64,000 bases of DNA from Spartobacteria bacterium. Its GTDB lineage: Bacteria > Verrucomicrobiota > Verrucomicrobiia > Chthoniobacterales > UBA10450. This document shows, one piece after another, positions 1 to 64,000 of this stretch; the stretch's first letter is position 1; each line of letters starts with the position of its first letter. The DNA lies in contig PNAS01000017.1 of assembly GCA_003169695.1 (NCBI GenBank), forward strand, positions 62,001-126,000, in the 5' to 3' direction. A program made the translations under genes and the position numbers. Under the pieces are notes generated by a model that was given only the letters and a program-made list of their open reading frames with translations, made no database searches and was not told where the DNA came from.

Positions 1-1166
1 TGAATCAACCGGCTGATGCGCTCACGCTTGTTCGTGCGCGGATTGTAAACCGTGTCGCCCTTGGAAAGCGTGCCGGAATAAACACGGAAGAAAACCAATT
101 TGCCGACGAATGGATCGCTCCAAAGTTTGAAAGCCAGCGAGCAGAACGTGCCGTTGTCGTCCGTCGGTGCCTCAATCTTCTCGTGCGTGTCCGGCTCCAT
201 TCCCACGGCGGGAGGAATGTCCAACGGGCCTGGCAAATAATCGATGACCGCATCGACCAGGTATTGAACGCCCTTGTTCTTGAAAGCAGAACCGCCCACT
301 ACCGGGACAAATTTGTTTGCCATCGTCTGCCGGCGGATTCCAGCTTTCAACAGTTCCGGCGTGATCGGCTTTTCTTCGAGGAAAAGCATGCCGACTTCAT
401 CGTCAAGATCCGAAATCGCCGTGACAAGATCGTTGTACGCCTTGTCAACGATCGCCTTGTGCTCTTCCGGAACGTCAGTGATCTCGTAAACCGAGCCCTG
501 GTCGTCGCTGTCGGAATAGATGATCGCCTTCTTATTAATAACGTCGAGCTGGCCCTTGAGATAATCTTCTTTCCCGAGCGGGAGGAGAACGGGCCAGACG
601 TTCGCGCCCAGTTTCTTCCGCATCGAGTCGATCGACATCTCGAAGTCGGCCCCGACGCGGTCCATCTTATTAATGAAGGCGATGCGCGGGACGTTGTATT
701 TGTTCGCCTGACGCCAGACGGTTTCCGATTGTGGCTGCACGCCGGCCACGGCGTCGAAAACGGCGATCGCACCATCGAGGACGCGCAGCGAGCGTTCGAC
801 TTCCGCGGTGAAATCGACGTGGCCTGGTGTGTCGATAATGTTCACCCGCATCTTGATGCCTTCGAAAGTCTTGAAGACACCCGGCTCCGGCTTCTGCATC
901 CATGCGCAGGTCGTTGCCGCCGATGTGATCGTGATGCCGCGCTCGCGTTCCTGTTCCATCCAGTCAGTCACGGTTGTGCCTTCGTGCACCTCGCCGATCT
1001 TGTGGATCATGCCGGTGTAGAAAAGAATGCGCTCGGTCAGCGTCGTCTTGCCCGCGTCGATGTGCGCCGCGATCCCGATGTTTCGCGTTCGCTCGAGCGG
1101 ATACTTCCGATCCGGCGAATTCGGATTCGACGGGGCCGCGGATTTTTGTTCGAGCGTGGCAGGCAT
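1..1166 (-). CDS. fusA: Elongation factor G, N-terminal 388 residues (cut by window edge)
   Basis: Translational GTPase that drives ribosomal translocation in the cytoplasm. The reading frame is open from the ATG at 1166 to the left edge. GTPase motifs are all visible: AHIDAGKTT at residues 34-42 (G1), RGITI at 76-80 (G2), DTPGHVDF at 112-119 (G3) and NKMD at 166-169 (G4), followed by the G' insert and the beginning of domain II. The first about 25 residues are a polar extension before the usual EF-G start. It is the third gene of the str operon, 14 bp after rpsG. The match to EF-G is unambiguous. The missing C-terminal half (domains III-V) lies outside the window. Confidence 0.97.
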
Positions 1167-1180
1167 GAGAGGAAAAATGG

Positions 1181-1654
1181 TTACCAGCGGAAATGGGCAA
1201 AGGCGCGATTGGCTTGCGCCATCTTGTGGGTGTCGTCGCGTTTCTTGATCGCGTTGCCCTGACCGGCAGCGGCGTCTTTCAATTCAGCGGCGAGCGCTTC
1301 CGCCATCGGCATGCCGCGACGGTTATCGGCGTATTGCACAATCCAGCGCATCGCGAGAGAAACCTGACGCGCCGGCGTGACTTCCATCGGCACTTGGTAA
1401 GTGGCGCCACCGACGCGGCGCGATTTCACTTCCAGACGCGGACGCACATTTTCCAGCGCCTTGTTTACGATCTCGAGTGGATCAACCGCGTCCGAGCCTT
1501 CGCGCGATTTATCGATTGCGGTGTAAACGATCCGTTCCGCGAGCGATTTCTTGCCCCGTTTCATCACGGTGGAAATGAGGCGCGCGACCGCAGGACTGCC
1601 GTAACGCGAGTCGAGCTTCTCCTCTTTTTTGTAAACTTTCCGCCGACGAGACAT
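1181..1654 (-). CDS. rpsG: 30S ribosomal protein S7
   Basis: Primary 16S rRNA-binding protein that nucleates assembly of the 30S head and forms part of the E site. The 157-residue product is the usual bacterial length and starts [13 protein letters not shown]. The conserved central block around residues 75-100 ([20 protein letters not shown]) and the C-terminal [16 protein letters not shown] are typical of S7. It lies 35 bp after rpsL and 14 bp before fusA in the canonical str order, so co-transcription is expected. In other bacteria S7 is the translational repressor of this operon; whether that holds here cannot be read from the sequence. Confidence 0.98.
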
Positions 1655-1689
1655 TTGGTTCTGTTTCCGTAATTATTAGCAAGCTGAAA

Positions 1690-2106
1690 TTATTTCTTCG
1701 GTTTCGCGCCTTCTTTTGCCGTCGCATCGCCTCCCGATTTCGGACGCTTCGCTCCGTATTTCGAACGGCTGCGACGGCGCCCGTCAACGCCGAGGCTATC
1801 GAGCGTTCCCCGCACAATGTGGTAGCGCACGCCCGGCAAATCCTTCACGCGTCCGCCTCGCACGAGCACAATTGAATGCTCCTGGAGATTGTGTCCTTCG
1901 CCGGGAATGTAGGCAATCACTTCCTGGCCATTCGTCAACCGCACTTTTGCCACTTTTCGTAGAGCAGAATTCGGCTTCTTCGGTGTGCGCGTCATCACCT
2001 GCGTGCATACCCCGCGCCGCTGCGGACAGTTCTTTAGGGCGGGTGATTTCGATTTCACCGAGACCTTCTTTCGTCCCTTGCGAATAAGCTGATTAATAGT
2101 TGGCAT
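1690..2106 (-). CDS. rpsL: 30S ribosomal protein S12
   Basis: Decoding-centre protein of the small subunit, 138 residues. I chose the ATG at 2106 because [14 protein letters not shown] matches the S12 N-terminus; the frame stays open 58 codons further upstream but that part is not S12-like and overlaps the promoter. The TPKKPNSA loop at residues 41-48 carries Lys43, and GRVKDLPG carries the second conserved lysine, so the sequence has the streptomycin-sensitive form at both classical resistance positions. The C-terminus has a short extra tail ([16 protein letters not shown]). It is the first gene of the str operon. Confidence 0.97.
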
Positions 2107-2117
2107 CTTCGTTAAAT

Positions 2118-2147
2118 TAAAAGCCGCCCGATCTCGTAATCCGGGCG
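2118..2147 (-). terminator. Terminator-like hairpin in the rpsL leader (possible attenuator)
   Basis: Read on the minus strand, an 8-bp GC-rich stem (arms about 2149-2142 and 2130-2123, including one G-T wobble, 11-nt loop) is followed directly by TTTTAATTT. This looks like an intrinsic terminator, but it lies between the predicted promoter and the rpsL start codon, only about 15-40 nt before the ATG. It could attenuate the str operon or mask the ribosome-binding region. No known r-protein leader motif was recognised. Confidence 0.4.
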
Positions 2148-2205
2148 ACAAAAAAACCGCACAGGCCGCGTTCACCTTCCCACGCACCTGATGCGGAGAG
2201 CGGGC

Positions 2206-2233
2206 AATATAGGAACGATTCGAAACGCTGCAA
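2206..2233 (-). promoter_or_regulatory. Predicted sigma-70-type promoter of the str operon
   Basis: On the minus strand TTGCAG (2233-2228) is separated by 16 bp from TATATT (2211-2206), close to the -35/-10 consensus. Transcription would begin near 2198 and give a leader of about 90 nt before rpsL. It is the best match in the divergent region between rpsL and the GbsR-type regulator. Confidence 0.5.
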
Positions 2234-2314
2234 CAATATTTTCGCAAGTTTGAACCGCTGCCGTCAATCGACGACGGCATGCCCTGAGCCAGAGCGGCAG
2301 TCCGAAATGACCAA

Positions 2315-2343
2315 TTGACATTCAGCGCTATTTCCTTTATTTC
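2315..2343 (+). promoter_or_regulatory. Predicted promoter of the GbsR-type regulator
   Basis: A consensus -35 hexamer TTGACA (2315-2320) is followed after 17 bp by a weak -10 (TATTTC, 2338-2343). The -10 overlaps the palindrome at 2341-2356, an arrangement expected for autorepression. The -10 match is poor, so confidence is limited. Confidence 0.35.
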
Positions 2344-2356
2344 TGTTTAGACAGAA
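2341..2356. promoter_or_regulatory. Palindromic operator candidate TTCTGTTTAGACAGAA
   Basis: Perfect 6-bp inverted arms (TTCTGT/ACAGAA) around a 4-bp centre, located 13 bp before the start codon of a winged-helix regulator and overlapping its putative -10. Autoregulation through such a site is common for MarR/GbsR-type proteins. The assignment is inferred from position and symmetry only. Confidence 0.4.
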
Positions 2357-2369
2357 TAGACTGACATTT

Positions 2370-2903
2370 ATGGCAAATCTCTCTCCCGTGGCGCAAAAGT
2401 TTATTCTCCACTGGGGAGAGATGGGCACGCGCTGGGGCATTAATCGCACCGTCGCCCAAATCCACGCTCTTCTCTTCCTCTCCGAGAAGCCCCTGCCTGC
2501 CGATGAGATCGCCGAGACCCTCGGCATTGCCCGTTCGAATACGAGCACAAGCCTGCGGGAATTGCAGAACTGGGGCATCGTTCGAATCGTTCACGTCTTG
2601 GGCGATCGCCGGGATCACTTCGCCTCGATGAAGGACGTCTTCGCCATGTTCCGGGCGATCGCGCACCAGCGGAAAAAGCGAGAGATTGACCCGACGGTTC
2701 ATGTCCTGCGCGATTGCCTCGCGGGGGCGGATAAACCAAAAGCAGCTGGCGCGCATATCCGCGGCCGCCTGTCGGACCTTCTGGATTTTTTCGAGCTGGC
2801 CAGCGCTGCGTACGAGAGGCTGGAGAAACTGCCCACGCCCGCTGTTCTCAAGCTCGCGAAGCTCGGAGACAGGGCGCTGCGCATGGTGGGCATTTCCAAA
2901 TAG
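2370..2903 (+). CDS. GbsR/MarR-family transcriptional regulator
   Basis: 177-residue DNA-binding protein. Residues about 10-90 form a winged helix-turn-helix: GINRTVAQIHALLFLSEKPL, then the recognition region ETLGIARSNTSTSLRELQNW, and a wing around VHVLGDRRDHF. This is the pattern of the GbsR branch of the MarR superfamily (COG1510), whose members regulate osmoprotectant or envelope genes in other bacteria. The C-terminal half is helical and probably dimerises. A palindrome lies just upstream. The next gene starts 11 bp after its stop, so the two probably form one unit. The ligand and targets are unknown. Confidence 0.8.
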   Translation: MANLSPVAQKFILHWGEMGTRWGINRTVAQIHALLFLSEKPLPADEIAETLGIARSNTSTSLRELQNWGIVRIVHVLGDRRDHFASMKDVFAMFRAIAHQRKKREIDPTVHVLRDCLAGADKPKAAGAHIRGRLSDLLDFFELASAAYERLEKLPTPAVLKLAKLGDRALRMVGISK

Positions 2904-2914
2904 CCTTCGGACGT

Positions 2915-3724
2915 TTGACGACTGCAACCGCCACCAGCGATTTGAGCAAAGCGGGCAAGCGCCGGATGCTCACGAACGCAGGCGAACCACTCTTTCTCGC
3001 CGCTTGGGACCGAGCGGTCTTCATCCACTACGAGGCAGATCCCCGTCTCTTGCAGCGGCAAGTTCCGTTCGAGCTCGATCTGCGTGACGGGCATGGGTTT
3101 GTCAGCATCGTAGCATTCACCTTGTTAAGAATGCGTCCGCGCATCGGTGGGCGGTTTGCCGAATGGATCTTCAGGCCCATTGCTTCGCACGAATTTCTTA
3201 ACGTTCGTACTTACGTCCGGCATGACGGCGAGTCCGGCATCTTTTTCCTGGCCGAATGGCTTTCCAATCCGCTGAGCGTCCGCTTGGGCCCGCTGACCTT
3301 CGGTTTACCGTACCGCTTCGGCCACCTCAGATACGCGCATGCGCAGGACGACGGCGAGATATTCGGGACCGTAACAGCAAACGAGGGCCAGCTTGGATAT
3401 CGCGCGACGATCCCGGTCACCAGCTTTGACCCGAGCGAAACTGGATCGCAGACGGAGTTCTTGGTGGAGCGTTACACTGCTTTCACTTGCCAACGACGGC
3501 GCCGCTGTCTTTTCCGAGTGTGGCACGAGCCCTGGCACCAGACGCCAATCGAAATCGAAGTCACTGCGGACGATCTGCTCGCCTCTACGGGACAGTGGTG
3601 GAGGAGCGCCGAATGCGTGGGGGCAAACTATTCCCCAGGTGTAGACGTCTGGATGGGACGGCCGCACCGGATCGCCGATCAATTCGCGCCAGCGAGTTCA
3701 CCGAGTTCCGCCCATCGCGCATAA
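2915..3724 (+). CDS. DUF2071 (YqjF-like) family protein
   Basis: 269-residue soluble protein of unknown function. The N-terminal pattern PLFLAAWDRAVFIHYEADP, then VSIVAFTLLRMRPR and FLNVRTYVRHDGESGIFFL, is characteristic of DUF2071/COG3361. The start is TTG at 2915, 11 bp after the regulator stop; an in-frame ATG at 2966 would also keep the whole domain. The C-terminus overlaps the convergent ABC-F gene by 46 bp. Pairing with the GbsR-type gene suggests co-regulation, but the substrate or role is not known for the family. Confidence 0.7.
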   Translation: MTTATATSDLSKAGKRRMLTNAGEPLFLAAWDRAVFIHYEADPRLLQRQVPFELDLRDGHGFVSIVAFTLLRMRPRIGGRFAEWIFRPIASHEFLNVRTYVRHDGESGIFFLAEWLSNPLSVRLGPLTFGLPYRFGHLRYAHAQDDGEIFGTVTANEGQLGYRATIPVTSFDPSETGSQTEFLVERYTAFTCQRRRRCLFRVWHEPWHQTPIEIEVTADDLLASTGQWWRSAECVGANYSPGVDVWMGRPHRIADQFAPASSPSSAHRA

Positions 3725-5559
3725 AGGCGCGCGACCTCACCGCGGGCGGCGCGGAGCTCGGTCTCAAACTTCACGTAATCGGCCGCGTGCGTCGCGAAGA
3801 AGTCCGGCTCAGCAAAAAGCGCTTCGATTCTGGCGACTTCGTTTTCCGCGGCGAGGATCGCGGCCTCCATTCCTTCGAGTTCTCGCTCCTCCTTCCACTT
3901 CAGTTTGCGCGGCTTTGCGGCCGCTCGTTGCGAAACGCCCGACTTGGCGGGTTCGCTGTTGATTACCTTCGCTTCCGCCGACCGTTTCTCAAGGTAGTAA
4001 TCGTAATTCCCGACGCCGTACCGGAGGACCCCCTCCCCTTCGAAGGCGAGAATCGACGTGCAAACGCGATTGAGAAAATAACGATCGTGGCTCACTACGA
4101 TCACGCTGCCGCCAAAGGCAACCAACGCCTCTTCAAGCAACCGCAGCGTGCCGAGATCAAGATCATTTGTCGGTTCGTCGAGAATGAGAACGTTGCCGCC
4201 GCGCTTGAGAATTTTCGCGAGCAAGACTCGACTCCGCTCGCCTCCGCTGAGCTGATTGATCTTCGTGTTGATGCGCTCCTCGGTGAAAAGGAATCGCCGG
4301 AGATACCCGCGCAACGTGATGTTCTCCTCGCCGAGGCGAACGTATTCGCTCCCCTCGCCGACTTCCTCCCAGACTGTCTTTGCGTCATCGAGAAGGAGCC
4401 GATTTTGATCGACGTAATTAATCTCCGTGCGCGTGCCGATCTCCACCACGCCGCTCGTGGGTTCCAGCTGTTGCAGCATGATCTTGAGCAGCGTTGATTT
4501 TCCAAGGCCGTTCCGCCCCACGATGCCGAGCCGTTCCCGCGCCGCGAGATTCAGCGAAACATTTTGGAACAGCGTGCGGCCGCCGAGTTCCATCCCCACG
4601 TCGCGCAACTCGATCACACGATTCGCCAGCTTCGGCGCGGGCGGGATAATGAGATCGACATCGAGCTCCCCTTCGGGCGGACCCTGCTGCGCCATCTCAA
4701 AGTAGCGCTCGACGCGATCCACCGATTTCGTTCGCCGCGCGCGGGGCGCTTTCCTCACCCATTCGAGCTCGCGCTTCAAAAACTTCTGGCGCTTGTGCTC
4801 CTGCATCTCCTCGACCGCCTGGCGTTCCGCGCGAGCCAGCAGGTAATCGGTGTAATTGCCTTCGTAGCTGTAAAACTTTCCGTGCGAAAGCTCGACCACC
4901 CGCGTCGCGATGCGATCGAGAAAGTAACGGTCGTGCGCCACGAAAAGGCAGGTGCCGGAATAGCGCGCTAGGAAATCCTCTAGCCATTCGATCGACCCGG
5001 TATCCAAATGGTTCGTCGGTTCGTCTAGGATCAAGAAATCGGGACGGGCAAGCAACGCGCGGCAAAGCGCGACCCGTCGCTTCTCTCCGCCGGAAAGACT
5101 CGCCACAATCCGTTCGGGATCCGGCGCATGAAGATTTGTAATTAGGCCCTTGATCCGATGCTCGAGATTCCAGCCATCGAAATGCGAGATCTGATCGAGC
5201 AGAATTCCGCTCCGCGCGCTTTCGGCCGGCGCGAGTTCGTACTCCACGATCAAATCCAAGATGCGTTGCGCACCGGAGAGGATGTTGGCGTGCACAGTCG
5301 CCTTCTCCTCCAACTCGAACATCTGCGGCATGTAGCCAACGACGAGATCGCGGCGTGGATTGAACTCGCCCGCGTCCGGCTTCATAATGCCGGCGGCGAT
5401 TTGCAGGAATGTCGATTTGCCGGAGCCGTTGCGTCCGACAAGGCCAACGCGTTCGCCTTCCAGAATCGTAACCGTCGCGTGATCGAGCACCGCCTGATTC
5501 CCAAACCGCACAACGAGTTCCGTGGCGCTGGCGATGGCGTTTAGAACCGGCTCCGACAT
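3679..5559 (-). CDS. ABC-F family ATPase (Uup/Ett-type, ribosome-associated)
   Basis: 626-residue protein with two ABC ATPase domains in one chain and no membrane segments, the ABC-F layout. Domain 1 has Walker A GRNGSGKST at residues 42-50, signature LSGGEKRRVALCRALL and Walker B LILDEPTNHLD. Domain 2 has GRNGLGKST, LSGGERSRVLLAKIL and LILDEPTNDLD. A charged linker (residues about 240-300) and a C-terminal coiled-coil segment of about 80 residues resemble Uup. ABC-F proteins act on the ribosome or on DNA-repair intermediates, not in transport. The ATG at 5559 (MSEPVLNAIASATELVVRFG) is preferred over an upstream in-frame ATG at 5574. Divergent from tgt with 63 bp between the starts. Confidence 0.9.
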   Translation of the reverse strand: MSEPVLNAIASATELVVRFGNQAVLDHATVTILEGERVGLVGRNGSGKSTFLQIAAGIMKPDAGEFNPRRDLVVGYMPQMFELEEKATVHANILSGAQRILDLIVEYELAPAESARSGILLDQISHFDGWNLEHRIKGLITNLHAPDPERIVASLSGGEKRRVALCRALLARPDFLILDEPTNHLDTGSIEWLEDFLARYSGTCLFVAHDRYFLDRIATRVVELSHGKFYSYEGNYTDYLLARAERQAVEEMQEHKRQKFLKRELEWVRKAPRARRTKSVDRVERYFEMAQQGPPEGELDVDLIIPPAPKLANRVIELRDVGMELGGRTLFQNVSLNLAARERLGIVGRNGLGKSTLLKIMLQQLEPTSGVVEIGTRTEINYVDQNRLLLDDAKTVWEEVGEGSEYVRLGEENITLRGYLRRFLFTEERINTKINQLSGGERSRVLLAKILKRGGNVLILDEPTNDLDLGTLRLLEEALVAFGGSVIVVSHDRYFLNRVCTSILAFEGEGVLRYGVGNYDYYLEKRSAEAKVINSEPAKSGVSQRAAAKPRKLKWKEERELEGMEAAILAAENEVARIEALFAEPDFFATHAADYVKFETELRAARGEVARLYARWAELGELAGAN

Positions 5560-5622
5560 CCTTCCAGATAACACATTGTCCGCTTGCGATCAGCCACCGC
5601 CCTCCGCAAACTGCCGCGCCAT

Positions 5623-6801
5623 ATGTTCGAACTGCTCGGCAAAGATGCCGCGTCGAAGGCGCGGCGCGGTCGCCTGACGACTGCTCATGGCGTGATCGAA
5701 ACGCCGGCGTTCATGCCGGTCGGGACGCAAGGTAGTGTGAAGGCAGTCAGCCCACAGGAGCTGCATGAGCTCGAGGCACAGATCGTTCTGGGGAACACCT
5801 ATCATCTATTCGTTAGGCCGGGGCTCGAGGTGATTCGTCATTTCGGGGGATTGCATCGCTTCATGAATTGGGATGGGCCGATTCTGACGGATAGCGGGGG
5901 GTATCAGATTTTCTCTCTGGCGAAGTTGAGGAAGATCACGGAGGAGGGCGTCGCGTTTCAGAATCATCTTGATGGGACGCCGACCTTTATTTCGCCGGAA
6001 ATCGCGATGGAGATTCAGGCGGCGCTCGGGAGCGATATCGCTATGGTGCTCGATGAGTGCCCGCCGTGGCCATGTGAGTACGATTACGCGGCGCGGAGTC
6101 TGGAGATGACGCTGCGTTGGGCGGAGAGGTGCAAGGCGGCAGCGCGGGAGAAAGAGGAAAACGTCCAACATCCAAGGTCCAACGTCCAACGTCCAACTGA
6201 AGAGCCTTCGCGTGGCGCCGTTTTTGGAATCGTGCAGGGGGGGACGTTTGAGGATCTGCGGCGGTCAAGCGCGCAGGCCCTGGCGGCGATGGATTTCGAT
6301 GGGTACGCGATCGGGGGCGTGAGCGTGGGCGAACCAGAAGCGGAGATGATGCAGGCGGTGGAGTGGAGCGAACCGCATTTGCCTGAGAACAAGCCCCGTT
6401 ATGCGATGGGCCTCGGTACGCCACCGCAGCTGATCGAATTGATCGCGCGCGGCATGGACATGTTTGATTGCGTCTTGCCTACGCGGCTCGCGCGCAGCGG
6501 AACCGCGTTCACAGCCAGCGGCACGCTCAATCTAAAGAACGCCGAATTCGCGATGCAAAAGGAACCGATCGAAGAGGGCTGCACTTGTCCGGCGTGCGGA
6601 GATTTCACGCGCGGCTATATCCGGCACCTGGTTAAGGCCGAGGAAATCCTCGGGTTGCGATTGATCACCATTCACAACCTGCATTTCTACCTCAATCTCA
6701 TGAGGCGCGCGCGCCGCGCGATCGAGAACGGAACCTTCGCTGAACTGCGCGCTCAGACGCTCACCGAAGACAAAACGCCCGGGGCAACACTCGATCAGTA
6801 G
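5623..6801 (+). CDS. tgt: Queuine tRNA-ribosyltransferase (Tgt) with an internal repeat insertion
   Basis: Exchanges guanine-34 of GUN-anticodon tRNAs for preQ1, a step of queuosine synthesis. The 392-residue product begins MFELLGKDAASKARRGRL; a TTG 39 bp upstream is possible but not conserved. PILTDSGGYQIFSL carries the conserved Asp90, MFDCVLPTRLARSG carries the nucleophilic Asp, and CTCPAC followed by a downstream His forms the zinc site. Between KAAAREKE and PSRGAVFGIVQGG there are about 17 extra residues compared with typical Tgt. They are encoded mostly by five copies of a 7-bp tandem repeat (6163-6197). The gene normally sits next to yajC-secDF; here about 7 kb of O-acetylation genes intervene. 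Confidence 0.95.
   Translation: MFELLGKDAASKARRGRLTTAHGVIETPAFMPVGTQGSVKAVSPQELHELEAQIVLGNTYHLFVRPGLEVIRHFGGLHRFMNWDGPILTDSGGYQIFSLAKLRKITEEGVAFQNHLDGTPTFISPEIAMEIQAALGSDIAMVLDECPPWPCEYDYAARSLEMTLRWAERCKAAAREKEENVQHPRSNVQRPTEEPSRGAVFGIVQGGTFEDLRRSSAQALAAMDFDGYAIGGVSVGEPEAEMMQAVEWSEPHLPENKPRYAMGLGTPPQLIELIARGMDMFDCVLPTRLARSGTAFTASGTLNLKNAEFAMQKEPIEEGCTCPACGDFTRGYIRHLVKAEEILGLRLITIHNLHFYLNLMRRARRAIENGTFAELRAQTLTEDKTPGATLDQ
6163..6197 (+). repeat. Heptanucleotide tandem repeat (GTCCAAC)x5 inside tgt
   Basis: Five consecutive 7-bp units: GTCCAAC, ATCCAAG, then three GTCCAAC. The unit is not a multiple of three, so gain or loss of a single unit would shift the tgt frame. The encoded residues (NVQHPRSNVQRP) lie in an insertion relative to the family. 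Confidence 0.95.
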
Positions 6802-6826
6802 TAGCTTCGCCAGCGGAGGAATCCGC

Positions 6827-7645
6827 CTAGCTCTCCTTGAGGCGGCTGAATTTTCGGTCCCGTATGCTTCGCGACAGTTTCGAATCCAAATCGCCCTGAA
6901 TCCTCCGGGCCCACGTCTCCGAGGCCTCGCTGTTGTAATGGATTCCATCTCCGCCGGTTTTGCCGGCGACGTAATGCGTCACCTCCCGCGAATCCACCAG
7001 CTGGAAGCCATCGCGTCTTGCCGCCTGCCGAATCAGTCCGTGCACTTTCCCCTGCGTCTTTCTCAAACGCGAGGAATCCGGCGGCGTAATCCAGATGATT
7101 TCCTGAACAGAGCCACGGCGAGCTTCGCTGATAAAGCGGTCAAGATAGTTGCTCATCTGTGCATCCGTGAGCGAGCGATCCATCCAATTCGTTCCGAGCT
7201 GGACGATGAGGATCGTCGGCTTGTGTTTGTTGATCAGCTTCGCCAGCTTCGGCGTTAGCGTGGGTCGCGGCGGCTTCCCATTCACGAAATCACGGAACAC
7301 GTCAGAGTCTATGGTGTGCTGGCGATAACCGCACTTGGTGATGAATTCCGGTTCTCCGCTCAACCAGTGTTCCGGAGACGAACCGCAGGAAGCATAGGCG
7401 GCCACGGGATATTTCTGCGCAAGATGCCCTTGGACCACTTCGCCGAATTTCCCGACGGACAATGAGTCGCCCACCATCAGGATGCTTGGTGGCGGGCCCT
7501 CGGGAGTCTTCGGGGATTTTTGCTTGCCGCTCGCGACGAGGACGAAACTGCCGATGCCCACGAGAACGGCCAGGAGCAACAGCATAGGCTGGAGCACGGT
7601 GGGCCAGGCTTTCTTAATGCGCATGCTCAGGGTGTTTGGTTTCAT
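6827..7645 (-). CDS. Membrane-anchored SGNH/GDSL hydrolase-like protein
   Basis: 272 residues: a short cytoplasmic N-terminus, one hydrophobic anchor or signal at about 17-40, then an SGNH fold outside the membrane. Block I ILMVGDSLSVG carries Ser61, block III is VQLGTNW, and GDGIHYNSE near residue 238 supplies the Asp/His pair. SGNH proteins act as esterases or O-acetyltransferases on surface polysaccharide or peptidoglycan. The gene overlaps the end of the preceding SGNH gene by 32 bp (11 bp if the in-frame ATG at 7624 is used), suggesting coupled translation. It belongs to the O-acetylation cassette between tgt and yajC. The exact substrate is unknown. Confidence 0.75.
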   Translation of the reverse strand: MKPNTLSMRIKKAWPTVLQPMLLLLAVLVGIGSFVLVASGKQKSPKTPEGPPPSILMVGDSLSVGKFGEVVQGHLAQKYPVAAYASCGSSPEHWLSGEPEFITKCGYRQHTIDSDVFRDFVNGKPPRPTLTPKLAKLINKHKPTILIVQLGTNWMDRSLTDAQMSNYLDRFISEARRGSVQEIIWITPPDSSRLRKTQGKVHGLIRQAARRDGFQLVDSREVTHYVAGKTGGDGIHYNSEASETWARRIQGDLDSKLSRSIRDRKFSRLKES

Positions 7646-8909
7646 CCTGGATCCGGATGTAGGGTTGAAGATTGATTAATCCGGAATCATCCTTGGATTT
7701 CACGGTTTTCCAAACGGTGTCTTCCAGTTCATGCAGCTGGAGCTTATAGGTTTTCCCGACGCGATAGCGGAGCTTCTGCTTTTTCAGCCCAATGTAGGCG
7801 GGATGCATCACCAGTATTTGCTTTTCCGAATATTGGCCAGCGACAAGTTTGTTAACTTCGTAGACGTAGCCGACGAGATATTCCTGGTAGGGCAGCAATT
7901 CCTTTACCGGGATGGGCTCGGTCTTGAATATTAATTTCGCTTTTACCTGGAGCGTTTGGTCCCTCTGCTTTTCGGCTGGTGGCGTCGGCTGCTCGTGCGC
8001 GATCGCCAACACGGGCATTTTTTCCGATAACGGCTTGAGCGTCGCGAGCGGCTGCAGAGATAGATCGTGCTCGATGACCTCGAATACTTTGTCGGCCCAC
8101 AGGTCCATGTCCACGCCGAGGAAATGCTCGTGGTCAGGTTCCATGTGGCGATACGGATACGCGACAAGCGTTCGGCTATCAATCACGTTGGCAATGCTGC
8201 CGATGTCGGCCCGCGTTTGTTCGAGCACGAACTCCTGAATCTCCTTCGAAACTCTTCCGGAGGTGGGAGACGCCACCCAATAGATTTTCCGTAACGTCGA
8301 CGGACTTCGGACCGCTTTGGTAATGAAAGGAACCAGATAACTTCTCAGGGCGGGGCCGTGGCGATTCGGGCTCACTGTTCTGTGATCCGGGAACAGATCG
8401 AACAAATTCGTGCCGGTTTGCATGATCAGAATGTCGGGCTGGAGCGCAACCAGCAAGTCCTCGAGCTTTGGAACGGGATGCGGATTAGGCACGTGCCCGC
8501 GTCTCATGCCATACACGTCCTGCAATTCTCGCGCGCGGCCCGAGCCGTTCGACTCGATGCTCATGAATCCGCAATGCGTTTTGATATTGGTGTACGGCCG
8601 CTCCTTGAGCCAGCTCAGCGGATTCGTCCCGCAGGCGAGATAAGTGAACGTGGATTTCACCCGCGGATTTTTCCGGAGCCTTTCGTCCAACCTCTTTCCG
8701 AATCCGCACAGAGCCAGGGAGTCGCCGAGAATCAAGACATTGATGCCTTCGGACGGCGGGGCGGTCTGTTGCGGAGGAATTGGTTGATTCTCAACCGGCT
8801 TTGATTGCGCGAAGACCGAAAGCGATCCGCATCCAAAAACAGCAGCGCCGACGACGATAGAGACAAGCGTTCGACACCTCCTGTAAATCTTTTTCCAAAA
8901 GGTGCTCAT
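7614..8909 (-). CDS. Secreted SGNH-type protein with extra C-terminal domain
   Basis: 431 residues from the ATG at 8909 (MSTFWKKIYRRCRT); a longer open frame upstream lacks a plausible signal and would overlap the next gene. An N-terminal signal or anchor ends near SLSVFAQS. LILGDSLALCGFG gives block I Ser64, and MQTGTNLF is the block III region. EPDHEHFLGVDMDLWADK supplies the probable Asp/His residues. Residues about 310-431 form a separate beta-rich domain with a Leu-Pro-Tyr motif and a VGYVYEV strand, and a similar pattern occurs at the end of the protein encoded at 11809-13548. The context (MBOAT and AlgJ-like genes) points to acyl transfer onto an exported polymer. Confidence 0.65.
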   Translation of the reverse strand: MSTFWKKIYRRCRTLVSIVVGAAVFGCGSLSVFAQSKPVENQPIPPQQTAPPSEGINVLILGDSLALCGFGKRLDERLRKNPRVKSTFTYLACGTNPLSWLKERPYTNIKTHCGFMSIESNGSGRARELQDVYGMRRGHVPNPHPVPKLEDLLVALQPDILIMQTGTNLFDLFPDHRTVSPNRHGPALRSYLVPFITKAVRSPSTLRKIYWVASPTSGRVSKEIQEFVLEQTRADIGSIANVIDSRTLVAYPYRHMEPDHEHFLGVDMDLWADKVFEVIEHDLSLQPLATLKPLSEKMPVLAIAHEQPTPPAEKQRDQTLQVKAKLIFKTEPIPVKELLPYQEYLVGYVYEVNKLVAGQYSEKQILVMHPAYIGLKKQKLRYRVGKTYKLQLHELEDTVWKTVKSKDDSGLINLQPYIRIQDETKHPEHAH

Positions 8910-9028
8910 CAATGTTTCGCGACGCTCAACCACGGCAATCGCTTTCAAATAAATCGTGCCTGGCGTCAAGAGCGTTCCATCATGAGCGCAATAGATTTCC
9001 GGCGCGATCGTCGCTATTTGCGGACGCG

Positions 9029-10087
9029 CTACTTTGCGATGGGAGCTCGCGCCCAGCCTTCCGACGCTTCCGTGAATTCTCGCGCAGTTAAACACCAGAC
9101 AACAACTTTCTTTTTCGCGAGATACCCGGGATCTTTGAGACTATGCCGGTAGAGGCTAATGCGGACGGGCGTCGCTCCCGATCCACGTGTGCCGATTAAA
9201 TCGGGGGCGAAGCCGAGTTCCTGTGCGAGCTGATCGACCAGTCCCGCGCGCTCCGTGAGGAAGTCATGGAAGACGAGCGTATGACTGTCGCCGAGAAGAA
9301 GCAGCGGGCTGTTCGCATCCGGCTGGACCGCGGTGCTTGTCCCCTTTTCACTCACGCTGCGAACAGCAATTTTTTCCGCACCGGGCTTTGGGGAGTCCGG
9401 AGGAAGAAGGCTGACCAGGTCGCCACTGATCTGGAATTCTTTCCATTCCGAAACGTAATCCTTTCGTGGCGATGGAGCTGTCAGTTTCCCGCGGACGTTT
9501 TCCGCGATCGCTCGCGCCGCCAGCGCGCATCCGAGACCCGACCAATGGCTATCGGTCTTGCAAAAAACTCCGCCCCGCTTGTCATCGCGATTTTCGATAA
9601 AGAGCGGCCCGAGATCCAAGACGTCGATTCCCGCCGCGCGGAGCTCCTCGTAAAAGCGATGCAGAAGTGGAGCTGCGTCGTCGCTCCGAACATTGAACCC
9701 GGGGAGAATTTTTTCCGGATAAATCGCGGCCTTTGGCGGCACCGGCACCACCAGCAAATCGATCCCCCGCGCCCTTAATTGTTTCTCAAAATCGACGATG
9801 GCCGGAATCGGATCAGCCAATTCCGGTTTATGCGAGCGACTCACTTTCGGCGCTTCGTTGCCCCAAAAGCGACCGAGCGAGAGAAGGCGAAATTCGGCCG
9901 TGAAGAACAACCAACCGTCGGCTTCCTCACAGGCCGCGGAATTTTGCTTTTCCGAAATCTGCACCATGCTCGCGAGCTCGCGGCGAAGCTTCAGCTGCGC
10001 TTCTGAAAACGGAACTTGAACAGGCGTTTCCGCCGCACGGAAGGCCGGGATCGCGCAAAAGAGAATCAGGAGACGGAAAAATTTCAT
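9029..10087 (-). CDS. AlgJ/AlgX-like periplasmic O-acetyltransferase domain protein
   Basis: 352 residues with a clear signal peptide (MKFFRLLILFCAIPAFRA, cleaved before AE). An in-frame ATG at 10120 would add 11 residues. The fold signature of the AlgX/AlgJ acetyltransferase family is present: TDSHW at 178-182 and the nucleophile motif LLLLGDSHT around 264-271. KQLRARGIDLLVVPVPPKAA is typical of the same family. These proteins take acetyl groups passed through an AlgI-like MBOAT protein and attach them to an exopolysaccharide in the periplasm. The gene is divergent from the MBOAT gene at 10324, with a family-B repeat between them. Confidence 0.75.
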   Translation of the reverse strand: MKFFRLLILFCAIPAFRAAETPVQVPFSEAQLKLRRELASMVQISEKQNSAACEEADGWLFFTAEFRLLSLGRFWGNEAPKVSRSHKPELADPIPAIVDFEKQLRARGIDLLVVPVPPKAAIYPEKILPGFNVRSDDAAPLLHRFYEELRAAGIDVLDLGPLFIENRDDKRGGVFCKTDSHWSGLGCALAARAIAENVRGKLTAPSPRKDYVSEWKEFQISGDLVSLLPPDSPKPGAEKIAVRSVSEKGTSTAVQPDANSPLLLLGDSHTLVFHDFLTERAGLVDQLAQELGFAPDLIGTRGSGATPVRISLYRHSLKDPGYLAKKKVVVWCLTAREFTEASEGWARAPIAK

Positions 10088-10228
10088 TAGGAGTTGAAAG
10101 GCGGTAGCGATAATACGCATTCTTTCAACTGCACCGTGCTGTTTTTATTCGCAAGCTGCCGCGGGGGCATCGTATCAGAAGACTGTGACTGGGAAGCCAA
10201 GAGAGAGCGCTTGCTCGAAGTTTAGGCT

Positions 10229-10316
10229 GGTGGATAGAGCGCTCCGTCACTCGATGTTTTATTGTCGCGGCTCAGCCGCCGTTTTTGGCATCGCGCAGCG
10301 GAGCGCACGATCCACC
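10229..10316. repeat. Family B inverted-repeat element, copy 1 (88 bp)
   Basis: Ends GGTGGAT...ATCCACC. The outer 28 bp on each side match as inverted repeats at about 22 of 28 positions. The centre holds a smaller hairpin (GCGGC/GCCGC, 10267-10279). The same ends, spacing and central hairpin recur at 52112-52198. No coding capacity. It occupies the divergent promoter region between the AlgJ-like and MBOAT genes. Confidence 0.8.
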
Positions 10317-10323
10317 TACTCGC

Positions 10324-11799
10324 GTGGTTTTTAGTTCTCACATTTTTGTCTACTACTTCCTGCCGCTCGCGCTGCTGGGCTACTACGCGCTCGTCCGCGC
10401 GCCCCAGCGGTGGCGAAACGGCTGGCTCATTCTGACCGGCTACATCTTCTACGGTTGGGCCGAGCCGCGTTTCATGCCGCTCATGTTCGCGACCACATTC
10501 ATCGACTGGCTCATGAGTTTGGTCATCGCGCACGACACCTGGCAATTCTGGCGCGTTCTGCACAAGCCGGTGAAACAATTGCCGCGCCGCGCGCCGCGCA
10601 CCCGCACACAACGCCACGCGATTTGGGTATCGGTCGTCCTGAATCTCGCGACGCTCGGATTCTTCAAGTACTTCAACTTCGGCATTGAGAGCTGGAATTC
10701 CCTCGCCGCGGGGCTTGGACTTCACCACGCGCACTTCGACACTTTCTTCCGCGTGGTGCTGCCACTCGGCATCAGCTTTTACACCTTTCAGGCGCTCAGC
10801 TACACGATCGACGTTTATCGCGGCGAGGCCGAGGCGATGTCGAACTTCATCGATTTCTCCTGTTTCGTCTCGATGTTCCCGCACCTCGTCGCCGGGCCGA
10901 TTCTGAAATTTTCTTTTCTCGCCGATCAACTCAAACATCGCGTCCTCACCTCGGACAAATTCGGGCGAGGCGTCGCTTTCTTCATGCTCGGCCTCGCAAA
11001 AAAAATCCTGCTCGCGAACCCTTGCGGAAAAATCGCGGACACTGCCTTCAACGCAGGCTCCATTGGCACGCTCGACGCGTGGTTCGGCTCAGTCGGATAC
11101 GCGTTCCAAATTTATTTCGACTTCAGCGGTTACTCGGACATGGCGATCGGGCTCGGTCTCATGTTCGGCTTTGTCTTCGCGAAGAATTTTGATTCACCCT
11201 ACCGGTCGGAATCGATCACCGATTTCTGGCGGCGCTGGCACATCTCGCTTTCGACCTGGCTGCGCGAATACCTCTACGTCCCGCTCGGTGGCAACCGGCG
11301 CGGAATCAGCCGCACTTACCTCAATTTGGTGATCACCATGTTGCTCGGCGGGCTCTGGCACGGGGCATCGCTGAATTTTATCGTCTGGGGTGGATTGCAT
11401 GGAGGCATGCTTGCCTTCGAGCGCAGCCAGGGTCGCGAAGGTTTCTATCATAATCTTCCCAAACCGCTGCGCATCGCGATCACCTTTGTCATCGTTCTCC
11501 TCGGCTGGGTATTTTTCCGCGCCGCCGATTTGCCCCGAGCCGTCGCTTATCTCGCCAGCATGTTCGGCCTCGGCCACGCCGAACCCAGCGCGGCGTTGCT
11601 CAGTGGAATTCTTTACAAGCCCTATTACCTGCTTTCGCTCGGCGTCGCGGCGCTGGTGGTCTGGGCCGGGAAGCAGACCTGGGATTGGACCCAACGCATG
11701 ACACTTCCGAAGACCGCGGTTTGTTTCGCGCTCGGCTGGCTCGCGTTGGTTGTCCTGGCCGCGCAGGAGTACAACCCGTTCATCTATTTCATTTTCTAG
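10324..11799 (+). CDS. MBOAT-family O-acyltransferase (AlgI-like)
   Basis: 491-residue polytopic membrane protein, with about 10 hydrophobic segments, that passes acyl groups across the inner membrane for O-acetylation of an exported polysaccharide. The GTG at 10324 gives the typical AlgI start MVFSSHIFVYYFLPLALLGYY. A TTG at 10285 is in frame but its codons lie inside the family-B repeat. Conserved blocks are LPLGISFYTFQALSYTIDVY, FPHLVAGPILK, YFDFSGYSDMAIGLGLMFG, FWRRWHISLSTWLREYLY and the catalytic-His segment GGLWHGASLNFIVWGGLHG. It is followed after 9 bp by an AlgJ-like partner. Confidence 0.9.
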   Translation: MVFSSHIFVYYFLPLALLGYYALVRAPQRWRNGWLILTGYIFYGWAEPRFMPLMFATTFIDWLMSLVIAHDTWQFWRVLHKPVKQLPRRAPRTRTQRHAIWVSVVLNLATLGFFKYFNFGIESWNSLAAGLGLHHAHFDTFFRVVLPLGISFYTFQALSYTIDVYRGEAEAMSNFIDFSCFVSMFPHLVAGPILKFSFLADQLKHRVLTSDKFGRGVAFFMLGLAKKILLANPCGKIADTAFNAGSIGTLDAWFGSVGYAFQIYFDFSGYSDMAIGLGLMFGFVFAKNFDSPYRSESITDFWRRWHISLSTWLREYLYVPLGGNRRGISRTYLNLVITMLLGGLWHGASLNFIVWGGLHGGMLAFERSQGREGFYHNLPKPLRIAITFVIVLLGWVFFRAADLPRAVAYLASMFGLGHAEPSAALLSGILYKPYYLLSLGVAALVVWAGKQTWDWTQRMTLPKTAVCFALGWLALVVLAAQEYNPFIYFIF

Positions 11800-11808
11800 G
11801 AATCTAAC

Positions 11809-13548
11809 GTGGCCGAAGAAATTCCAGATCCAATTGTCGGAGGCGAAGAGTCGAGAAAGCCGACGCATTCGCTTCCGCGCTACAGCGAGCCTACGCCCGA
11901 GACGCACCGGAAGTTGTCGCGGGAAGCCGAGGCGGAACTCGCACTCAAGCACACTGTTTTCACATCTGGCGCGAAGCCACTGCTCATCGCGCTCTTTCTC
12001 TTCACCATTATTGCAGTTCCCGCGATTCAGTTGACGGCTGAGCTTCGTGTGACGCGGCCTTCTGGCGGGCTCGCCACCTTCGACGTTTACAAGGTACTGC
12101 CGACGTGGACAAAGATCCGGAAGGTTCGGAATGTGGCGGGGCTTTGGCATCTCCTTCCGCGCGCCGCGGATCTCAAGTCCGCGGAGAAATCTATCGAAAC
12201 CGAGTCGGTCGTTTCCGCGTGGCTGCTGCCACGCGTTCAGGCCGTGCTCACCGGAGAACTCGGTGCCGGCAACGAACAAGTCTATCTCGGACGCGGCGGG
12301 TGGCTCTTTTATCGTCCCGACGTCGAGTACATCACCGGTCCGCCATTTCTCGATGTGGCCCAAATGAGGCGCCGCGACCGGGTGCAACCCGATCCGGTAA
12401 AGGCCATCGTCGATTTTCGAGATCAGCTCGCGGTCCGCGGGATTGAATTGATCACGGTGCCGCTGCCGGTGAAGCCGGGCATCGACGCAAATAAACTTTC
12501 GGCCCGCGCGGAAGGGCGCGCGCCTTTCCACAATAAGTCATTCGCTGAGTTCAAAGCGCGTCTCGAAAAAGCGGGCGTGCGCGTTTTCGACCCAGTTCCC
12601 TCGCTGATACAGGGCGAAACCGGCGCTCCACGTTATTTACAAACCGACACGCACTGGCGGCCGGAAACGATGGAGCTCGTCGCAGAAAATCTTGCCGCAG
12701 TCATTCCGCCATCTAGCTCGACACCACGCGCGCCGCTTCAAGTCGCGCAAAAAGAGATCAACGGTTCTCTCGGCGACCTCGCGAGAATGTTAAAGCTGCC
12801 TCCGTCGCAAAATTTTTATCGTCCGGAGAAAGTCACTATTCACGAAGTGTTGTCTGGTAACGCGCTGTGGCATCCGACGAAAGACGCTGACATCCTGCTC
12901 CTCGGTGACAGCTTCTCGAACATCTTCTCGCTCGAAACTGCGGGCTGGGGTGAGTCAGCTGGGTTTGCCGAACATCTCAGTCGCGCCTTGGGCGGGCGGC
13001 CACTCGACTGCATCCTGCGCAACGGCGAGGGCGCTAATGCAACTCGAGAAATCCTGAGCCGCGACCTGGCGCGAGGCCGCGACCGGCTCGCAGGAAAAAA
13101 GCTGGTCGTATGGGAATTCGTCGAACGCGAGCTGGCGATCGGCGATTGGAAATTGCTCGAAATGAAGCTGGGAGAACCACCGCCGGCTCGATTCTTTGTG
13201 CCGAAAACGAACGAAGAGGTCGTGGTCAGTGGAACGGTTGAAGCCATCTCCACGGTGCCGCGCGCGGGAACACTTCCCTACAAGGACCACATCCTCGCCC
13301 TGCATCTGACCGATCTCACGGTCGATAGCGGTCATGAGCAGGAGCGTTTGGAATCGCTCGTCTATCTTTGGAGCATGCGGGACAATGTTTTGACGCCCGC
13401 TGCGCACTTGCGCCAGGGCGACCATGTCATCTTGCGGCTGCGCGCATGGACCGATGTGTCGGATCGCTACGAAAAGATAAATCGCAGTGAAGTTGAAGAT
13501 CCCACCGTTCAACTGCAGGAACCCTGCTGGGGAGAAATTTTGAAATGA
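11809..13548 (+). CDS. AlgJ/AlgX-like acetyltransferase partner, membrane anchored
   Basis: 579 residues from GTG 11809, 9 bp after the MBOAT stop. About 55 cytoplasmic residues precede one transmembrane segment (PLLIALFLFTIIAVPAIQL), so the catalytic part is extracytoplasmic. GWLFYRPDVEYITGP is typical of the family start, TDTHW lies at 279-283, and the nucleophile motif LLLGDSFSNIF lies around 363-373. Beyond residue about 460 a C-terminal domain (VSGTVEAISTVPRAGTLPY) resembles the C-terminal domain of the SGNH protein at 7614-8909. Together with the MBOAT protein it probably forms an O-acetylation machine for an unknown exopolymer. Confidence 0.75.
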   Translation: MAEEIPDPIVGGEESRKPTHSLPRYSEPTPETHRKLSREAEAELALKHTVFTSGAKPLLIALFLFTIIAVPAIQLTAELRVTRPSGGLATFDVYKVLPTWTKIRKVRNVAGLWHLLPRAADLKSAEKSIETESVVSAWLLPRVQAVLTGELGAGNEQVYLGRGGWLFYRPDVEYITGPPFLDVAQMRRRDRVQPDPVKAIVDFRDQLAVRGIELITVPLPVKPGIDANKLSARAEGRAPFHNKSFAEFKARLEKAGVRVFDPVPSLIQGETGAPRYLQTDTHWRPETMELVAENLAAVIPPSSSTPRAPLQVAQKEINGSLGDLARMLKLPPSQNFYRPEKVTIHEVLSGNALWHPTKDADILLLGDSFSNIFSLETAGWGESAGFAEHLSRALGGRPLDCILRNGEGANATREILSRDLARGRDRLAGKKLVVWEFVERELAIGDWKLLEMKLGEPPPARFFVPKTNEEVVVSGTVEAISTVPRAGTLPYKDHILALHLTDLTVDSGHEQERLESLVYLWSMRDNVLTPAAHLRQGDHVILRLRAWTDVSDRYEKINRSEVEDPTVQLQEPCWGEILK

Positions 13549-13563
13549 GGCGTCGCTGAATTT

Positions 13564-13585
13564 AGGTGGATCGTGCGCTCCACCT
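13564..13585. repeat. Half copy of a family B element
   Basis: AGGTGGATCGTGCGCTCCACCT matches the first about 17 bp of the family-B end and is itself near-palindromic. No second arm follows, so it appears to be a decayed or truncated copy. It lies between the acetylation cassette and yajC. Confidence 0.5.
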
Positions 13586-13707
13586 AGTTACACTCGGGCC
13601 GCGTTTCCCGTCTCTTGCATTTTGCGCGGCGTTGTGCTCAGTAAGAGGCCGCTCTTCCGCCTTGCTTGTAACCAGCTTCAAGGCCCTGAAACGCAAAACT
13701 TCATCTT

Positions 13708-14019
13708 ATGTTTGCTCTTTTGCTCGCCCAAGCGCCAGCCCCGGCATCCCCCGGATCCGGATTGCTCAGCCTCCTGCCTTTCGTTTTCATTTTCGTCATT
13801 ATGTATTACGTGATGCTTCGGCCGCAAATGCGGCGCCAAAAAGAACAGGCGCGCCTCGTTTCCGCGCTGAAGACCGGAGATCGCGTCGTCACTTCTTCGG
13901 GCATTCACGGTCTGATTTCGAACGTGAAAGACACGACGGTGATCGTCAAGGTCGCCGACAACGTGAAGCTCGAAATGGAGAAAACGGCCGTGACGAATGT
14001 TTTGAAATCCGAAAGCTGA
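13708..14019 (+). CDS. yajC: Preprotein translocase subunit YajC
   Basis: 103-residue single-span protein that associates with SecDF and YidC at the Sec translocon. The hydrophobic segment at about 18-37 (LLSLLPFVFIFVIMYYVMLRP) is followed by RPQMRRQKEQARLVSALKTGDRVVTSSGIHGLI, the standard YajC signature. It lies 54 bp before secDF, as in many bacteria. The short spacer contains a direct-repeat run of CTTTCCGCTTTCCGCTTTCGG. Confidence 0.95.
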   Translation: MFALLLAQAPAPASPGSGLLSLLPFVFIFVIMYYVMLRPQMRRQKEQARLVSALKTGDRVVTSSGIHGLISNVKDTTVIVKVADNVKLEMEKTAVTNVLKSES

Positions 14020-14032
14020 CATGCTGATACTT

Positions 14033-14072
14033 TTGCCTTTCCGCTTTCCGCTTTCGGCTTTCCACTTTTCTT
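14033..14072 (+). repeat. Imperfect CTTTCCG tandem repeat in the yajC-secDF spacer
   Basis: CTTTTGC, CTTTCCG, CTTTCCG, CTTTCGG, CTTTCCA form a 7-bp-period pyrimidine-rich run ending just before the secDF start. There is no obvious Shine-Dalgarno before the secDF ATG, so the repeat replaces the usual site. Confidence 0.6.
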
Positions 14073-14073
14073 T

Positions 14074-16470
14074 ATGAGTCCCTCGCTCACGTTTTTTATC
14101 GGACTAGCTCTGCTGATCCTGTTGGGCTGGTATTTTTTTACCGATAACAACCGCCTCCGGCGCATTCTTGGGACGGTCCTCACGATCGCAATTACAGGGT
14201 TTTGCCTTTGGTCCGCTTATCCGCCGTTCGACGAGAAAGACGCAAACGGCAACGTTGTGCGCCCGGGCAAAATCCATCTCGGCCTGGATCTTCAAGGCGG
14301 GACGTCTTTCTTAATCCGGCTGGAACCGATCGCGGACGCGCAGGGATCGAAAAGGGAGATTACCAAGCCGATGGTGGAGCAAGCGATTGAGGCGATCCGC
14401 AAGCGCGTCGATCAATTTGGCGTAAGCGAACCGATCATTACACCGCAAGGGAGCGATCGCATCCTGGTGCAGATTCCGGGGTTAAGCTCCGAGAAAATCC
14501 AAGAGGCGCGCCAGCAGCTATCGCGCGTGGCCAAGCTCGAGTTCCGTATCGTCTATCCCGATAATGGCCAGCGCCTCCAGGCCATCGATGCCGGGACTGA
14601 AGTGATCCCGCCGGATTACAAGATCGAGATTTACAGACCGCATTCCGATGGGGGGAAGAAGCCCCAGGACGAACGGTTGCTCGTGAAGAAAAAAGCTGAT
14701 CTCGGCGGCGAGCACGTTACTGAGGCGCACGCCGGTTACGGCAACGAGGGCTGGGAAGTCTCGCTCAATTTCGATAGCGAGGGCGCCACACTATTTGGCA
14801 AGATCACCGAGGCGCATGTGAACCATCGTTTCGCAGTCGTCCTCGACGGGGTGATTCAATCGGCGCCAAATATCAGGGAGCCCATTTACGGGGGCAGCGC
14901 CCGCATTTCTGGAAAGTTTGGGGAACAGGAAGCGCGTAGCCTGGCAAGTGCGCTGGAAAATCCGCTGCAAACACCGGTGAGCATCGAAGAGGAACGACAG
15001 GTCTCTGCCAGCCTCGGGAGCGACTCAATCAAGAGCGGCATTTATTCCGGCATCGCAGGCCTGGCGCTGGTGGTCGTCTTCATGCTGATTTATTACCGGT
15101 TTGTCGGTTTCATCGCGAACGTCGCCCTGCTCATCAACTGCATCATAGTGGTCGGCGCGCTGGCGATGTTTCAAAGCGTTCTCACGCTTCCGGGCATCGC
15201 CGGCCTCATTCTCAGCCTCGGCATCGCCGTGGACGCGAATGTTTTGATTTACGAGCGCTTACGCGATGAGATCGCACAAGGAAAAACTCTCACGACGGCG
15301 GTCGAAACATCCTACCGCAAGGCTTTCAGCGCGATTTTCGACGCGCATGTTACGCAATTTCTTACCGCGGCCATTCTTTTTTGGCTGGCGAGCGGGCCAG
15401 TCAAAGGCTTCGCCCTCACTCTCACCATCGGCATCGTCGCGTCGATGTTTTCGTCGCTGCTTATTACCTATACCTGCTTCTCCTGGGCGTTTGCCTTCAA
15501 TTTGCTGAAGCGCGTCACGATGCTTCACCTTATTCGATCGAAGGGCTTTGACTTCCTCGGCAAGGCCCGGCCGTTCATTCTCACCTCCGCCGCGTTTGTT
15601 ATCTTAAGCATCGGCATCCTGGTCAACCGCGGTGAACGCAATCTGGGAGCCGACTTCAAAGGGGGTGATTTGCTCGTCCTTTCCGCAGCCCAAAAACTAA
15701 CGCCAGACCAAATCCGCGCCGCGCTTGCCAACACCGGATTGCAAAATAGCGTGATCCAATCGGAGCACGTCGCCAATCGCGACCTCATCAGCATTCGAGG
15801 CGACATGGGGACGGCTGACAAAATCAAGGCGCGCCTGAGCGAGGCTCTTCCGAGTGTCGGTCTCAAGTTTGAGCAAACGGACCACGTCGGGGCGCTTGTC
15901 GGAAAGGAACTGGCGAGCAAGAGCGCGCTCGCTCTCGCGCTTGGCATCCTGGGAATTTTTATTTATGTCAGCTTGCGGTTTGAAACCTCATTCGCGGTCG
16001 GCGCTCTCCTCGCCCTGACGCACGATTTGATCATCACTCTCGGTATTTTCGCGCTCAGCGGCCGGGAACTTTCGCTGATCATGGTTGCGGCAGTTTTAAC
16101 CATCGCCGGCTATTCCATTAACGACAAAATCGTTGTCTTTGATCGGATTCGAAGTGGTCTGCGTGACCGGCTCGGCCCCAGTTCGGTGGCCGAGATCATG
16201 AATACTTCCATCAATGAAACGCTGTCGCGCACGATTCTCACGGGCGGCACGGTGCTCCTGACTGTGCTGGCGCTGTACTTCTTTGGGGGCCCGGTGCTCA
16301 ACGATTTCGCTTTTTCCTTTGTAATCGGCGTCATCATCGGAACGTATTCCTCGATTTTCATCGCCGCGCCCATTGTGCTCTGGTGGACGCGCGCGCGCCG
16401 CGGCCGCGCCTCGACTCTACGGCGGGATGTCACTCAAAAGGCGGCGGCCACTGGACCGGCCCGCTCGTAG
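14074..16470 (+). CDS. secDF: Fused protein-export protein SecDF
   Basis: 798 residues combining SecD and SecF, which use the proton-motive force to help pull exported proteins out of the SecYEG channel. The SecD half has the first membrane helix, GKIHLGLDLQGGTSFLI (P1 start) at about 66-82, and the helices with GLILSLGIAVDANVLIYERL carrying the functional Asp. The SecF half begins near residue 490 (LIRSKGFDFLGKARPF), with LGADFKGGDLL, and ends with AGYSINDKIVVFDRIR and the final helices. Twelve membrane spans are expected. The fusion form is known from several phyla, including Bacillus and Verrucomicrobia-type genomes. Confidence 0.95.
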   Translation: MSPSLTFFIGLALLILLGWYFFTDNNRLRRILGTVLTIAITGFCLWSAYPPFDEKDANGNVVRPGKIHLGLDLQGGTSFLIRLEPIADAQGSKREITKPMVEQAIEAIRKRVDQFGVSEPIITPQGSDRILVQIPGLSSEKIQEARQQLSRVAKLEFRIVYPDNGQRLQAIDAGTEVIPPDYKIEIYRPHSDGGKKPQDERLLVKKKADLGGEHVTEAHAGYGNEGWEVSLNFDSEGATLFGKITEAHVNHRFAVVLDGVIQSAPNIREPIYGGSARISGKFGEQEARSLASALENPLQTPVSIEEERQVSASLGSDSIKSGIYSGIAGLALVVVFMLIYYRFVGFIANVALLINCIIVVGALAMFQSVLTLPGIAGLILSLGIAVDANVLIYERLRDEIAQGKTLTTAVETSYRKAFSAIFDAHVTQFLTAAILFWLASGPVKGFALTLTIGIVASMFSSLLITYTCFSWAFAFNLLKRVTMLHLIRSKGFDFLGKARPFILTSAAFVILSIGILVNRGERNLGADFKGGDLLVLSAAQKLTPDQIRAALANTGLQNSVIQSEHVANRDLISIRGDMGTADKIKARLSEALPSVGLKFEQTDHVGALVGKELASKSALALALGILGIFIYVSLRFETSFAVGALLALTHDLIITLGIFALSGRELSLIMVAAVLTIAGYSINDKIVVFDRIRSGLRDRLGPSSVAEIMNTSINETLSRTILTGGTVLLTVLALYFFGGPVLNDFAFSFVIGVIIGTYSSIFIAAPIVLWWTRARRGRASTLRRDVTQKAAATGPARS

Positions 16471-16474
16471 GCAA

Positions 16475-16551
16475 AATCGAATGTCAACCCGAGCCGGCCT
16501 CCGGCGGCGGGCGGCACCCCCGCCCTACAATTCCTTTCAGCTGGGCACCCC
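16475..16551. other. Spacer with G/C-rich palindromic segment before rpsU
   Basis: The stretch after secDF contains GCCGGCCTCCGGCGGC and GGCGGGCGGCACCCCCGCCC, two overlapping inverted repeats able to fold into strong hairpins. This could terminate the yajC-secDF transcript, although no T-run follows. No gene is seen here. Confidence 0.35.
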
Positions 16552-16574
16552 AAAACGAAAGTTATTCACAATAG

Positions 16575-16603
16575 TTGACGCCCCTCGTCCACCCGAGTAG
16601 GCT
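16575..16603 (+). promoter_or_regulatory. Predicted rpsU promoter
   Basis: TTGACG (16575-16580), 17-bp spacer, TAGGCT (16598-16603), about 50 bp before the rpsU start. The -35 is good and the -10 is weak. TTATTCACA lies immediately upstream at 16562-16570. Confidence 0.4.
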
Positions 16604-16651
16604 CGGCTTCACCGGTCGAGCCGGAACATTTTTCAAATCGAGGAGACAACC

Positions 16652-16849
16652 ATGCCAGAAGTTATCGTTCGCAAAGGTGAGCCGGTCGACCGGGCGTTAA
16701 AGCGACTGAAGAACAAGCTGGACGCCGAAGGGATCCTTGAAGAGGTCCGTCGCTTGCGGGCGTTTGAAACACCGAACCAAAAGAGCCGGCGCAAAGCCAA
16801 AGCGAACGCGAAGCGGGGACGAACGAAGTTCCGTTTTAATCCATCGTAA
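16652..16849 (+). CDS. rpsU: 30S ribosomal protein S21
   Basis: 65-residue basic protein of the small subunit that helps initiation by sitting near the anti-Shine-Dalgarno end of 16S rRNA. MPEVIVRKGEPVDRALKRLK is the S21 N-terminus, and the Lys/Arg-rich tail is normal. A good ribosome-binding site (GAGGAGA) lies 8 bp before the ATG, unlike many genes here. It is monocistronic with its own predicted promoter. Confidence 0.95.
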   Translation: MPEVIVRKGEPVDRALKRLKNKLDAEGILEEVRRLRAFETPNQKSRRKAKANAKRGRTKFRFNPS

Positions 16850-16962
16850 GCTGCTGAAGTGCTGGTGCTTGGCGCACGACTCGCCTCGCTCGGGATGGCA
16901 AAAGGGGCGGTGCGATTTCCAATTTTCGCGCGCCCAGCGGTTCGTATACCGCCGTTATAGAA

Positions 16963-18588
16963 TCAGTCGCATTCACACACGATTCGGAATCCGAGATCGT
17001 TGCAAAAATAGTTCGGCACATTGGAGTTGCGAGCGGTCGCTCGCAGGCTATTGAAGCGCGACTTCCAACTGCCACCTCGATAAACACGCTTGGCTCCATT
17101 TGTCGGTCCACGCGGATTTACTTTCGGGGCGCCGCGATACGGTTCCAGATAATCCAGGCACCACTCCCAGACATTTCCTGCCATATCTTCGATGCCGAAC
17201 GGGCTCGCTCCGAAGGGAAAAGCGCCCACGGGTGAACTCTCCGGGTAGCCGTCATCGATCTCCCGATCGCTCCAGGCGAAAACCGTGTTTCGATCTGCGA
17301 AATTTGCGAGATCCCCGCGCCCATCATGATTTCCCCATGGATATTTCCGGCCATCGGCGCCGCGGGCCGCATACTCCCATTCCGCTTCAGTTGGCAGACG
17401 GTATCTCTTCCGCTCACGCGTCGAAAGTGATTGGCAGAATTTGATCGCTTCCAGACTGCTGACGTAGACCACTGGATGACGGTCACCGGCTCCCGGGGCG
17501 CGCTTCCGCGCGTGACTCGGGTCAAACTGCTCATACTCAGCGTTCGTGATAAGGAATCGCGACATGTAAAACCTGCTCAATGTCACCTTGGTGAGCGGCC
17601 GCTCGTTCGGCAGGGAATCGATTGCCTCGCTGCCCATGAGAAATTCACCGGAGGGGACGAATAGCATCTGGGAATCAACTGAATTGACATAATTCGCGAG
17701 TCGGGTGCGGTCTGTCTCAGGAACCGGAGGCGCCGGTGAGGTCGTGGACGCGCTGGTCTCGGTCGCCGGCTTAGCCGCCGGCTCGACCACAGTAACACGA
17801 GGCGGCAGTAGTGTGTCTGGATCCGACATCTTATCGGCTTCATCGAGGTAGAGATCGACTAGTTCCTCCGCTTCATCGACCTCTATGCCAAGATTTTCCG
17901 CCATGTTAACGAACGCATCTCGCGTTTCGTCCGCCATTCCGTCGCTATCGAGGCCGCTGAGCCGAAGCATTCGGAGAAAATCCTCCTTCGGATCCAAAGC
18001 CTTTTGCCTGCGCGCTCTCGCTTCCCTATTGGCTTCGGTCGAAATTGGAGGAGTTGGCAACGGTGCCGCATTTGCTGCGACCCGCTCCGCGCCGCTGTCT
18101 TTCAACTCCGCCTCGACATAGGCCACAATCTGCTCCTCCGTCAGGCCGTGTTCGGTCCCAAATCGATGAAGGCTTTTCTCTTCCTCCGCAGTCAAGACTC
18201 CATTGGCGAGTGCAAAAGTCAGATATTTGTGGAATTCGATGACCGCTTGTTCGTTCGCTTGCGCAGCCAGCTCGGAATCCACTTGCCGGCGGCGAGCCGG
18301 ATCGAGCAGCTCGACGCGGGCCTCGGTCAAGTAGCGCGACGACTCGTCGAGTCCAGGTCGCAACAATTGCGCAAGCGGATTGCTCGGCTGATTCTTTAAC
18401 GGCAGTTTTTTCTGCCACCACCGCATCAATTCACGGCAATGCTCCTCGATGATTTCGTTGCTCGGATTCGCGCGCGGATCAAGACAGAGCCGCTCGTAGA
18501 AATTCGGCGACTTGTATTTGCTCCAGCCGTCCCACTTCTGCGGATCGTCCGGAAGCGGCATGGGGAAGTGGCCCTCGCATTGCATCAT
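16963..18588 (-). CDS. J-like region fused to a formylglycine-generating-enzyme-like (SUMF1) domain
   Basis: 541 residues. Residues about 25-110 (NFYERLCLDPRANPSNEII ... LTEARVELLDPARRRQVD) resemble a DnaJ J-domain in helix pattern and in the ending DPARRRQVD, but the HPD motif needed to stimulate Hsp70 is absent (WWQKKLP at that place). Helical segments follow, with GVLTAEEEKSLHRFG and GLTEEQIVAYVE. After a Pro/Thr/Ser linker (about 255-290), residues 300-541 form an FGE-like domain (VPSGEFLMGS, YRLPTEAEWEYAARG, YPWGN, DMAGNVWEWCLD, VYRGGSW, DLGFRIV). The copper-binding cysteine pair of true FGE after GGSW is missing, so sulfatase activation is unlikely. Starts 1 bp after the Hsp70 stop and is the last gene of a seven-gene minus-strand run. 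Confidence 0.7.
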   Translation of the reverse strand: MMQCEGHFPMPLPDDPQKWDGWSKYKSPNFYERLCLDPRANPSNEIIEEHCRELMRWWQKKLPLKNQPSNPLAQLLRPGLDESSRYLTEARVELLDPARRRQVDSELAAQANEQAVIEFHKYLTFALANGVLTAEEEKSLHRFGTEHGLTEEQIVAYVEAELKDSGAERVAANAAPLPTPPISTEANREARARRQKALDPKEDFLRMLRLSGLDSDGMADETRDAFVNMAENLGIEVDEAEELVDLYLDEADKMSDPDTLLPPRVTVVEPAAKPATETSASTTSPAPPVPETDRTRLANYVNSVDSQMLFVPSGEFLMGSEAIDSLPNERPLTKVTLSRFYMSRFLITNAEYEQFDPSHARKRAPGAGDRHPVVYVSSLEAIKFCQSLSTRERKRYRLPTEAEWEYAARGADGRKYPWGNHDGRGDLANFADRNTVFAWSDREIDDGYPESSPVGAFPFGASPFGIEDMAGNVWEWCLDYLEPYRGAPKVNPRGPTNGAKRVYRGGSWKSRFNSLRATARNSNVPNYFCNDLGFRIVCECD

Positions 18589-18589
18589 C

Positions 18590-20152
18590 TCACGCGACCA
18601 CGATGGCGCCCAGTCCCGCCGTGGCGCGCTCGACTTCGTCCGGCGCGAGGCCGGTGTTGCGTTCGATCGTCACCTTCGCCTGGTTGCCGCAAGCATTCAC
18701 CGACACCTCGAGAACCTGATTGCCATTATACTCGTAGGTCAGCTCCACGGGCGAACCCTTGGGCAAAAATGCCGGCAGCTCGACATCGCAGAGACCGAGC
18801 GGTGTGCATTCCGCAGGCAATGTGCTCTCGCCTTCCACGATCCGCACGACGACGCGCGGCATATTCGCGCTGGCCGTGCCGAACGAGTTCTTAGCCGTCG
18901 CCGGCATGGGCGTCATTTTTCGAATCATGGGGAAAACGTATTCCTCGAGGTGTCCTTCATCCCAAAGCACCACGCCGAGCGTGTGTGACGTAATGTTGGT
19001 CACCTGGATTAGACCGCCCTCGCGCGAGGAAAACTGTTGCCGCGTGTTTTCCGACAGCGTCTTCACGCCGGAGACTTCTTCTTCGCGCAGTAAAGACAAG
19101 ATCGCCTGAATAGCTGCGCCCACCGCGACTGCTTCGTCGGGATTCACATCATCCACCACCGGAACGGATGAAAGCTGCGAAATCATTTCGCGGACCATTG
19201 GCATCCGCGTCATCCCACCTACGAGAAGGACCTTGTCTATATCGCTCCAGTTCATTTTCGCTTCCTGCAAAACCATTTCGCAAATCGTTTTGCACTTCTC
19301 CACGAGATGCCGGGTCTTGAGTTCGAATTCTTCCCGAGTCAGCTCGATCTTTACGCTTTTTCCATTGTGATTGTGCACGATCGCGGTGCGCGGCCGGCTC
19401 GAGAGCTGAATCTTTGCCGCCAGCGCACGGCTTTGCAGATCCTGATAACTTTGCAGATCGAGCAGCGGATTCTCGCCGTGGGCTCGATCGAATTCCTCCG
19501 CGACATGATTGACGATCACATCGTCCCAATCCTTGCCGCCCAGACGATGGTCGCCATTCGTCGCGAGCATCTCGATCCCCTGCCCCTGGATTCGCATAAT
19601 CGTGACGTCGAACGTTCCGCCGCCGAGGTCGAAAACGAAAACAGTCTGATCCTCATTGAGTTTATCGAGGCCATACGCTACGGCCGCAGCGGTCGGCTCA
19701 TTGATAATTTGCAGAACGTTAAGCCCCGCGAGTTGACCCGCGGTGATCGTGGCCGTGCGCTCGGCGTCGTTGAAATAGGCTGGAACGGTGATCACAGCAT
19801 CCGTGACCGGCTCTTTCAGATATTTCTCTGCGTCAGCTTTTAGCTTTCGCAGAATCAGCGCCGATAACTCCTCGGCCGAATAGATCTTCCCGTTGAATTC
19901 GCGATGAAATTGCTCCTTCGGCTTGCCCATTTCACGTTTCACGAAATCAACAATCCGTTCCGCTTCGGCCACGGAATTGTTCTTCGCGAGTGTGCCGACG
20001 ATCACGCTGGCACCATCGAAGAGAATGACAGACGGCGTGATACGTTCGCTCTCCGAGTTTGGGATAATCTGCGGCTTGCCGTACATGTCGATGTGCGAGA
20101 CAGCGCAAAACGTGGTGCCAAGATCAATTCCGATTGCTTTTCTTCCTGTCAT
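18590..20152 (-). CDS. Short Hsp70 (DnaK-like) chaperone lacking the helical lid
   Basis: 520 residues from ATG 20152 (MTGRKAIGIDLGTTFCAVS); an upstream in-frame ATG is not conserved. The nucleotide-binding domain is intact: IGIDLGTTFCAVS, AVITVPAYFNDAERTAT, INEPTAAAVAYGL, VFDLGGGTFDVTI and VLLVGGMTRMPMV. The substrate-binding beta domain follows (about 385-510: SHTLGVVLWDEG, MPATAKNSF), but the chain ends there, without the about 100-residue alpha-helical lid of DnaK (638 residues in E. coli). The linker LREEEVSGVKTL differs from the usual VLLLDV-type linker. It sits 115 bp after the GrpE-like gene and 1 bp before the J/FGE-like gene. Probably a specialised, not the housekeeping, Hsp70. Confidence 0.85.
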   Translation of the reverse strand: MTGRKAIGIDLGTTFCAVSHIDMYGKPQIIPNSESERITPSVILFDGASVIVGTLAKNNSVAEAERIVDFVKREMGKPKEQFHREFNGKIYSAEELSALILRKLKADAEKYLKEPVTDAVITVPAYFNDAERTATITAGQLAGLNVLQIINEPTAAAVAYGLDKLNEDQTVFVFDLGGGTFDVTIMRIQGQGIEMLATNGDHRLGGKDWDDVIVNHVAEEFDRAHGENPLLDLQSYQDLQSRALAAKIQLSSRPRTAIVHNHNGKSVKIELTREEFELKTRHLVEKCKTICEMVLQEAKMNWSDIDKVLLVGGMTRMPMVREMISQLSSVPVVDDVNPDEAVAVGAAIQAILSLLREEEVSGVKTLSENTRQQFSSREGGLIQVTNITSHTLGVVLWDEGHLEEYVFPMIRKMTPMPATAKNSFGTASANMPRVVVRIVEGESTLPAECTPLGLCDVELPAFLPKGSPVELTYEYNGNQVLEVSVNACGNQAKVTIERNTGLAPDEVERATAGLGAIVVA

Positions 20153-20180
20153 GTTTATGGGGTAAGTGAGAGATGATTCC

Positions 20181-20197
20181 GCACCTTGTACAGGTGC
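20181..20197. promoter_or_regulatory. Palindrome GCACCTTGTACAGGTGC before the Hsp70 gene
   Basis: Six-bp perfect arms (GCACCT/AGGTGC) with a 5-nt centre, about 30 bp upstream of the Hsp70 start in the only sizeable gap of this gene run. It is not a CIRCE element. It could be an operator or an mRNA hairpin; function is unknown. Confidence 0.35.
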
Positions 20198-20267
20198 AAT
20201 TTCCATGCCTGCGCCGGCCACCAATTAGGGCGGCTTTCCGAGGCGAATAAGATGAGCGTTTCGCCGC

Positions 20268-20972
20268 CTACCCAAAGCGTTTCGCGACCACTTCTTCGGG
20301 CCGCAAAATTTGATCCCGCCACAGGAAACCGCGTTTTACGCGCATTACGATTCGCCCTTCGTCTTCCGCAAAATCCGAGGGCTCGTAACTCACCACGCGA
20401 TGAAACGCACGGTCCACCATCTCCTTTGGCTCGATTTCGCTGACCTCCATCCGGTGCAGGATCTCGGTCAGAGAATGGATTGCGTTCTCGAGATTATCGC
20501 GCCATTGCACAAGCTTTCCGCGCTTGGTTTCGCCCGCTTCCACCGCAGTTTGGAGCTGCGAGGAAAGGGCGCTCAAGTCATCGAACAAGATCAGCAGGTC
20601 GCGAATGAACGGTTTCTGCAGCGATTCATACAGGAAATTGTCTCGATATTTTATCAACTCTTGATGCAACGAATCGAAGAGTCGTTGGTTAACGCTCTCT
20701 GTGTTGCGGAGCGCAATCATATGTTCGTCCATTTTCCGAAATTGCTCGGCGAAATCCGTTTGCTCCGCGTCCCCGGTTGTTCCGAGCCGGCTGGCTACCT
20801 TCTCTTCGAGACTTTGCAAGCGTCCGTTCAGGCCGCCGAATTCCCGCAGAATCTGGCCGAACTGCTCGCTGTTGTTGCCGTCCTTCCATGCATTCTCCGG
20901 AAGCGCTTTCTCAGCCTCGGCGCTCAACTGCTGCATGGCCGATGTAAATTCGTCAGTGATCTTGATTTCCAT
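20268..20972 (-). CDS. GrpE-like nucleotide exchange factor
   Basis: 234 residues. A long helical N-terminal part (coiled coil about 40-130) leads to DSLHQELIKYRDNFLYESLQKPFIRDLLILFDDL, then the small beta head near the C-terminus with VDRAFHRVVSYEP, VMRVKRGFLWRDQILRPEEVVAKRFG, which matches the GrpE head (GY.. LRPA.V.V). It would release ADP from the neighbouring Hsp70. The start codon overlaps the stop of the SUMT-HemD gene by one base (TGATG), implying coupled translation with tetrapyrrole genes. More divergent than housekeeping GrpE. Confidence 0.75.
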   Translation of the reverse strand: MEIKITDEFTSAMQQLSAEAEKALPENAWKDGNNSEQFGQILREFGGLNGRLQSLEEKVASRLGTTGDAEQTDFAEQFRKMDEHMIALRNTESVNQRLFDSLHQELIKYRDNFLYESLQKPFIRDLLILFDDLSALSSQLQTAVEAGETKRGKLVQWRDNLENAIHSLTEILHRMEVSEIEPKEMVDRAFHRVVSYEPSDFAEDEGRIVMRVKRGFLWRDQILRPEEVVAKRFG

Positions 20973-22513
20973 CAGCGTCTTTCGTCGTCAATTTTGCCAA
21001 GAAAAAATTTGCAGACAGCGTCGACCAAGCCAGGGATGTCATGTCGTCGCGCTTCGACAGCGACGGTCAACCCGCGATCACGCGCAGTCTTTGAAGTCAC
21101 CGGCCCGATGCTGGCGACCTGCATTTTCTCCGGCCACGAGAGGCCAAGCGCGAGGAAGTTTTCGACCGTCGATGAGCTGGTAAAAGTGATCAGATCCGCG
21201 CCCTCCTCCAATAACCGTCGGCGCGCTCCACTATCGTCGCGCGTTTCGGGGACCGTGCGGTAGGCGAAACCTTCGTCCACAATAGCTCCCAAAGCCGAGA
21301 GCTCCTTAGGTAGCAAATCCCGCGCCTTTTCCGCCCGCGCCAGAAGAATGCGCAAATTTTCCACGCCCCCCTGTTTGCGGAACTCACGCACGATCGATTC
21401 CGCGACGAATTCCTCCGGTTGCAGATCGACCTTCAGATGAAAATCCTTGATCCGCTGCGCGGTCGCTGGACCGATCGCGGCAATGCGCGCGCCGCCGAGC
21501 TCACGCGTGTCGTCGTAGAGTTTGTAGAACAGATCGAAAAAAGCCGTCACCCCATTCGGACTGGTGAACACAATCCAGTCATAAGCGTGAGCATCCTGCA
21601 CGAGTTCCGCGAACGCGCGTAGGTCACTCGGCGGTTCGATCCGGATTGTGGGCAACTCGATCACATCGGCGCCGAGAGCGCGTAATTGTTCGCTTAAGAC
21701 GCCCGCTTGCGCCCGGCTGCGGGTGACCACGATCCGCTTGCCCGAAAGCGACTGATGTTCAAACCAATTCAACTCGTCGCGCATTGTGACGACGTCCCCG
21801 AAAACGGCGACTGCGGGTGCGGCGAACTCTTTCTCCGCGACGCGCTCCGCGATGTTTCCTAAATTGCCTACCAGCGTCTCCTGCCGACCCGTCGTTGCCC
21901 AACGAATGAGAGCGACCGGCATATCACTCCGCATTCCATTCGCCAGCATTTCGCGCGCGATCGATTCAATTCGTTCGACGCCCATCAACATCACCTGGGT
22001 GCCCCCGAGTTGCGCGAGCGCCCGGAAGTCGATTGAGGTTTCCGATTTCTCTGGATTCTCGTGCCCGGTGAAAAAAGTGACGTGTGAATTCTTTCCGCGA
22101 TGTGTGACCGGAATTCCGGCGTAGGCCGGCCCGGCAATCGCCGATGTAATTCCGGGAACGACGACGAACGGCACGTGCGCCGCCGCGAGCATTTGCGCTT
22201 CTTCGGCGCCGCGCCCGAACACAAATGGATCCCCGCCCTTTAACCGAACAACTTGTTTCCCCGCACGCGCCTTCTCGATCAAAAGCGCGTTGATTTCATC
22301 CTGCGTCAGCGTGTGCGCACCCGCCCTTTTTCCGGCATAGATGATCTCGGCGGTTTCCGGCGCCCATTTCAACATCTCCGGATTGGAAAGGTAATCGTAA
22401 ACAATCACGCCGGCCTGCTCGATGCATTCCTTCGCGCGCAACGTGACCAGACCGAGATCGCCCGGCCCAGCGCCAACCAGGAAACATTTCCCAGTTTTAG
22501 TTTTCGCGGCCAT
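20972..22513 (-). CDS. cobA-hemD: Fused uroporphyrinogen-III C-methyltransferase / uroporphyrinogen-III synthase
   Basis: 513 residues. Residues about 8-250 are SUMT, which adds two methyl groups to uroporphyrinogen III to make precorrin-2 for sirohaem and corrinoids: VGAGPGDLGLVTLRA, VVRLKGGDPFVFGRGAEE, YAGIPVTHR, MGVERIESIA. Residues about 258-505 are HemD, which closes hydroxymethylbilane into uroporphyrinogen III: KRIVVTRSRAQAGVLSEQL, WIVFTSPNGVTAFFD, IAAIGPATAQRIKDF, TFTSSSTVENFLAL, ASIGPVTSKTARDRGL. The start overlaps the hemC stop by 17 bp and the stop overlaps the grpE-like start. The enzyme sits at the branch point between haem and sirohaem. Confidence 0.93.
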   Translation of the reverse strand: MAAKTKTGKCFLVGAGPGDLGLVTLRAKECIEQAGVIVYDYLSNPEMLKWAPETAEIIYAGKRAGAHTLTQDEINALLIEKARAGKQVVRLKGGDPFVFGRGAEEAQMLAAAHVPFVVVPGITSAIAGPAYAGIPVTHRGKNSHVTFFTGHENPEKSETSIDFRALAQLGGTQVMLMGVERIESIAREMLANGMRSDMPVALIRWATTGRQETLVGNLGNIAERVAEKEFAAPAVAVFGDVVTMRDELNWFEHQSLSGKRIVVTRSRAQAGVLSEQLRALGADVIELPTIRIEPPSDLRAFAELVQDAHAYDWIVFTSPNGVTAFFDLFYKLYDDTRELGGARIAAIGPATAQRIKDFHLKVDLQPEEFVAESIVREFRKQGGVENLRILLARAEKARDLLPKELSALGAIVDEGFAYRTVPETRDDSGARRRLLEEGADLITFTSSSTVENFLALGLSWPEKMQVASIGPVTSKTARDRGLTVAVEARRHDIPGLVDAVCKFFLGKIDDERR

Positions 22514-23453
22514 ACATCCGACAATACAAGGCTTCCGCGACCTTTTCTGGTTCTTGCGTGCACAATGACAATCGCACCTTTCCGGTCTTCGGTGTTGCGT
22601 TCCCCTCCTCGAAAACCTGCGCGCGAAGGGTCATTTCGTTGTTTTCGATTGTAGCCAGAACGCCAACTGGCGATTGACAGTCACCTTGCAAGCGTCGCAA
22701 AAACTCGCGTTCTGCCCGCAAACATAAAAGTGTATCGGCGTCGTTCACAGCATCCACGATCGCCTCCGTTTTTTCGTCACCGCTTCGCAGCTGCATCGCG
22801 ATCACACCCTGCCCGCCAGCTGGAACAAATTCATCGCGCGACAAGATTTCAACATGAAGCAACGCACCTTCAAAATCGAAATAACCAGTGGACAAATTGT
22901 AGCCCAATCGCTCGATGCCCGCACGTGCGAGCACGATTGAGTCCCACTCGTTCGTCATCAGTTTGCGCAAACGCGTCGGCACATTTCCGCGAAGATCGAG
23001 GACTTCGATGTCGGGACGTTTGCATCGGAGCTGATGCTGCCGTCGCACACTGCCGGTCGCAATAATCGCCTTCTGGCGAAGAGAGGCCAAAGCGCCCGCA
23101 GTTTTGCGGATCAAAACGTCATCGACTGGCGCCCGCGGTAATGCGCGCAATTCCAATCCCAGCATTGCGTCACTCGGCAAATCTTTCGCGCTGTGGACGG
23201 CAATGTCGATCCCACCTGCCGCCAGAACGCGCTCGACTTCACCAGTGAAAAGCCCTTTGCGGCCCGCGCGCGGATCGATGGGCTCGATGGCCTCCGGGCT
23301 CCGCTCATCTCCACGAGTCTTGATAATCTCGAGCTTGATCTCGAGCGCCGGCCACGCGTGCTGCAACGCTGTCGCCACCATGGCCGTTTGCGCGCGGGCG
23401 AGTTCGCTGCCGCGCGACCCCAGAATGATCTTCCGCGAAGGGTCGGCGCTCAT
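22497..23453 (-). CDS. hemC: Hydroxymethylbilane synthase (porphobilinogen deaminase)
   Basis: 318 residues. Joins four porphobilinogens into hydroxymethylbilane in the cytoplasm. IILGSRGSELARAQT at the start, HSAKDLPSD, GSVRRQHQLRCKRPDIEV and LRGNVPTRLRKL are family motifs. RRLQGDCQSPVGVLAT carries the cysteine that holds the dipyrromethane cofactor. It lies 9 bp after hemA and overlaps the SUMT-HemD gene. Confidence 0.96.
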   Translation of the reverse strand: MSADPSRKIILGSRGSELARAQTAMVATALQHAWPALEIKLEIIKTRGDERSPEAIEPIDPRAGRKGLFTGEVERVLAAGGIDIAVHSAKDLPSDAMLGLELRALPRAPVDDVLIRKTAGALASLRQKAIIATGSVRRQHQLRCKRPDIEVLDLRGNVPTRLRKLMTNEWDSIVLARAGIERLGYNLSTGYFDFEGALLHVEILSRDEFVPAGGQGVIAMQLRSGDEKTEAIVDAVNDADTLLCLRAEREFLRRLQGDCQSPVGVLATIENNEMTLRAQVFEEGNATPKTGKVRLSLCTQEPEKVAEALYCRMYGREN

Positions 23454-23462
23454 AGCGCGTCG

Positions 23463-24527
23463 CTACAGTTCGGAAGTGCGTAGCGCGGCTTCATCCAAAA
23501 CGCGCGGACCTACCGGCAACGGTTCGTTGCTTGCGCGTCCGAACCACGCGCGAAAATCCGAAACGTGTTCCGCGATGATCCCCTCGCCCGCCGCGATTTG
23601 CTGGCGCCGGAGCGCGAGTGATTGCTCAGCGATCGATTGCAGCGAATCGATATCGTAAAGATAAACGCCTTCCATTTCATTCACTTCGGGCGCGACGTCG
23701 CGCGGCACCGCGATATCGATGATGAAAAGCGGTTGGTCCGAACGCTCTCGAATGAGCGGCGACAAAATATCTGGCGTTAGCAGCGGCTCATCGGCTGACG
23801 TCGACGAAATCACGATGTCGATCTCTCGGCACTGAAGCGCCCACTCGTGGAAGGAGACCGCGCGGCCACGGACGAGCGCCGCTAGAGTTTCCGCACGCTC
23901 GAACGATCGGTTGCTCACTCGAATGTCGGTGACACCACGCGAACTCAACGCTCGCGCGGTGCGCTCGCTCGTGTCGCCCGCGCCGAGGATGAGCACTTTT
24001 CGATCGCGCAGATCGCCGAATATCTTCACCGCCAGATCGACCGCGACCGATCCAATGGAGACGGCTCCGCGCGTAATCTCCGTTCGACTTCGCACCTGCT
24101 TCGCCACTCGAAAGGCGCGTTGGAAAAGGCGATGCAAGAGAGGCCCGACGCTACGCGATTCTCGTGCATTCGCGTAGGCTTTTTTTACCTGGCCGAGGAT
24201 GTCCGTTTCGCCGATCACCATGGAATCCAGCCCCGCAGCCACGCGAAAAAGATGCCGCACACATTCCTCTCCTTCGTAGCGGTAGAATGCGCTGGCGTCC
24301 TCGAGTGTTCCCGCGACCCCGCGCGCGAGCCAACGAGCGATTTGTTCCGTGGCAACGGGGACGACGGCAGAACCGTATACTTCCACGCGATTGCAAGTCG
24401 CCAGCATGAGCGCCTCCGTACAGCCGCTCTCCGCTCGGAGGTCGTGCTCCGATTGCTGCGCGGCGTAGCGCTCGCGCGTCTCCACCTTCGCGGTGTGATG
24501 GCTGATTCCAACGCAGAACAGGTTCAT
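23463..24527 (-). CDS. hemA: Glutamyl-tRNA reductase
   Basis: 354 residues from ATG 24527 (MNLFCVGISHHTAKVETRER). The same frame is open for another 302 codons upstream, but that part overlaps the HemX-like gene and is not HemA-like. Reduces Glu-tRNA to glutamate-1-semialdehyde, the first committed step of C5 tetrapyrrole synthesis. ATCNRVEVYG carries the catalytic cysteine, and GLDSMVIGETDILGQVKKAY and the Rossmann motif VLILGAGDTSERTARAL are visible. The start overlaps the previous stop (TAATG), so translation is probably coupled. Confidence 0.96.
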   Translation of the reverse strand: MNLFCVGISHHTAKVETRERYAAQQSEHDLRAESGCTEALMLATCNRVEVYGSAVVPVATEQIARWLARGVAGTLEDASAFYRYEGEECVRHLFRVAAGLDSMVIGETDILGQVKKAYANARESRSVGPLLHRLFQRAFRVAKQVRSRTEITRGAVSIGSVAVDLAVKIFGDLRDRKVLILGAGDTSERTARALSSRGVTDIRVSNRSFERAETLAALVRGRAVSFHEWALQCREIDIVISSTSADEPLLTPDILSPLIRERSDQPLFIIDIAVPRDVAPEVNEMEGVYLYDIDSLQSIAEQSLALRRQQIAAGEGIIAEHVSDFRAWFGRASNEPLPVGPRVLDEAALRTSEL

Positions 24528-25318
24528 TACATCGGGTGGTTCTGCGAGACGAAATTGATGGCCCACAAGACTGAGATCGCCGCGCTGAACGCCAGCACGC
24601 AAAGCGCGGCCACACGTTTCGGAGCAAACCAACGAAGGTGCCGGCCCTGCAGAATCGCGCCATAAAAAAGCCATACGCCAAAAGCACAAATCATCTTCAC
24701 CCGCGGCAAGGGTCCGCCGGTAAAAAATCCGCTGACGAGGCCGGCGGTATAAAGGGCAAAACCAAGCCAGAGCAGGCGCGTGAGCGCGGCGAACAGGTTG
24801 GTCAGTGGCGGAAGATGGTAAAAGATCGAATGCAATTGATGCGTCTTGAGCTGGCGTTCCTGCACGAGGTACATCAGGCCGGCCACGCACGAGAGAGCGA
24901 AGGCGCCATAAGCAATCATCGAAATCGAAGCGTGAAATTCCAACCAGGGATTCGCGGAGAGTCGGACCCGGTGCGGAACATCGATCGGCGCGAGAAGGGC
25001 GAACGTTTGCAGAACGAAAACCAACGGCGCGGTGAACGCGCCCATGAGCGAAAGCCGATAGGTGGGTCCGACCATCAGGTAGATAAGCGCGACCGACCAG
25101 GCGAGAAAGACGAATACTTCGAATAAATTTGTCAGCGGGCATCGGCCAAGCGAATGACCGCGCACCGAGAGAAATGCCGTCTGGAAAAGAAAACCGGCGC
25201 CGATCGCGAAAAAATTGAATCTCCCATGAAGCGCGATCCGAGCGCGCACCGCGAACACGGTGCGCGCGACCGCCGTGAGATAGCAAAGCGTCGAGGCAAT
25301 CAAAAGTGGACGGTCCAT
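24527..25318 (-). CDS. Cytochrome c assembly/HemX-like membrane protein (CcsA family)
   Basis: 263-residue protein with about eight hydrophobic segments from ATG 25318 (MDRPLLIASTLCYL). The conserved stretch WLEFHASISMIAYGAFALS, then YLVQERQLKTHQL, is typical of the CcsA/CcmC/HemX family, whose histidines bind haem in the membrane. HemX homologues often precede hemA and influence glutamyl-tRNA reductase levels, while CcsA members ligate haem to cytochromes. The canonical WWD tryptophan-rich motif is not evident, which favours the HemX-like assignment. First gene of the tetrapyrrole run, divergent from apt. Confidence 0.75.
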   Translation of the reverse strand: MDRPLLIASTLCYLTAVARTVFAVRARIALHGRFNFFAIGAGFLFQTAFLSVRGHSLGRCPLTNLFEVFVFLAWSVALIYLMVGPTYRLSLMGAFTAPLVFVLQTFALLAPIDVPHRVRLSANPWLEFHASISMIAYGAFALSCVAGLMYLVQERQLKTHQLHSIFYHLPPLTNLFAALTRLLWLGFALYTAGLVSGFFTGGPLPRVKMICAFGVWLFYGAILQGRHLRWFAPKRVAALCVLAFSAAISVLWAINFVSQNHPM

Positions 25319-25431
25319 CGCGAGTGCCCAGTGTAAAGACAGGGGCTCCCCTTGGCAAACCTGCGATAACTTCGATCTCGCGGCGCGGGCGCTGACGTTG
25401 ACCTTTGCGGGCAAGACAGTAGCGTCGCGCC

Positions 25432-25962
25432 ATGGCTTCCGACGCGATTGATCAGCTTCGCGCCGCGGTGCGCGACGTGCCCGATTTTCCGAAGGCGGGC
25501 ATCGTCTTCAAGGACATCACGCCCATCCTGAGCAGCGGAAAGCTTTTTCGAGCATCGATCGATGTCTTTCTCGAGCAATGTCGCGGCAAGGAAATCGACA
25601 AGATTGTCGGAATCGATGCTCGCGGATTTCTCTTTGGCTCCGCAGTCGCCTATGAGCTAGGGGTTGGTTTTGTGCCGCTTCGAAAGAAAGGCCGCCTACC
25701 CTACAAAACCGAAAGCGCGAAATACTCACTCGAGTATGGCGAGGCCGAGATGGAGCTGCACGTCGATGCCATTGAGCGCGGGGAAAAAATTGTTCTGATC
25801 GACGATCTTCTCGCGACGGGCGGCACGTCCGCCTCAGCCGCCACGCTGATCAAGAAAGTCGGCGGAGTTCTTATTGAAGCGCAGTTCCTGATCGAATTGG
25901 AATTCTTACACGGTCGCGAAAAGCTGACGTCGATTCCGGTCGTTTCGTTCCTGACGTACTGA
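25432..25962 (+). CDS. apt: Adenine phosphoribosyltransferase
   Basis: 176 residues. Salvages adenine with PRPP to AMP in the cytoplasm. DFPKAGIVFKDITPIL near the start, GIDARGFLFGSAVAYELGVGFVPLRKKG in the middle and the PRPP-binding loop VLIDDLLATGGTSASA are diagnostic. Length is normal. Divergent from the HemX-like gene with 113 bp between the starts. Confidence 0.97.
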   Translation: MASDAIDQLRAAVRDVPDFPKAGIVFKDITPILSSGKLFRASIDVFLEQCRGKEIDKIVGIDARGFLFGSAVAYELGVGFVPLRKKGRLPYKTESAKYSLEYGEAEMELHVDAIERGEKIVLIDDLLATGGTSASAATLIKKVGGVLIEAQFLIELEFLHGREKLTSIPVVSFLTY

Positions 25963-25987
25963 GCTGGCGTGATTTCGCTGTCGGAGC

Positions 25988-25999
25988 TGTCATCCCGAG
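25988..25999 (+). repeat. Solo family A end (TGTCATCCCGAG)
   Basis: Identical to the outermost 12 bp of the family A elements at 40169 and 54388. It directly abuts the stop codon of the DUF6572-like gene on the minus strand. A matching inverted end occurs at 26421-26432. Confidence 0.6.
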
Positions 26000-26398
26000 T
26001 CAACTCTCGTGACACGAGCAACCGTCGCCACATCCGCGCTCTGCGACGACCACTTCCATCTTAATTTCCTGAAGCACGATCTGGTCATGGATCAAATTCA
26101 GCAACGCGAGAGCGCGGTCGTCCGGCATGTGGTCGCAGCGCAGCTCGATGCGCGCCGTTTTTCCGGCGAGCTCCGGATGCGCCGCGATCATTTCGCCATC
26201 GAGCAGGAAGGAGACGTAAGCGTTGAATTTTTCCTGTAGCTCATGCAGTCGCTCGTCGGAGCCGTCCCACGGTCGCGACTCACGCATCGCGAGAAGGATT
26301 TCATCGGTTTTTTGATCGAACGCGAAAAAATCGATAACACCGGCTTGCTCAACTCCGCCGCACGGCGGTTCGCTAACAGGATTGCTAGAGTCTCTCAC
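26000..26398 (-). CDS. DUF6572-like small protein
   Basis: 132 residues from GTG 26398. The frame is open further upstream but would collide with the gene at 26507. VIDFFAFDQKTDEILLAMRE, then LHELQEKFNAYVSFLLDGEM and a C-terminal alternating strand ending IKMEVVVAE match my memory of the DUF6572 family pattern. The C-terminus GCGDGCSCHES is cysteine-rich and might bind metal. The start codon lies beside one family A-like repeat end and the stop beside the other. Function is unknown. Confidence 0.55.
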   Translation of the reverse strand: MRDSSNPVSEPPCGGVEQAGVIDFFAFDQKTDEILLAMRESRPWDGSDERLHELQEKFNAYVSFLLDGEMIAAHPELAGKTARIELRCDHMPDDRALALLNLIHDQIVLQEIKMEVVVAERGCGDGCSCHES

Positions 26399-26404
26399 AG
26401 CGGA

Positions 26405-26432
26405 AGATTCCTCGACTTCGCTCGGAATGACA
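26405..26432 (-). repeat. Solo family A-like end (inverted)
   Basis: Reads AGATTCCTCGACTTCGCTCG followed by GAATGACA; the last 12 bp are the reverse complement of TGTCATTCCGAG, one mismatch from the end at 25988-25999. The inner part differs from the three full copies, so it may belong to a related subfamily. Confidence 0.55.
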
Positions 26433-26506
26433 AGGACGGCTCCGAATGACGAAGATTGAACCCTGCGAAGAATTCCTTTCCTAGAGACGTTGGTGTAGGC
26501 TCGGCG

Positions 26507-27370
26507 ATGGTTAGATCGGTCTGTGTCGCCTGTTTCGCGCTCTTTCTCTGCGCGAAGATTGCTGCCGCGCAATTCACCTCCGCCTTGCTGCAAAACAACA
26601 GCTACTGGAACGACGGCAAAGCCGAGTTCAACATCTACGATGCGCAGATCGCCCGCGAGGGCATTCCGCGCCCATGCGAAGTCCTGCACATTCTCGTGCG
26701 CGAGCCGTTCGACCCGAAACAATTCGTCAAGCCGGAAGGTCCGCCGCGGCCCGACACGATCGCGGTCTTGAAACTCAATCAGATCCTCCGCGTGCCAACG
26801 GGCCTCTACGTCTACCAGCAAATGCACTCGAGTTTCTGGCGGGTGGACAACGCGAAGCTCCTGAAGTTTTCGCTCACGAGCAGTGACAGCTGCGGCAACA
26901 CTTATAAGGAAGCGCGCCGCAACGACGATCAACTCAGCTACGAATACCACACCTATTGGGATGGGATGGCGGAAGGAAAAGAGAACATCGCTCAGCCCGC
27001 GAACGGTTACTTTTACGACGAGCTGCCCTGGCTAGCGCGAACGATTGATTTTTCCAAACCCGCTGGAGAATTCGAGGTGCAGTTGGCTGGGTCGACCATC
27101 AACTCGAAGAAAGACAACATAGCGTTCAAGCCGGCGAAGATTTCATTCAAGTCGACCGAGAAAACAATCGACGTTTCCGTTGAGCACGCCGCAGGTGTCG
27201 ACCATTTTATTCTGGATCGCGACGGTCCCTACCTGCTTCGCGAATGGAATGTGGCCGACGGCAGCCACTTGAAATTGAAGCGCAATCTGAAAGTCGATTA
27301 TTGGAACTACAACAAGCCGGGCGACCGCGAGCGGGCCCTCGCCAACCCGATGTTGCGCCAGCCGGATTGA
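26507..27370 (+). CDS. Secreted protein of unknown function
   Basis: 287 residues from ATG 26507, with a signal peptide MVRSVCVACFALFLCAKIAAAQ. The mature part has no domain I can name. It contains ALLQNNSYWNDGKAEFNIYDAQ, a GLYVYQQMHSSFWRV strand and WDGMAEGKENIAQPANGYFYDELPWLARTIDF, and ends RALANPMLRQPD. Two Cys (in RPCEVLH and DSCGNTY) could form a disulfide. The lack of membrane segments suggests a periplasmic or exported soluble protein. It precedes queF by 78 bp; a functional link is not evident. Confidence 0.65.
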   Translation: MVRSVCVACFALFLCAKIAAAQFTSALLQNNSYWNDGKAEFNIYDAQIAREGIPRPCEVLHILVREPFDPKQFVKPEGPPRPDTIAVLKLNQILRVPTGLYVYQQMHSSFWRVDNAKLLKFSLTSSDSCGNTYKEARRNDDQLSYEYHTYWDGMAEGKENIAQPANGYFYDELPWLARTIDFSKPAGEFEVQLAGSTINSKKDNIAFKPAKISFKSTEKTIDVSVEHAAGVDHFILDRDGPYLLREWNVADGSHLKLKRNLKVDYWNYNKPGDRERALANPMLRQPD

Positions 27371-27448
27371 GTGGGTCCTTCGTAATCGTGCCCGCGCTCC
27401 TGCTCGTGATCGAAAGCGATTGAAGCTGCAATTGCGAACGCGTTTAAT
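27371..27448 (+). other. Spacer before queF with degenerate CTCGTG-type hexamer repeats
   Basis: Contains TCGTAATCGTGCCCGCGCTC followed by CTGCTCGTGATCG, which looks like a decayed array of CTCGTG/TCGTAA units. No preQ1 riboswitch signature could be recognised by eye before these queuosine genes. Confidence 0.3.
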
Positions 27449-27886
27449 GTGAGCGTGGCAAAACGAAAGAAAGCTGCGGGACTGACGTTACTCGGCAAGA
27501 GCGAAGCGCGATTGCCTTCGTCACCGGCAGAGGCTCGGCTCGAGACGTTTCCAAATCCCGCGCGGCGACAGTACCGCATTCGTTTCGAAACAGCCGACTT
27601 CACTTCGCTCTGCCCGGTCACCGGCCAGATGGATTTCGCACAAATCACCATCGAATACGTGCCGGATGGACTTTGCGTCGAGAGCAAGTCGCTAAAGTTC
27701 TACCTGGCTTCCTACCGCAACGAGCACGCTTTCAACGAGACGGTCACGAACCGGATTCTCGATGATTTCGTGCGCGCTTGCTCGCCGCGTGAAGCGGCGG
27801 TGACCGCGGAATTCTCCGCTCGCGGTGGGATCGCCCTCACAATCCGCGCCGAATTTCCCGATGCGAATCGACCCACCAGGCGATGA
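27449..27886 (+). CDS. queF: NADPH-dependent 7-cyano-7-deazaguanine reductase
   Basis: 145 residues, the short single-domain type. Reduces preQ0 to preQ1 in queuosine synthesis. [12 protein letters not shown] carries Cys55 and Asp62 at the same positions as the Bacillus enzyme, and [22 protein letters not shown] is the QueF signature. The start is GTG at 27449 (a second GTG follows two codons later). The stop overlaps the queC start (ATGA). With queC and tgt, three queuosine steps are encoded in this window. Confidence 0.95.
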
Positions 27887-28566
27887 AACGCGCGGTCGTG
27901 CTTCTGAGTGGAGGGCTTGATTCGGCAACGACGCTCGCCATCTGCGTTCGGGAAGGATTCGAGCCCTACGCGCTGTCGTTCGATTATGGGCAGCGACACA
28001 ATATCGAGACGCTCGCGGCGGAGCGCGTGGCGGCGTCTCTCGGCGCCCGCGAACATCGGATCGCCGGCATCGATCTGCGCATTTTCGGCGGATCGGCGCT
28101 AACGGATGAAATTCCGGTGCCGAAAAACCAGGACGGAAAGAATATGAGCGACATTCCGATCACCTACGTTCCAGCGCGGAACACCATTTTCCTCTCGTAC
28201 GCGCTGGCCTGGTGCGAAGTCCTCGGAGCCATCGATATTTTCATTGGAGCGAATGCGATCGATTACAGCGGGTATCCCGATTGTCGGCCCGCTTTTATCG
28301 CAGCGTTTGAAGATTTGGCAGGTCTTGCGACGAAAGCCGGTGTCGAAGGCGCGCGGTTCCACATCCACGCGCCGCTCCTCGCGATGTCTAAAGCGCAAAT
28401 TATCGAGAAAGGGATCGAGCTCGACGTCGATTTTTCTCTGACGCACAGTTGCTACGATCCGACGACGGATCTTCTGGCCTGCGGCGTATGCGATTCGTGC
28501 CGGATCAGGCTGGAAGGTTTCCGCTCAGCTGGACGGAAGGATCCGATTCCCTACGCGACAAGATGA
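27883..28566 (+). CDS. queC: 7-cyano-7-deazaguanine synthase
   Basis: 227 residues. Converts 7-carboxy-7-deazaguanine to preQ0 with ATP and ammonia. The PP-loop [18 protein letters not shown] lies at the N-terminus, [12 protein letters not shown] follows, and four cysteines near the C-terminus (HSCYDP ... [12 protein letters not shown]) bind zinc. Overlaps queF upstream (ATGA) and the small membrane gene downstream (ATGA), indicating one translationally coupled unit. Confidence 0.96.
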
Positions 28567-28751
28567 AGCGGCTGTTCGCGATGTTTGTTCTCACACCAGG
28601 CGAGCAGCGCCTCGTGATTTTCGTTATGCTCGCTCTCGTTATCGGAGTTTCGATCAAACATCACCGGGACATGAGGGTGAGTCACCTGCCAGGGAGCAGC
28701 GCGGACCCATCGCCCACACCACTCATGTCGCCGACGCCTAACGAGCGATGA
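28563..28751 (+). CDS. Small single-span membrane protein coupled to queC
   Basis: 62 residues, starting in an ATGA overlap with the queC stop. One hydrophobic helix ([15 protein letters not shown], about 17-31) after TPGEQR, then a short Pro/Ser/Thr tail. The N-terminal [19 protein letters not shown] resembles the membrane anchor that precedes the HhH domain of ComEA-like proteins, but no HhH domain follows. It may be a truncated relic or a genuine small protein. Confidence 0.5.
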
Positions 28752-28752
28752 T

Positions 28753-28784
28753 GTGGAGGCGCCCGCTGCGGCGAGCGCCTCCAC
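28753..28784. terminator. Hairpin between convergent genes (bidirectional terminator candidate)
   Basis: Perfect 10-bp stem GTGGAGGCGC / GCGCCTCCAC with a 12-nt loop that can pair further. It fills nearly all of the 36-bp space between the stop of the small membrane gene and the stop of the NlpC/P60 gene. No T-run on either side, so factor-independent termination is uncertain. Confidence 0.55.
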
Positions 28785-28787
28785 GTC

Positions 28788-29867
28788 TTAGAGCCCCGGA
28801 ATGTGGCCATAACCGATGAATGACGGGCTCATCCTGCCCTCCTCGGTTTTGCCAGGGCGAGGGATCTTGAAATCGAAAACGCTTACGCCGTAACGCGATT
28901 CGCCTTTGTAAGATCGGCCGTCACTGGCGCCCACCATGATGCGTTGATTCGTTCCCTTTTCGCGACCGAGATAAATCATCGCATGGGTGATCGGCGGATC
29001 GCGCTCTATGCTATAGGTCCCTGTCCAGAAAAGAAGATCGCCGGGGACAAGTTCATCGAGTTCAAAGGTATCCTCCTGGCGGCTGTTAACCGCTCTAAAA
29101 TATCCCGCTTTGCGCAACCAGACATATTGCTGGCTCGAATCACGCGGCACGTCACGAACACCATTCTGCGTCAGCACGTAAAAGACGAAGCCAGAACAAT
29201 CCATTCCGCCATTGGCGGGATCGGCAGAGCCGTACTTGTAATCGAGATTCCGCGTGGTCAGCTCGAGCGCCGTGTCCATAATCTTGCGGACGTTTGGCGG
29301 GTGGTTTTCATAGCCTGATATGTCCTTGGCCGCGATGGTGGCCGGTGCTCCTTTTCTCTTCGCGGATGGAGAAGGTGACGGAGTGGCGCCGTTGGATTCG
29401 CTTGCTCCAGGTGTTGCGGTCGGGCTCGAAGAGGGCACCGGAGATTCCACCGGCGTCGGGGTTGGTGATAGCGAAGGTTTGTGTTTCTTCTTCGGAGAAG
29501 ACCTCGGCGAGGATTCTGGTGTGGGCGTCGGCGAAGATTTCCGCTTTTTCTTCGGCGAAGCGGATGCGCTCGACTCCGTTTTCTCTGCGGGAGTGGAACT
29601 TCCGGAAGCCTTTTTCTTCTTCGACGAGGGTGACGGAGATTTCTCCAGAGTCGCCGACGGCTTTGGATCAGGCGATTTTTCCGCGTCCTCTTTTTTCTTC
29701 GGCGTGGTTGAACTCTTGCGATGCTTCCGCGGCGTCGGAGTTGGCGTCGGCGCGAAGATTTTCGTGATTTTGTTACCTAACGATTCCTCGGCCTGCGCCC
29801 GCTCGGCGACGCCAAAAAGCATTGCGATCACGAAAAGAGTGCCGGCAATTCTTCTCACTCGTCGCAT
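28788..29867 (-). CDS. NlpC/P60-family cell-wall hydrolase with long Pro/Ser/Lys-rich linker
   Basis: 359 residues from ATG 29867 (MRRVRRIAGTLFVIAMLFGV), with a signal peptide ending near RAQA. Residues about 40-170 are a low-complexity linker of SPTPTP and SPKKK motifs, suited to spanning or binding the wall. The catalytic domain begins near 190: GGMDCSGFVFYVL carries Cys224 and DPPITHAMIYLG carries His295. LDELVPGDLLFW is the usual strand before the His. These enzymes cut peptide bonds in peptidoglycan. Monocistronic; followed upstream by a family A element. Confidence 0.88.
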   Translation of the reverse strand: MRRVRRIAGTLFVIAMLFGVAERAQAEESLGNKITKIFAPTPTPTPRKHRKSSTTPKKKEDAEKSPDPKPSATLEKSPSPSSKKKKASGSSTPAEKTESSASASPKKKRKSSPTPTPESSPRSSPKKKHKPSLSPTPTPVESPVPSSSPTATPGASESNGATPSPSPSAKRKGAPATIAAKDISGYENHPPNVRKIMDTALELTTRNLDYKYGSADPANGGMDCSGFVFYVLTQNGVRDVPRDSSQQYVWLRKAGYFRAVNSRQEDTFELDELVPGDLLFWTGTYSIERDPPITHAMIYLGREKGTNQRIMVGASDGRSYKGESRYGVSVFDFKIPRPGKTEEGRMSPSFIGYGHIPGL

Positions 29868-29920
29868 GGAGCGAGAAAGTAGCACAAGCGCGGGTGATGA
29901 ATAACGCGCTACGCAACGTG

Positions 29921-30085
29921 TTGTCATCCCGAGCCGCGCAGACGGCGAGGGACCTCACGCAAAAATTTGACGCCACCGCAAAAGAAAGCGTTCAACCACT
30001 AAACCGCGTGGCATTGCTGCTGGCTACCCGGAAATCGATCAGCGATTGTGAGGTCCCTCGCCGTCTGCGCGGCTCGGGATGACAA
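29921..30085. repeat. Family A inverted-repeat element, copy 1 (165 bp)
   Basis: The terminal arms 29921-29958 and 30048-30085 are perfect inverted repeats over 38 bp, beginning TTGTCATCCCGAGCCGCGCA. The about 89-bp middle has no coding capacity. Located between the divergent ends/starts of the NlpC and M20 genes. Such MITE- or REP-like elements may be moved by a transposase encoded elsewhere; none is in this window. Confidence 0.9.
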
Positions 30086-30114
30086 GCAAGCTTGCGCGGC
30101 TCCGTTGTCCGAAC

Positions 30115-31452
30115 TTACCTCTTCGCGAGCTCCGCCAGAACAGCTTTGTTCAAGCGAATGCCGGCATCCATGTTCTCGAGCGGGAAGTTCTCGTTCGGCG
30201 AATGCGCGCGACAATCCGGCAGCGCGAGACCAAGCAGAAGCGTCTCGACTCCGAGAATGGTGCGGAATTGCGAGACGATCGGGATGCTGCCTCCCTCGCG
30301 GATGAGCGCGGGATCTTTGCCGAACGCCTCGCGCAACGCGCGCTGTGCGGCTTGCCCGACGGGAGAATGAGGATCGGTCAAATACCAGGGTCCGCTGTGA
30401 CCCCGCGTAATCTCCATCGTCACCCCGGGGGGTAAATGCTTTTCCAGATGTCGGGTAGCAAGGTTCAGGATCTCGTCGCCCTGTTGATCCGGCACGAGCC
30501 GGAATGTGAGCTTGGCCATCGCGTGACTCGCGATCACGGTTTTGGTTCCCACACCTTGATAGCCGCCACCGATGCCATTGATCTCCGCGGTCGGCCGTCC
30601 CCAGAGTCGTTCGAGCGTGTTGTAGCCCTCTTCGCCAAAAAGAGCCGGCGCGCCGGTTTCCTTCAGGATTTCCTCGTCCCCATTGAGGGGCAATTCGCGC
30701 CAGGCTTTCCGCTCCCAATCTTCCAGCGGTTTCACCTTGTCGTAGAATCCCTCGATCGCGACGTGACCCTTGTCGTCATGCAAGGTCGCGAGCAAGCGCA
30801 CCAGCGCTGTGATTGGATTCGCCACCGAGCCGCCGAACACCCCTGAGTGCAAATCAATCTTCGCCCCGGTCACCTTGACCTCGAGTGCAGTGACACCGCG
30901 CAAGCCGTAACTCAAGGTGGGCACACCACGCTTTACCATTCCGGTATCGGAAACGACTGCGACGTCGCAACGTAACGCCTCCTTATTTTCCGAGAGAAAA
31001 TCTCCGAGGTTGCCGCTGCCGATTTCTTCCTCGCCCTCGATCACGAAATGCAGGTTGACCGGGAGATCGCCATGTTGCTCGAGCGCCTCCTGAACCCCGA
31101 GAATGTGCGAGAGAATCTGCCCCTTATTATCGGTCGCGCCGCGAGCAAAAACGTAGCCGTCCTTTAGGATCGGCTCGAATGGCGGCGAATCCCACAGGTC
31201 GAGCGGATCGGGCGGCTGCACGTCGTAATGCCCGTAAATCATGACAGTGCGGCGGCCGGGTTGGTGCTTGTTCTTCGCCCAGATCACCGGATGGCCCGGG
31301 GTGGGAACAAGCTTTGTCTCGAGCCCGATGTCGCTCAATTTCTTCACCAGCCATTCGGCGCAGGCTGTGACCTTCCCGGCATATTGGGCATCAGTTGAAA
31401 CACTCGGGAAACGCAGAAAAGAATAATAGTCTTCGAGATGACTGGCGCGCAT
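30115..31452 (-). CDS. M20-family metallopeptidase (dipeptidase-like)
   Basis: 445 residues, cytoplasmic. The di-zinc site motifs are visible: MIYGHYDVQPPDPLDLW (His and catalytic Asp), FARGATDNKGQ (bridging Asp), FVIEGEEEIGS (general-base Glu and metal Glu) and VVSDTGM (Asp). The dimerisation domain includes DLHSGVFGGSVANPITAL. GGSIPIVSQF and the terminal HSPNENFPLENM with the last metal His complete the pattern. It is close to the group annotated as dipeptidase or carnosinase-like peptidase; the substrate is not determinable. Confidence 0.92.
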   Translation of the reverse strand: MRASHLEDYYSFLRFPSVSTDAQYAGKVTACAEWLVKKLSDIGLETKLVPTPGHPVIWAKNKHQPGRRTVMIYGHYDVQPPDPLDLWDSPPFEPILKDGYVFARGATDNKGQILSHILGVQEALEQHGDLPVNLHFVIEGEEEIGSGNLGDFLSENKEALRCDVAVVSDTGMVKRGVPTLSYGLRGVTALEVKVTGAKIDLHSGVFGGSVANPITALVRLLATLHDDKGHVAIEGFYDKVKPLEDWERKAWRELPLNGDEEILKETGAPALFGEEGYNTLERLWGRPTAEINGIGGGYQGVGTKTVIASHAMAKLTFRLVPDQQGDEILNLATRHLEKHLPPGVTMEITRGHSGPWYLTDPHSPVGQAAQRALREAFGKDPALIREGGSIPIVSQFRTILGVETLLLGLALPDCRAHSPNENFPLENMDAGIRLNKAVLAELAKR

Positions 31453-31535
31453 GGTTGAAGATGTTAAACCAATTTTTTTGGTTTTGCTCGCGAATTGCGC
31501 GTTGCGCCGCGCTGCGCGCTGATTGACCCTCCCGC

Positions 31536-32849
31536 ATGCCCGCGGAACCGGCGAAAGAGCAGGAAGAAAAACTGATCCGCGCGCTCGGTGTTCCCGGACT
31601 CACCGCCAACATCGTCAACACCACGATCGGCGCGGGGATCTTCGCGTTGCCGGCGGCGGTTGCGCTCAAGCTTGGCGCGGCGGCGCCTATCGCCTTCGCT
31701 ATCTGCGCGGTGGCGATGGCGTTGTTCGTGACCTGTTTCGCCCTCGCCGGCAGCCGCGTCTCGCTCACAGGCGGACTCTATGCCTACGTCGAAGTGGCAT
31801 TCGGGCGCTACATCGGATTCCTGACCGCGGTGCTCCTCTACCTGAGCGCGGTCTTAAGCGTGGCGGGAGTAGTCACGCTCTTCGCTGGCAGCGTAGCCGA
31901 GTTGGTTCCGGCACTGAATGCACCACTCGGTCGAGGCGCTTTGATGTTCATCATTTACGCGCTGCTCGCCGGAATCAATGTGCGCGGCGTTCGAGCCGGC
32001 GGCCGCGCGGTGGCGGTCGTGACCGTCGCCAAGCTCATTCCGCTCGTCGCCTTCGTCGCCATTGGCATCTTCTTCATTCAACCTTCGGCCATTGCCTGGC
32101 CGGGATGGCCGACCAGCGACGCGATCGGCGGAACGGTTCTGCTTCTAATGTTTGCGTTTGTGGGAATCGAGGTCGCGCTGGTCCCAAGCGGAGAAGTCAA
32201 AAATCCAAGCCGGACCGTGCCGCGAGCAATCTACACAGCACTCGTCATAACCACGCTCCTCTACATCGCGATCCAGTTGGTCGCGCAAGGCATTCTTGGC
32301 CCGCAGCTGAGCAACTATCCCACCGCACCACTCGCAGAAGCGGCCGGTCGCACGTTCGGAAGTTTGGGTCGGACCGTGCTTCTCGGCGGCGCGACCATTT
32401 CGGCCTTCGGTTTTGTCGCCAGCGACATTCTCGGATCGCCACGATATTTCTTTGCCTTGGCGCGAGACGGCATCCTCCCGAAGATCTTCGCGCATCTTCA
32501 TCCGCGCTACCGCTCGCCCGATGTCGCGATCATCGCCTATGCGCTTATCGCCTTCGGCTTTTCGCTCACTTCCACTTTCGAGGCGCTCGCGGTCATGGCG
32601 AACGTCGCGGTTCTGTTCGCATATCTGCTCTGCTGTGTAGCAGCGTGGGAACTAATCCGGCGAAACGTGCGGTCAGATGGACCGCCGTTTGATTTTCCTG
32701 GCGCTAAACTAATCCCGGCGATTTCCGTCGCCGCGATCATCTGGATTCTGGTGCACGCTACTTTGCGCGAATTCGTCGTCACCGGAGTCGTGCTGGCGAC
32801 CGCTTCGGTTATTTATCTAGTGCGAATCGCGTTAGCTCCGAAGAAGTAG
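31536..32849 (+). CDS. APC-family amino acid permease
   Basis: 437 residues with about 12 transmembrane segments. TANIVNTTIGAGIFALPAAVAL is the first-helix substrate-binding motif (GxGIF) of the amino acid-polyamine-organocation family. FVGIEVALVPSGEVKNPSRTVPRAI is the helix 6-7 hallmark, and DILGSPRYFFALARDGILP is the conserved loop after helix 8. The substrate is unknown. Divergent from the M20 peptidase (84 bp between the starts), which may hint at peptide or amino acid use. Confidence 0.9.
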   Translation: MPAEPAKEQEEKLIRALGVPGLTANIVNTTIGAGIFALPAAVALKLGAAAPIAFAICAVAMALFVTCFALAGSRVSLTGGLYAYVEVAFGRYIGFLTAVLLYLSAVLSVAGVVTLFAGSVAELVPALNAPLGRGALMFIIYALLAGINVRGVRAGGRAVAVVTVAKLIPLVAFVAIGIFFIQPSAIAWPGWPTSDAIGGTVLLLMFAFVGIEVALVPSGEVKNPSRTVPRAIYTALVITTLLYIAIQLVAQGILGPQLSNYPTAPLAEAAGRTFGSLGRTVLLGGATISAFGFVASDILGSPRYFFALARDGILPKIFAHLHPRYRSPDVAIIAYALIAFGFSLTSTFEALAVMANVAVLFAYLLCCVAAWELIRRNVRSDGPPFDFPGAKLIPAISVAAIIWILVHATLREFVVTGVVLATASVIYLVRIALAPKK

Positions 32850-32974
32850 CCGCGAGGCCTTGCACCACATATGGTGGAGATCGCAACCGCTCGCCCCGAC
32901 ATTTAGTGGAAATTCACTTGCCAAGAGCGCCGCTTTAGAGGTTAGATTGCTTCTGCTCCGGTCATCTTCCTTTC

Positions 32975-35900
32975 ATGCATCTTCAATCGCTCGAACTCAT
33001 CGGCTTCAAATCGTTCGCGGACAAGACTGTCTTCGAATTTCACGAAGGCGTCACTGCCATCGTCGGGCCGAATGGCTGCGGAAAATCCAATGTGCTCGAT
33101 GCGGTGCGCTGGGTCCTCGGGGAACAATCGGCCAAAGCATTGCGCGGCGGTGAAATGGCAGACGTCATTTTCAACGGAACCGAAACGCGCAAGCCGGTCG
33201 GCTTCGGCGAGGTTTCACTGACGTTCACGAATTGCGGGAGCGATCTCGGCGTGGACTGGCACGATGTTCGAGTGACGCGGCGCGTTTATCGCGACGGAAA
33301 TTCCGAATATCTCTTGAACAAGACGCCGTGCCGTTTGCGTGACATTCAAAGCCTCTTTGCCGACACGGGCGTTGGACGCAGCGCCTACTCCATCATGGAG
33401 CAGGGCAAGATCGATTTGATTCTCAGTTCGCGTCCGGAAGATCGTCGCACCGTTTTCGAAGAAGCGGCCGGCATCACCAAGTACAAAACGCAAAAACGCG
33501 AAGCGCTCCGCAAGCTGGAAGCAACCGAAGCAAATCTTCTTCGAATTGGCGATATCATTAAAGAGGTGAAACGCCAGATCGGCTCGCTCCAACGGCAGGC
33601 GGGGAAAGCGCGGCGATATCAGGCATTGCTGGCCGATCTTCAGGTGCTCGACACCCATCATTCGCACCGGCAGCTAAATGAACTTCAATCCCAAGCGGAA
33701 AAGGGCCGCAGGGAAGTGGTGCGCCTGGAAGAGGCGGAACAAAGCGCTCACGCAAAGATTGAGGCGAGCGAAAACGAGCTCGCCGCGAAGCGCCGTGATC
33801 TGGATGAAATTGACGGCAAGATCGCCGATGCACGCGCGGAGGTGCAGCGATTGCAAAGTGAAATGGCGGCCCTGCGCAACCGGATCGATTTTAACCGGCA
33901 GCGTGCGCAGGAGCTCGGCGAATTAATCGGACGCTACGAGAGCGACATCGCCGCCGCCGAAACAAAACGGAGCGAGCAGGAGACGCAGATTCACGAGGCC
34001 GATGCGCTCATCGCCAGAACCAATCAGCTTCTCGAGACGAAAGAAAACGAAGTCGAGCAGCTTACGGAAACCTTGCGTGCCGCGCGGACCGAGCGCGCGC
34101 AAAGGGAGGACGAACTGCAGTCCCTCCATCTCTCGCTTTCAAAATTCGAAAGCAGGATCACAACGTTCCAGAATGATGTCACCGGTGTTACCGCGCGACG
34201 CGATGCGACCGTTGCGCGAATCTCCGAGCTGAGCCGCGCGATCAGCGAAGAGACACACCACGTGGAAGAAGCGCGGGCCAATCTCGTCCGCGCGCAAGCA
34301 GCGATGGAAAGCGAGCAGCAGACGACGGAGAAATTGCGACAGACTTTGCGCCAATCGGAAGAGCAACAGAAGCAGGACCAGTCGGGTCTCGCCCACGCTG
34401 AGAAAGAGATTGGGCGGGTCGATCGGATGGTCGCCGAAAAACAGGCGCGTTTGGAAGTCTTGCGCCAGATGACGGAAGAAGGCGAAGGACTCGAGAAGGG
34501 GTCGCAAGCGGTGTTGAAGGGGCTGAACGATCCCGATCGGATCCGGCCGGCGATCGCAGGCGCGCTCGTGGCGAACTTGAATGTCGATCACGAGTTCATT
34601 CCCGCACTCGAGGCAGCGTTCGGTCGGGCCATGCACGCGGTTATCTTGCACAAGACAGCGCTGGCCGCGGAAATCTTCCAGACGCTGACGGAAAACAAGT
34701 CGGGCCAAGCGGCCCTGGCGGTTCCCGATTGGTCGGCGGATCTTCCAAACACTCCATCGTTAAATTTGCCGGAAGGCGCATTGGCATGGGCCATCGAAAA
34801 GGTCGACGCGCCGGAAGCTTTGGCGCCAATCGTTCGGCGTCTGCTGCGCGATGTGGTGATTGTGTCCGATCTGGCGACGGCTCTTGAACTCAAAAAGCGC
34901 GCCGGAGATCTTCAATATGCCACGCTCGGCGGCGAGTTTATTTCCGCGGATGGAATCATCTTTGGCGGAAGCACAATCGCGGCGAATGATTCGCTCCTGG
35001 GGCGCAAAGCGATTTTAACCAGCCTCTCGCAGGAGTCCGATGCGCTCGAAGCAGAACGGCAGATTTTGATCGCCACGCGCAACCGGGGGCAGGAGCAGGT
35101 CGACGCTGCGATCGGCGCCGTCGAAGAAGCTCGCAGAAGCCATGAGACGGCTCAGCGAAATCATTCCCAAGCGAGTATTCAGATTCTCTCCGCGGAACGG
35201 GTGGTCCAGGACGTGGAGCAGAAGCTAACGGGCTTGCAAACGGAAAAAACCACTTTGGAGCAACAGGTCCGGAGCGCTGACGAAAGAATCGTCCAACTGG
35301 AAACGGAATTGGGATCGCAGCGGAAAACGTTCGATGAAGAACTGGAACGAAAGAGCGCTGCCGAGCTAGCGCGCGAAAATGCGCGGTCCCAGGAAGAGGA
35401 AACGGCTGAAAAACTGAATGAGTTGCGACTCGCGGTGGCGACAGAACGGCAGCGTCACGAAAGTCTGGTTAACCATCGTCAGCCGATGGCCGCGCGCGAG
35501 ACGGAACTCGCTGATCTCGTTGCCGCGCGCCACGGTGATATCGCGACCTACCAAGACCGGCTCGCTCTCCAGGCAAAGGAATCCGACGAAGCGGAAGCGA
35601 GAATTCTGAGTCAGACATCACAGTTGGAAGCAGCGGGCGAGGCTGTTGCCACGCTCGCGGAAGAACGAGGTGCGCGACTGGCCACCGTGAACGAACAGGA
35701 ATCTCAGGTGCGCGCCTTGCGCGATTCGTTGAACGATCTGCGTGATCTGCGTGGCAAACAAGAGGTCCGACAAACGCAGCTGCAACTGCGCATCGAGAAC
35801 CTCGCTGAGCACGTGATGCGCCGTTATCAAATCGACCTCCGAACCTTTACGACGGATTCATTCGCCTTCCAAAAAACATTGAGCGTGGTGACCAAGCGGC

Positions 35901-36736
35901 GCGAAAAATCCAACGAGCAGTCTGAAAGGGAGGGAGAGGCTCACGCCGAGCCGTCGGCGCCATCAGTCGAACTCGACGAATCTCAGCTCGCGCAAATCAT
36001 TGCGGACCTCACCCGGCAGCTCGACAACATGGGCCCGGTGAACCTCGACGCGGTACACGAATATGACGAGCTCGAAGAGCGTTACCGTTTTCTGGAAACG
36101 CAAAACAGCGATTTGATCGCGGCGCGCCGCGAAGTGCTCGACGTCATCATCCGGATCAACAGCACGACGCAAAAGCTTTTCGCCGAAACCTTCGCGCAAG
36201 TGCGGATCAATTTTCGCGAGATGTTTGGAGAACTCTTCGACGGCGGGCGCGCCGATCTTTCGCTCCTGGATGAGAACGATCCGCTTAACTGCGGAATCGA
36301 AATCAGCGCGCGACCGCCCGGGAAACAGTTGCAAAGCATCTCCCTTCTTTCCGGCGGCGAGCGCACGATGACAGCAGTCGCGTTGCTCTTTGCGATCTAC
36401 ATGGTGCGGCCAAGTCCATTCTGCATCCTCGATGAAATGGACGCGCCACTGGATGAGAGCAACATCAACCGGTTCATCCGCGTGCTGGAGCGCTTCGTTT
36501 CGCAAAGCCAGTTCATCATCATCACGCATAACAAGCGCACGATCGCAAAGGCGGACATCTTGTACGGCGTCACGATGGAAGAGCGCGGCGTGAGCAAGCT
36601 GGTCGGAATGAAATTAACTGAAGAGCGCGGCAGCGACGGAGAGTTGAGACGGCCGCGGGCGGAGCAGACCGTTACGCAACGGCATTTCCCCTTGGAAGGC
36701 GCGGAGCAAGAGGAGAGCCTCGCCTTCGGCCGGTAG
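32975..36736 (+). CDS. smc: Chromosome segregation protein SMC
   Basis: 1253 residues, the size of bacterial SMC condensin. MHLQSLELIGFKSFADKT and the Walker A GPNGCGKSN lie in the N-terminal head. Long coiled coils flank the hinge (about 500-660, including IAGALVANLNVDHEFIPALE and GGEFISADGIIFGGST). The C-terminal head has LLSGGERTMTAVALLF (signature) and FCILDEMDAPLDESN (Walker B). Between the coil and the C-terminal head (about residue 980) is a short extra stretch, EREGEAHAEPSAPS, whose DNA (GGCTCACGCCGAGCC) is palindromic, possibly a repeat remnant. It organises and compacts DNA together with ScpA and ScpB, which are not in the window. Confidence 0.96.
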   Translation: MHLQSLELIGFKSFADKTVFEFHEGVTAIVGPNGCGKSNVLDAVRWVLGEQSAKALRGGEMADVIFNGTETRKPVGFGEVSLTFTNCGSDLGVDWHDVRVTRRVYRDGNSEYLLNKTPCRLRDIQSLFADTGVGRSAYSIMEQGKIDLILSSRPEDRRTVFEEAAGITKYKTQKREALRKLEATEANLLRIGDIIKEVKRQIGSLQRQAGKARRYQALLADLQVLDTHHSHRQLNELQSQAEKGRREVVRLEEAEQSAHAKIEASENELAAKRRDLDEIDGKIADARAEVQRLQSEMAALRNRIDFNRQRAQELGELIGRYESDIAAAETKRSEQETQIHEADALIARTNQLLETKENEVEQLTETLRAARTERAQREDELQSLHLSLSKFESRITTFQNDVTGVTARRDATVARISELSRAISEETHHVEEARANLVRAQAAMESEQQTTEKLRQTLRQSEEQQKQDQSGLAHAEKEIGRVDRMVAEKQARLEVLRQMTEEGEGLEKGSQAVLKGLNDPDRIRPAIAGALVANLNVDHEFIPALEAAFGRAMHAVILHKTALAAEIFQTLTENKSGQAALAVPDWSADLPNTPSLNLPEGALAWAIEKVDAPEALAPIVRRLLRDVVIVSDLATALELKKRAGDLQYATLGGEFISADGIIFGGSTIAANDSLLGRKAILTSLSQESDALEAERQILIATRNRGQEQVDAAIGAVEEARRSHETAQRNHSQASIQILSAERVVQDVEQKLTGLQTEKTTLEQQVRSADERIVQLETELGSQRKTFDEELERKSAAELARENARSQEEETAEKLNELRLAVATERQRHESLVNHRQPMAARETELADLVAARHGDIATYQDRLALQAKESDEAEARILSQTSQLEAAGEAVATLAEERGARLATVNEQESQVRALRDSLNDLRDLRGKQEVRQTQLQLRIENLAEHVMRRYQIDLRTFTTDSFAFQKTLSVVTKRREKSNEQSEREGEAHAEPSAPSVELDESQLAQIIADLTRQLDNMGPVNLDAVHEYDELEERYRFLETQNSDLIAARREVLDVIIRINSTTQKLFAETFAQVRINFREMFGELFDGGRADLSLLDENDPLNCGIEISARPPGKQLQSISLLSGGERTMTAVALLFAIYMVRPSPFCILDEMDAPLDESNINRFIRVLERFVSQSQFIIITHNKRTIAKADILYGVTMEERGVSKLVGMKLTEERGSDGELRRPRAEQTVTQRHFPLEGAEQEESLAFGR

Positions 36737-36737
36737 G

Positions 36738-36820
36738 CTGTAGCCGCTTCGTTGTGCGCAGCGCGTGGAACACGCCGACGCTCGATCGAAGCAACTTCAC
36801 GCATCGCGAAGTGGCTACAG
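36738..36820. repeat. Inverted-repeat element between smc and the E1 alpha gene
   Basis: Left arm CTGTAGCCGCTTCG and right arm CGCGAAGTGGCTACAG pair as imperfect inverted ends of an 83-bp element that starts just after the smc stop. The design resembles families A and B but the sequence differs. Only one copy is seen in this window. Confidence 0.55.
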
Positions 36821-36887
36821 TGGATTGCGAATTGGTCGCAGGAAAAAACACTTTGCGCCACTTTCGGCTCAATGGCTAACTCGTGGG

Positions 36888-37913
36888 ATGCTCCAAACCG
36901 CCGAACGTGGCGCTTCCACTTCGAAAAAAGCGCCGCACGAAAAATACCTCGAGGCGTTCCGCATCATGCTCCAGACGCGGATTTTCGAGGAGAAGCTCGC
37001 GAGTCTTTACCGGGGCGGTTTGATTACCGGCGGCGTTTACATCGGCAGAGGCCAGGAAGCGGTGAGCGTATCCTGCGGAATTTTCTTGCAGAAGGGCGAT
37101 GTCTTTGCACCGCTCATTCGCGATCAGGCCGGCCGTTCCGCTTTCGGTGAACCGCTGCTCGACGTGGCGCGCACTTATCTTGGTTCGCGACTCGGTCCGA
37201 TGCGCGGGCGCGATGGGAATATTCATCGCGGTTGCCCGAAGACGGGGCAGCTCGCGATGATCAGCCATCTCGGCGCGATGATTCCGGTCGTCGTCGGCAA
37301 ATTGCTCGCGAAGCGCATGAAGGGCGAGAAAGGTTTTATTGGGCTAACGACAATTGGGGAAGGCGGCATGCAGACTGGTGCGACGCACGAAGGGATGAAC
37401 ATCGCCGCGGTCGAGCATGTGCCGCTGGTCCTCGTCGCGACAAACAATCATTACGCCTACTCCACACCTAACGACCGCCAGTTCGCTTGTGCGGATCTAG
37501 TCGATCGTGCGAAAGGCTACGGTTACGAAGGCAGCTCGGCCGACGGCACTGACCTGACGCAGTGCCTCGACACCATCGGCGCCGCAGTCAAGCGCGCGCG
37601 TGCTGGTCGTCCACCGCAGCTCGTCGTCGCATCGACTCTGCGTCTCGCTGGTCACGGTGAGCATGACGACGCGAGCTACGTGACCGATGACATTCGGCGC
37701 GAGCCATTCGCGCAAGATTCATTACAACGCGCCGAGCAGTTGATTCTCGAACAGGAACTACTGGATCGCGAAGGCTTGCAGCAAATGCGGGCCGAAATCG
37801 CGGCCGAAGTCGACGAGGCCGTCGCGACTGCGCAGCAGGAAGACGCGCCCGTCGGCAGCGAAGAAGATTGGTGCGCGGTCTCGACGCGCGAACTCGTCGA
37901 CCAAATTCCGTGA
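36888..37913 (+). CDS. Thiamine-diphosphate dehydrogenase E1 component, alpha subunit (pyruvate/acetoin type)
   Basis: 341 residues from ATG 36888; the frame continues upstream into the repeat but without similarity. Decarboxylates a 2-oxo acid with ThDP. EKYLEAFRIMLQTRIFEEKLASLYRGG is the typical E1 alpha start, IRDQAGRSAFGEP follows, and the ThDP motif is GEGGMQTGATHEGMN ... ATNNHYAYSTP. The E1 beta gene overlaps its stop (GTGA) and E2 follows, so the complex is pyruvate dehydrogenase or an acetoin/branched-chain relative. No E3 gene is nearby. Confidence 0.88.
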   Translation: MLQTAERGASTSKKAPHEKYLEAFRIMLQTRIFEEKLASLYRGGLITGGVYIGRGQEAVSVSCGIFLQKGDVFAPLIRDQAGRSAFGEPLLDVARTYLGSRLGPMRGRDGNIHRGCPKTGQLAMISHLGAMIPVVVGKLLAKRMKGEKGFIGLTTIGEGGMQTGATHEGMNIAAVEHVPLVLVATNNHYAYSTPNDRQFACADLVDRAKGYGYEGSSADGTDLTQCLDTIGAAVKRARAGRPPQLVVASTLRLAGHGEHDDASYVTDDIRREPFAQDSLQRAEQLILEQELLDREGLQQMRAEIAAEVDEAVATAQQEDAPVGSEEDWCAVSTRELVDQIP

Positions 37914-38878
37914 GCGTCACCTACCTCGAAGCGATCCGCGAGGCGCAGACTTATCTTCTCCGCGAAGATAAGCGCGTCTTCATCTACGGTCAGGACATCG
38001 CCGGAAAATTCGGTGGCGCGTTCAAAGCCACGAAAGGTCTGGCGGAACAATTTCCCGGGCGCGTCTTGAACACGCCGATCAGCGAAGACGCCATGGTCGG
38101 CACTGCGATCGGTGCAGCGATGGAAGGAATGCGGCCGATCGTGGAGATGCAATTCGCGGATTTCTCCAGCATCGCGCTTAACCAGATTCTCAATAATGCC
38201 GGCACGCAGTATTGGCGCACCCAGGTTCCCTGCCCGATCACCGTCCGCCTGCCCTCAGGCGGAACGAAAGGCAGCGGCCCATTCCACAGCCAGAGCATGG
38301 AAGGGCTTTACTCGCATTATCCCGGGCTGGTCGTCGTCACGCCCGCGACGGTCGAGGATGCCTACACGATGTTGATCGATGCGGTCGCGATCGACGACCC
38401 AGTCATCTATTGCGAGCACAAGTATCTTTATTACCATCTCAAGGCCGACGCGCTCCCGACGGAGAAATTGCCGATCGGGAAAGCACGAGTCGTTAGGCCG
38501 GGCCGCGATCTCAGCATCGTGACCAATAGCGCGATGGTGCATGAGGCGCTCGCCGTCGCGCAGCAATTCAGTGCCGACGGCATCGAGATCGAAGTGGTCG
38601 ATCTGCGATCGGTCAAGCCGCTCGATACGGGAACCGTCCTCGCGTCGGTCGCGCGCACGGGGCGATTGCTTTGCGTCGGCGAAGCATTCCCGTGGGGCGG
38701 CGTGACGGCGGAAGTGATCGCGCGCGTCGCGAGCGAAGGATTCCATCTGCTCGATGCCGCGCCGGCACGCATCAACGCGAAGGACACCCCAATTCCTTAT
38801 CACCCGAATCTTTGGAGCGAGCATCGGCCCAACGCGAAGACGATCGCGGCAAAAGCGCGCCAGGTTCTGGCCGAATAA
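37910..38878 (+). CDS. Thiamine-diphosphate dehydrogenase E1 component, beta subunit
   Basis: 322 residues from GTG 37910, overlapping the E1 alpha stop. SVTYLEAIREAQTYLLREDKR, VFIYGQDIAGKFGGAFKAT and NTPISEDAMVGTAIGAAMEG are canonical. The transketolase-like pyrimidine domain is followed by the C-terminal domain (KARVVRPGRDLSIVTNSAMVHEAL and VDLRSVKPLDTGTVLASVARTGR). It forms the alpha2beta2 E1 with the upstream gene. E2 starts 2 bp after the stop. Confidence 0.92.
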   Translation: MSVTYLEAIREAQTYLLREDKRVFIYGQDIAGKFGGAFKATKGLAEQFPGRVLNTPISEDAMVGTAIGAAMEGMRPIVEMQFADFSSIALNQILNNAGTQYWRTQVPCPITVRLPSGGTKGSGPFHSQSMEGLYSHYPGLVVVTPATVEDAYTMLIDAVAIDDPVIYCEHKYLYYHLKADALPTEKLPIGKARVVRPGRDLSIVTNSAMVHEALAVAQQFSADGIEIEVVDLRSVKPLDTGTVLASVARTGRLLCVGEAFPWGGVTAEVIARVASEGFHLLDAAPARINAKDTPIPYHPNLWSEHRPNAKTIAAKARQVLAE

Positions 38879-38880
38879 TT

Positions 38881-40152
38881 ATGCCGAAAATTCCAATCAC
38901 CATGCCGCAGCTCGGCGAATCGATGGCGGAAGCGACGATCGTCGCGATCAAAGTCCAGCCGGGCGACAAAGTTTCTGCCGACCAGGAGATCATCGAGGTC
39001 GAGACCGATAAGGCCGTCATGGGTGTGACGACGCCGTGCGCGGGTGAGATCGCGAAGATCGATGCCGAGGTGAAGGGAACTTATGCCGTCGGTGCGGTGC
39101 TCGGTTATGTTGAAGCGAGCGACGCCGATGCCGCGCGCTTCCAGAAGCGCGCGCCGCAGCCGCCGAAAGGCGACATGGCGAAGGAGGTGCCGGGGCGCGA
39201 AGAGGAATCGGCGAAAGCTGTGCGGACGCAAGGCGGAAGCGGCTCGCACTTCCAAATCGACGAAGCAGGCGTTCCGCCGGTGGCGGCTGGTTCGCATTTC
39301 CAAGTCGATCAAGCTGGTGTGCTGCCCGTTCCCGCTGGCGCAAAGGGCGCGGGCTATCTTTCGCCAAGGATTCGCGCGCGCATGGCCGAGCTGCAATTGA
39401 CCCAAGCCGATCTTGCGGGGATCGCCGGCAGCGGCAACGCGGGTCGGGTCACGATCAAAGATCTCGAGAATTTCCTTGGCTCAATTCAGGAGCATCCCGC
39501 CGAACAAGCAAGCGCAATTCGGACCGGCGTGGCTGATGCGATGCGACGCAGTTGGACGCGACCACTCGCCACGGTTGGCCTTTCCGTTTGTCTCGATCCC
39601 GTGTTGCAGGACCGCGCGAAGCGTGATCCGAAGCCGGGACCTGCGCTCTACGCGCTGCGCGCGCTCGCGCTCGCGCTCGCGGAGCAACCGAATGCCGCCA
39701 CGCGTCTCATTGGCGGACGCGCGATTCGCTCCGAATCGATCGACATCGGCGTCGCGGTAGAAGCGCAGGACGGCATCATGGTTCCGGTGATTCGGAACGC
39801 CGACAAAACTTCACTCGCCGACCTAACGAGTCGTTATACGGACTTGGTCGATCTCGCGCGACGCCGCCGGGTCACTGGTGAGATGACTTCAGGTGGAATT
39901 GCATCTATTTCGAATTTCGGCACGTTCGGCTTGGAATGGGGCACGCCGATTCCGTTGCCCGACCAGACGCTGCTGCTGGGGCTGGGCGTGGGCAAAAAAG
40001 TTCCCGCGTGGGATGAAGGCAAAGGCGAATTCGTTCCGCGCACGGAAGCGCAAGTCACGCTCAGCTTCGATCACCGTAGCCTCGATGGCGGCGGAGCGGG
40101 GCGATTGCTGAAACGGGTTGCGGAGTTGCTCGGCGATCCGACGAAGCTTTAG
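38881..40152 (+). CDS. Dihydrolipoamide acyltransferase, E2 component
   Basis: 423 residues from ATG 38881. Residues 1-80 form a lipoyl domain with Lys44 in EVETDKAVMGV. The linker contains a near-perfect internal duplication (GSHFQIDEAGVPPV and GSHFQVDQAGVLPV, about 120-150). The E3/E1-binding domain is at about 157-198 (YLSPRIRARMAELQL, GNAGRVTIKDLENFL). The acyltransferase domain follows, with the active-site motif FDHRSLDGGGAGRLL near the C-terminus. ISNFGTFGLEWGTPI is also typical. It transfers the acyl group from E1 to CoA. Confidence 0.9.
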   Translation: MPKIPITMPQLGESMAEATIVAIKVQPGDKVSADQEIIEVETDKAVMGVTTPCAGEIAKIDAEVKGTYAVGAVLGYVEASDADAARFQKRAPQPPKGDMAKEVPGREEESAKAVRTQGGSGSHFQIDEAGVPPVAAGSHFQVDQAGVLPVPAGAKGAGYLSPRIRARMAELQLTQADLAGIAGSGNAGRVTIKDLENFLGSIQEHPAEQASAIRTGVADAMRRSWTRPLATVGLSVCLDPVLQDRAKRDPKPGPALYALRALALALAEQPNAATRLIGGRAIRSESIDIGVAVEAQDGIMVPVIRNADKTSLADLTSRYTDLVDLARRRRVTGEMTSGGIASISNFGTFGLEWGTPIPLPDQTLLLGLGVGKKVPAWDEGKGEFVPRTEAQVTLSFDHRSLDGGGAGRLLKRVAELLGDPTKL

Positions 40153-40168
40153 AGACGCCACGCAGCGG

Positions 40169-40334
40169 TGTCATCCCGAGCCGCGCAGACGGCGAGGGAA
40201 CTCACAATGGCTCTAAGATACCCGAGCCAAGAGCCGTAATGCTCGATGCTATAACTGCGTCCTTTGCCAAGCGTGACGCGAGCTTTGTTTTTCGACTGCG
40301 AGGTCCCTCGCCGTCTACGCGGCTCGGGATAACA
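40169..40334. repeat. Family A inverted-repeat element, copy 2 (166 bp)
   Basis: Left arm 40169-40205 begins TGTCATCCCGAGCCGCGCAG. The right arm (40298-40334) is its reverse complement with about four substitutions. The middle differs from copy 1. It lies between the E2 gene and the Fe-S gene group. Confidence 0.85.
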
Positions 40335-40414
40335 AGGCTTCCACGTCTAATCCAATCTGTCGCTTGCCTACCGTGCCTTGCAGATTGAGTCGCGGCAATT
40401 ACGTTGCCGGGAAG

Positions 40415-40963
40415 ATGAACCTGTCTGCCCCAATCGCTCCGAACATCACCATGCGGGAATTGCTCGCGCAGTTCCCGGGCGCGCAACGCGCGCTTTTTCG
40501 CAAGTATCACATCGGGGGATGCAGCAGTTGCGGATTTAGTCCGGATGAAACGCTCGCGGGCGTCTGCGCTCGCAACGAAAACTTAGACGTGGATGACGTG
40601 ACCGAACACATCGTCGCCAGTCACGAGGCGGACGTCGCGATGCAGATCGCGCCGCGCGAACTGTCGGATCGCATCGCAAGCGGTGAAAAAGTCTACCTCC
40701 TCGACGTGCGCACGCGGGAGGAATGGGAAGCGGTCAAGTTGGCAGACTCGCATCTATTCACGCAAGAGCTGATGCAGGAAATTTTGGCCGAAGAATCGCG
40801 CACGCATCTTTTTGTCATTTACGACCATAAAGGCGCGCGAAGCATGGACGCCGCGGCGTTCTTTCAAGGGCACGGGTTCGAGAACGTGAAAAGCCTGCTT
40901 GGCGGAATCGATGCGTGGAGCGCCGAAGTCGACTCTAAGTTACCACGATATCACCTCGAATGA
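40415..40963 (+). CDS. CxxC-motif plus inactive rhodanese-like protein
   Basis: 182 residues from ATG 40415. Residues about 10-75 form a small domain, MRELLAQFPGAQRALFRKYH then GGCSSCGF (Cys36, Cys39), similar to the N-terminal helical domain of ScdA/DUF542 or DUF1858 proteins that occur with Fe-S repair functions. Residues about 75-175 are a rhodanese fold (YLLDVRTREEWEAVKL, GGIDAWSAE), but the active-site loop reads DHKGARS, with Asp137 in the place of the catalytic Cys, so sulfur transfer is not expected. The gene overlaps the NifU/IscU-like gene (ATGA), suggesting a partner or regulatory role in Fe-S cluster work. Confidence 0.7.
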   Translation: MNLSAPIAPNITMRELLAQFPGAQRALFRKYHIGGCSSCGFSPDETLAGVCARNENLDVDDVTEHIVASHEADVAMQIAPRELSDRIASGEKVYLLDVRTREEWEAVKLADSHLFTQELMQEILAEESRTHLFVIYDHKGARSMDAAAFFQGHGFENVKSLLGGIDAWSAEVDSKLPRYHLE

Positions 40964-41493
40964 GCGATTCAGTAAACGACGATTTGCAGACTCGGATCGA
41001 AGACGCAGTCAAGAATCCGCGCAATCTTGGGGAGATGAAAGATGCCGACGCGATTGGCACGGTCGGCAGTGCCGATTGCGGCGACATGTTGCGGATGTGG
41101 GTGAAATTCAAGGAGGAAGGCGGACGCAAAGTGATTGATCGCGCGACCTTTCAAACTTTCGGCTGCCAGACAGCGATCGCGGTGGCGAGCGTTGCGACGG
41201 AGATGCTCGCCGGCAAGACGATCGCGGAAGCAAAATCGATGTCTGGCGAGGACCTCGCGGCGCCACTTGGTGCGTTGCCGCCCATGAAAATTCATTGCGC
41301 ACAATTGGTGGAAGGTGCGTTGCGTTCGGCGTTGAGCGGTGAGGAAGCGTTGAAGGAACCAGAGCAGAAAATCACCAGCGCTCCAACGCTGTTAAGTCAA
41401 CTCAACGCGGGTCAGGCTTCCGAGCACAAAGTCAAAATTGTTCTGGACCACCCAGGTAGGAACGCACCTCTAGGGCGTTCGACAATTCCCTGA
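40960..41493 (+). CDS. NifU/IscU-like Fe-S cluster scaffold protein
   Basis: 177 residues. The three scaffold cysteines are present: Cys40 in SADCGDMLRMWVKF, Cys69 in FQTFGCQTAIAVAS and Cys113 in MKIHCAQLVEGAL, with Asp42 next to the first. The core fold ends near residue 128. The remaining about 50 residues lack a NifU Fe-S or C-terminal domain, and the last 14 (HPGRNAPLGRSTIP) are encoded by the palindromic repeat at 41451-41546. It receives sulfur from a cysteine desulfurase, which is not encoded in this window. Confidence 0.88.
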   Translation: MSDSVNDDLQTRIEDAVKNPRNLGEMKDADAIGTVGSADCGDMLRMWVKFKEEGGRKVIDRATFQTFGCQTAIAVASVATEMLAGKTIAEAKSMSGEDLAAPLGALPPMKIHCAQLVEGALRSALSGEEALKEPEQKITSAPTLLSQLNAGQASEHKVKIVLDHPGRNAPLGRSTIP

Positions 41494-41546
41494 AGACACG
41501 CTTGCTGGAATAAATCGGATGCCTCGGAGAGGCATCCCTACCTGGT
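41451..41546. repeat. Dumbbell inverted-repeat element overlapping the end of the NifU-like gene
   Basis: Outer arms CCCAGGTAGG and CCTACCTGG enclose two inner hairpins: GAACGC/GCGTTC (about 41460-41480) and GATGCCTC/GAGGCATC (41518-41525 with 41529-41536). The NifU-like stop codon lies inside. A similar layout to the other elements here, but a different sequence. Confidence 0.75.
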
Positions 41547-41590
41547 GCTTTGACCAGCCGCACAGTTCCAGCGACATTGGGTAAACAGCC

Positions 41591-42151
41591 ATGCACGAAA
41601 ATACCGAATTCACTTTAACGCGGGATATTGACGCGATTCAGATCCCGAGCGGAAACAAAACAACAATCCCCGCCGGCACACCGGGCGTTATCACTCAGAC
41701 ACTCGGCGGCAGCTACACGATTGCGACCTACCAGGGTCTCGCGCGAGTGGCCGAAAAAGATTTGGACGCACTCGGTCTCGAGAAACCCGCCTCCGCGAAC
41801 GGAGCGAGGGAGAAAACTGCGCCGTCAACTTCGGGAGACGTCGATGATAAGGCAGTCTGGGATCAATTGCGGCAATGTTTCGACCCCGAGATTCCCGTGA
41901 ACATTGTTGATCTCGGTTTGGTTTACGATTGCCAGCTCACAAGGCGCCCGGAAGGCGGCGTGAAAGTAGATGTGAAAATGACGCTCACCGCGCCCGGCTG
42001 TGGAATGGGTCCGGCGATTGCGCATGATGCGCAAAGCAAAATCCTTACGATTGAAGGCGTCGACGAGGCGGAAGTTCAGCTCGTCTGGGATCCACCGTGG
42101 AACCAGAACATGATCAGTGAAGCGGGCCGGATGAAGCTCGGGATGGTGTAA
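41591..42151 (+). CDS. SufT-like Fe-S assembly protein (DUF59/MIP18 family)
   Basis: 186 residues. An N-terminal beta part (residues 1-60, FTLTRDIDAIQIPSGNKTTI, GTPGVITQTLGGSYTI) precedes a DUF59 domain (about 85-180): FDPEIPVNIVDLGLVYD, then MTLTAPGCGMGPAIAHDA with the conserved Cys, and VQLVWDPPWNQNMISE. This two-part layout matches proteins annotated as SufT, which help mature Fe-S enzymes such as aconitase and lipoate synthase. It follows the scaffold gene across the dumbbell repeat and is probably in the same functional group. Confidence 0.85.
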   Translation: MHENTEFTLTRDIDAIQIPSGNKTTIPAGTPGVITQTLGGSYTIATYQGLARVAEKDLDALGLEKPASANGAREKTAPSTSGDVDDKAVWDQLRQCFDPEIPVNIVDLGLVYDCQLTRRPEGGVKVDVKMTLTAPGCGMGPAIAHDAQSKILTIEGVDEAEVQLVWDPPWNQNMISEAGRMKLGMV

Positions 42152-42258
42152 ACGACAGAATATTTTTTCGGCGTTTGACAGCGATTGCGCCGGTCCTATA
42201 ATCCCCCTCCTCGCTCCCGCCGATTTTTTGCGCGGAACCCCATCAGCCACTAATTGTC

Positions 42259-42795
42259 ATGCCTTCTACCGAAATTATTCTAACCGAAAACATCCCCGGC
42301 CTCGGAGCTGAGGCGGATGTCGTCAAGGTGCGCCGCGGCTATGCGCGCAATTTTCTTTTGCCGCAGGGCAAAGCCTACGAAGTGACGAAGCGCAGTCTTC
42401 GGCAACTCGACAATTTGAAAGCGAAACGCGCCACACGCGAGGCGGCGGAATTGAACGAATCGGAAGAGCTCGCCCGCAGAATTGGCAAATTGAAGGTCGT
42501 CTTTACACTCGAGACCGGCGAGACCGGCAAGGCGTTCGGATCAGTCACCGCGCAAGACCTCGTGAAGCGGCTGAAGAACGAACTCGGCAACGAGATCGAT
42601 CGTCATCGCGTCGTGCTCGAACATCCGCTCAAGACGACCGGCGAACATGAAGTGTCGATCAAGTTGCATCACGACGTGACCGCGACATTTGCCTTCCAAA
42701 TAAAATCGGCGACGGAAGAGGCCCCAAAGGGCGATGCGGTCGGCGACGCCGGCGAAAAAAACCGACCACCGAAGAAACGACCAGAAACAAAATAA
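42259..42795 (+). CDS. rplI: 50S ribosomal protein L9
   Basis: 178 residues. The N-terminal domain has IILTENIPGLGAEADVVKV and GYARNFLLPQGKAYE (rRNA-binding), then the long connecting helix and the C-terminal domain (KVVFTLETGETGKAFGSVTAQDL, HRVVLEHPLKTTGEHEVSIKLH). A charged tail of about 28 residues follows, longer than the E. coli protein. The stop codon is followed immediately by the dnaB ATG with no spacer. Confidence 0.96.
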   Translation: MPSTEIILTENIPGLGAEADVVKVRRGYARNFLLPQGKAYEVTKRSLRQLDNLKAKRATREAAELNESEELARRIGKLKVVFTLETGETGKAFGSVTAQDLVKRLKNELGNEIDRHRVVLEHPLKTTGEHEVSIKLHHDVTATFAFQIKSATEEAPKGDAVGDAGEKNRPPKKRPETK

Positions 42796-44280
42796 ATGGC
42801 TACTCAACCGTCCTCTCGGACTGGTGAGCAGCCTCGCAGAGAATCGGGCAAAGCGCCCGGCCGAGGCTGGCCGGAAAAGAATGGCGGCCCCAACGGCGGC
42901 GGGTCATTCACAGCTTCCTCGCAGGATATTCACAGAACGCTTCCGCACAGCATCGAAGCGGAGCAAGGCGTTCTTGGCTCGATGCTTATTTCGCCGCGCG
43001 AGATCATCGCGGAATGCGTCGAGAAGATTAACGAAGAATACTTCTACGTTCCGGCTCACCAAACCGTTTATGTGGTGCTGGTCGAGCTCTGGAATGCCGG
43101 TCAGGGCATCGATCTGATCACATTCACGCAGGTATTGCGCGATCGAAACGTGCTCGAGACCGTCGGCGGCGCTGCGTTCATCACGAGCCTTTTCACGTTC
43201 GTGCCGACGGCCGCGAACGTGACCTATTACCTCGAGATCGTTCGCGACAAATACATCCTTCGCCAAATTATCGCGGCCTGCACCGAAAGCGTACGGCGCT
43301 CGTTCGAGGAGCAGGACGAAGTGAACAACCTCCTCGACGAAGTAGAGCAGAAAATTTTCTCCGTGGGCGAAGACCGCTTCAAAGGTCACGTGCTCACGAT
43401 GAAAGATCAGGTCATGGAGGCGATCGAGGCCATCGAGCAGCTCTACGAGCGCCGCGGCGGGATTACCGGGATTTCCACCGGCTTTGCGGAACTCGACCGA
43501 ATGACGAATGGCCTGCACGAATCCGAAATGATCGTCATCGCCGCGCGGCCGAGCATGGGAAAAACAGCGCTGGCCATGAACATCACAGAGCATGTTGCCA
43601 TCAACGAAAAGTTGCCCGTGGCTGTTTTCAGCCTGGAGATGAGCAGTCAGCAGCTTGTGCAGCGGCTACTCTGTTCGCGCGCTCGCGTGAACCTGCAGAA
43701 AGTACGTGACGGCTTTTTGGCGGAGCGCGATTTTCCGAGTCTTACGGCCGCGGCATCCAAGCTGGCTGAAGCGCAAATTTTCATCGATGACAGCGCCGGC
43801 CTGAGCATTCTCGAGTTGCGCGCAAAGGCGCGGCGGCTGAAAGCGCAAAAAGATATCAAGCTGATTGTGGTGGATTACTTGCAGTTGTTGCGATCGACGA
43901 CACGCCGGGCGCTGGATAACCGTCAGCTGGAAATTTCGGAGATCTCTGCCGGACTGAAGGGGCTGGCGAAGGAGCTGAAAATTCCGATTATCGTCATCGC
44001 GCAGTTGAATCGCCAACCGGAAGCGCGCACCGGCGGAAAGCCACGGTTAAGCGATTTGCGCGAATCGGGCTCGATTGAACAGGATGCGGACCTTGTCGGA
44101 CTGCTCGTTAGGCCGGAAATTTACGAAGAAGATGAAGACGCACGCGCGGAGAAGGCTGGCGAAGCCGAGCTTATTATCGCGAAGCAACGTAACGGACCTG
44201 TCGGGGAAATCGCGCTCACGTTCCTGAAGGAGTTTACGCGGTTCGAAGACCGCGCTCGGAACGTTTCGGAGCCGGCCTAG
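42796..44280 (+). CDS. dnaB: Replicative DNA helicase DnaB
   Basis: 494 residues. Hexameric 5'-3' helicase of the replication fork. A disordered Gly/Pro-rich N-terminus of about 40 residues is followed by LPHSIEAEQGVLGSML, the DnaB N-terminal domain signature. The helicase core has GITGISTGFAELDRMTNGL, Walker A AARPSMGKTALAMN, Walker B KLIVVDYLQLL and SDLRESGSIEQDADLV. No intein is present. It directly abuts rplI, a common arrangement, so expression is coupled. Confidence 0.96.
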   Translation: MATQPSSRTGEQPRRESGKAPGRGWPEKNGGPNGGGSFTASSQDIHRTLPHSIEAEQGVLGSMLISPREIIAECVEKINEEYFYVPAHQTVYVVLVELWNAGQGIDLITFTQVLRDRNVLETVGGAAFITSLFTFVPTAANVTYYLEIVRDKYILRQIIAACTESVRRSFEEQDEVNNLLDEVEQKIFSVGEDRFKGHVLTMKDQVMEAIEAIEQLYERRGGITGISTGFAELDRMTNGLHESEMIVIAARPSMGKTALAMNITEHVAINEKLPVAVFSLEMSSQQLVQRLLCSRARVNLQKVRDGFLAERDFPSLTAAASKLAEAQIFIDDSAGLSILELRAKARRLKAQKDIKLIVVDYLQLLRSTTRRALDNRQLEISEISAGLKGLAKELKIPIIVIAQLNRQPEARTGGKPRLSDLRESGSIEQDADLVGLLVRPEIYEEDEDARAEKAGEAELIIAKQRNGPVGEIALTFLKEFTRFEDRARNVSEPA

Positions 44281-44281
44281 C

Positions 44282-44358
44282 GCAGGCATCCTGCCTGTCT
44301 ACTCACCGTTCGCAAAACGGGCGAGAAGCCTGTTCGCCCACAGGCAAGATACCTCTGC
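44282..44358. repeat. Inverted-repeat element between convergent dnaB and tkt
   Basis: Left arm GCAGGCATCCTGCCTGT and right arm ACAGGCAAGATACCTCTGC form imperfect 17-19-bp inverted ends around a smaller palindromic centre (CGGGCGAGAAGCCTGTTCGCCC). It fills the gap between two stop codons and may act as a bidirectional terminator. Confidence 0.65.
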
Positions 44359-46343
44359 TACAGCGACTTCGCTGCTTCCACGACGTGCGCAGCGTCAATC
44401 CCGAATTCTTTCATGACCTGGTCTCCGGGCCCGCTCATGCCAAAGCGATGCAGGCCAACGACCTTTCCATCCAGGCCGACATACTGATACCAGAGATGGG
44501 GAACGCCAGCTTCAATCGCTACACGACGTCGGCAGGATTTTGGTAAAACTTCTTCGCGGTAATCCGCGGATTGCCGCTCGAAGCGCTCGAAACAGGGCAT
44601 CGAAACGACACGAGCGCCGTCGCCAAGTTCCTTCGCAGCATTCATGGCGTGCTGCAGTTCACTGCCGCACGACAACAAAATGAGATCGAGTTTTCCGCTC
44701 TCGCGCTTGGCGATATAACCTCCGCGCGCGACGCCTTCGCGGCGCGTTTTCACATCGATTTCGCTGAACATTGGGACGGCTTGTCTCGTCAACGCAAGCA
44801 GCGTCGGACCGTCGGTCCGTTGGGTCGCGGCAATAAAGGCGCCCGCCGTTTCTTCGGGATCAGCGGGCCGGATGACATCCAGTTGCGGAATTACCCGCAA
44901 TCCACTCACGGTCTCGACCGGCTCATGTGTGGGGCCATCCTCGCCGACACCGATGGAGTCGTGCGTGAAAATGTAGATATTCGGCAGCTTCGAAAGCGCG
45001 GCGAGCCGGATGGATGCGCGGCAATAATCCGCAAAGACTAGAAACGTCGCCCCCGAGGCGCGGAAGACACCGTGATACCCGATGCCGTTCATGATCGCAC
45101 ACATCCCGTGCTCACGAATTCCGAAGTGAATGTTGCGACCGGAGTTGTGATCACGCGTAAAATCACCTGCGCCTTCAATGTAATTCAGCGTGGAGCCATG
45201 CAGATCGGCGCTGCCACTGATGAGAAAGGGCATTGCTTTCGCGAGCGGTTGCAAAACCTCGTTGCCCGCCTTCCGCGTCGCAATCTTCGCGTCGTTGGCA
45301 AAGGCAGGAATTTTGTCAGATAAGTGTGCCGGGACTCTTTTCTCCATCGCATCGTCGAGCTGGCGTGCTTGCTCGGAATTCTTTGCGCGCCAATCGTTGT
45401 AAGATTTTTCCCAACGCTCGTACTCGGCGATCAAAGTTTTCTTATGTTCGGCAAAATAGTCGCGCACTTTTTCCGAGACGAAGTAGTGCTCGTCCGGCAG
45501 CCCGAGTCCCTTGCGCGCGGCGTCTATATATTTCACTCCAGCTTCGCCGTGCGCCTTGTTCGTCCCGGCTACTTCCGGAATGCCTTTGCCGATTAAGGTC
45601 TGCGCTATGATCATCTGCGGTTTGCCATTGTCGCGTTTCTTCGCCGTATTGAACGCGTCGAGAAAAGCCTGCATGTCCTGGCCATCGATCTTCTGGACAT
45701 CGAAACCGTAGGCTTCGAAACGTTTCCCTGTATCCTCGCTCTGCGTCACCTTGGCCATCGCGTCGAGCGTGACCGCGTTGCTGTCGTAAATCAGAATCAG
45801 ATTATCGAGGCCAAAGTGTCCAGCGAATGAGCTCGCTTCAGCGGAAACGCCCTCCTGTAAACAGCCGTCGCCGGCCAGACAAATGACGTGTTGATCGAAG
45901 ATCATGTGCTCAGATGTGTTGAAGCGCGCGGCCGCCATCTTAGCCGCCACGGCCACGCCGACGGCGTTGCCCACACCTTGTCCGAGCGGACCGGTGGTGC
46001 ATTCCACGCCGGGCGTTTCAAAAAACTCCGGATGGCCCGGTGTCTTGCTGTGCAATTGCCGGAAACGCTTGATCTCGTCCATCGGGAGATCGTACCCGCT
46101 CAAATTCAGCCACGCGTAAAGGAACATGCTGCCGTGGCCCGCCGAGAGAATGAAGTAGTCCCGTCCAATCCAGCGCGGTTTGTCCGGGTTGTGTTTGAGC
46201 GCGTAGCCATACAGCACCGCCCCCATCTCCGCGCATCCCAGCGGAAGACCGAGGTGCCCGGATTTCGAAGCTTGCACCGCGTCCATACATAAACCGCGCG
46301 CCTGGTCTGCCGCGCGCGAAAGAATTTCGAGATTTAAACTCAT
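44358..46343 (-). CDS. tkt: Transketolase
   Basis: 661 residues from ATG 46343 ([18 protein letters not shown]); the frame is open 59 codons further but without similarity. ThDP enzyme of the pentose phosphate pathway. [19 protein letters not shown], the ThDP motif [18 protein letters not shown] ... [31 protein letters not shown] (catalytic Glu) and [18 protein letters not shown] are all present. The length is normal. The 87 bp before the start are shared with the divergent DUF697-like gene. Confidence 0.96.
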
Positions 46344-46430
46344 GAGAACGGGTATAATTGGAGCATCTGTGGAAACCAAGCTGAAAGCGGAAGCTGAATC
46401 CGAAATGCAAATTTCCAAAAACAGAATGGA

Positions 46431-47642
46431 ATGAACCGGGCATCTCTTCTCCACATCATCGAACGACTCGAAGGCTTTCTCGGCAAGCTTCCGGCGACGA
46501 TTCAAAAGCCGGTGCTGCACGAGCTAACCCCGCTGAAGGAGTTGTTTCTGCAACAGCGACCGCCGCGCTTCGTCCTGACCGGCTCGAACAAATTGTCGAT
46601 TCAGGAAGTAGTCGCGACGCTTTTCTCTTGGGCGCCGCTGGCGGAGTCGCGCGGCGTCCTCATGGAACTTTTCCGCTGGCAGACAATCGATCTCGGCGGC
46701 CACGGAACAATCGTCCTCCTCGATGCGCGCGGCGCGGATGCAACGAAGATTCCAGACGTCGAAGGGGAGTTGAAGCGACAACCGACCGACGTTTTCCTTC
46801 ATCTCGGTGACGACGGCGGCGCTGCGAGCCTTCCCGCCCGCGAACTCGAAAATCTGGCTACCTTCCACGCTTCGAATACCGCCGCTCGCGTTGCCGCGAA
46901 AATTATCGGCATCGTGTTACACGACACGGGCCGCGTCGCACGCACCACCCACAACGGCAACCACACGCCTCACCCGCAGGCAACCGCGCGCGCGCGACTT
47001 CAAAGCGCGCTGGAAGAAAAACAGGCCGTGAGGGAGCATCTCCTTCAGATCTTTGAATTGGCTTTCACCCCCGCGAGCGCAAGCGGCAGCGAAACGAAAG
47101 CCGACGCGCAATCCTTCATGTCCCTTCTTGCGCGACAACTTCCGAACGAAGCTCGCGTGGAAATGGTCCGGATCGCGCGTGATCGCACGGCCCAAATCGA
47201 GATCGCCCAATCACTGGTAAAATCGACCACGGCCATCTGTGCCGCGATCGGCGCTCAACCCATTCCGTTAGCCGATCTCCCAATTCTTACCGCGCTCCAG
47301 CTCGTTATGGTCTCCGGCATCATGTACATCGGCGGTCGCGAGAGAAGCCTTCGCGCGGCCACGGAGTTCATCGCCGCGCTCGGTGTGAATGTCGGGGCCG
47401 GGATGATCCTGCGGGAAGGCACTCGCGCACTCCTGAAGTTTTTTCCGGGCTGGGGAAACGTGGTCTGCGGAATGGTGGCGGGCGCCGGGACGTATGCGAT
47501 CGGTCGCGCGGCCATCGTTTATTTTCTGGAGGGCGTATCGCTGAAGGATGCCCGGCGAACCTACCTGGCGAGCCGGAAAAAACGCGCCCAACGGAAACCT
47601 ACGAGGCTCAGGGAGGTTAAGGCCGCGTCCGTGACAACTTAG
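46431..47642 (+). CDS. Degenerate GTPase-like protein with DUF697 (YcjF-type) C-terminus
   Basis: 403 residues. The N-terminal half aligns in pattern with an Era-like GTPase: [20 protein letters not shown] at the P-loop position and [10 protein letters not shown] at G3. The P-loop has lost the GxxxxGK[S/T] motif, so GTP binding is doubtful. Residues about 253-375 match DUF697: [69 protein letters not shown], with two to three hydrophobic helices that may insert in the membrane. The tail is basic. Function unknown. Confidence 0.65.
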
Positions 47643-47693
47643 TCGGCAACCCCCGTTGAATAACTTGTGAATAAAGTCGCCGGCACAGTGCGG

Positions 47694-47719
47694 TTTGTTC
47701 ACATCTTTTTGTGAACAAA
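47694..47719. promoter_or_regulatory. Perfect 10-bp palindrome TTTGTTCACA...TGTGAACAAA upstream of ksgA
   Basis: Two perfect 10-bp inverted arms with a 6-nt TCTTTT centre, ending 44 bp before the KsgA-NUDIX ATG. It could be an operator, or an RNA hairpin terminating the upstream gene (a short T run lies in the loop, not after the stem). Operator is the likelier reading given A/T-rich, symmetrical sequence. Confidence 0.45.
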
Positions 47720-47763
47720 GCGGGCGATTTCTCGAGCCCGGCGAACTTGTCGCGCCCGATTCC

Positions 47764-49128
47764 ATGAAGCTATCTGAAATCGACGCTACGCTGCGCGAGA
47801 TTCGGGTCTCGCCGGTGAAAACGCTCGGGCAAAATTTCCTCCACGACCAGAATCTAGCGCGCTGGATCGTCGATAGAGCGGAGCTGACTCCGGAAGATTA
47901 CGTTGTGGAAATCGGGCCGGGCTTGGGAGCGTTGACGCAGTTTGCGCTCGATTCAGGTGCGCTCGTTCTCGCAATTGAAAAAGATCGGCGGCTCGCCGAT
48001 TTCTTGTGCAAACGCTTCACAACCGATCGCTTCGAAATTCTGCATGCGGACGCTCTCGATTTCGACCTCCGCCAACTGTTCGCCAAGCCGCGCGTGAAAC
48101 TGCTCGGCAACCTCCCATACTACATTTCGAGCCAGTTGCTTTTGAAGTTCACGAAATATCCAAGCCCTATATCGCTATGGTTGTTGATGTTGCAAAAGGA
48201 AATGGCGCGGCGTATTTCGGCCTCACCGGGCACGAGCGATTACGGCGCGCTCACGCTCATCGTTCAGCTTCATTATCGTGTCGAGTATCTTCGCACCGTT
48301 CCCGCATCTGTTTTTCTTCCACAGCCAGACGTTGATTCCGCCTTCGTCCGCATCTCACCGCGCGCGCCCGATGAATTACCCGATTACGACGCGGAAACTT
48401 TTTCGCGGATGGTGCGTCGCGGTTTTTCTCAACGGCGCAAGCAGCTGCGAAACTTGCTGCGGGAGGAAGTGCCAAATTGGAAGGAAGCGGCGAGCGTAAT
48501 CGGCTTCGACCCGCGAGCGCGCGCGGAGGAACTTGCTCTCAAGCAATGGATCGCGCTATCCAATCGCACCCGCTCGGCGGACCTATCGGTAGCGACTCAA
48601 GCCGGTTTGGAGCGTCTTCCGGTGGTGGATGATCAGGACCGGTTACTGGGGGACGCGCCGCGCGCCGAGGTGCATGGGAATAACTTGCGCCATCGCGCCG
48701 TTCACATCCTTGTTTTCAATCAATTAGGCGAGCTTTTTCTGCAAAAACGCTCGCGCTGGAAGGACCGCCATTCGCGTCTTTGGGATTCCAGCGCCGCGGG
48801 CCATGTCGACGCGGGGGAAGATTACGATGTGGCGGCAAATCGAGAGCTTTCTGAAGAACTGGGAGTGGCCGCGAACCTAACCCGAGTAGCCAAACTCTCG
48901 GCGTCGGAAAAAACGGGCCAGGAATTCATCTGGCTCTATCAGGCGCGGCACGATGGTCCGTTCGAACTGGCCCGCTCCGAGATCGAGTGCGGCGAATTTT
49001 TCCCGACCGATGTCGTTTCGGACTGGGTCAAAGCTCGGCCCGATGATTTTGCCCCCGGTTTCGTGGAATGCTGGCAGGTCTTTGGCCCAGGCCCAAGCGA
49101 TGTAGAGGCGCTTGTGCCAAGCGCCTAA
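47764..49128 (+). CDS. ksgA: 16S rRNA dimethyladenosine transferase fused to a NUDIX hydrolase domain
   Basis: 454 residues from ATG 47764 (MKLSEIDATLREIR). Residues 1-265 are KsgA: KTLGQNFLHDQNLARWIV, the SAM motif EIGPGLGALTQFALDSG at about 49-65, LLGNLPYYISSQLL (the NLPY catalytic motif) and FSQRRKQLRNLL. Residues about 290-450 are a NUDIX domain of the IDI/YfcD type: RHRAVHILVFNQLGELFLQKRS, then a complete NUDIX box near 346-368 (G-x5-E-x7-REL-x-EEL-G-V), and GFVECWQVF at the end. KsgA alone is about 270 residues, so the second domain is a true fusion in one uninterrupted frame. KsgA dimethylates A1518/A1519; the NUDIX substrate is unknown. Confidence 0.92.
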   Translation: MKLSEIDATLREIRVSPVKTLGQNFLHDQNLARWIVDRAELTPEDYVVEIGPGLGALTQFALDSGALVLAIEKDRRLADFLCKRFTTDRFEILHADALDFDLRQLFAKPRVKLLGNLPYYISSQLLLKFTKYPSPISLWLLMLQKEMARRISASPGTSDYGALTLIVQLHYRVEYLRTVPASVFLPQPDVDSAFVRISPRAPDELPDYDAETFSRMVRRGFSQRRKQLRNLLREEVPNWKEAASVIGFDPRARAEELALKQWIALSNRTRSADLSVATQAGLERLPVVDDQDRLLGDAPRAEVHGNNLRHRAVHILVFNQLGELFLQKRSRWKDRHSRLWDSSAAGHVDAGEDYDVAANRELSEELGVAANLTRVAKLSASEKTGQEFIWLYQARHDGPFELARSEIECGEFFPTDVVSDWVKARPDDFAPGFVECWQVFGPGPSDVEALVPSA

Positions 49129-49143
49129 CAAAACGGCAGGCGA

Positions 49144-49452
49144 TCAGCGCCCACGCGCTTTCTTCTTTCCCTTTGCCTTTGCCGACCGTTTGCCGCGCGA
49201 AGCCTTCGCCGCGCCCATCGGTCCGCGAAATACGCGTGCCGGCAGATCGCTCATCGCCGCGCGCTTAAACTTCCGGGCGGCCCGCCGCGCGCCTTCCTTA
49301 CCGCCGTATCCACTGTCGCTGAACAATCGCGTGATCGTTTCCTTCCCGCGAAGGAAGTGGACCTGAAATCCGTGCGTTTGTTTCTTGGCGCGTGACTTGG
49401 TGTCAATGCGACGGATGTTTTGCTCCGAATCGGGATTAGCTCTTTTTTTCAT
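49144..49452 (-). CDS. Small basic protein with AP2-like DNA-binding fold (tentative)
   Basis: 102 residues. Residues about 14-66 (RRIDTKSRAKKQTHGFQVHF, then LFSDSGYGGKEGARRAARKFKRA) follow the three-strand plus helix pattern of AP2/integrase-like DNA-binding domains. The C-terminal 30 residues are almost pure Lys/Arg/Ala (KASRGKRSAKAKGKKKARGR), like nucleoid-associated tails. It would bind nucleic acid; role unknown. Encoded convergently with ksgA, 15 bp apart. Confidence 0.55.
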   Translation of the reverse strand: MKKRANPDSEQNIRRIDTKSRAKKQTHGFQVHFLRGKETITRLFSDSGYGGKEGARRAARKFKRAAMSDLPARVFRGPMGAAKASRGKRSAKAKGKKKARGR

Positions 49453-49516
49453 GGATCTTGTGCCTAACGAACCACTCTAAATAGGCCGTGCGCAACTGCA
49501 AACGCGCAGTGCGTCC

Positions 49517-50284
49517 TCAACGACCCACCTTCCATGATTCCGGCGGCGGCAAATGCCAGTTCTGCCACTTCGTATCGTACTCTGAAGCAGGCAGGAGCGC
49601 GTAACATGGGTGCTGCGGTGCCCTGAGCCAAGTGATGAGTTTCGCCAAATCGGATTCCGCCATCGTAGTGCACCCAGCCGTAGGCCGATCGACTCCACGA
49701 CGGATATGAAAAAATATGGCGCTGCCTGCGCCGGGCACAGGTGGATCGGAGTTATGCCGAATCTCCACCAGCCAGCGGTAAGCAAAATCGTTGTGTCGCA
49801 TCTTTTGTTTTGCGAACCACGGCGGCGGATTCGCCGGATCGGGGATCGTGACAAAACGATTGTAGTCCGGGCTGCTCACGTCATCGCTCCAGGCGTCGAC
49901 GGTCGTCACTTGATGAAAGGGATAATCAGAGCCGGCGGGAAGTTGAGCATCGTAAGTGTAAATCTTGCCGATTCGAAAGATCCCAGCAGGAGCGCGCCCA
50001 TCGCGCTCAGTTTTCCGCAAGCCGCTTTCATTTTGTCCCGCAAGACCGCTGCCCCAGGCGACTCCGCTCTTGCCAAAGAGGACGGGAACGGCCGGGGCGG
50101 CCGGCGACCAATTCGTTCCCGGTGTGCGCCCAAATAGTTGCAAGTGACCGCGCATCGAATTCCAGTTCGGCGCGATACCGACAATCAATTGCGTGCAATC
50201 ATCTGGGACGCCGTCGGCGTATCCGGTAGCCGCGAGCGCCATCAAAACGCTAAATCTTAGGTAACGTGCCGTTGCGATAAACAT
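49517..50284 (-). CDS. L,D-transpeptidase-like secreted protein (YkuD/COG3786 type)
   Basis: 255 residues with a short signal peptide (MFIATARYLRFSVLMALAATGYA). VPVLFGKSGVAWGSGL, then RDGRAPAGIFRIGKIYTYD, is typical of the COG3786 branch. SAIFFHIRRGVDRPTAGCTTM gives the conserved His and catalytic Cys of the YkuD site (His-x10-TAGC). LRAPQHPCYALLP ends the domain. Such enzymes form 3-3 peptidoglycan crosslinks or attach proteins to the wall. Divergent from the GT-C/TPR gene. Confidence 0.82.
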   Translation of the reverse strand: MFIATARYLRFSVLMALAATGYADGVPDDCTQLIVGIAPNWNSMRGHLQLFGRTPGTNWSPAAPAVPVLFGKSGVAWGSGLAGQNESGLRKTERDGRAPAGIFRIGKIYTYDAQLPAGSDYPFHQVTTVDAWSDDVSSPDYNRFVTIPDPANPPPWFAKQKMRHNDFAYRWLVEIRHNSDPPVPGAGSAIFFHIRRGVDRPTAGCTTMAESDLAKLITWLRAPQHPCYALLPASEYDTKWQNWHLPPPESWKVGR

Positions 50285-50336
50285 TTCCCAAACTTAGACG
50301 CGCATCTTATTGCTTCTGTCCAACCCAATTCCGTCG

Positions 50337-52112
50337 GTGAAAAAAATCTTCCCTGCTCTTTTTCTGTCCGCGCTGGTGTTCGCTGTTCATGCACCAGCGC
50401 TCCGAAACGGTTTTGTCTGGGACGACACCGCGTTGATTTTGCGCGATCCGCTCATCCGAAGCTGGCGCCTGATCCCCGAAGGGTTTCAGCATTTCCTTTT
50501 TACTGACGCGACGGCCTCTGATTTCTACCGGCCGATCCAACGGCTGACCTACACGCTCGATTACGGCGCGTTCGCTTTTCGTCCTGCCGGTTATCACCTG
50601 ACCAACATCGCATGTCATCTCGCCGCTACGCTCGCACTGCTCCTGCTCGCCGACGAGTTGTTGGGTTTATTCGGAATCGAGGAACGGAAACGGAGGCGCG
50701 TCGCGTTCTTCGCCACGCTCGCATGGGCCATTCATCCTGTGCACACCGCCGCCGTCGTTTACGTTTCTGGACGGGCCGATCCACTCGCTGCGACGTTCGG
50801 ATTTCTCGGCCTCTATTCCGGAATCCGGAGCTTGCGCACGAGCGGCGCGAATCGATGGATTCTCGTTTTTGCTGGCGGCGCGTTATTCCTCCTGAGCGCG
50901 TTGAGCAAGGAGATTGGAATTGTTTTTCTTCTTTTGTGGTGCGCGATTTTGTTGCTGAAAAAAAAGTGGAAGGAATTTTTGCCGGCAACGGTCGCCGCGC
51001 TTTTCGTGGTTGTGATTTATCTCAGCGTTCGCCTGCCGGCGGAGCACGTGCCGGCGCCCACGCTTCGCACTCCGACGCCGCTCGTCGTTAGACCCATCCT
51101 GGCTGCCCGCGCTTTCGCTGAATACACCGGGTTGGTTCTGCTGCCGATCAATCTCCACATGGACCGGGATGTCGAGACTCATCCGGAAGGAGCGGCGAAC
51201 GCGAACAGCGCGGCCTGGCGCGAATTGCAAACGCTCCTGGGAATATTACTCGTCGTCGCTGCCGTTTATTGGCTGATGCGCAGCCAGAAACAGGACGCGG
51301 CGATCTCTGGCTGCCTTGTCCTGGCAACCATCGCCTATCTCCCAGTTAGCGGCATTTTTCCTCTGAATGCGACCGTCGCCGAGCACTGGATCTATCTGCC
51401 GACCGCGTTTCTCTTTCTCGCCGCGGGCCTGGCGATTTCGCGATTTTCGATTTCCAACACTGTCCTCGGATCGGTTCTGGCTGTTTGGTTCCTCTTTCTT
51501 GGTGCGCGGACCTGGATCCGAACCTTTGATTGGAAAGATCAACGGACCTTCCTCGAGCGCACCCTCGCGAGCGGCGGAGATTCTGCCCGAATGCTGATCA
51601 ACCTCGCTGGGCTCGAGCTGAATGAGGGACAACTCGATTCCGCCAAAAAGCATTTGGCGCTGGCGCTACGCAAGGAACCGAACCAACCCCTGGCAATCTT
51701 GAATCTCGCGTCGGTCGCGATTCGGCAAAACGATTTCACCGCCGCGCACGATTTGCTCAACCGCGCGACGAAGATGCCGCTGATCGAAGCCAGGGCTTAT
51801 GAGCTTCTCGCGGTCTTAGAGTACAAGGAGGACGGCCGCGTTGATCTGTCGCGGTTGCGGCTAGCGGCGCGCACGGGACCTCCGAATTGGGCGGTCGAAA
51901 AACGGTACGTGGAAGCGTTGGCCCAGAACGGCGAAACCGCCGCGGCGATATCAGAGCTCAAGTCATGCCTGACTGCGCAATGGTATCGCGCGGAGTCGTG
52001 GCAATTACTGAGCGAGCTGCTAAGCAAAGCAGGCCAGGCGGCCGAGGCCGCCGAAGCGAAGGCGCGCGCGGACGCATACGACGTTCATCTGGATGAGCAT
52101 CCCGTTCGGTAG
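50337..52112 (+). CDS. GT-C-type membrane glycosyltransferase-like protein with C-terminal TPR repeats
   Basis: 591 residues from GTG 50337 (MKKIFPALFLSALVFAVHAP); a TTG 27 bp upstream is possible. NGFVWDDTALILRDPLIRSW has the acidic pair typical of the first outer loop of GT-C enzymes (Pmt/TMTC-like), AIHPVHTAAVVYVSGRADPLA and LLSALSKEIGIVFLLL are further TMTC-like blocks, and EHWIYLPTAFLFLAAGL follows. About 9-10 membrane segments occupy residues 1-410. Residues about 425-585 are TPR-like helices (MLINLAGLELNEGQLDSAKKHLALALRKEP and following). It could mannosylate exported proteins; the substrate is unknown. Confidence 0.75.
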   Translation: MKKIFPALFLSALVFAVHAPALRNGFVWDDTALILRDPLIRSWRLIPEGFQHFLFTDATASDFYRPIQRLTYTLDYGAFAFRPAGYHLTNIACHLAATLALLLLADELLGLFGIEERKRRRVAFFATLAWAIHPVHTAAVVYVSGRADPLAATFGFLGLYSGIRSLRTSGANRWILVFAGGALFLLSALSKEIGIVFLLLWCAILLLKKKWKEFLPATVAALFVVVIYLSVRLPAEHVPAPTLRTPTPLVVRPILAARAFAEYTGLVLLPINLHMDRDVETHPEGAANANSAAWRELQTLLGILLVVAAVYWLMRSQKQDAAISGCLVLATIAYLPVSGIFPLNATVAEHWIYLPTAFLFLAAGLAISRFSISNTVLGSVLAVWFLFLGARTWIRTFDWKDQRTFLERTLASGGDSARMLINLAGLELNEGQLDSAKKHLALALRKEPNQPLAILNLASVAIRQNDFTAAHDLLNRATKMPLIEARAYELLAVLEYKEDGRVDLSRLRLAARTGPPNWAVEKRYVEALAQNGETAAAISELKSCLTAQWYRAESWQLLSELLSKAGQAAEAAEAKARADAYDVHLDEHPVR

Positions 52113-52198
52113 ATGGATCGGACGCTCCGTCGCACGTTGACAACAATGGCGGCGAAGCCGCGACAATTAACGTCGCAAGCGGAGCGCGCGATCCCACC
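52112..52198. repeat. Family B inverted-repeat element, copy 2 (87 bp)
   Basis: Begins GATGGATCGGACGCTCCGTC and ends GCGGAGCGCGCGATCCCACC, with the central GCGGC/GCCGC hairpin, matching copy 1 at 10229-10316 in layout. It starts at the last base of the GT-C/TPR gene stop and ends 4 bp before the recQ stop, so it fills a convergent gap. Confidence 0.8.
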
Positions 52199-52202
52199 AA
52201 GA

Positions 52203-54326
52203 TCAGTTGTTCGTCGACACGATCGCTTCGATGAAGGCGGGCAGGTAACGCTGCGCCTTGATCTCGCCGACACCTCGAATTTTCCGACCTGCCTCCACTG
52301 ATTTCGGCTTTAGCCGCGCAAACGCCCGCAGCGTTTCATCCGGAAAAATTATATAGGCCGGAACGTTTCCGTGTTCGCGCGCGAGATCGAGCCTAACCTT
52401 TTTCAACCGTTCGTAAACGGCAGCGTCGACTGGAACCAACTCGTCCAACAAGCTCGCTCTCGCTTTCGATTTGCGCTGCGCGAGCTTTTCCGAGGAACCG
52501 GAGGGGACGCGCTGTGGCCAATGCAGTTCGTAATCTGTGCGGCCTTTCATCACTTCCTCGCCGAGTTTCGTGAGTGTCACCATCGGATATTGTCCGCCGC
52601 TCGAGATCAGCACGCCCGCGTCTTGCAGTTCGCGCATGAGCTGATTCAAGTAGGCGACCCCTTCGCTCTTCAACAGGCCGTAGGTGGACAGTTGATCGAG
52701 CCGGGCCTGGATGATTTCGCGCGACCGGCTGCCTACCAGCGTCTGGACGATTCTTCCCCGGCCAAATCGCGGCTCCCATTCTTCGCCTCCGCGCATCGAC
52801 ATTCTCGCAACGCCGCTCAACGCCTTTCGAACGATGAGCGCTTCGTCGGCGGTCGGCGCGCGTGATGGTCCCGCAGTCTCCAGGCAGATATCGCAATTGC
52901 CACAGCGCGCCGGATTTGCCTCGCCGAAATAACGCAGGATCGCTTGTTGCCGGCAGGTCCGCGCATACGCGAAATCGATCATCAGCTTCAACTTCGCGCG
53001 ATCGCGCCGCTCTTTTTCCCGCAGCTTAGCCGCATCGAGTTTCAGTTGATGGCCCCACACCTCCGGTTGAAGCAAGCGCGTTCCGCGGACACGCCGGCCA
53101 GGAATGTCAAAGCGATCGAGGTAACCCTCGCGATCGAGGACGTGGAGTGACGAGCTGAGCATCATGTCGTTCCCTTCGGAACTCAGCCGCGTCGCCATCT
53201 CCTTGATTGAGATTTGCAGCTCGTGTTTGTCGTCCGCCTCTCGCCGCAGCATCTCGTACGTTTGCACGATGAACTCGAGGGGAGGATTGCTCCCTTCAAT
53301 AAAAAATTCCTGCACCCGCGTATCGGCGTGATTGAAAAACAGGTCGCAGGTCGCCGCTTCACCATCGCGCCCGGCGCGACCCGCCTCCTGATAGTACGCC
53401 TCCACGCTTCCCGGCACGTCGAAGTGCACGACGAAACGGATGTCCGACCGGTCGATTCCCATCCCAAACGCGTTCGTCGCCACCACGATGTCGCGCCGGC
53501 CTTGCATGAACTCGTTCTGCGCCTGTTCGCGCTCTTCGTCATTCATCCCGCCGTGATAAAGAATGCTCGAGATCTTCGCCGTCTTGAGCGTTTTGGCGAC
53601 GGCTTCCACTCGCTTTCGGGTCGAGCAATAGACGATGCCGGTCTTGTTCTCGCGGATCAACGTGTGCAGGCGTTCGTATTTCTGCGCTTCGTTCGCGACC
53701 TGCGAAATGAGCAATTTCAAGTTGGGCCGCGCGAATCCCGCCACGAACTCCCGCGGCTCGCGCAAGCCAAGGTGTGTCAGGATATCGTGGCGCACTTCCG
53801 GCGTCGCCGTCGCCGTGAATGCAGCGACCTGGGGGCGGCCAAGCGTTTCGAGCACTTGATCGAGCCGGAAATAGTCGGGCCGAAAATCGTGGCCCCACAT
53901 CGAGAGGCAATGCGCTTCGTCCACCGCAAAAAGCGCGATCGTGCTTTGTCCAAGCGCTTCGAGAAACGACCGGCTTCGGAAGCGTTCAGGCGCGATATAG
54001 ACCAGCTTGAACTCGCCCCGCGCCAGCGCCCGGATACGCTCGCGCTGCTCATCCGGGCCGAGCGAGCTGTTAATCAACGTCGCGGAAATGCCTCGGCGCT
54101 GGAGCGCATCGACCTGGTCCTTCATCAGCGCGATTAAGGGCGAGACCACCACAGTGGTTCCCTCCAGGAGAAGCGCGGGAAGTTGATAACAAAGCGATTT
54201 ACCGCCGCCCGTCGGCATCACCACGAGCGCATCGGCGCCGCCTGTGATGGCGGTGATCACTTCCTCCTGCGCATCGAGAAATTCTCGGAAACCAAAATAT
54301 TTTTCAAGGATTTCGTGGGGGGTCAT
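52203..54326 (-). CDS. recQ: ATP-dependent DNA helicase RecQ
   Basis: 707 residues from ATG 54326 (MTPHEILEKYFGFREF). Motif I VVMPTGGGKSLCYQLPA, Walker B ALFAVDEAHCLSMWGHDFRPDY, TATPEVRHDIL, and motifs V/VI ATNAFGMGIDRSDIRFVVH and QEAGRAGRDGE are intact. The zinc-binding region has CRQQAILRYFGEANPARC with GNCDIC, and an RQC winged helix follows. A C-terminal HRDC domain (about 625-705) is present. The length is longer than E. coli RecQ (about 610) owing to extra linker sequence. Acts in recombination and repair. Confidence 0.96.
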   Translation of the reverse strand: MTPHEILEKYFGFREFLDAQEEVITAITGGADALVVMPTGGGKSLCYQLPALLLEGTTVVVSPLIALMKDQVDALQRRGISATLINSSLGPDEQRERIRALARGEFKLVYIAPERFRSRSFLEALGQSTIALFAVDEAHCLSMWGHDFRPDYFRLDQVLETLGRPQVAAFTATATPEVRHDILTHLGLREPREFVAGFARPNLKLLISQVANEAQKYERLHTLIRENKTGIVYCSTRKRVEAVAKTLKTAKISSILYHGGMNDEEREQAQNEFMQGRRDIVVATNAFGMGIDRSDIRFVVHFDVPGSVEAYYQEAGRAGRDGEAATCDLFFNHADTRVQEFFIEGSNPPLEFIVQTYEMLRREADDKHELQISIKEMATRLSSEGNDMMLSSSLHVLDREGYLDRFDIPGRRVRGTRLLQPEVWGHQLKLDAAKLREKERRDRAKLKLMIDFAYARTCRQQAILRYFGEANPARCGNCDICLETAGPSRAPTADEALIVRKALSGVARMSMRGGEEWEPRFGRGRIVQTLVGSRSREIIQARLDQLSTYGLLKSEGVAYLNQLMRELQDAGVLISSGGQYPMVTLTKLGEEVMKGRTDYELHWPQRVPSGSSEKLAQRKSKARASLLDELVPVDAAVYERLKKVRLDLAREHGNVPAYIIFPDETLRAFARLKPKSVEAGRKIRGVGEIKAQRYLPAFIEAIVSTNN

Positions 54327-54387
54327 GCGGAGCGTGAATGTGCCGAATTCAACGCGCGCGCACAAGTCTGAGAGAGTCGCAGCAACA

Positions 54388-54561
54388 TGTCATCCCGAGC
54401 CGCGCAGACGGCGAGGGACTTCGTGCACGCATTTGCGTCATACAAGAAAGTCCCGCGAAATTCGAATTGCATGCGCAAGGTAACGCGGAAGCGTTAGAAC
54501 TTTGTGAGGTCAGCGCTCCTCCCGATGGCGGTGGTCCTGTCTGCGCGGCTCGGGATGACAA
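54388..54561. repeat. Family A inverted-repeat element, copy 3 (174 bp, degraded right arm)
   Basis: The left arm begins TGTCATCCCGAGCCGCGCAG, like copies 1 and 2. The right arm keeps GTCTGCGCGGCTCGGGATGA at the end, but about 24 bp (around 54512-54535) separate it from the inner GTGAGGTC. Located downstream of both recQ (its 5' side) and secA. Confidence 0.8.
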
Positions 54562-54823
54562 ACCGCGAGGGTTCGAGCCTTGTTCTGGTTAGCGTCGTGA
54601 GGCGCGCTCGCGGCGAGCCCTGAAATGGCTGAATTGACCCGCCAGTTTACCAAGCGAAAAGACGGCGGAGCCTCTTCTTCAAGCTTTTCACGCGCTGGAG
54701 CGATCTGCCGCCAGGCGCCGCGTTAGAACTTACATTCCCGTTCTAACGGAGGCCGACTCACTGGTACCAGCTGGCAATCGACCTCCGATTCGCGCCCTCC
54801 GCAGATTCGTTGAGACGCACTGT
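54562..54823. other. Gene-free spacer with a perfect inverted repeat (possible secA terminator)
   Basis: No protein with recognisable similarity is seen. A perfect 9-bp inverted repeat CGTTAGAAC ... GTTCTAACG (54721-54748, 10-nt loop) lies about 75 bp past the secA stop and could end its transcript. The word GCGTTAGAACTT also occurs inside family A copy 3 near 54490, hinting at another dispersed motif. Confidence 0.4.
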
Positions 54824-57800
54824 TTACGCCGTCCGGCCGCAACAGTTTTTGAATTTTTTCCCGCTGCCGCAGGGGCACGGTTCGTTACGCCCGACCTTCG
54901 GCACGTCTCGACGCACCGGCGCAAGATCAAGCTTTAACTCGGAGCCGTCCCCGTTCTCCGAAACGCCATCCGCCACGCCCAGTCGCTCCCCCCGGCGTCC
55001 AGGCGCCGGACCGGTTGCCGTTGGCGAACTTGGTGCATGTTCGCGCAGAAGAAATTGCGGCAGGGTCGAGAGAAAGTTTTCGAAAGCCTGCAAATTCGAC
55101 GTGCTGCGGAAAAGATTGTGCAGGACTTCATTCTTAATGTTCGCCATCAACTCGACGAACATGTCGTAAGCCTCGGTTTTGTATTCGATGAGCGGATCCT
55201 TCTGCGCGTAACCGCGGAGGTAGACGCCCTCACGCAACGCATCCATCGCATATAAATGCTCCTGCCAGAGCCGATCGATCGCGTTGAGAATGATGTAGCG
55301 CTCGAGGCTCTTGACCGCCGTCGGTTCTTCGTGACTCGATTTGCGCTCGTAGGCGTCTTTGATTTTTTCGATGAGGAACCGCGCGTTCTCCTCTACACTG
55401 CGCGTCTCGAACTGCGCCTTTTCTCTCGTTAGGCCAAGAGGAAAAGTGACATTCACCCAATTCAGGAGTGCGGCGTAGTTCGCCTCCTCGCCCGTCGCGC
55501 CAGTCCCAAGAAGCTCGCTCACCTTTCCTGGAACGGCTTCCTCGATGACTTCGTAAACCAGCTTGCGCGGCTCCTCGGAATCGATCGTGTCGTTGCGGTA
55601 GGTGTAGACGACCTCGCGCTGGTTGTTCATCACGTCGTCGAAATCGAGGGTCCGTTTCCTGGCGAGATAATTGCGCTGCTCCACCCGCTTCTGCGCGGTC
55701 TCGACGGATTTGTTCAACCACGGATGCTCGAGTTCCTGCCCCTCTTCGAGGCCGAAACGCTCCATGATTTTCGTCATGCGATCGGCCGCGCCGAAATTGC
55801 GCATGAGATCGTCCTCGAAGCTGACGTAGAAGCGTGACCCGCCGGGATCACCCTGGCGCGCGCAACGTCCGCGCAACTGCCGGTCGATGCGGCGCGACTC
55901 GTGTCGCTCGGTGCCAATAACGAAAAGTCCGCCCCGGTCCGCGACGCCATCCCCGAGTTTGATGTCCGTGCCGCGGCCGGCCATGTTAGTGGAAATTGTC
56001 ACGGTCCCCGCCTGACCCGCGCGCTGCACGATCTCCGCCTCCTGCATATGGTATTTGGCGTTGAGAACGTTGTGCGGGATTTTTTCCCGTTTCAGCATCC
56101 GGCTGAGCAACTCCGACGCTTCGACGCTCACCGTGCCGACCAGAACCGGCTGGGCTCGCGCGTGGCATTCTTTGATCTCGTTGATGACGGCGTTGTATTT
56201 TTCGCGACGCGTCTTGTAGATGCGATCGTTCGCGTCTTTGCGCGCGACCGGCCGGTTTGTCGGAATGACATTGACGTCCAGCTTGTAAATGTCGTGAAAC
56301 TCAGCCGCTTCGGTGTCGGCAGTACCGGTCATGCCGGCGAGTTTGTGGTAGAGCCGGAAATAATTTTGGATCGTGATCGTGGCGAGAGTCTGCGTCTCCC
56401 GATCGATCTGCACACCTTCCTTCGCTTCGACCGCCTGATGCAACCCATCGCTCCAACGGCGGCCTGGCATTTTGCGGCCGGTGTATTCGTCGACGATGAC
56501 GACTTTGTTTTCCTCGATGACGTAGGCGACGTCTTTCTCGAAAAGGCAATAGGCGCGCAAGAGTTGTGAGATGTTGTGAATACGCTCCGCCTGCGCGTCG
56601 CAATGCTGCTGACGTTCGGTTTTCGCTTTCTCTTTCTCCTCGTCGGAAAGCGCGGGGTCCAAGTCGATCTCGGTGAATTCACTGATTAAATCCGGAAGCA
56701 CGAATGAATCCGGCTCATCGGGATTCAGAAAAGCGCGGCCCTGTTCCGAAAGGTCGGACTCGTTCGATTTCTCATCAATTGTAAAGAAGAGTTCTTCCTT
56801 TAGGGCGAAGAGCTCTTCCTTGCGCGCATCCTGAAAAAACTGGAGCTCGGCTTTATCCACCGCCTTGCGCTTTTCCGGATCCTCCATCATGCGAAGAAGT
56901 GGCTTGTTCCGCGGCTGGCCCAGTTTCACTTTGAACATGAGCAGACCGGGGTCCTGCTGGGATGCCGTATAACGCACATCGGCTTCGGTAATCTGACCGT
57001 CCTTGCCTGTGCCCGTGACCTCGGTCAGGTGAACGCGCAGTTCGGTCGCGAGTTTTCGCACGGCCGCCGATATCTCCACACCAGGTGATTGCTTCGGAAC
57101 GAAAGTTTCGAGCTTTTGTCTTTCGAATAGCTCGACCGCCTCGCTCGCGATGCGGTTGCACAACATGGTTTGCTTGCGCACGAGCTGGTCCACGAGGGGT
57201 TTCCACTTATCGTATTGATGGGTCGAAACCGTTGAAGGCCCACTGATGATGAGCGGTGTGCGGGCCTCGTCGATCAGGATGGAATCGACTTCATCGACGA
57301 TCGCGTAATTGTAACCGCGCTGGACCTGCTGCTCGCGCGTGGTGGCCATGCCGTTATCGCGCAAATAGTCGAAGCCGAACTCGCTGTTCGTGCCGTAGGT
57401 GATGTCCATCGCGTACTGCTCGCGGCGGATGTCCGGTGGTTGATCGTGCTGAATGCAACCACAGGTGAGTCCGAGAAAGCGATAGAGCTCGCCCATCCAC
57501 TCGGCGTCGCGGCGCGCGAGGTAATCGTTCACCGTCACGAGATGCGCGCCTTTGCCGGTGAGCGCGTTTAAATAAAGAGGCAAGGTCGCAACGAGAGTCT
57601 TGCCTTCACCGGTCGCCATTTCCGAGATACGGCCCCGATGCAAAACCATGCCGCCCACGAGCTGCACGTCGAAGTGCACCATGTTCCAGGTCATCGGTTG
57701 ATCGCAGACGGTGAATGTGTGCTGGCGTTCCGTCAGGCGGCGTGCCGCGTTTTTTACCACCGCGAAGGCTTCCGGCAAAATCTCGTCGAGCCTCGTCCAC

Positions 57801-57988
57801 TGATCCTGAAGCTCGGGGATCGCGGCCAGCTCCGTCTTCCAGCCAGCCGTCTTCGCACGGAGATCGTCGTCGGAGAGCGCCTTGAACTGCTCGTCGAACT
57901 CGTTAATGCGACGTGCAGTCGGTGTCAGGCGCTTGATCTCGCGCTGATTTTTCGATCCGAGTATTTTCTTTAGAATCCAGCCAACCAT
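54824..57988 (-). CDS. secA: Protein translocase ATPase SecA
   Basis: 1054 residues, longer than E. coli SecA (901). Motor of Sec-dependent export at the inner membrane. [20 protein letters not shown] (Walker A), [45 protein letters not shown] and [18 protein letters not shown] are canonical. An insertion of about 90 residues in the region of 290-440 ([20 protein letters not shown] and the acidic [13 protein letters not shown] part) explains the extra length, as in several Verrucomicrobia-type SecA. The C-terminal zinc tail [18 protein letters not shown] is intact. Confidence 0.96.
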
Positions 57989-58040
57989 GATGAGGGAAGT
58001 AATATTGACGGATTTCTGTCAGAAACAACCGTTGAAGGCC

Positions 58041-58190
58041 CTCGCACAAAGGCCACAAGGGATCACGAAGGATGTTGAAAATGTCTTAGCGACTACCGTA
58101 ACTAGTCGGTTCGCATGCTATTTAGCGCGTGACTGGGCTGATCCACAATTTTCGCTTTGTGCCCTTTGTGTCCGTTGTGTCCGTTGTGCG
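58041..58190. repeat. Inverted pair of 9-bp tandem repeats between secA and ridA
   Basis: 58155-58190 holds four 9-bp units (CTTTGTGCC, CTTTGTGTC, CGTTGTGTC, CGTTGTGCG). 58041-58067 holds three units of the complementary type (CGCACAAAG, GCCACAAGG, GATCACGAA). A 6-bp inverted pair CGACTA/TAGTCG lies between them. The 229-bp spacer has no gene and must contain the promoters of divergent secA and ridA. Confidence 0.7.
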
Positions 58191-58217
58191 AGGTGCTTTT
58201 CCCGCTAAGCTCGCCGG

Positions 58218-58643
58218 ATGAAGAAGATCATTTCCACTGCCGAGGCTCCGGCTGCGATCGGACCATATTCGCAAGCGGTTCGCGTCGGCTCGATCATATT
58301 TTGTGCCGGCCAGGTCCCGCTCGACCCAAAGACCGGGCAGATTGTCTCGGAAGGTATCGCCGAACAAACCCGTCGCGTGCTGGATAATGTGACCGCGATC
58401 TTGAAATCCGAGAAGCTAACGCTCGCGCACGTGGTCAAGACAACCGTCTTCCTGGTGGACTTCGGCGATTTCCAAAAAATGAACGAGGTTTACGCGACCT
58501 ACTTTACCGACCAGCCACCCGCGCGTTCGACCGTTGGTGTATCAACTCTGCCGAAAAACGCTCGCGTCGAGATTGAGGCCATTGCCATCGCGGACGAAAG
58601 CGACGCACGCAGCGGTAAATCCGTCAGCGACACTTCCGGTTAG
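58218..58643 (+). CDS. ridA: RidA-family reactive enamine/imine deaminase
   Basis: 141 residues. Hydrolyses reactive 2-aminoacrylate-type intermediates released by PLP enzymes. AAIGPYSQAVRVGSIIFCAGQVPLDPKTG is the family signature, and PPARSTVGVSTLPKNARVEIEAIA carries the active-site Arg and the Glu of RidA. The last about 14 residues (DARSGKSVSDTSG) extend past the usual end. pyrE starts 17 bp downstream. Confidence 0.93.
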   Translation: MKKIISTAEAPAAIGPYSQAVRVGSIIFCAGQVPLDPKTGQIVSEGIAEQTRRVLDNVTAILKSEKLTLAHVVKTTVFLVDFGDFQKMNEVYATYFTDQPPARSTVGVSTLPKNARVEIEAIAIADESDARSGKSVSDTSG

Positions 58644-58660
58644 GATCCGCCGAAACGTGC

Positions 58661-59227
58661 ATGAGCGACGATCTGCTTGCGCTTTTCCGCCAGACAGGCG
58701 CGCTCCTCGATGGACATTTTGTGTTGCGGTCGGGCTTGCATAGCCGGCAATTCTTTCAGTGCGCTTTGCTCCTGCAGCACACAAGAATTGCCGCGGATAT
58801 TTGCGCCCGGCTCGCGAATAAATTGGGGCACATCGATTGCGACGCGGTGATCTCGCCCGCCCTGGGCGGGATCGTCGTGGGTCAAGAAATCGGGCGCGCC
58901 TTGGGGAAACGACACATTTTCGCGGAGAAAGAAGCCGGCGGGCTGGTGCTGCGACGGGGGTTCAAAATTGGGCCTAACGAACGGTTCATCGTGGCCGAAG
59001 ACGTGGTCACGCGCGGCGGACGGGTACAGGAAACTCTGGAGATTGTGCGATCGAACGGTGGGAATGTTGTGGCGATCGGCGTCATTGTCGATCGGAGCGG
59101 CGGGAAACGGCCTGACTTTGGCTGTCCGTTTGTCAGCCTGATCGAAATGAGCGTCGAAACCTTTGAGGCGGATCATTTGCCGGCCGATCTGGCGCAGATT
59201 CCTGCGGTCAAGCCTGGCAGCAAATGA
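58661..59227 (+). CDS. pyrE: Orotate phosphoribosyltransferase
   Basis: 188 residues. Adds orotate to PRPP to make OMP in pyrimidine synthesis. LLDGHFVLRSGLHSRQFFQ at the start, VISPALGGIVVGQEIGRALG, FAEKEAGGLVLRRGF, and the PRPP loop FIVAEDVVTRGGRVQETLE are typical of the short PyrE type. The C-terminus VDRSGGKRPDFGCPFVSLIE is also conserved, and a diverged copy of this end occurs at 61268-61429. Confidence 0.95.
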   Translation: MSDDLLALFRQTGALLDGHFVLRSGLHSRQFFQCALLLQHTRIAADICARLANKLGHIDCDAVISPALGGIVVGQEIGRALGKRHIFAEKEAGGLVLRRGFKIGPNERFIVAEDVVTRGGRVQETLEIVRSNGGNVVAIGVIVDRSGGKRPDFGCPFVSLIEMSVETFEADHLPADLAQIPAVKPGSK

Positions 59228-59243
59228 GGATGGGCGAACCGAA

Positions 59244-60314
59244 GTGAAAATTCTACTCTCAGGAATCTGCGGTTTCGTCGGGAGCAGTGTCGCCCACGGC
59301 TTGCTCGACCATGATTCCACGCTCGAGCTCATCGGGCTCGATAATCTCAGCCGCGCTGGCAGCCATCTGAACATCGAGCCGCTACGCCAACGGGGAGTGA
59401 AACTCATCCACGCCGATCTCCGGTCGCCGAGCGATCTGGAATCAATCGCGGCAGTCGATTGGATCATCGACGCCGCTGCTAACCCTAGCGTACTCGCCGG
59501 CATCGATGGGACGACCAGCAGCCGGCAGCTGATTGAGCATAATCTTTACGGAACCGTTAACCTGCTGGAACTGGCAAAGCGGCACCACGCGGGATTCATT
59601 CTGCTCAGCACGAGCCGCGTCTATTCGGCCAGGTCTCTGGCGGATATCCCGGTTGTAGTAAAGGACGACAGGTTTGAACCCGATCATAGGAGCGTGCTTC
59701 CCCGCGGGGTAAGCCTCCGCGGCATCACGGAAAATTTTCCGACAACGCCACCCCTCTCCCTCTACGGAAGCTCGAAGCTGGCCTCGGAATGCGTTGCGCT
59801 GGAATACGGCGAAACGTTCGAATTCCCGGTTCGGATCGATCGATGTGGCGTGCTCGCCGGCGCGGGACAGTTTGGTCGGGCCGACCAGGGGATCTTTTCC
59901 TTTTGGATTAACGCCTATCTGAGACGTGTGCCTTTACAATATATCGGATTCGACGGGGCGGGGCATCAAACAAGGGATTGTCTTCATCCGCGCGATCTGC
60001 TTCCGGCATTACAAAAACAGTTGTCCGCGGGAGAAACGGAAAAGCCGCGCATCATGAATTTCGGCGGAGGAACGGAAAATAGCATGTCGCTCGCGCAATT
60101 GAGCAAATGGTGTGCGGAACGTTTCGGGCGCCACCAGGTCACAAGCGATCCGGAGCCCCGTCTATTCGATGTTCCATGGCTGGTGATGGATTCGGGTTTG
60201 GCCGAAGAGACCTGGGGTTGGCGTCCCACCAGGTCGATGGAAGCGATCCTTGAAGAAATCGCCGGGCATGCAGAAGCACATCCGCACTGGCTGGAGCTGT
60301 CGGCTGCTCTATGA
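59244..60314 (+). CDS. NAD-dependent nucleotide-sugar epimerase/dehydratase
   Basis: 356 residues from GTG 59244 (MKILLSGICGFVGSSVAHGL), 16 bp after pyrE. The extended SDR fold is shown by GICGFVGSS (NAD loop), LIGLDNLSRAGSHLN, DAAANPSVLAGIDG, the catalytic YGSSKLASE (Tyr-x3-Lys) and RCGVLAGAGQFGR. The NLSRAGSHLN and WLVMDSGLAEETWGWRP pieces recall CDP-paratose 2-epimerase/CDP-tyvelose epimerase relatives. It supplies a sugar nucleotide for the glycosyltransferases that follow; the GT2 start overlaps its stop (ATGA). Confidence 0.85.
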   Translation: MKILLSGICGFVGSSVAHGLLDHDSTLELIGLDNLSRAGSHLNIEPLRQRGVKLIHADLRSPSDLESIAAVDWIIDAAANPSVLAGIDGTTSSRQLIEHNLYGTVNLLELAKRHHAGFILLSTSRVYSARSLADIPVVVKDDRFEPDHRSVLPRGVSLRGITENFPTTPPLSLYGSSKLASECVALEYGETFEFPVRIDRCGVLAGAGQFGRADQGIFSFWINAYLRRVPLQYIGFDGAGHQTRDCLHPRDLLPALQKQLSAGETEKPRIMNFGGGTENSMSLAQLSKWCAERFGRHQVTSDPEPRLFDVPWLVMDSGLAEETWGWRPTRSMEAILEEIAGHAEAHPHWLELSAAL

Positions 60315-61114
60315 GTGCGGCAAGCCTCAGGGAAACCGAGCTGAAACTTCTTTCCATCGTTATTCCCACTCGCGACGAAGAAGGCTGCATCGCGTCCACG
60401 GTGGAGCACCTTCACATCGAGTTGCGTCTTCATGACGTCCCGCACGAAATTGTCGTGGTGGATGACGGGAGCACTGATCGCACCTGGGAAATTCTCCAGG
60501 ATTTGCGAACGAGGATTACTACTTTGTCCCCGACGCGAAATCCGAGGCCGAACGGATTTGGACGGGCGGTCAGCTGGGGTCTCGCTCAAATGAGTGGCGA
60601 CGCGGTTGTTATCATGATGGCCGATGAATCCGACGATTGCCGCGATGTCGTGCGTTACTGGAATCGATTGAACGAGGGCTACGATTGCGTCTTTGGCAGC
60701 CGGTTCATCAAAGGCGGAGGCGTGATCGATTATCCAAAGATCAAACTGTTTCTGAATCGTCTCGCAAATCTTTTCCTCAAAGTCCTTTTCCGCATCAAAC
60801 TCAACGACACCACCAACGCCTTTAAGGCCTATCGCAAGGAAGTGATCGAAGGCTGTCGCCCTCTCATCGCACCGCATTTCAACATCACGGTGGAGATACC
60901 GCTCAAGGCGATCGTGCGCGGCTTTAGTTGGACCACGCTCCCGATAACCTGGCGCAACCGGCGCACAGGCACCCCAAAGCTGAAAATAAGAGAGATGGGC
61001 AGCCGGTATCTTTTCATTTGCCTCTATGTCTGGCTAGAGAAGTACTTCAGCGCGGGAGATTACAAACGAAAAGAGCGCCGCTCTGCTGCCACACCTCATG
61101 GCAACGGCACGTAG
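60311..61114 (+). CDS. GT2-family glycosyltransferase (dolichol-phosphate-mannose synthase-like)
   Basis: 267 residues. LLSIVIPTRDEEGCIASTVE, EIVVVDDGSTDRTWEILQ, GFGRAVSWGLAQMSGD and MMADESDDCRDV follow the DPM1/ArnC-like pattern, with ADESDD replacing the usual DADLSD metal site. No membrane helices at the C-terminus beyond a weak one. It probably transfers a sugar to a polyprenyl-phosphate carrier. Overlaps the epimerase (ATGA), so the two act together. Confidence 0.85.
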   Translation: MSAASLRETELKLLSIVIPTRDEEGCIASTVEHLHIELRLHDVPHEIVVVDDGSTDRTWEILQDLRTRITTLSPTRNPRPNGFGRAVSWGLAQMSGDAVVIMMADESDDCRDVVRYWNRLNEGYDCVFGSRFIKGGGVIDYPKIKLFLNRLANLFLKVLFRIKLNDTTNAFKAYRKEVIEGCRPLIAPHFNITVEIPLKAIVRGFSWTTLPITWRNRRTGTPKLKIREMGSRYLFICLYVWLEKYFSAGDYKRKERRSAATPHGNGT

Positions 61115-61267
61115 CTCGCGTTGACTGTTCCTCGGACTTGTTGTGAGGTTACTGGCGCGCACATTTTCCCTCAAACGCATCCCCTATCCATGACAGGTTG
61201 ATCAGTCCAACTCTACACCCCTAAGTCGATTGAAGCGCGCTGGCTGGAATATCTCGTCCTGTTTTTT
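61115..61267 (+). other. Spacer after the GT2 gene
   Basis: No gene is seen. From 61202 the frame is open into the pyrE remnant (SIEARWLEYLVLFF reads like a membrane-protein fragment), so this may be a junction between two unrelated pieces of DNA. Confidence 0.35.
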
Positions 61268-61429
61268 GCCGCCGCGGTTGGAGTAATCATGGACCGCAAC
61301 GGGATCAGACAGCCGGATTTCGGTTGTCCATTCGTTAGTTTAATGCAACTGGACGTGGAGACATTCGACGCTGATAAAACTCCCCCGGATCTCAGGCCGA
61401 TTCCCGCGATGAAACCTGGCAGCCGGTAA
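61268..61429 (+). pseudogene. 3' remnant of a diverged pyrE copy
   Basis: The frame reads AAAVGVIMDRNGIRQPDFGC, continues with PFVSLMQLDVETFDADKTPP and ends AMKPGSR before TAA at 61427. It matches the last about 53 residues of the pyrE product encoded at 58661-59227 (same DFGCPFVSL, VETF-AD, KPGS landmarks) but differs at many positions. The whole N-terminal part with the PRPP loop is absent. An ATG at 61289 could start a 46-residue peptide, but a function is unlikely. Confidence 0.85.
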
Positions 61430-61439
61430 CGCCAACTCT

Positions 61440-64000
61440 TTGAGACAAGAACGAGCAAAAACTAACGCAGCAATTTGCATCGCCGGCGCACACCGTTCCG
61501 GGACCTCGATGCTGACCCGCTTGCTGCACAAGTGCGGCCTCGAGCTTGGGCCGGAATCGGAGTTGATGCCAGCCCAAGCTGACAACCCCGATGGCTTCTG
61601 GGAGAATCTTCGCTTTGTTGCAATCAACGACGAAGTGCTGAACGAATTGGGTGCCGCCTGGGATTTGCCGCAGCCAGTTTCGGCCGATTTCAAAGGTCCG
61701 AAGCTCGAGCCGATGCGGATGAAGGCTCGGTTGTTAATCAATGGATTCGATTCTAACAAAGTGTGGGGTTGGAAAGACCCGCGTAACAGTTTGACGCTTC
61801 CGTTCTGGCGCGGCCTGCTTCCGGCGCTCAAGACCATTATCATCGTGCGCCATCCACTGGAGGCGGCATATTCAATGCACAAGCGCAATGGCACCTCCTA
61901 CGCGCTCGGTTTGCAACTCTGGGAGATCTACAATCGACGGTTGATCGCGCACACCCCGCCGCAAGAACGGCTCGTTACCCATTACCAAGCGTTTTTTGAT
62001 CAACCGGAAGCTGAATTGCGGCGGATCGCTGCCTTCGCTCAGTTGCCCGAGGATGAGGTGCCCGGGGCTTCGGCCCTGGTTACGTTAAAGCGTCGCCATA
62101 CCAGCTTCACGCTTGAACAATTGATCGACGCCGGCGTTTCTGAACAGCTCCTCGCTCTTTATCGCTCGCTCATCAAGGAGACATCAGGAGCCGCTACTGC
62201 AACGACGTCCTCTCGCCCTGTTCCCGAAAAGCGGGACCAGCTGGCAGGCTCCGGCAGTCGTTTGAACGTAAGCGTTCCCGAAGGGGAAACTGTGCGGCGT
62301 GAGCTAGCTTGGCGCCGCGGTGCCGAGATCCACCAACGAGAGACGATCGACAAGCTTGAAACAAGGATCGGCGCCTTAAACCAAGAAGTTTCTGCCAGGG
62401 CGGTCGAGATGGCGCGACGCGATGGCCGGATTGAAGAGTTACAATCCGCTTACGCCCGGCTTGATCAAGTCGTACAGCGAGAGTCGGAGCAATGGCGCAG
62501 GGCAGCCAAGGAATTAGCGGATCAAAGGCGGAGCGCGGAGGAGCGTTCTAGCCGCGATACCCAGGAGATGGAGAAGCTTAGGGAGCGTTTTGTCCAGACA
62601 AACAGGCTCTTGCAAACCACCAGCATCCGACTTTCCGAATCCGAAGCGCTCGGCGTATCGTTGACCGAGCGCTTGCGGAAACAATTGCAGGAAACCAAGC
62701 GACTCGTGCGCCTTCTCGATGAGGTTGAGCAAGCGGCGGAACGCTTGCGGCACTCGCGACGCTGGCTGCTGGCCAATCCCTTCACTGGCCTCGCGGCAAA
62801 ACTCGCCGGAGGCACACCGCCGGGCTTCGGTCACCTAGACAAAAACGTTAAAAAGTTTCGGGCCTGGCGGCAATCTCATCCGGAACTCGCCGAGCTGGAT
62901 GAGGCCATCCAAGCTCTCAGACCGCGACAACTTCCAGCTGCAGGCCGGTCTGAGCCAGAGAAACCAAGACCGCCGCTCCCGACCAGACCGCTCGCGTTAC
63001 CCGTTCACGACAAAGTCGAGGTCTCCGTCGTTATTCCTGTTTACAACCAAGTTGACTTCACTCAATCCTGTCTGGCCTCGCTCCAGCAATACTCTGACGG
63101 CGTCCACTTTGAAGTCATCGTCGTCGATGATGGCTCGACCGACGCCACGAATCAGATCATCAACAACATACCTGGAGTGGCCTGTCTACGTAACCAGAGT
63201 AATCAAGGCTTCATCGCCTCCTGCAATCGCGGAGCTAAAGTCGCGCGCGGTAAGTACCTTCTTTTTCTAAACAACGACACGACAGTCACCGAAGGTTGGT
63301 TAGCTAGCTTGCTCGAAACTTTCGACTTGGAGCCGACGGCCGGATTGGTCGGGTCAAAGCTCGTCTATCCTGATGGGCGGTTGCAGGAAGCAGGGGGCAT
63401 CATCTGGCGCGACGGATCCGGCTGGAACAGAGGGAAATTTGAGGATCCGCGAAAGCCCGAATATGACTATCTGTGCGAGGTTGATTACTGCTCCGCCGCC
63501 AGCGTCATTATTCCCAAGGCACTCTTTGACGAGCTCGGCGGCTTTGACGAAAGATATGCACCGGCCTATTACGAGGACGCCGACCTGGCGTTCAAAGTGG
63601 TGCAGCATGGGCGAAAGGTCTTGTATCAACCATTAAGTGTCGTGATCCACTATGAGGGGATGACCGGCGGCACCGATACTTCGGCCGGAACCAAGAGATA
63701 TCAGGAACTTAATCGAGCTGCCTTCATCGCAGCGTGGGGCCAGGTGCTGGTGGAGAAACCGGTCAACGGCGATCTTCGCACTTATGAAGCGCTAAAGAAC
63801 GGACAGAAGCGTATTCTGGTCATTGACCACCACCTGCCGATGGCCGACCGGGATGCTGGGTCGGTGCGAATGTTTCACATCCTAAATATCCTTCACAGTC
63901 TGGGTCATAGAGTGACCTTTCTCCCGGATAACCTCGCTGACATACCACCCTATGGCGATGAGCTACGAAAGCGGGGGATCGAGGTCTTTCACCACGTCTA
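61440..64000 (+). CDS. Sulfotransferase-like / coiled coil / GT2 / GT4 multidomain protein (cut by window edge)
   Basis: At least 853 residues, one uninterrupted frame from TTG 61440 to the right edge. The start must lie before the P-loop, and no ATG does. Residues 12-25 (ICIAGAHRSGTSML) are the PAPS 5'-phosphosulfate loop of sulfotransferases, WGWKDPRNS lies near 111 and IIIVRHPLEAAYSMHKR near 136 (3'-phosphate region). Residues about 283-440 are charged heptads, probably a coiled coil. Residues about 525-750 are a GT2 glycosyltransferase: VSVVIPVYNQVDF, VVDDGSTDATN, LFLNNDTTV, YYEDADLAFKVVQHG. At about 790 a GT4-like N-terminus begins (RILVIDHHLPMADRDAGSVR). It may build and sulfate a surface glycan. 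Sulfotransferase activity itself is inferred. Confidence 0.8.
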   Translation, partial: MRQERAKTNAAICIAGAHRSGTSMLTRLLHKCGLELGPESELMPAQADNPDGFWENLRFVAINDEVLNELGAAWDLPQPVSADFKGPKLEPMRMKARLLINGFDSNKVWGWKDPRNSLTLPFWRGLLPALKTIIIVRHPLEAAYSMHKRNGTSYALGLQLWEIYNRRLIAHTPPQERLVTHYQAFFDQPEAELRRIAAFAQLPEDEVPGASALVTLKRRHTSFTLEQLIDAGVSEQLLALYRSLIKETSGAATATTSSRPVPEKRDQLAGSGSRLNVSVPEGETVRRELAWRRGAEIHQRETIDKLETRIGALNQEVSARAVEMARRDGRIEELQSAYARLDQVVQRESEQWRRAAKELADQRRSAEERSSRDTQEMEKLRERFVQTNRLLQTTSIRLSESEALGVSLTERLRKQLQETKRLVRLLDEVEQAAERLRHSRRWLLANPFTGLAAKLAGGTPPGFGHLDKNVKKFRAWRQSHPELAELDEAIQALRPRQLPAAGRSEPEKPRPPLPTRPLALPVHDKVEVSVVIPVYNQVDFTQSCLASLQQYSDGVHFEVIVVDDGSTDATNQIINNIPGVACLRNQSNQGFIASCNRGAKVARGKYLLFLNNDTTVTEGWLASLLETFDLEPTAGLVGSKLVYPDGRLQEAGGIIWRDGSGWNRGKFEDPRKPEYDYLCEVDYCSAASVIIPKALFDELGGFDERYAPAYYEDADLAFKVVQHGRKVLYQPLSVVIHYEGMTGGTDTSAGTKRYQELNRAAFIAAWGQVLVEKPVNGDLRTYEALKNGQKRILVIDHHLPMADRDAGSVRMFHILNILHSLGHRVTFLPDNLADIPPYGDELRKRGIEVFHHV

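Follow-up and report, generated by a model that had tools for sequence, protein, structure and literature searches.

The HPD motif of J-domain proteins and its arginine contact on Hsp70 are held central to J-protein action (PMC8215388 and PMC7289447, both in excerpt). D35 of the motif contacts R167 and Q378, H33 contacts L391 and P34 contacts P419 (PMC8215388), and the motif is in competition with R167-D393 pairing (PMC7289447). Besides DnaK, specialised Hsp70s with their own J partner have been described, as in the HscA-HscB and HscC-DjlB/DjlC systems, in which, according to the excerpt of PMC8215388, the exchange factor is no longer required. In yeast RAC (Ssz1-Zuo1), Ssz1 has no lid and the LP-motif of Zuo1 is bound as a pseudo-substrate (PMC7083937, in excerpt). 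Plant J-like proteins such as CPP1 have a J-like fold without HPD, and the excerpt of PMC9407819 describes no co-evolved lidless Hsp70 for them.

Here we analyse a set of three genes, encoding a GrpE-like protein, an Hsp70 and a J/FGE protein, in a 64,000-nucleotide stretch of DNA (the window) from a Spartobacteria bacterium. Together they make up an unusual Hsp70 machine that is conserved in soil bacteria of one order, which bears out the unusual chaperone module proposed in a preliminary description of this DNA. It is probably dedicated, HPD-independent and equipped with its own cofactors, a reading drawn from sequence to which we give a probability of about 0.5. Like DnaK-DnaJ-GrpE, the module has an Hsp70 NBD and SBD-beta, a (predicted) J fold, a GrpE-like exchange factor and intact ATPase residues, but it has no lid, its linker is longer and rewritten, R167 and D393 are replaced by Gln and Asn, and its J partner lacks HPD and carries an FGE fold. 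It shares with RAC a lidless Hsp70, an unusual linker and a J protein with an N-terminal proline-containing segment, whereas RAC has neither a GrpE-like protein nor an FGE fold, and there is no sign of common descent. Zuo1 retains HPD and acts on a second Hsp70, Ssb, at the ribosome. Because Zuo1 keeps HPD, which the J/FGE protein does not have, and Ssz1 does not hydrolyse ATP, RAC is a partial analogue only. The HscA-HscB and HscC-DjlB/DjlC systems use J-domain proteins, unlike this module with its GrpE-like gene and no HPD, and CPP1 has no FGE fold. The module is best read as a variant of known Hsp70 machinery, loosely like RAC. No published account of such a module was found among the matches listed in the open-access PMC literature.

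A three-gene module at the end of a tetrapyrrole operon

The coordinates and sizes of the three genes in the preliminary description are correct (Table 1). The GrpE-like start overlaps the cobA-hemD stop by one nucleotide (TGATG, 20974-20970), as it had also stated. The module had been described as embedded in a tetrapyrrole operon; it does belong to the operon, but lies at its downstream end, after the ccsA/hemX-like gene, hemA, hemC and cobA-hemD. The first three of these names are presumptive, assigned from the sequence, and the presumptive cobA-hemD fusion is named after the preliminary description. For the Hsp70 gene an alternative TTG start would give 544 aa instead of 520.

Table 1. Positions of the module, its domains and the neighbouring operon genes in the window
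Feature	Position	Strand	Remarks
GrpE-like gene	20268..20972	-	234 aa; no Pfam match in the N-terminal part, GrpE-type in the C-terminal part
Hsp70 gene, no alpha-helical lid	18590..20152	-	520 aa counted from ATG
Gln148 codon	19709..19711	-	replaces DnaK Arg167, the HPD-binding residue
Interdomain linker	18995..19105	-	about 22 residues longer than that of E. coli DnaK; ends at Asn386 (= DnaK D393)
J/FGE protein gene	16963..18588	-	541 aa; starts 1 nt past the Hsp70 stop
Proline-rich N-terminal segment FPMPLPDDPQKWDGW	18523..18567	-	residues 8-22; candidate LP-type pseudo-substrate
J-like fold without HPD	18256..18510	-	residues 27-111
WWQKKLPLKNQPSNP loop at the HPD position	18376..18420	-	14/15 positions invariant in 22 orthologues, the remaining one nearly so
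Helical middle region	17824..18255	-	residues 112-255; two conserved blocks (alignment), helices in model
FGE-fold domain	16978..17670	-	residues 307-537; catalytic cysteine pair missing
cobA-hemD fusion	20972..22513	-	upstream operon neighbour; context, outside the machine
hemC	22497-23453	-	operon context
hemA	23463-24530	-	operon context
ccsA/hemX-like gene	24527-25414	-	operon context
hem block in total	22497..25414	-	operon context

Among 213 genomes of the order (presumably Chthoniobacterales), 74 have a match to the N-terminus of the J/FGE protein and the other 139 gave none. An Hsp70 gene immediately precedes the J/FGE gene in 67/70 testable loci, and the complete triad is present in 48/57 loci, the linkage counts being confined to those 57 of the 74 loci whose upstream sequence reaches 5 kb or more. 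The three genes thus do occur together elsewhere, as a set, in agreement with the preliminary description. Where a J/FGE gene stands alone (three loci), it is an additional copy, and the main locus is present in the same genome. In one clade none of the five genomes yielded the GrpE-like gene, which is therefore not obligatory. For each of the three genes dN/dS was 0.03-0.10 in three pairwise comparisons, so the module reflects neither chance nor decay.

The preliminary description had further proposed a dedicated haem- or sirohaem-dependent client. In such a scheme the module would be a chaperone of the tetrapyrrole pathway, co-expressed from the operon, that folds or protects HemA, CobA-HemD or a haem or sirohaem enzyme. 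The presence of cobA-hemD upstream in 47/57 loci (the triad being complete in 42 and GrpE missing from 5) is consistent with this, as are the one-base overlap, which suggests translational coupling, and the plant protein CPP1, which is J-like, has no HPD and stabilises protochlorophyllide oxidoreductase (PMC9407819, in excerpt). However, full-length cobA-hemD is retained in 10/10 tested genomes of the order without a J/FGE match. In two genomes of the same family as the window's (G011 and G023) the locus is otherwise identical, ccsX-hemA-hemC-cobA/hemD being followed directly by a convergent secDF-yajC, and all three module genes are gone; 13 further genomes of their genus have no J/FGE match listed. 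The Hsp70-J/FGE pair also stands without upstream cobA-hemD in 7/57 loci, and at the six of these seven whose neighbours were read, these are unrelated genes. The tree requires 5-6 changes of cobA-hemD linkage, and the linkage label is not more clustered on it than shuffled labels (135/500 shuffles were as low, with only 7 unlinked rows), as expected from repeated separate changes. The losses at the same locus and the relocated modules argue against the tetrapyrrole client, which we regard as decidedly unlikely. The linkage looks like an inherited position, and the client of the Hsp70 machine is probably not a tetrapyrrole enzyme.

It is most improbable that the genes are a stress or anti-phage module that lies in the operon by chance. 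PADLOC gave very weak matches (~5e-4), to PDC-S48 for residues 109-169 and to PDC-M61B for the Hsp70, but the site is mostly fixed across related genomes, purifying selection is strong, and ten proteins near relocated modules belonged to no defence family by Pfam, which is a weak test.

The Hsp70 and its putative partners

The Pfam HSP70 profile (PF00012) matches the Hsp70 at 5e-125, over profile positions 1-510 of 599 only. The actin-like NBD with its ATPase residues and the SBD-beta are present, and the DnaK-type features, an alpha-helical lid (SBD-alpha) and Arg167 plus a VLLLD linker with Asp393, were not found. We compared 62 orthologues (60 loci, the window and the distant locus L214) with 29 other Hsp70s, drawn non-randomly from the best matches with two from the window's genome added; four lidless Hsp70s of 558 aa were separated from the latter, leaving 25 that bear a lid. 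Excluded from the orthologue counts were 14 of the 74 loci, with no Hsp70 or one at or below 850 bits through being partial or split. Past E. coli position 507 there are exactly 19 residues in 62/62 orthologues and 110-149 in the 25 comparison Hsp70s, which upholds the preliminary finding of a 520-residue Hsp70 without a helical lid. In the predicted structure the C-terminal end is one short helix (504-514). The best of five AlphaFold models had a pLDDT of 77.5 and a pTM of 0.77 (the five ranged from 77.5 to 47.3), and compares with DnaK 7krt at 3.4 A over 481 residues. The ATPase residues K70, E171, D194, T199 and D201 are retained in all 62 orthologues.

Position 167 (E. coli numbering) is Gln in 58 orthologues, Ser in 2, Asn in 1 and Lys in 1, while Arg167 is present in 25/25 lid-bearing comparison Hsp70s. 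In the alignment the VLLLD linker of DnaK becomes IQVTN in the window's Hsp70, and the model has an additional helix in the linker (368-373). Position 393 is Asn in 52 orthologues and Asp in 25/25 of the lid-bearing set; the linker Asp is retained in 10/62 orthologues, an observation that speaks against HPD-independence. The HPD contacts Q378 and P419 are retained, the latter as Pro417 in 62/62, and a weak canonical mode is therefore possible. Two further candidates were rejected as changed features: at D481 of DnaK the 25 comparison Hsp70s have Asn as well, and loss of the acidic D208-D211 loop is also seen among them.

The GrpE-like protein matches Pfam GrpE over residues 69-229 (4.1e-13; 49.8 bits, gathering cut-off 25.8), and its family profile matches the GrpE of 1dkg (2.6e-5).

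For the J-like region of the J/FGE protein, plain Pfam and PDB sequence searches gave nothing useful, and Pfam DnaJ matched none of 22 orthologues; since plain Pfam is blind to this region, profiles and a model were needed to describe it as J-like without HPD. Comparison with J-fold profiles gave a probability of 5 with the whole 252-column N-terminal region and of 55, still weak by sequence, with a trimmed segment and 76 sequences. The J-domain fold itself was found in the predicted model only. Structure prediction, a check suggested with the preliminary description, thus returned a J-like fold in the 541-aa protein, as that description had it, and the HPD motif, which it had described as missing from this protein, is absent from the J/FGE protein in all 74 loci. 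HPD aligns to LPL by profile alignment and to QKK in an ungapped reading. WWQKKLP and LKNQPSNP served as seeds for the 74-locus scan, so motif conservation in these loci is partly ascertainment; WWQKKLPLK is also retained in L071-L074, which were found by whole-profile search. The alignments (A1, A2, A3 and A4, with 22, 20, 26 and 21 rows) exclude partial and some near-identical orthologues. In the N-terminal segment W19, G21 and W22 are invariant among the 22 orthologues, and across the 74 loci the triplet is LPD in 60, IPD in 8, FPD in 4 and LSD in 2; the distant L214 has LAD. Such LP-like triplets are short and variable, and other causes of conservation are conceivable.

On these sequences, the canonical J-Hsp70 switch is altered on both sides together: HPD is lost, Arg167 is replaced by Gln and Asp393 by Asn, and VLLLD by IQVTN. 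The same changes would fit a J-like fold that is a spacer uncoupled from the Hsp70, with HPD gone and its reader residues on Hsp70 altered. The Hsp70 would then use ordinary J-domain proteins (six Pfam matches above cut-off in the window's genome) or be a low-affinity holder alone; the binding of lidless DnaK is weak, with rapid association and release (PMC7083937, in excerpt). We find this unlikely, because R167 and D393 would be expected intact if a canonical DnaJ drove the Hsp70, and the J-like loop is among the best-conserved parts of J/FGE, where a spacer would need none of that.

Residues 307-537 match Pfam FGE-sulfatase (PF03781) at 2.8e-50, so the FGE-like domain of the preliminary description stands. 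PvdO is the best of the structural fold matches, which include EgtB and SenA, and by sequence FGEs rank first. The domain differs from the FGE/PvdO/EgtB family in its fusion to a J-like fold and in lacking the copper cysteines: the catalytic pair is present in 0/22 orthologues, and the loop equivalent to the human FGE Cys loop is shorter and cysteine-free. Cys385, Cys477, Cys538 and Cys540 are invariant; Cys385 and the WEWC Cys presumably recur in the FGE fold and are not necessarily catalytic. The model is of low quality in this half (block pLDDT 27-46, residues 411-530). The PvdO, EgtB and SenA matches and the four invariant cysteines could point to an active enzyme with new chemistry, which the Hsp70 set would mature or load as HscA-HscB does for iron-sulphur proteins. 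We hold this to be very unlikely, as the copper pair is missing and Pfam sees no second catalytic domain, and likeness of fold does not show activity.

How the machine may work

With the lid missing and a partner without HPD, a dedicated Hsp70 machine of this kind is probably run differently from the canonical one. The Hsp70, with its ATPase residues intact, would hydrolyse ATP and may form a lasting complex with the J/FGE protein. The J-like fold may still dock at the linker/SBD-beta site through its invariant LPL loop and Pro417 of the Hsp70; without the Asp-Arg contact, coupling would be re-wired or mainly structural. The PLPDDP segment could occupy the SBD-beta groove, which no lid covers, and act there as an intrinsic pseudo-substrate, comparable to the LP-motif of Zuo1 on lidless Ssz1, although taken alone this analogy is rather doubtful. 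The FGE fold, presumably catalytically dead, might be a platform for binding and delivering the client; this part of the scheme is, by itself, equally doubtful, and so is the role of substrate receptor that the preliminary description gave the domain. Nucleotide would be reset by the GrpE-like protein or, in the clade without its gene, by canonical GrpE.

More tentatively, the HPD-Arg-Asp switch, invariant elsewhere, may have been replaced as a set (HPD by LPL, Arg167 by Gln, Asp393 by Asn), with the lid dropped and the N-terminal proline segment filling the groove, perhaps again in a second Verrucomicrobiota lineage (the G055 type). In this possible second case, from another family, the Hsp70 is lidless and R167 is replaced by Glu in 4/4 genomes. 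The single cluster that was read includes a GrpE-like gene, and the partner encoded there scores as J-like at its start, without HPD. This partner shows no resemblance to the J/FGE N-terminus (11.2, under the shuffle maximum of 17.1).

A joint exchange of HPD and its arginine contact under strong selection is a natural experiment on the extent to which the switch is needed. The lineage also bears on whether the Hsp70 cycle can do without lid and HPD, and on what may substitute for both.

The lidless Hsp70 and its presumed J contact

As the preliminary description had proposed, the module Hsp70 is without a helical lid. Exactly 19 residues follow E. coli position 507 in all 62 module Hsp70s (60 loci, the window and the distant member L214; E. 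coli DnaK numbering throughout), and the lid is therefore missing across the whole set. Length is 520-522 residues in 58/62, 532 in one and shorter in three, two of which lie at contig edges while one has a shorter frame. The ATPase residues K70, E171, D194, T199 and D201 are retained in 62/62. The interdomain linker has some 22 additional residues, and in the window copy IQVTN stands in place of VLLLD. Of five models, the best (pLDDT 77.5; the other four 68.3 to 47.3) shows, besides the predicted NBD and SBD-beta, an extra helix in the linker and a single helix at the end. It superposes on docked, ATP-like DnaK (7krt, 3.4 Å over 481; 5nro, 3.4 Å over 484) and, as a whole, not on undocked 2v7y (24 Å over 450).

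In the DnaK-DnaJ contact D35 of the HPD motif bonds R167 and Q378, H33 bonds L391 and P34 bonds P419 (PMC8215388); D35 is also described as competing with the pairing of R167 and linker Asp393 (PMC7289447). HPD was found in none of the 74 J/FGE loci. In the 62 module Hsp70s position R167 is Q (58), S (2), N (1) or K (1), D393 is N in 52 and D in 10, L391 is V or I in all and E206 is R or K in 60, with the HPD-contact residues Q378 (61/62) and P419 (62/62) retained. R167 and D393 are unchanged in 25/25 lid-bearing Hsp70s, namely 23 best matches from the phylum sample and two of the source genome. This joint loss of HPD and change at R167 and D393 is the strongest result of our analysis; J/FGE and Hsp70 appear to have re-written one and the same contact.

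The ribosome-associated complex (RAC) offers a partial parallel, its Ssz1 being likewise lidless. Ssz1 has a detached linker, and its groove is occupied by an LP-motif at the N-terminus of Zuo1 (PMC7083937). The N-terminal segment of the 74 J/FGE proteins has LPD (60), IPD (8), FPD (4) or LSD (2), and that of L214 LAD. We speculate that this segment might fill the Hsp70 groove in the same way.

Other Hsp70 sets

A 558-residue Hsp70 with 19 residues after position 507 and Glu at R167 is present in G055, a genome of another family, and in three more genomes of its genus, perhaps Akkermansia (4/4). In the G055 cluster the GrpE-like protein matches Pfam at 2.3e-10. Residues 2-29 of the 927-residue protein, which has no HPD in its start and a weak zinc-ribbon match, score 25.3 with J domains (at most 13.8 in 60 shuffles); against the J/FGE N-terminus this piece scores 11.2, under the shuffle maximum of 17.1, and thus shows no resemblance. 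As the cluster was read in G055 alone and a single partner protein tested, the case is a lead, a possible second instance of a lidless Hsp70 with an HPD-less partner.

A further accessory Hsp70 set is seen at L209, whose genome has no J/FGE match. In a group of proteins of the class, mostly of 640-700 residues, the match to the Hsp70 profile is confined to its NBD part (1-351).

Features at the window locus and at compared loci
Feature	Position	Strand	Remarks
Cytochrome-c-assembly/HemX-like gene	24527-25414	minus	First of the run, then hemA, hemC
cobA-hemD	20972-22513	minus	After hemC, before GrpE-like gene
GrpE-like gene	20268-20972	minus	Directly after cobA-hemD
Hsp70	18590-20152	minus	After GrpE-like gene
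J/FGE gene	16963-18588	minus	Last of run, after Hsp70
Candidate S21-like gene	~16652-16840	plus	Seen by eye, between secDF and J/FGE; frame tentative
MBOAT/AlgI-like and AlgJ/X-like genes	9029-13548		Presumed by eye
L220 cluster (G055:C1:1914000-1932000)	3408-11612		GrpE-like, Hsp70 (586 aa), lidless Hsp70 (558 aa, R167 to E), 927-aa protein, probable P-loop protein
L209 set (G025:C247)	~6316-9341		J-domain match above Pfam cut-off, GrpE-like gene, 608-aa Hsp70 in a row
NBD-only match, example	G083:C16:169577-170608
L131, C. flavus Ellin428	~6328-9425		Split Hsp70 and J/FGE frames
L121, presumed class A beta-lactamase-like gene	9947-10858	minus	Beside solitary J/FGE copy

The three genes as a unit

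At the window locus cobA-hemD shares one base with the GrpE-like gene, and one base separates Hsp70 from J/FGE. Co-occurrence of the three genes, suggested at the outset as a check, extends beyond the window: Hsp70 directly precedes J/FGE in 67 of the 70 loci (of 74) with at least 600 bases upstream, and the triad is complete in 48 of the 57 that have 5 kb or more upstream, cobA-hemD lying upstream in 42 of these and not in the other 6. Hsp70 and J/FGE occur with cobA-hemD and without the GrpE-like gene in 5/57, alone in 1/57, and J/FGE is solitary in 3/57. The five fall into a single clade, subtended by a long branch of the tree, and the GrpE-like gene was not found genome-wide in 5/5 of its genomes, which gave weak matches only, taken as canonical GrpE. 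In the genome with the pair alone, the GrpE-like gene remained beside cobA-hemD and the pair is elsewhere. In the remaining three of the 70 loci (L119, L121, L133) J/FGE stands by itself, and, judged by record title, the main locus is present in the same genomes; no Hsp70 adjoins these second copies, and the main one may be common to both. Second J/FGE matches are found in G004, G005, G006 and G009 too.

The J/FGE N-terminus profile matches 74/213 genomes of the order (44/112 in the high-quality subset), 13/236 in the class sample (12 of the same order, and G042 of the same class only) and 4/288 in the phylum sample, all four of the same order. The 74 loci from the scan of a named genome collection mostly carry the labels Spartobacteria, Chthoniobacterales, Chthoniobacter or Verrucomicrobia, from which the order of the window is taken to be Chthoniobacterales. 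They include Chthoniobacter flavus Ellin428, in whose draft record the Hsp70 and J/FGE frames are both split, by either sequencing error or decay. The module is real, conserved and, with dN/dS of 0.03-0.10, under selection. It is an additional set, since the source genome has its own DnaK-size full Hsp70 (contig C42), another GrpE match, a strong one, and six matches to the J domain above the Pfam cut-off; it also holds a second Hsp70 (C10) and a weak Hsp70 fragment match (C76). In the tree a branch with 100/100 support separates the 62 module Hsp70s from the two other Hsp70s of the source genome.

Tetrapyrrole genes and the client

The upstream genes of the window locus we take, in part after the preliminary description, to be cytochrome-c-assembly/HemX-like, hemA, hemC and cobA-hemD, and the module had been proposed to serve a haem- or sirohaem-dependent client. 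The tetrapyrrole role is not supported. Two genomes of the same family, G011 and G023, have ccsX-hemA-hemC-cobA/hemD leading directly into convergent secDF-yajC, otherwise as in the window with the three module genes gone, and a J/FGE profile search of both genomes gave no match. Thirteen further genomes of their genus, several incomplete, are listed without a J/FGE match. Of 13 order genomes tested, 10 are without a J/FGE match and all ten keep a full-length cobA-hemD. Other modules are without cobA-hemD; in six of these seven (all except L125) the neighbours, beside or near, include a Ser/Thr kinase, an oxidoreductase, an exonuclease/endonuclease/phosphatase-family gene (twice) and a branched-chain amino-acid ABC transporter gene. 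One adjoins or is near genes that we take, from their sequence, to be RNase III and aspartokinase. Elsewhere in the window, the presumed MBOAT/AlgI-like and AlgJ/X-like genes may serve polysaccharide O-acetylation.

The position after cobA-hemD is common, but the tetrapyrrole link is not needed for the module. Because modules have been lost beside intact hem genes and relocated to other neighbours, the client of this new Hsp70 machine variant probably lies elsewhere than in the tetrapyrrole pathway.
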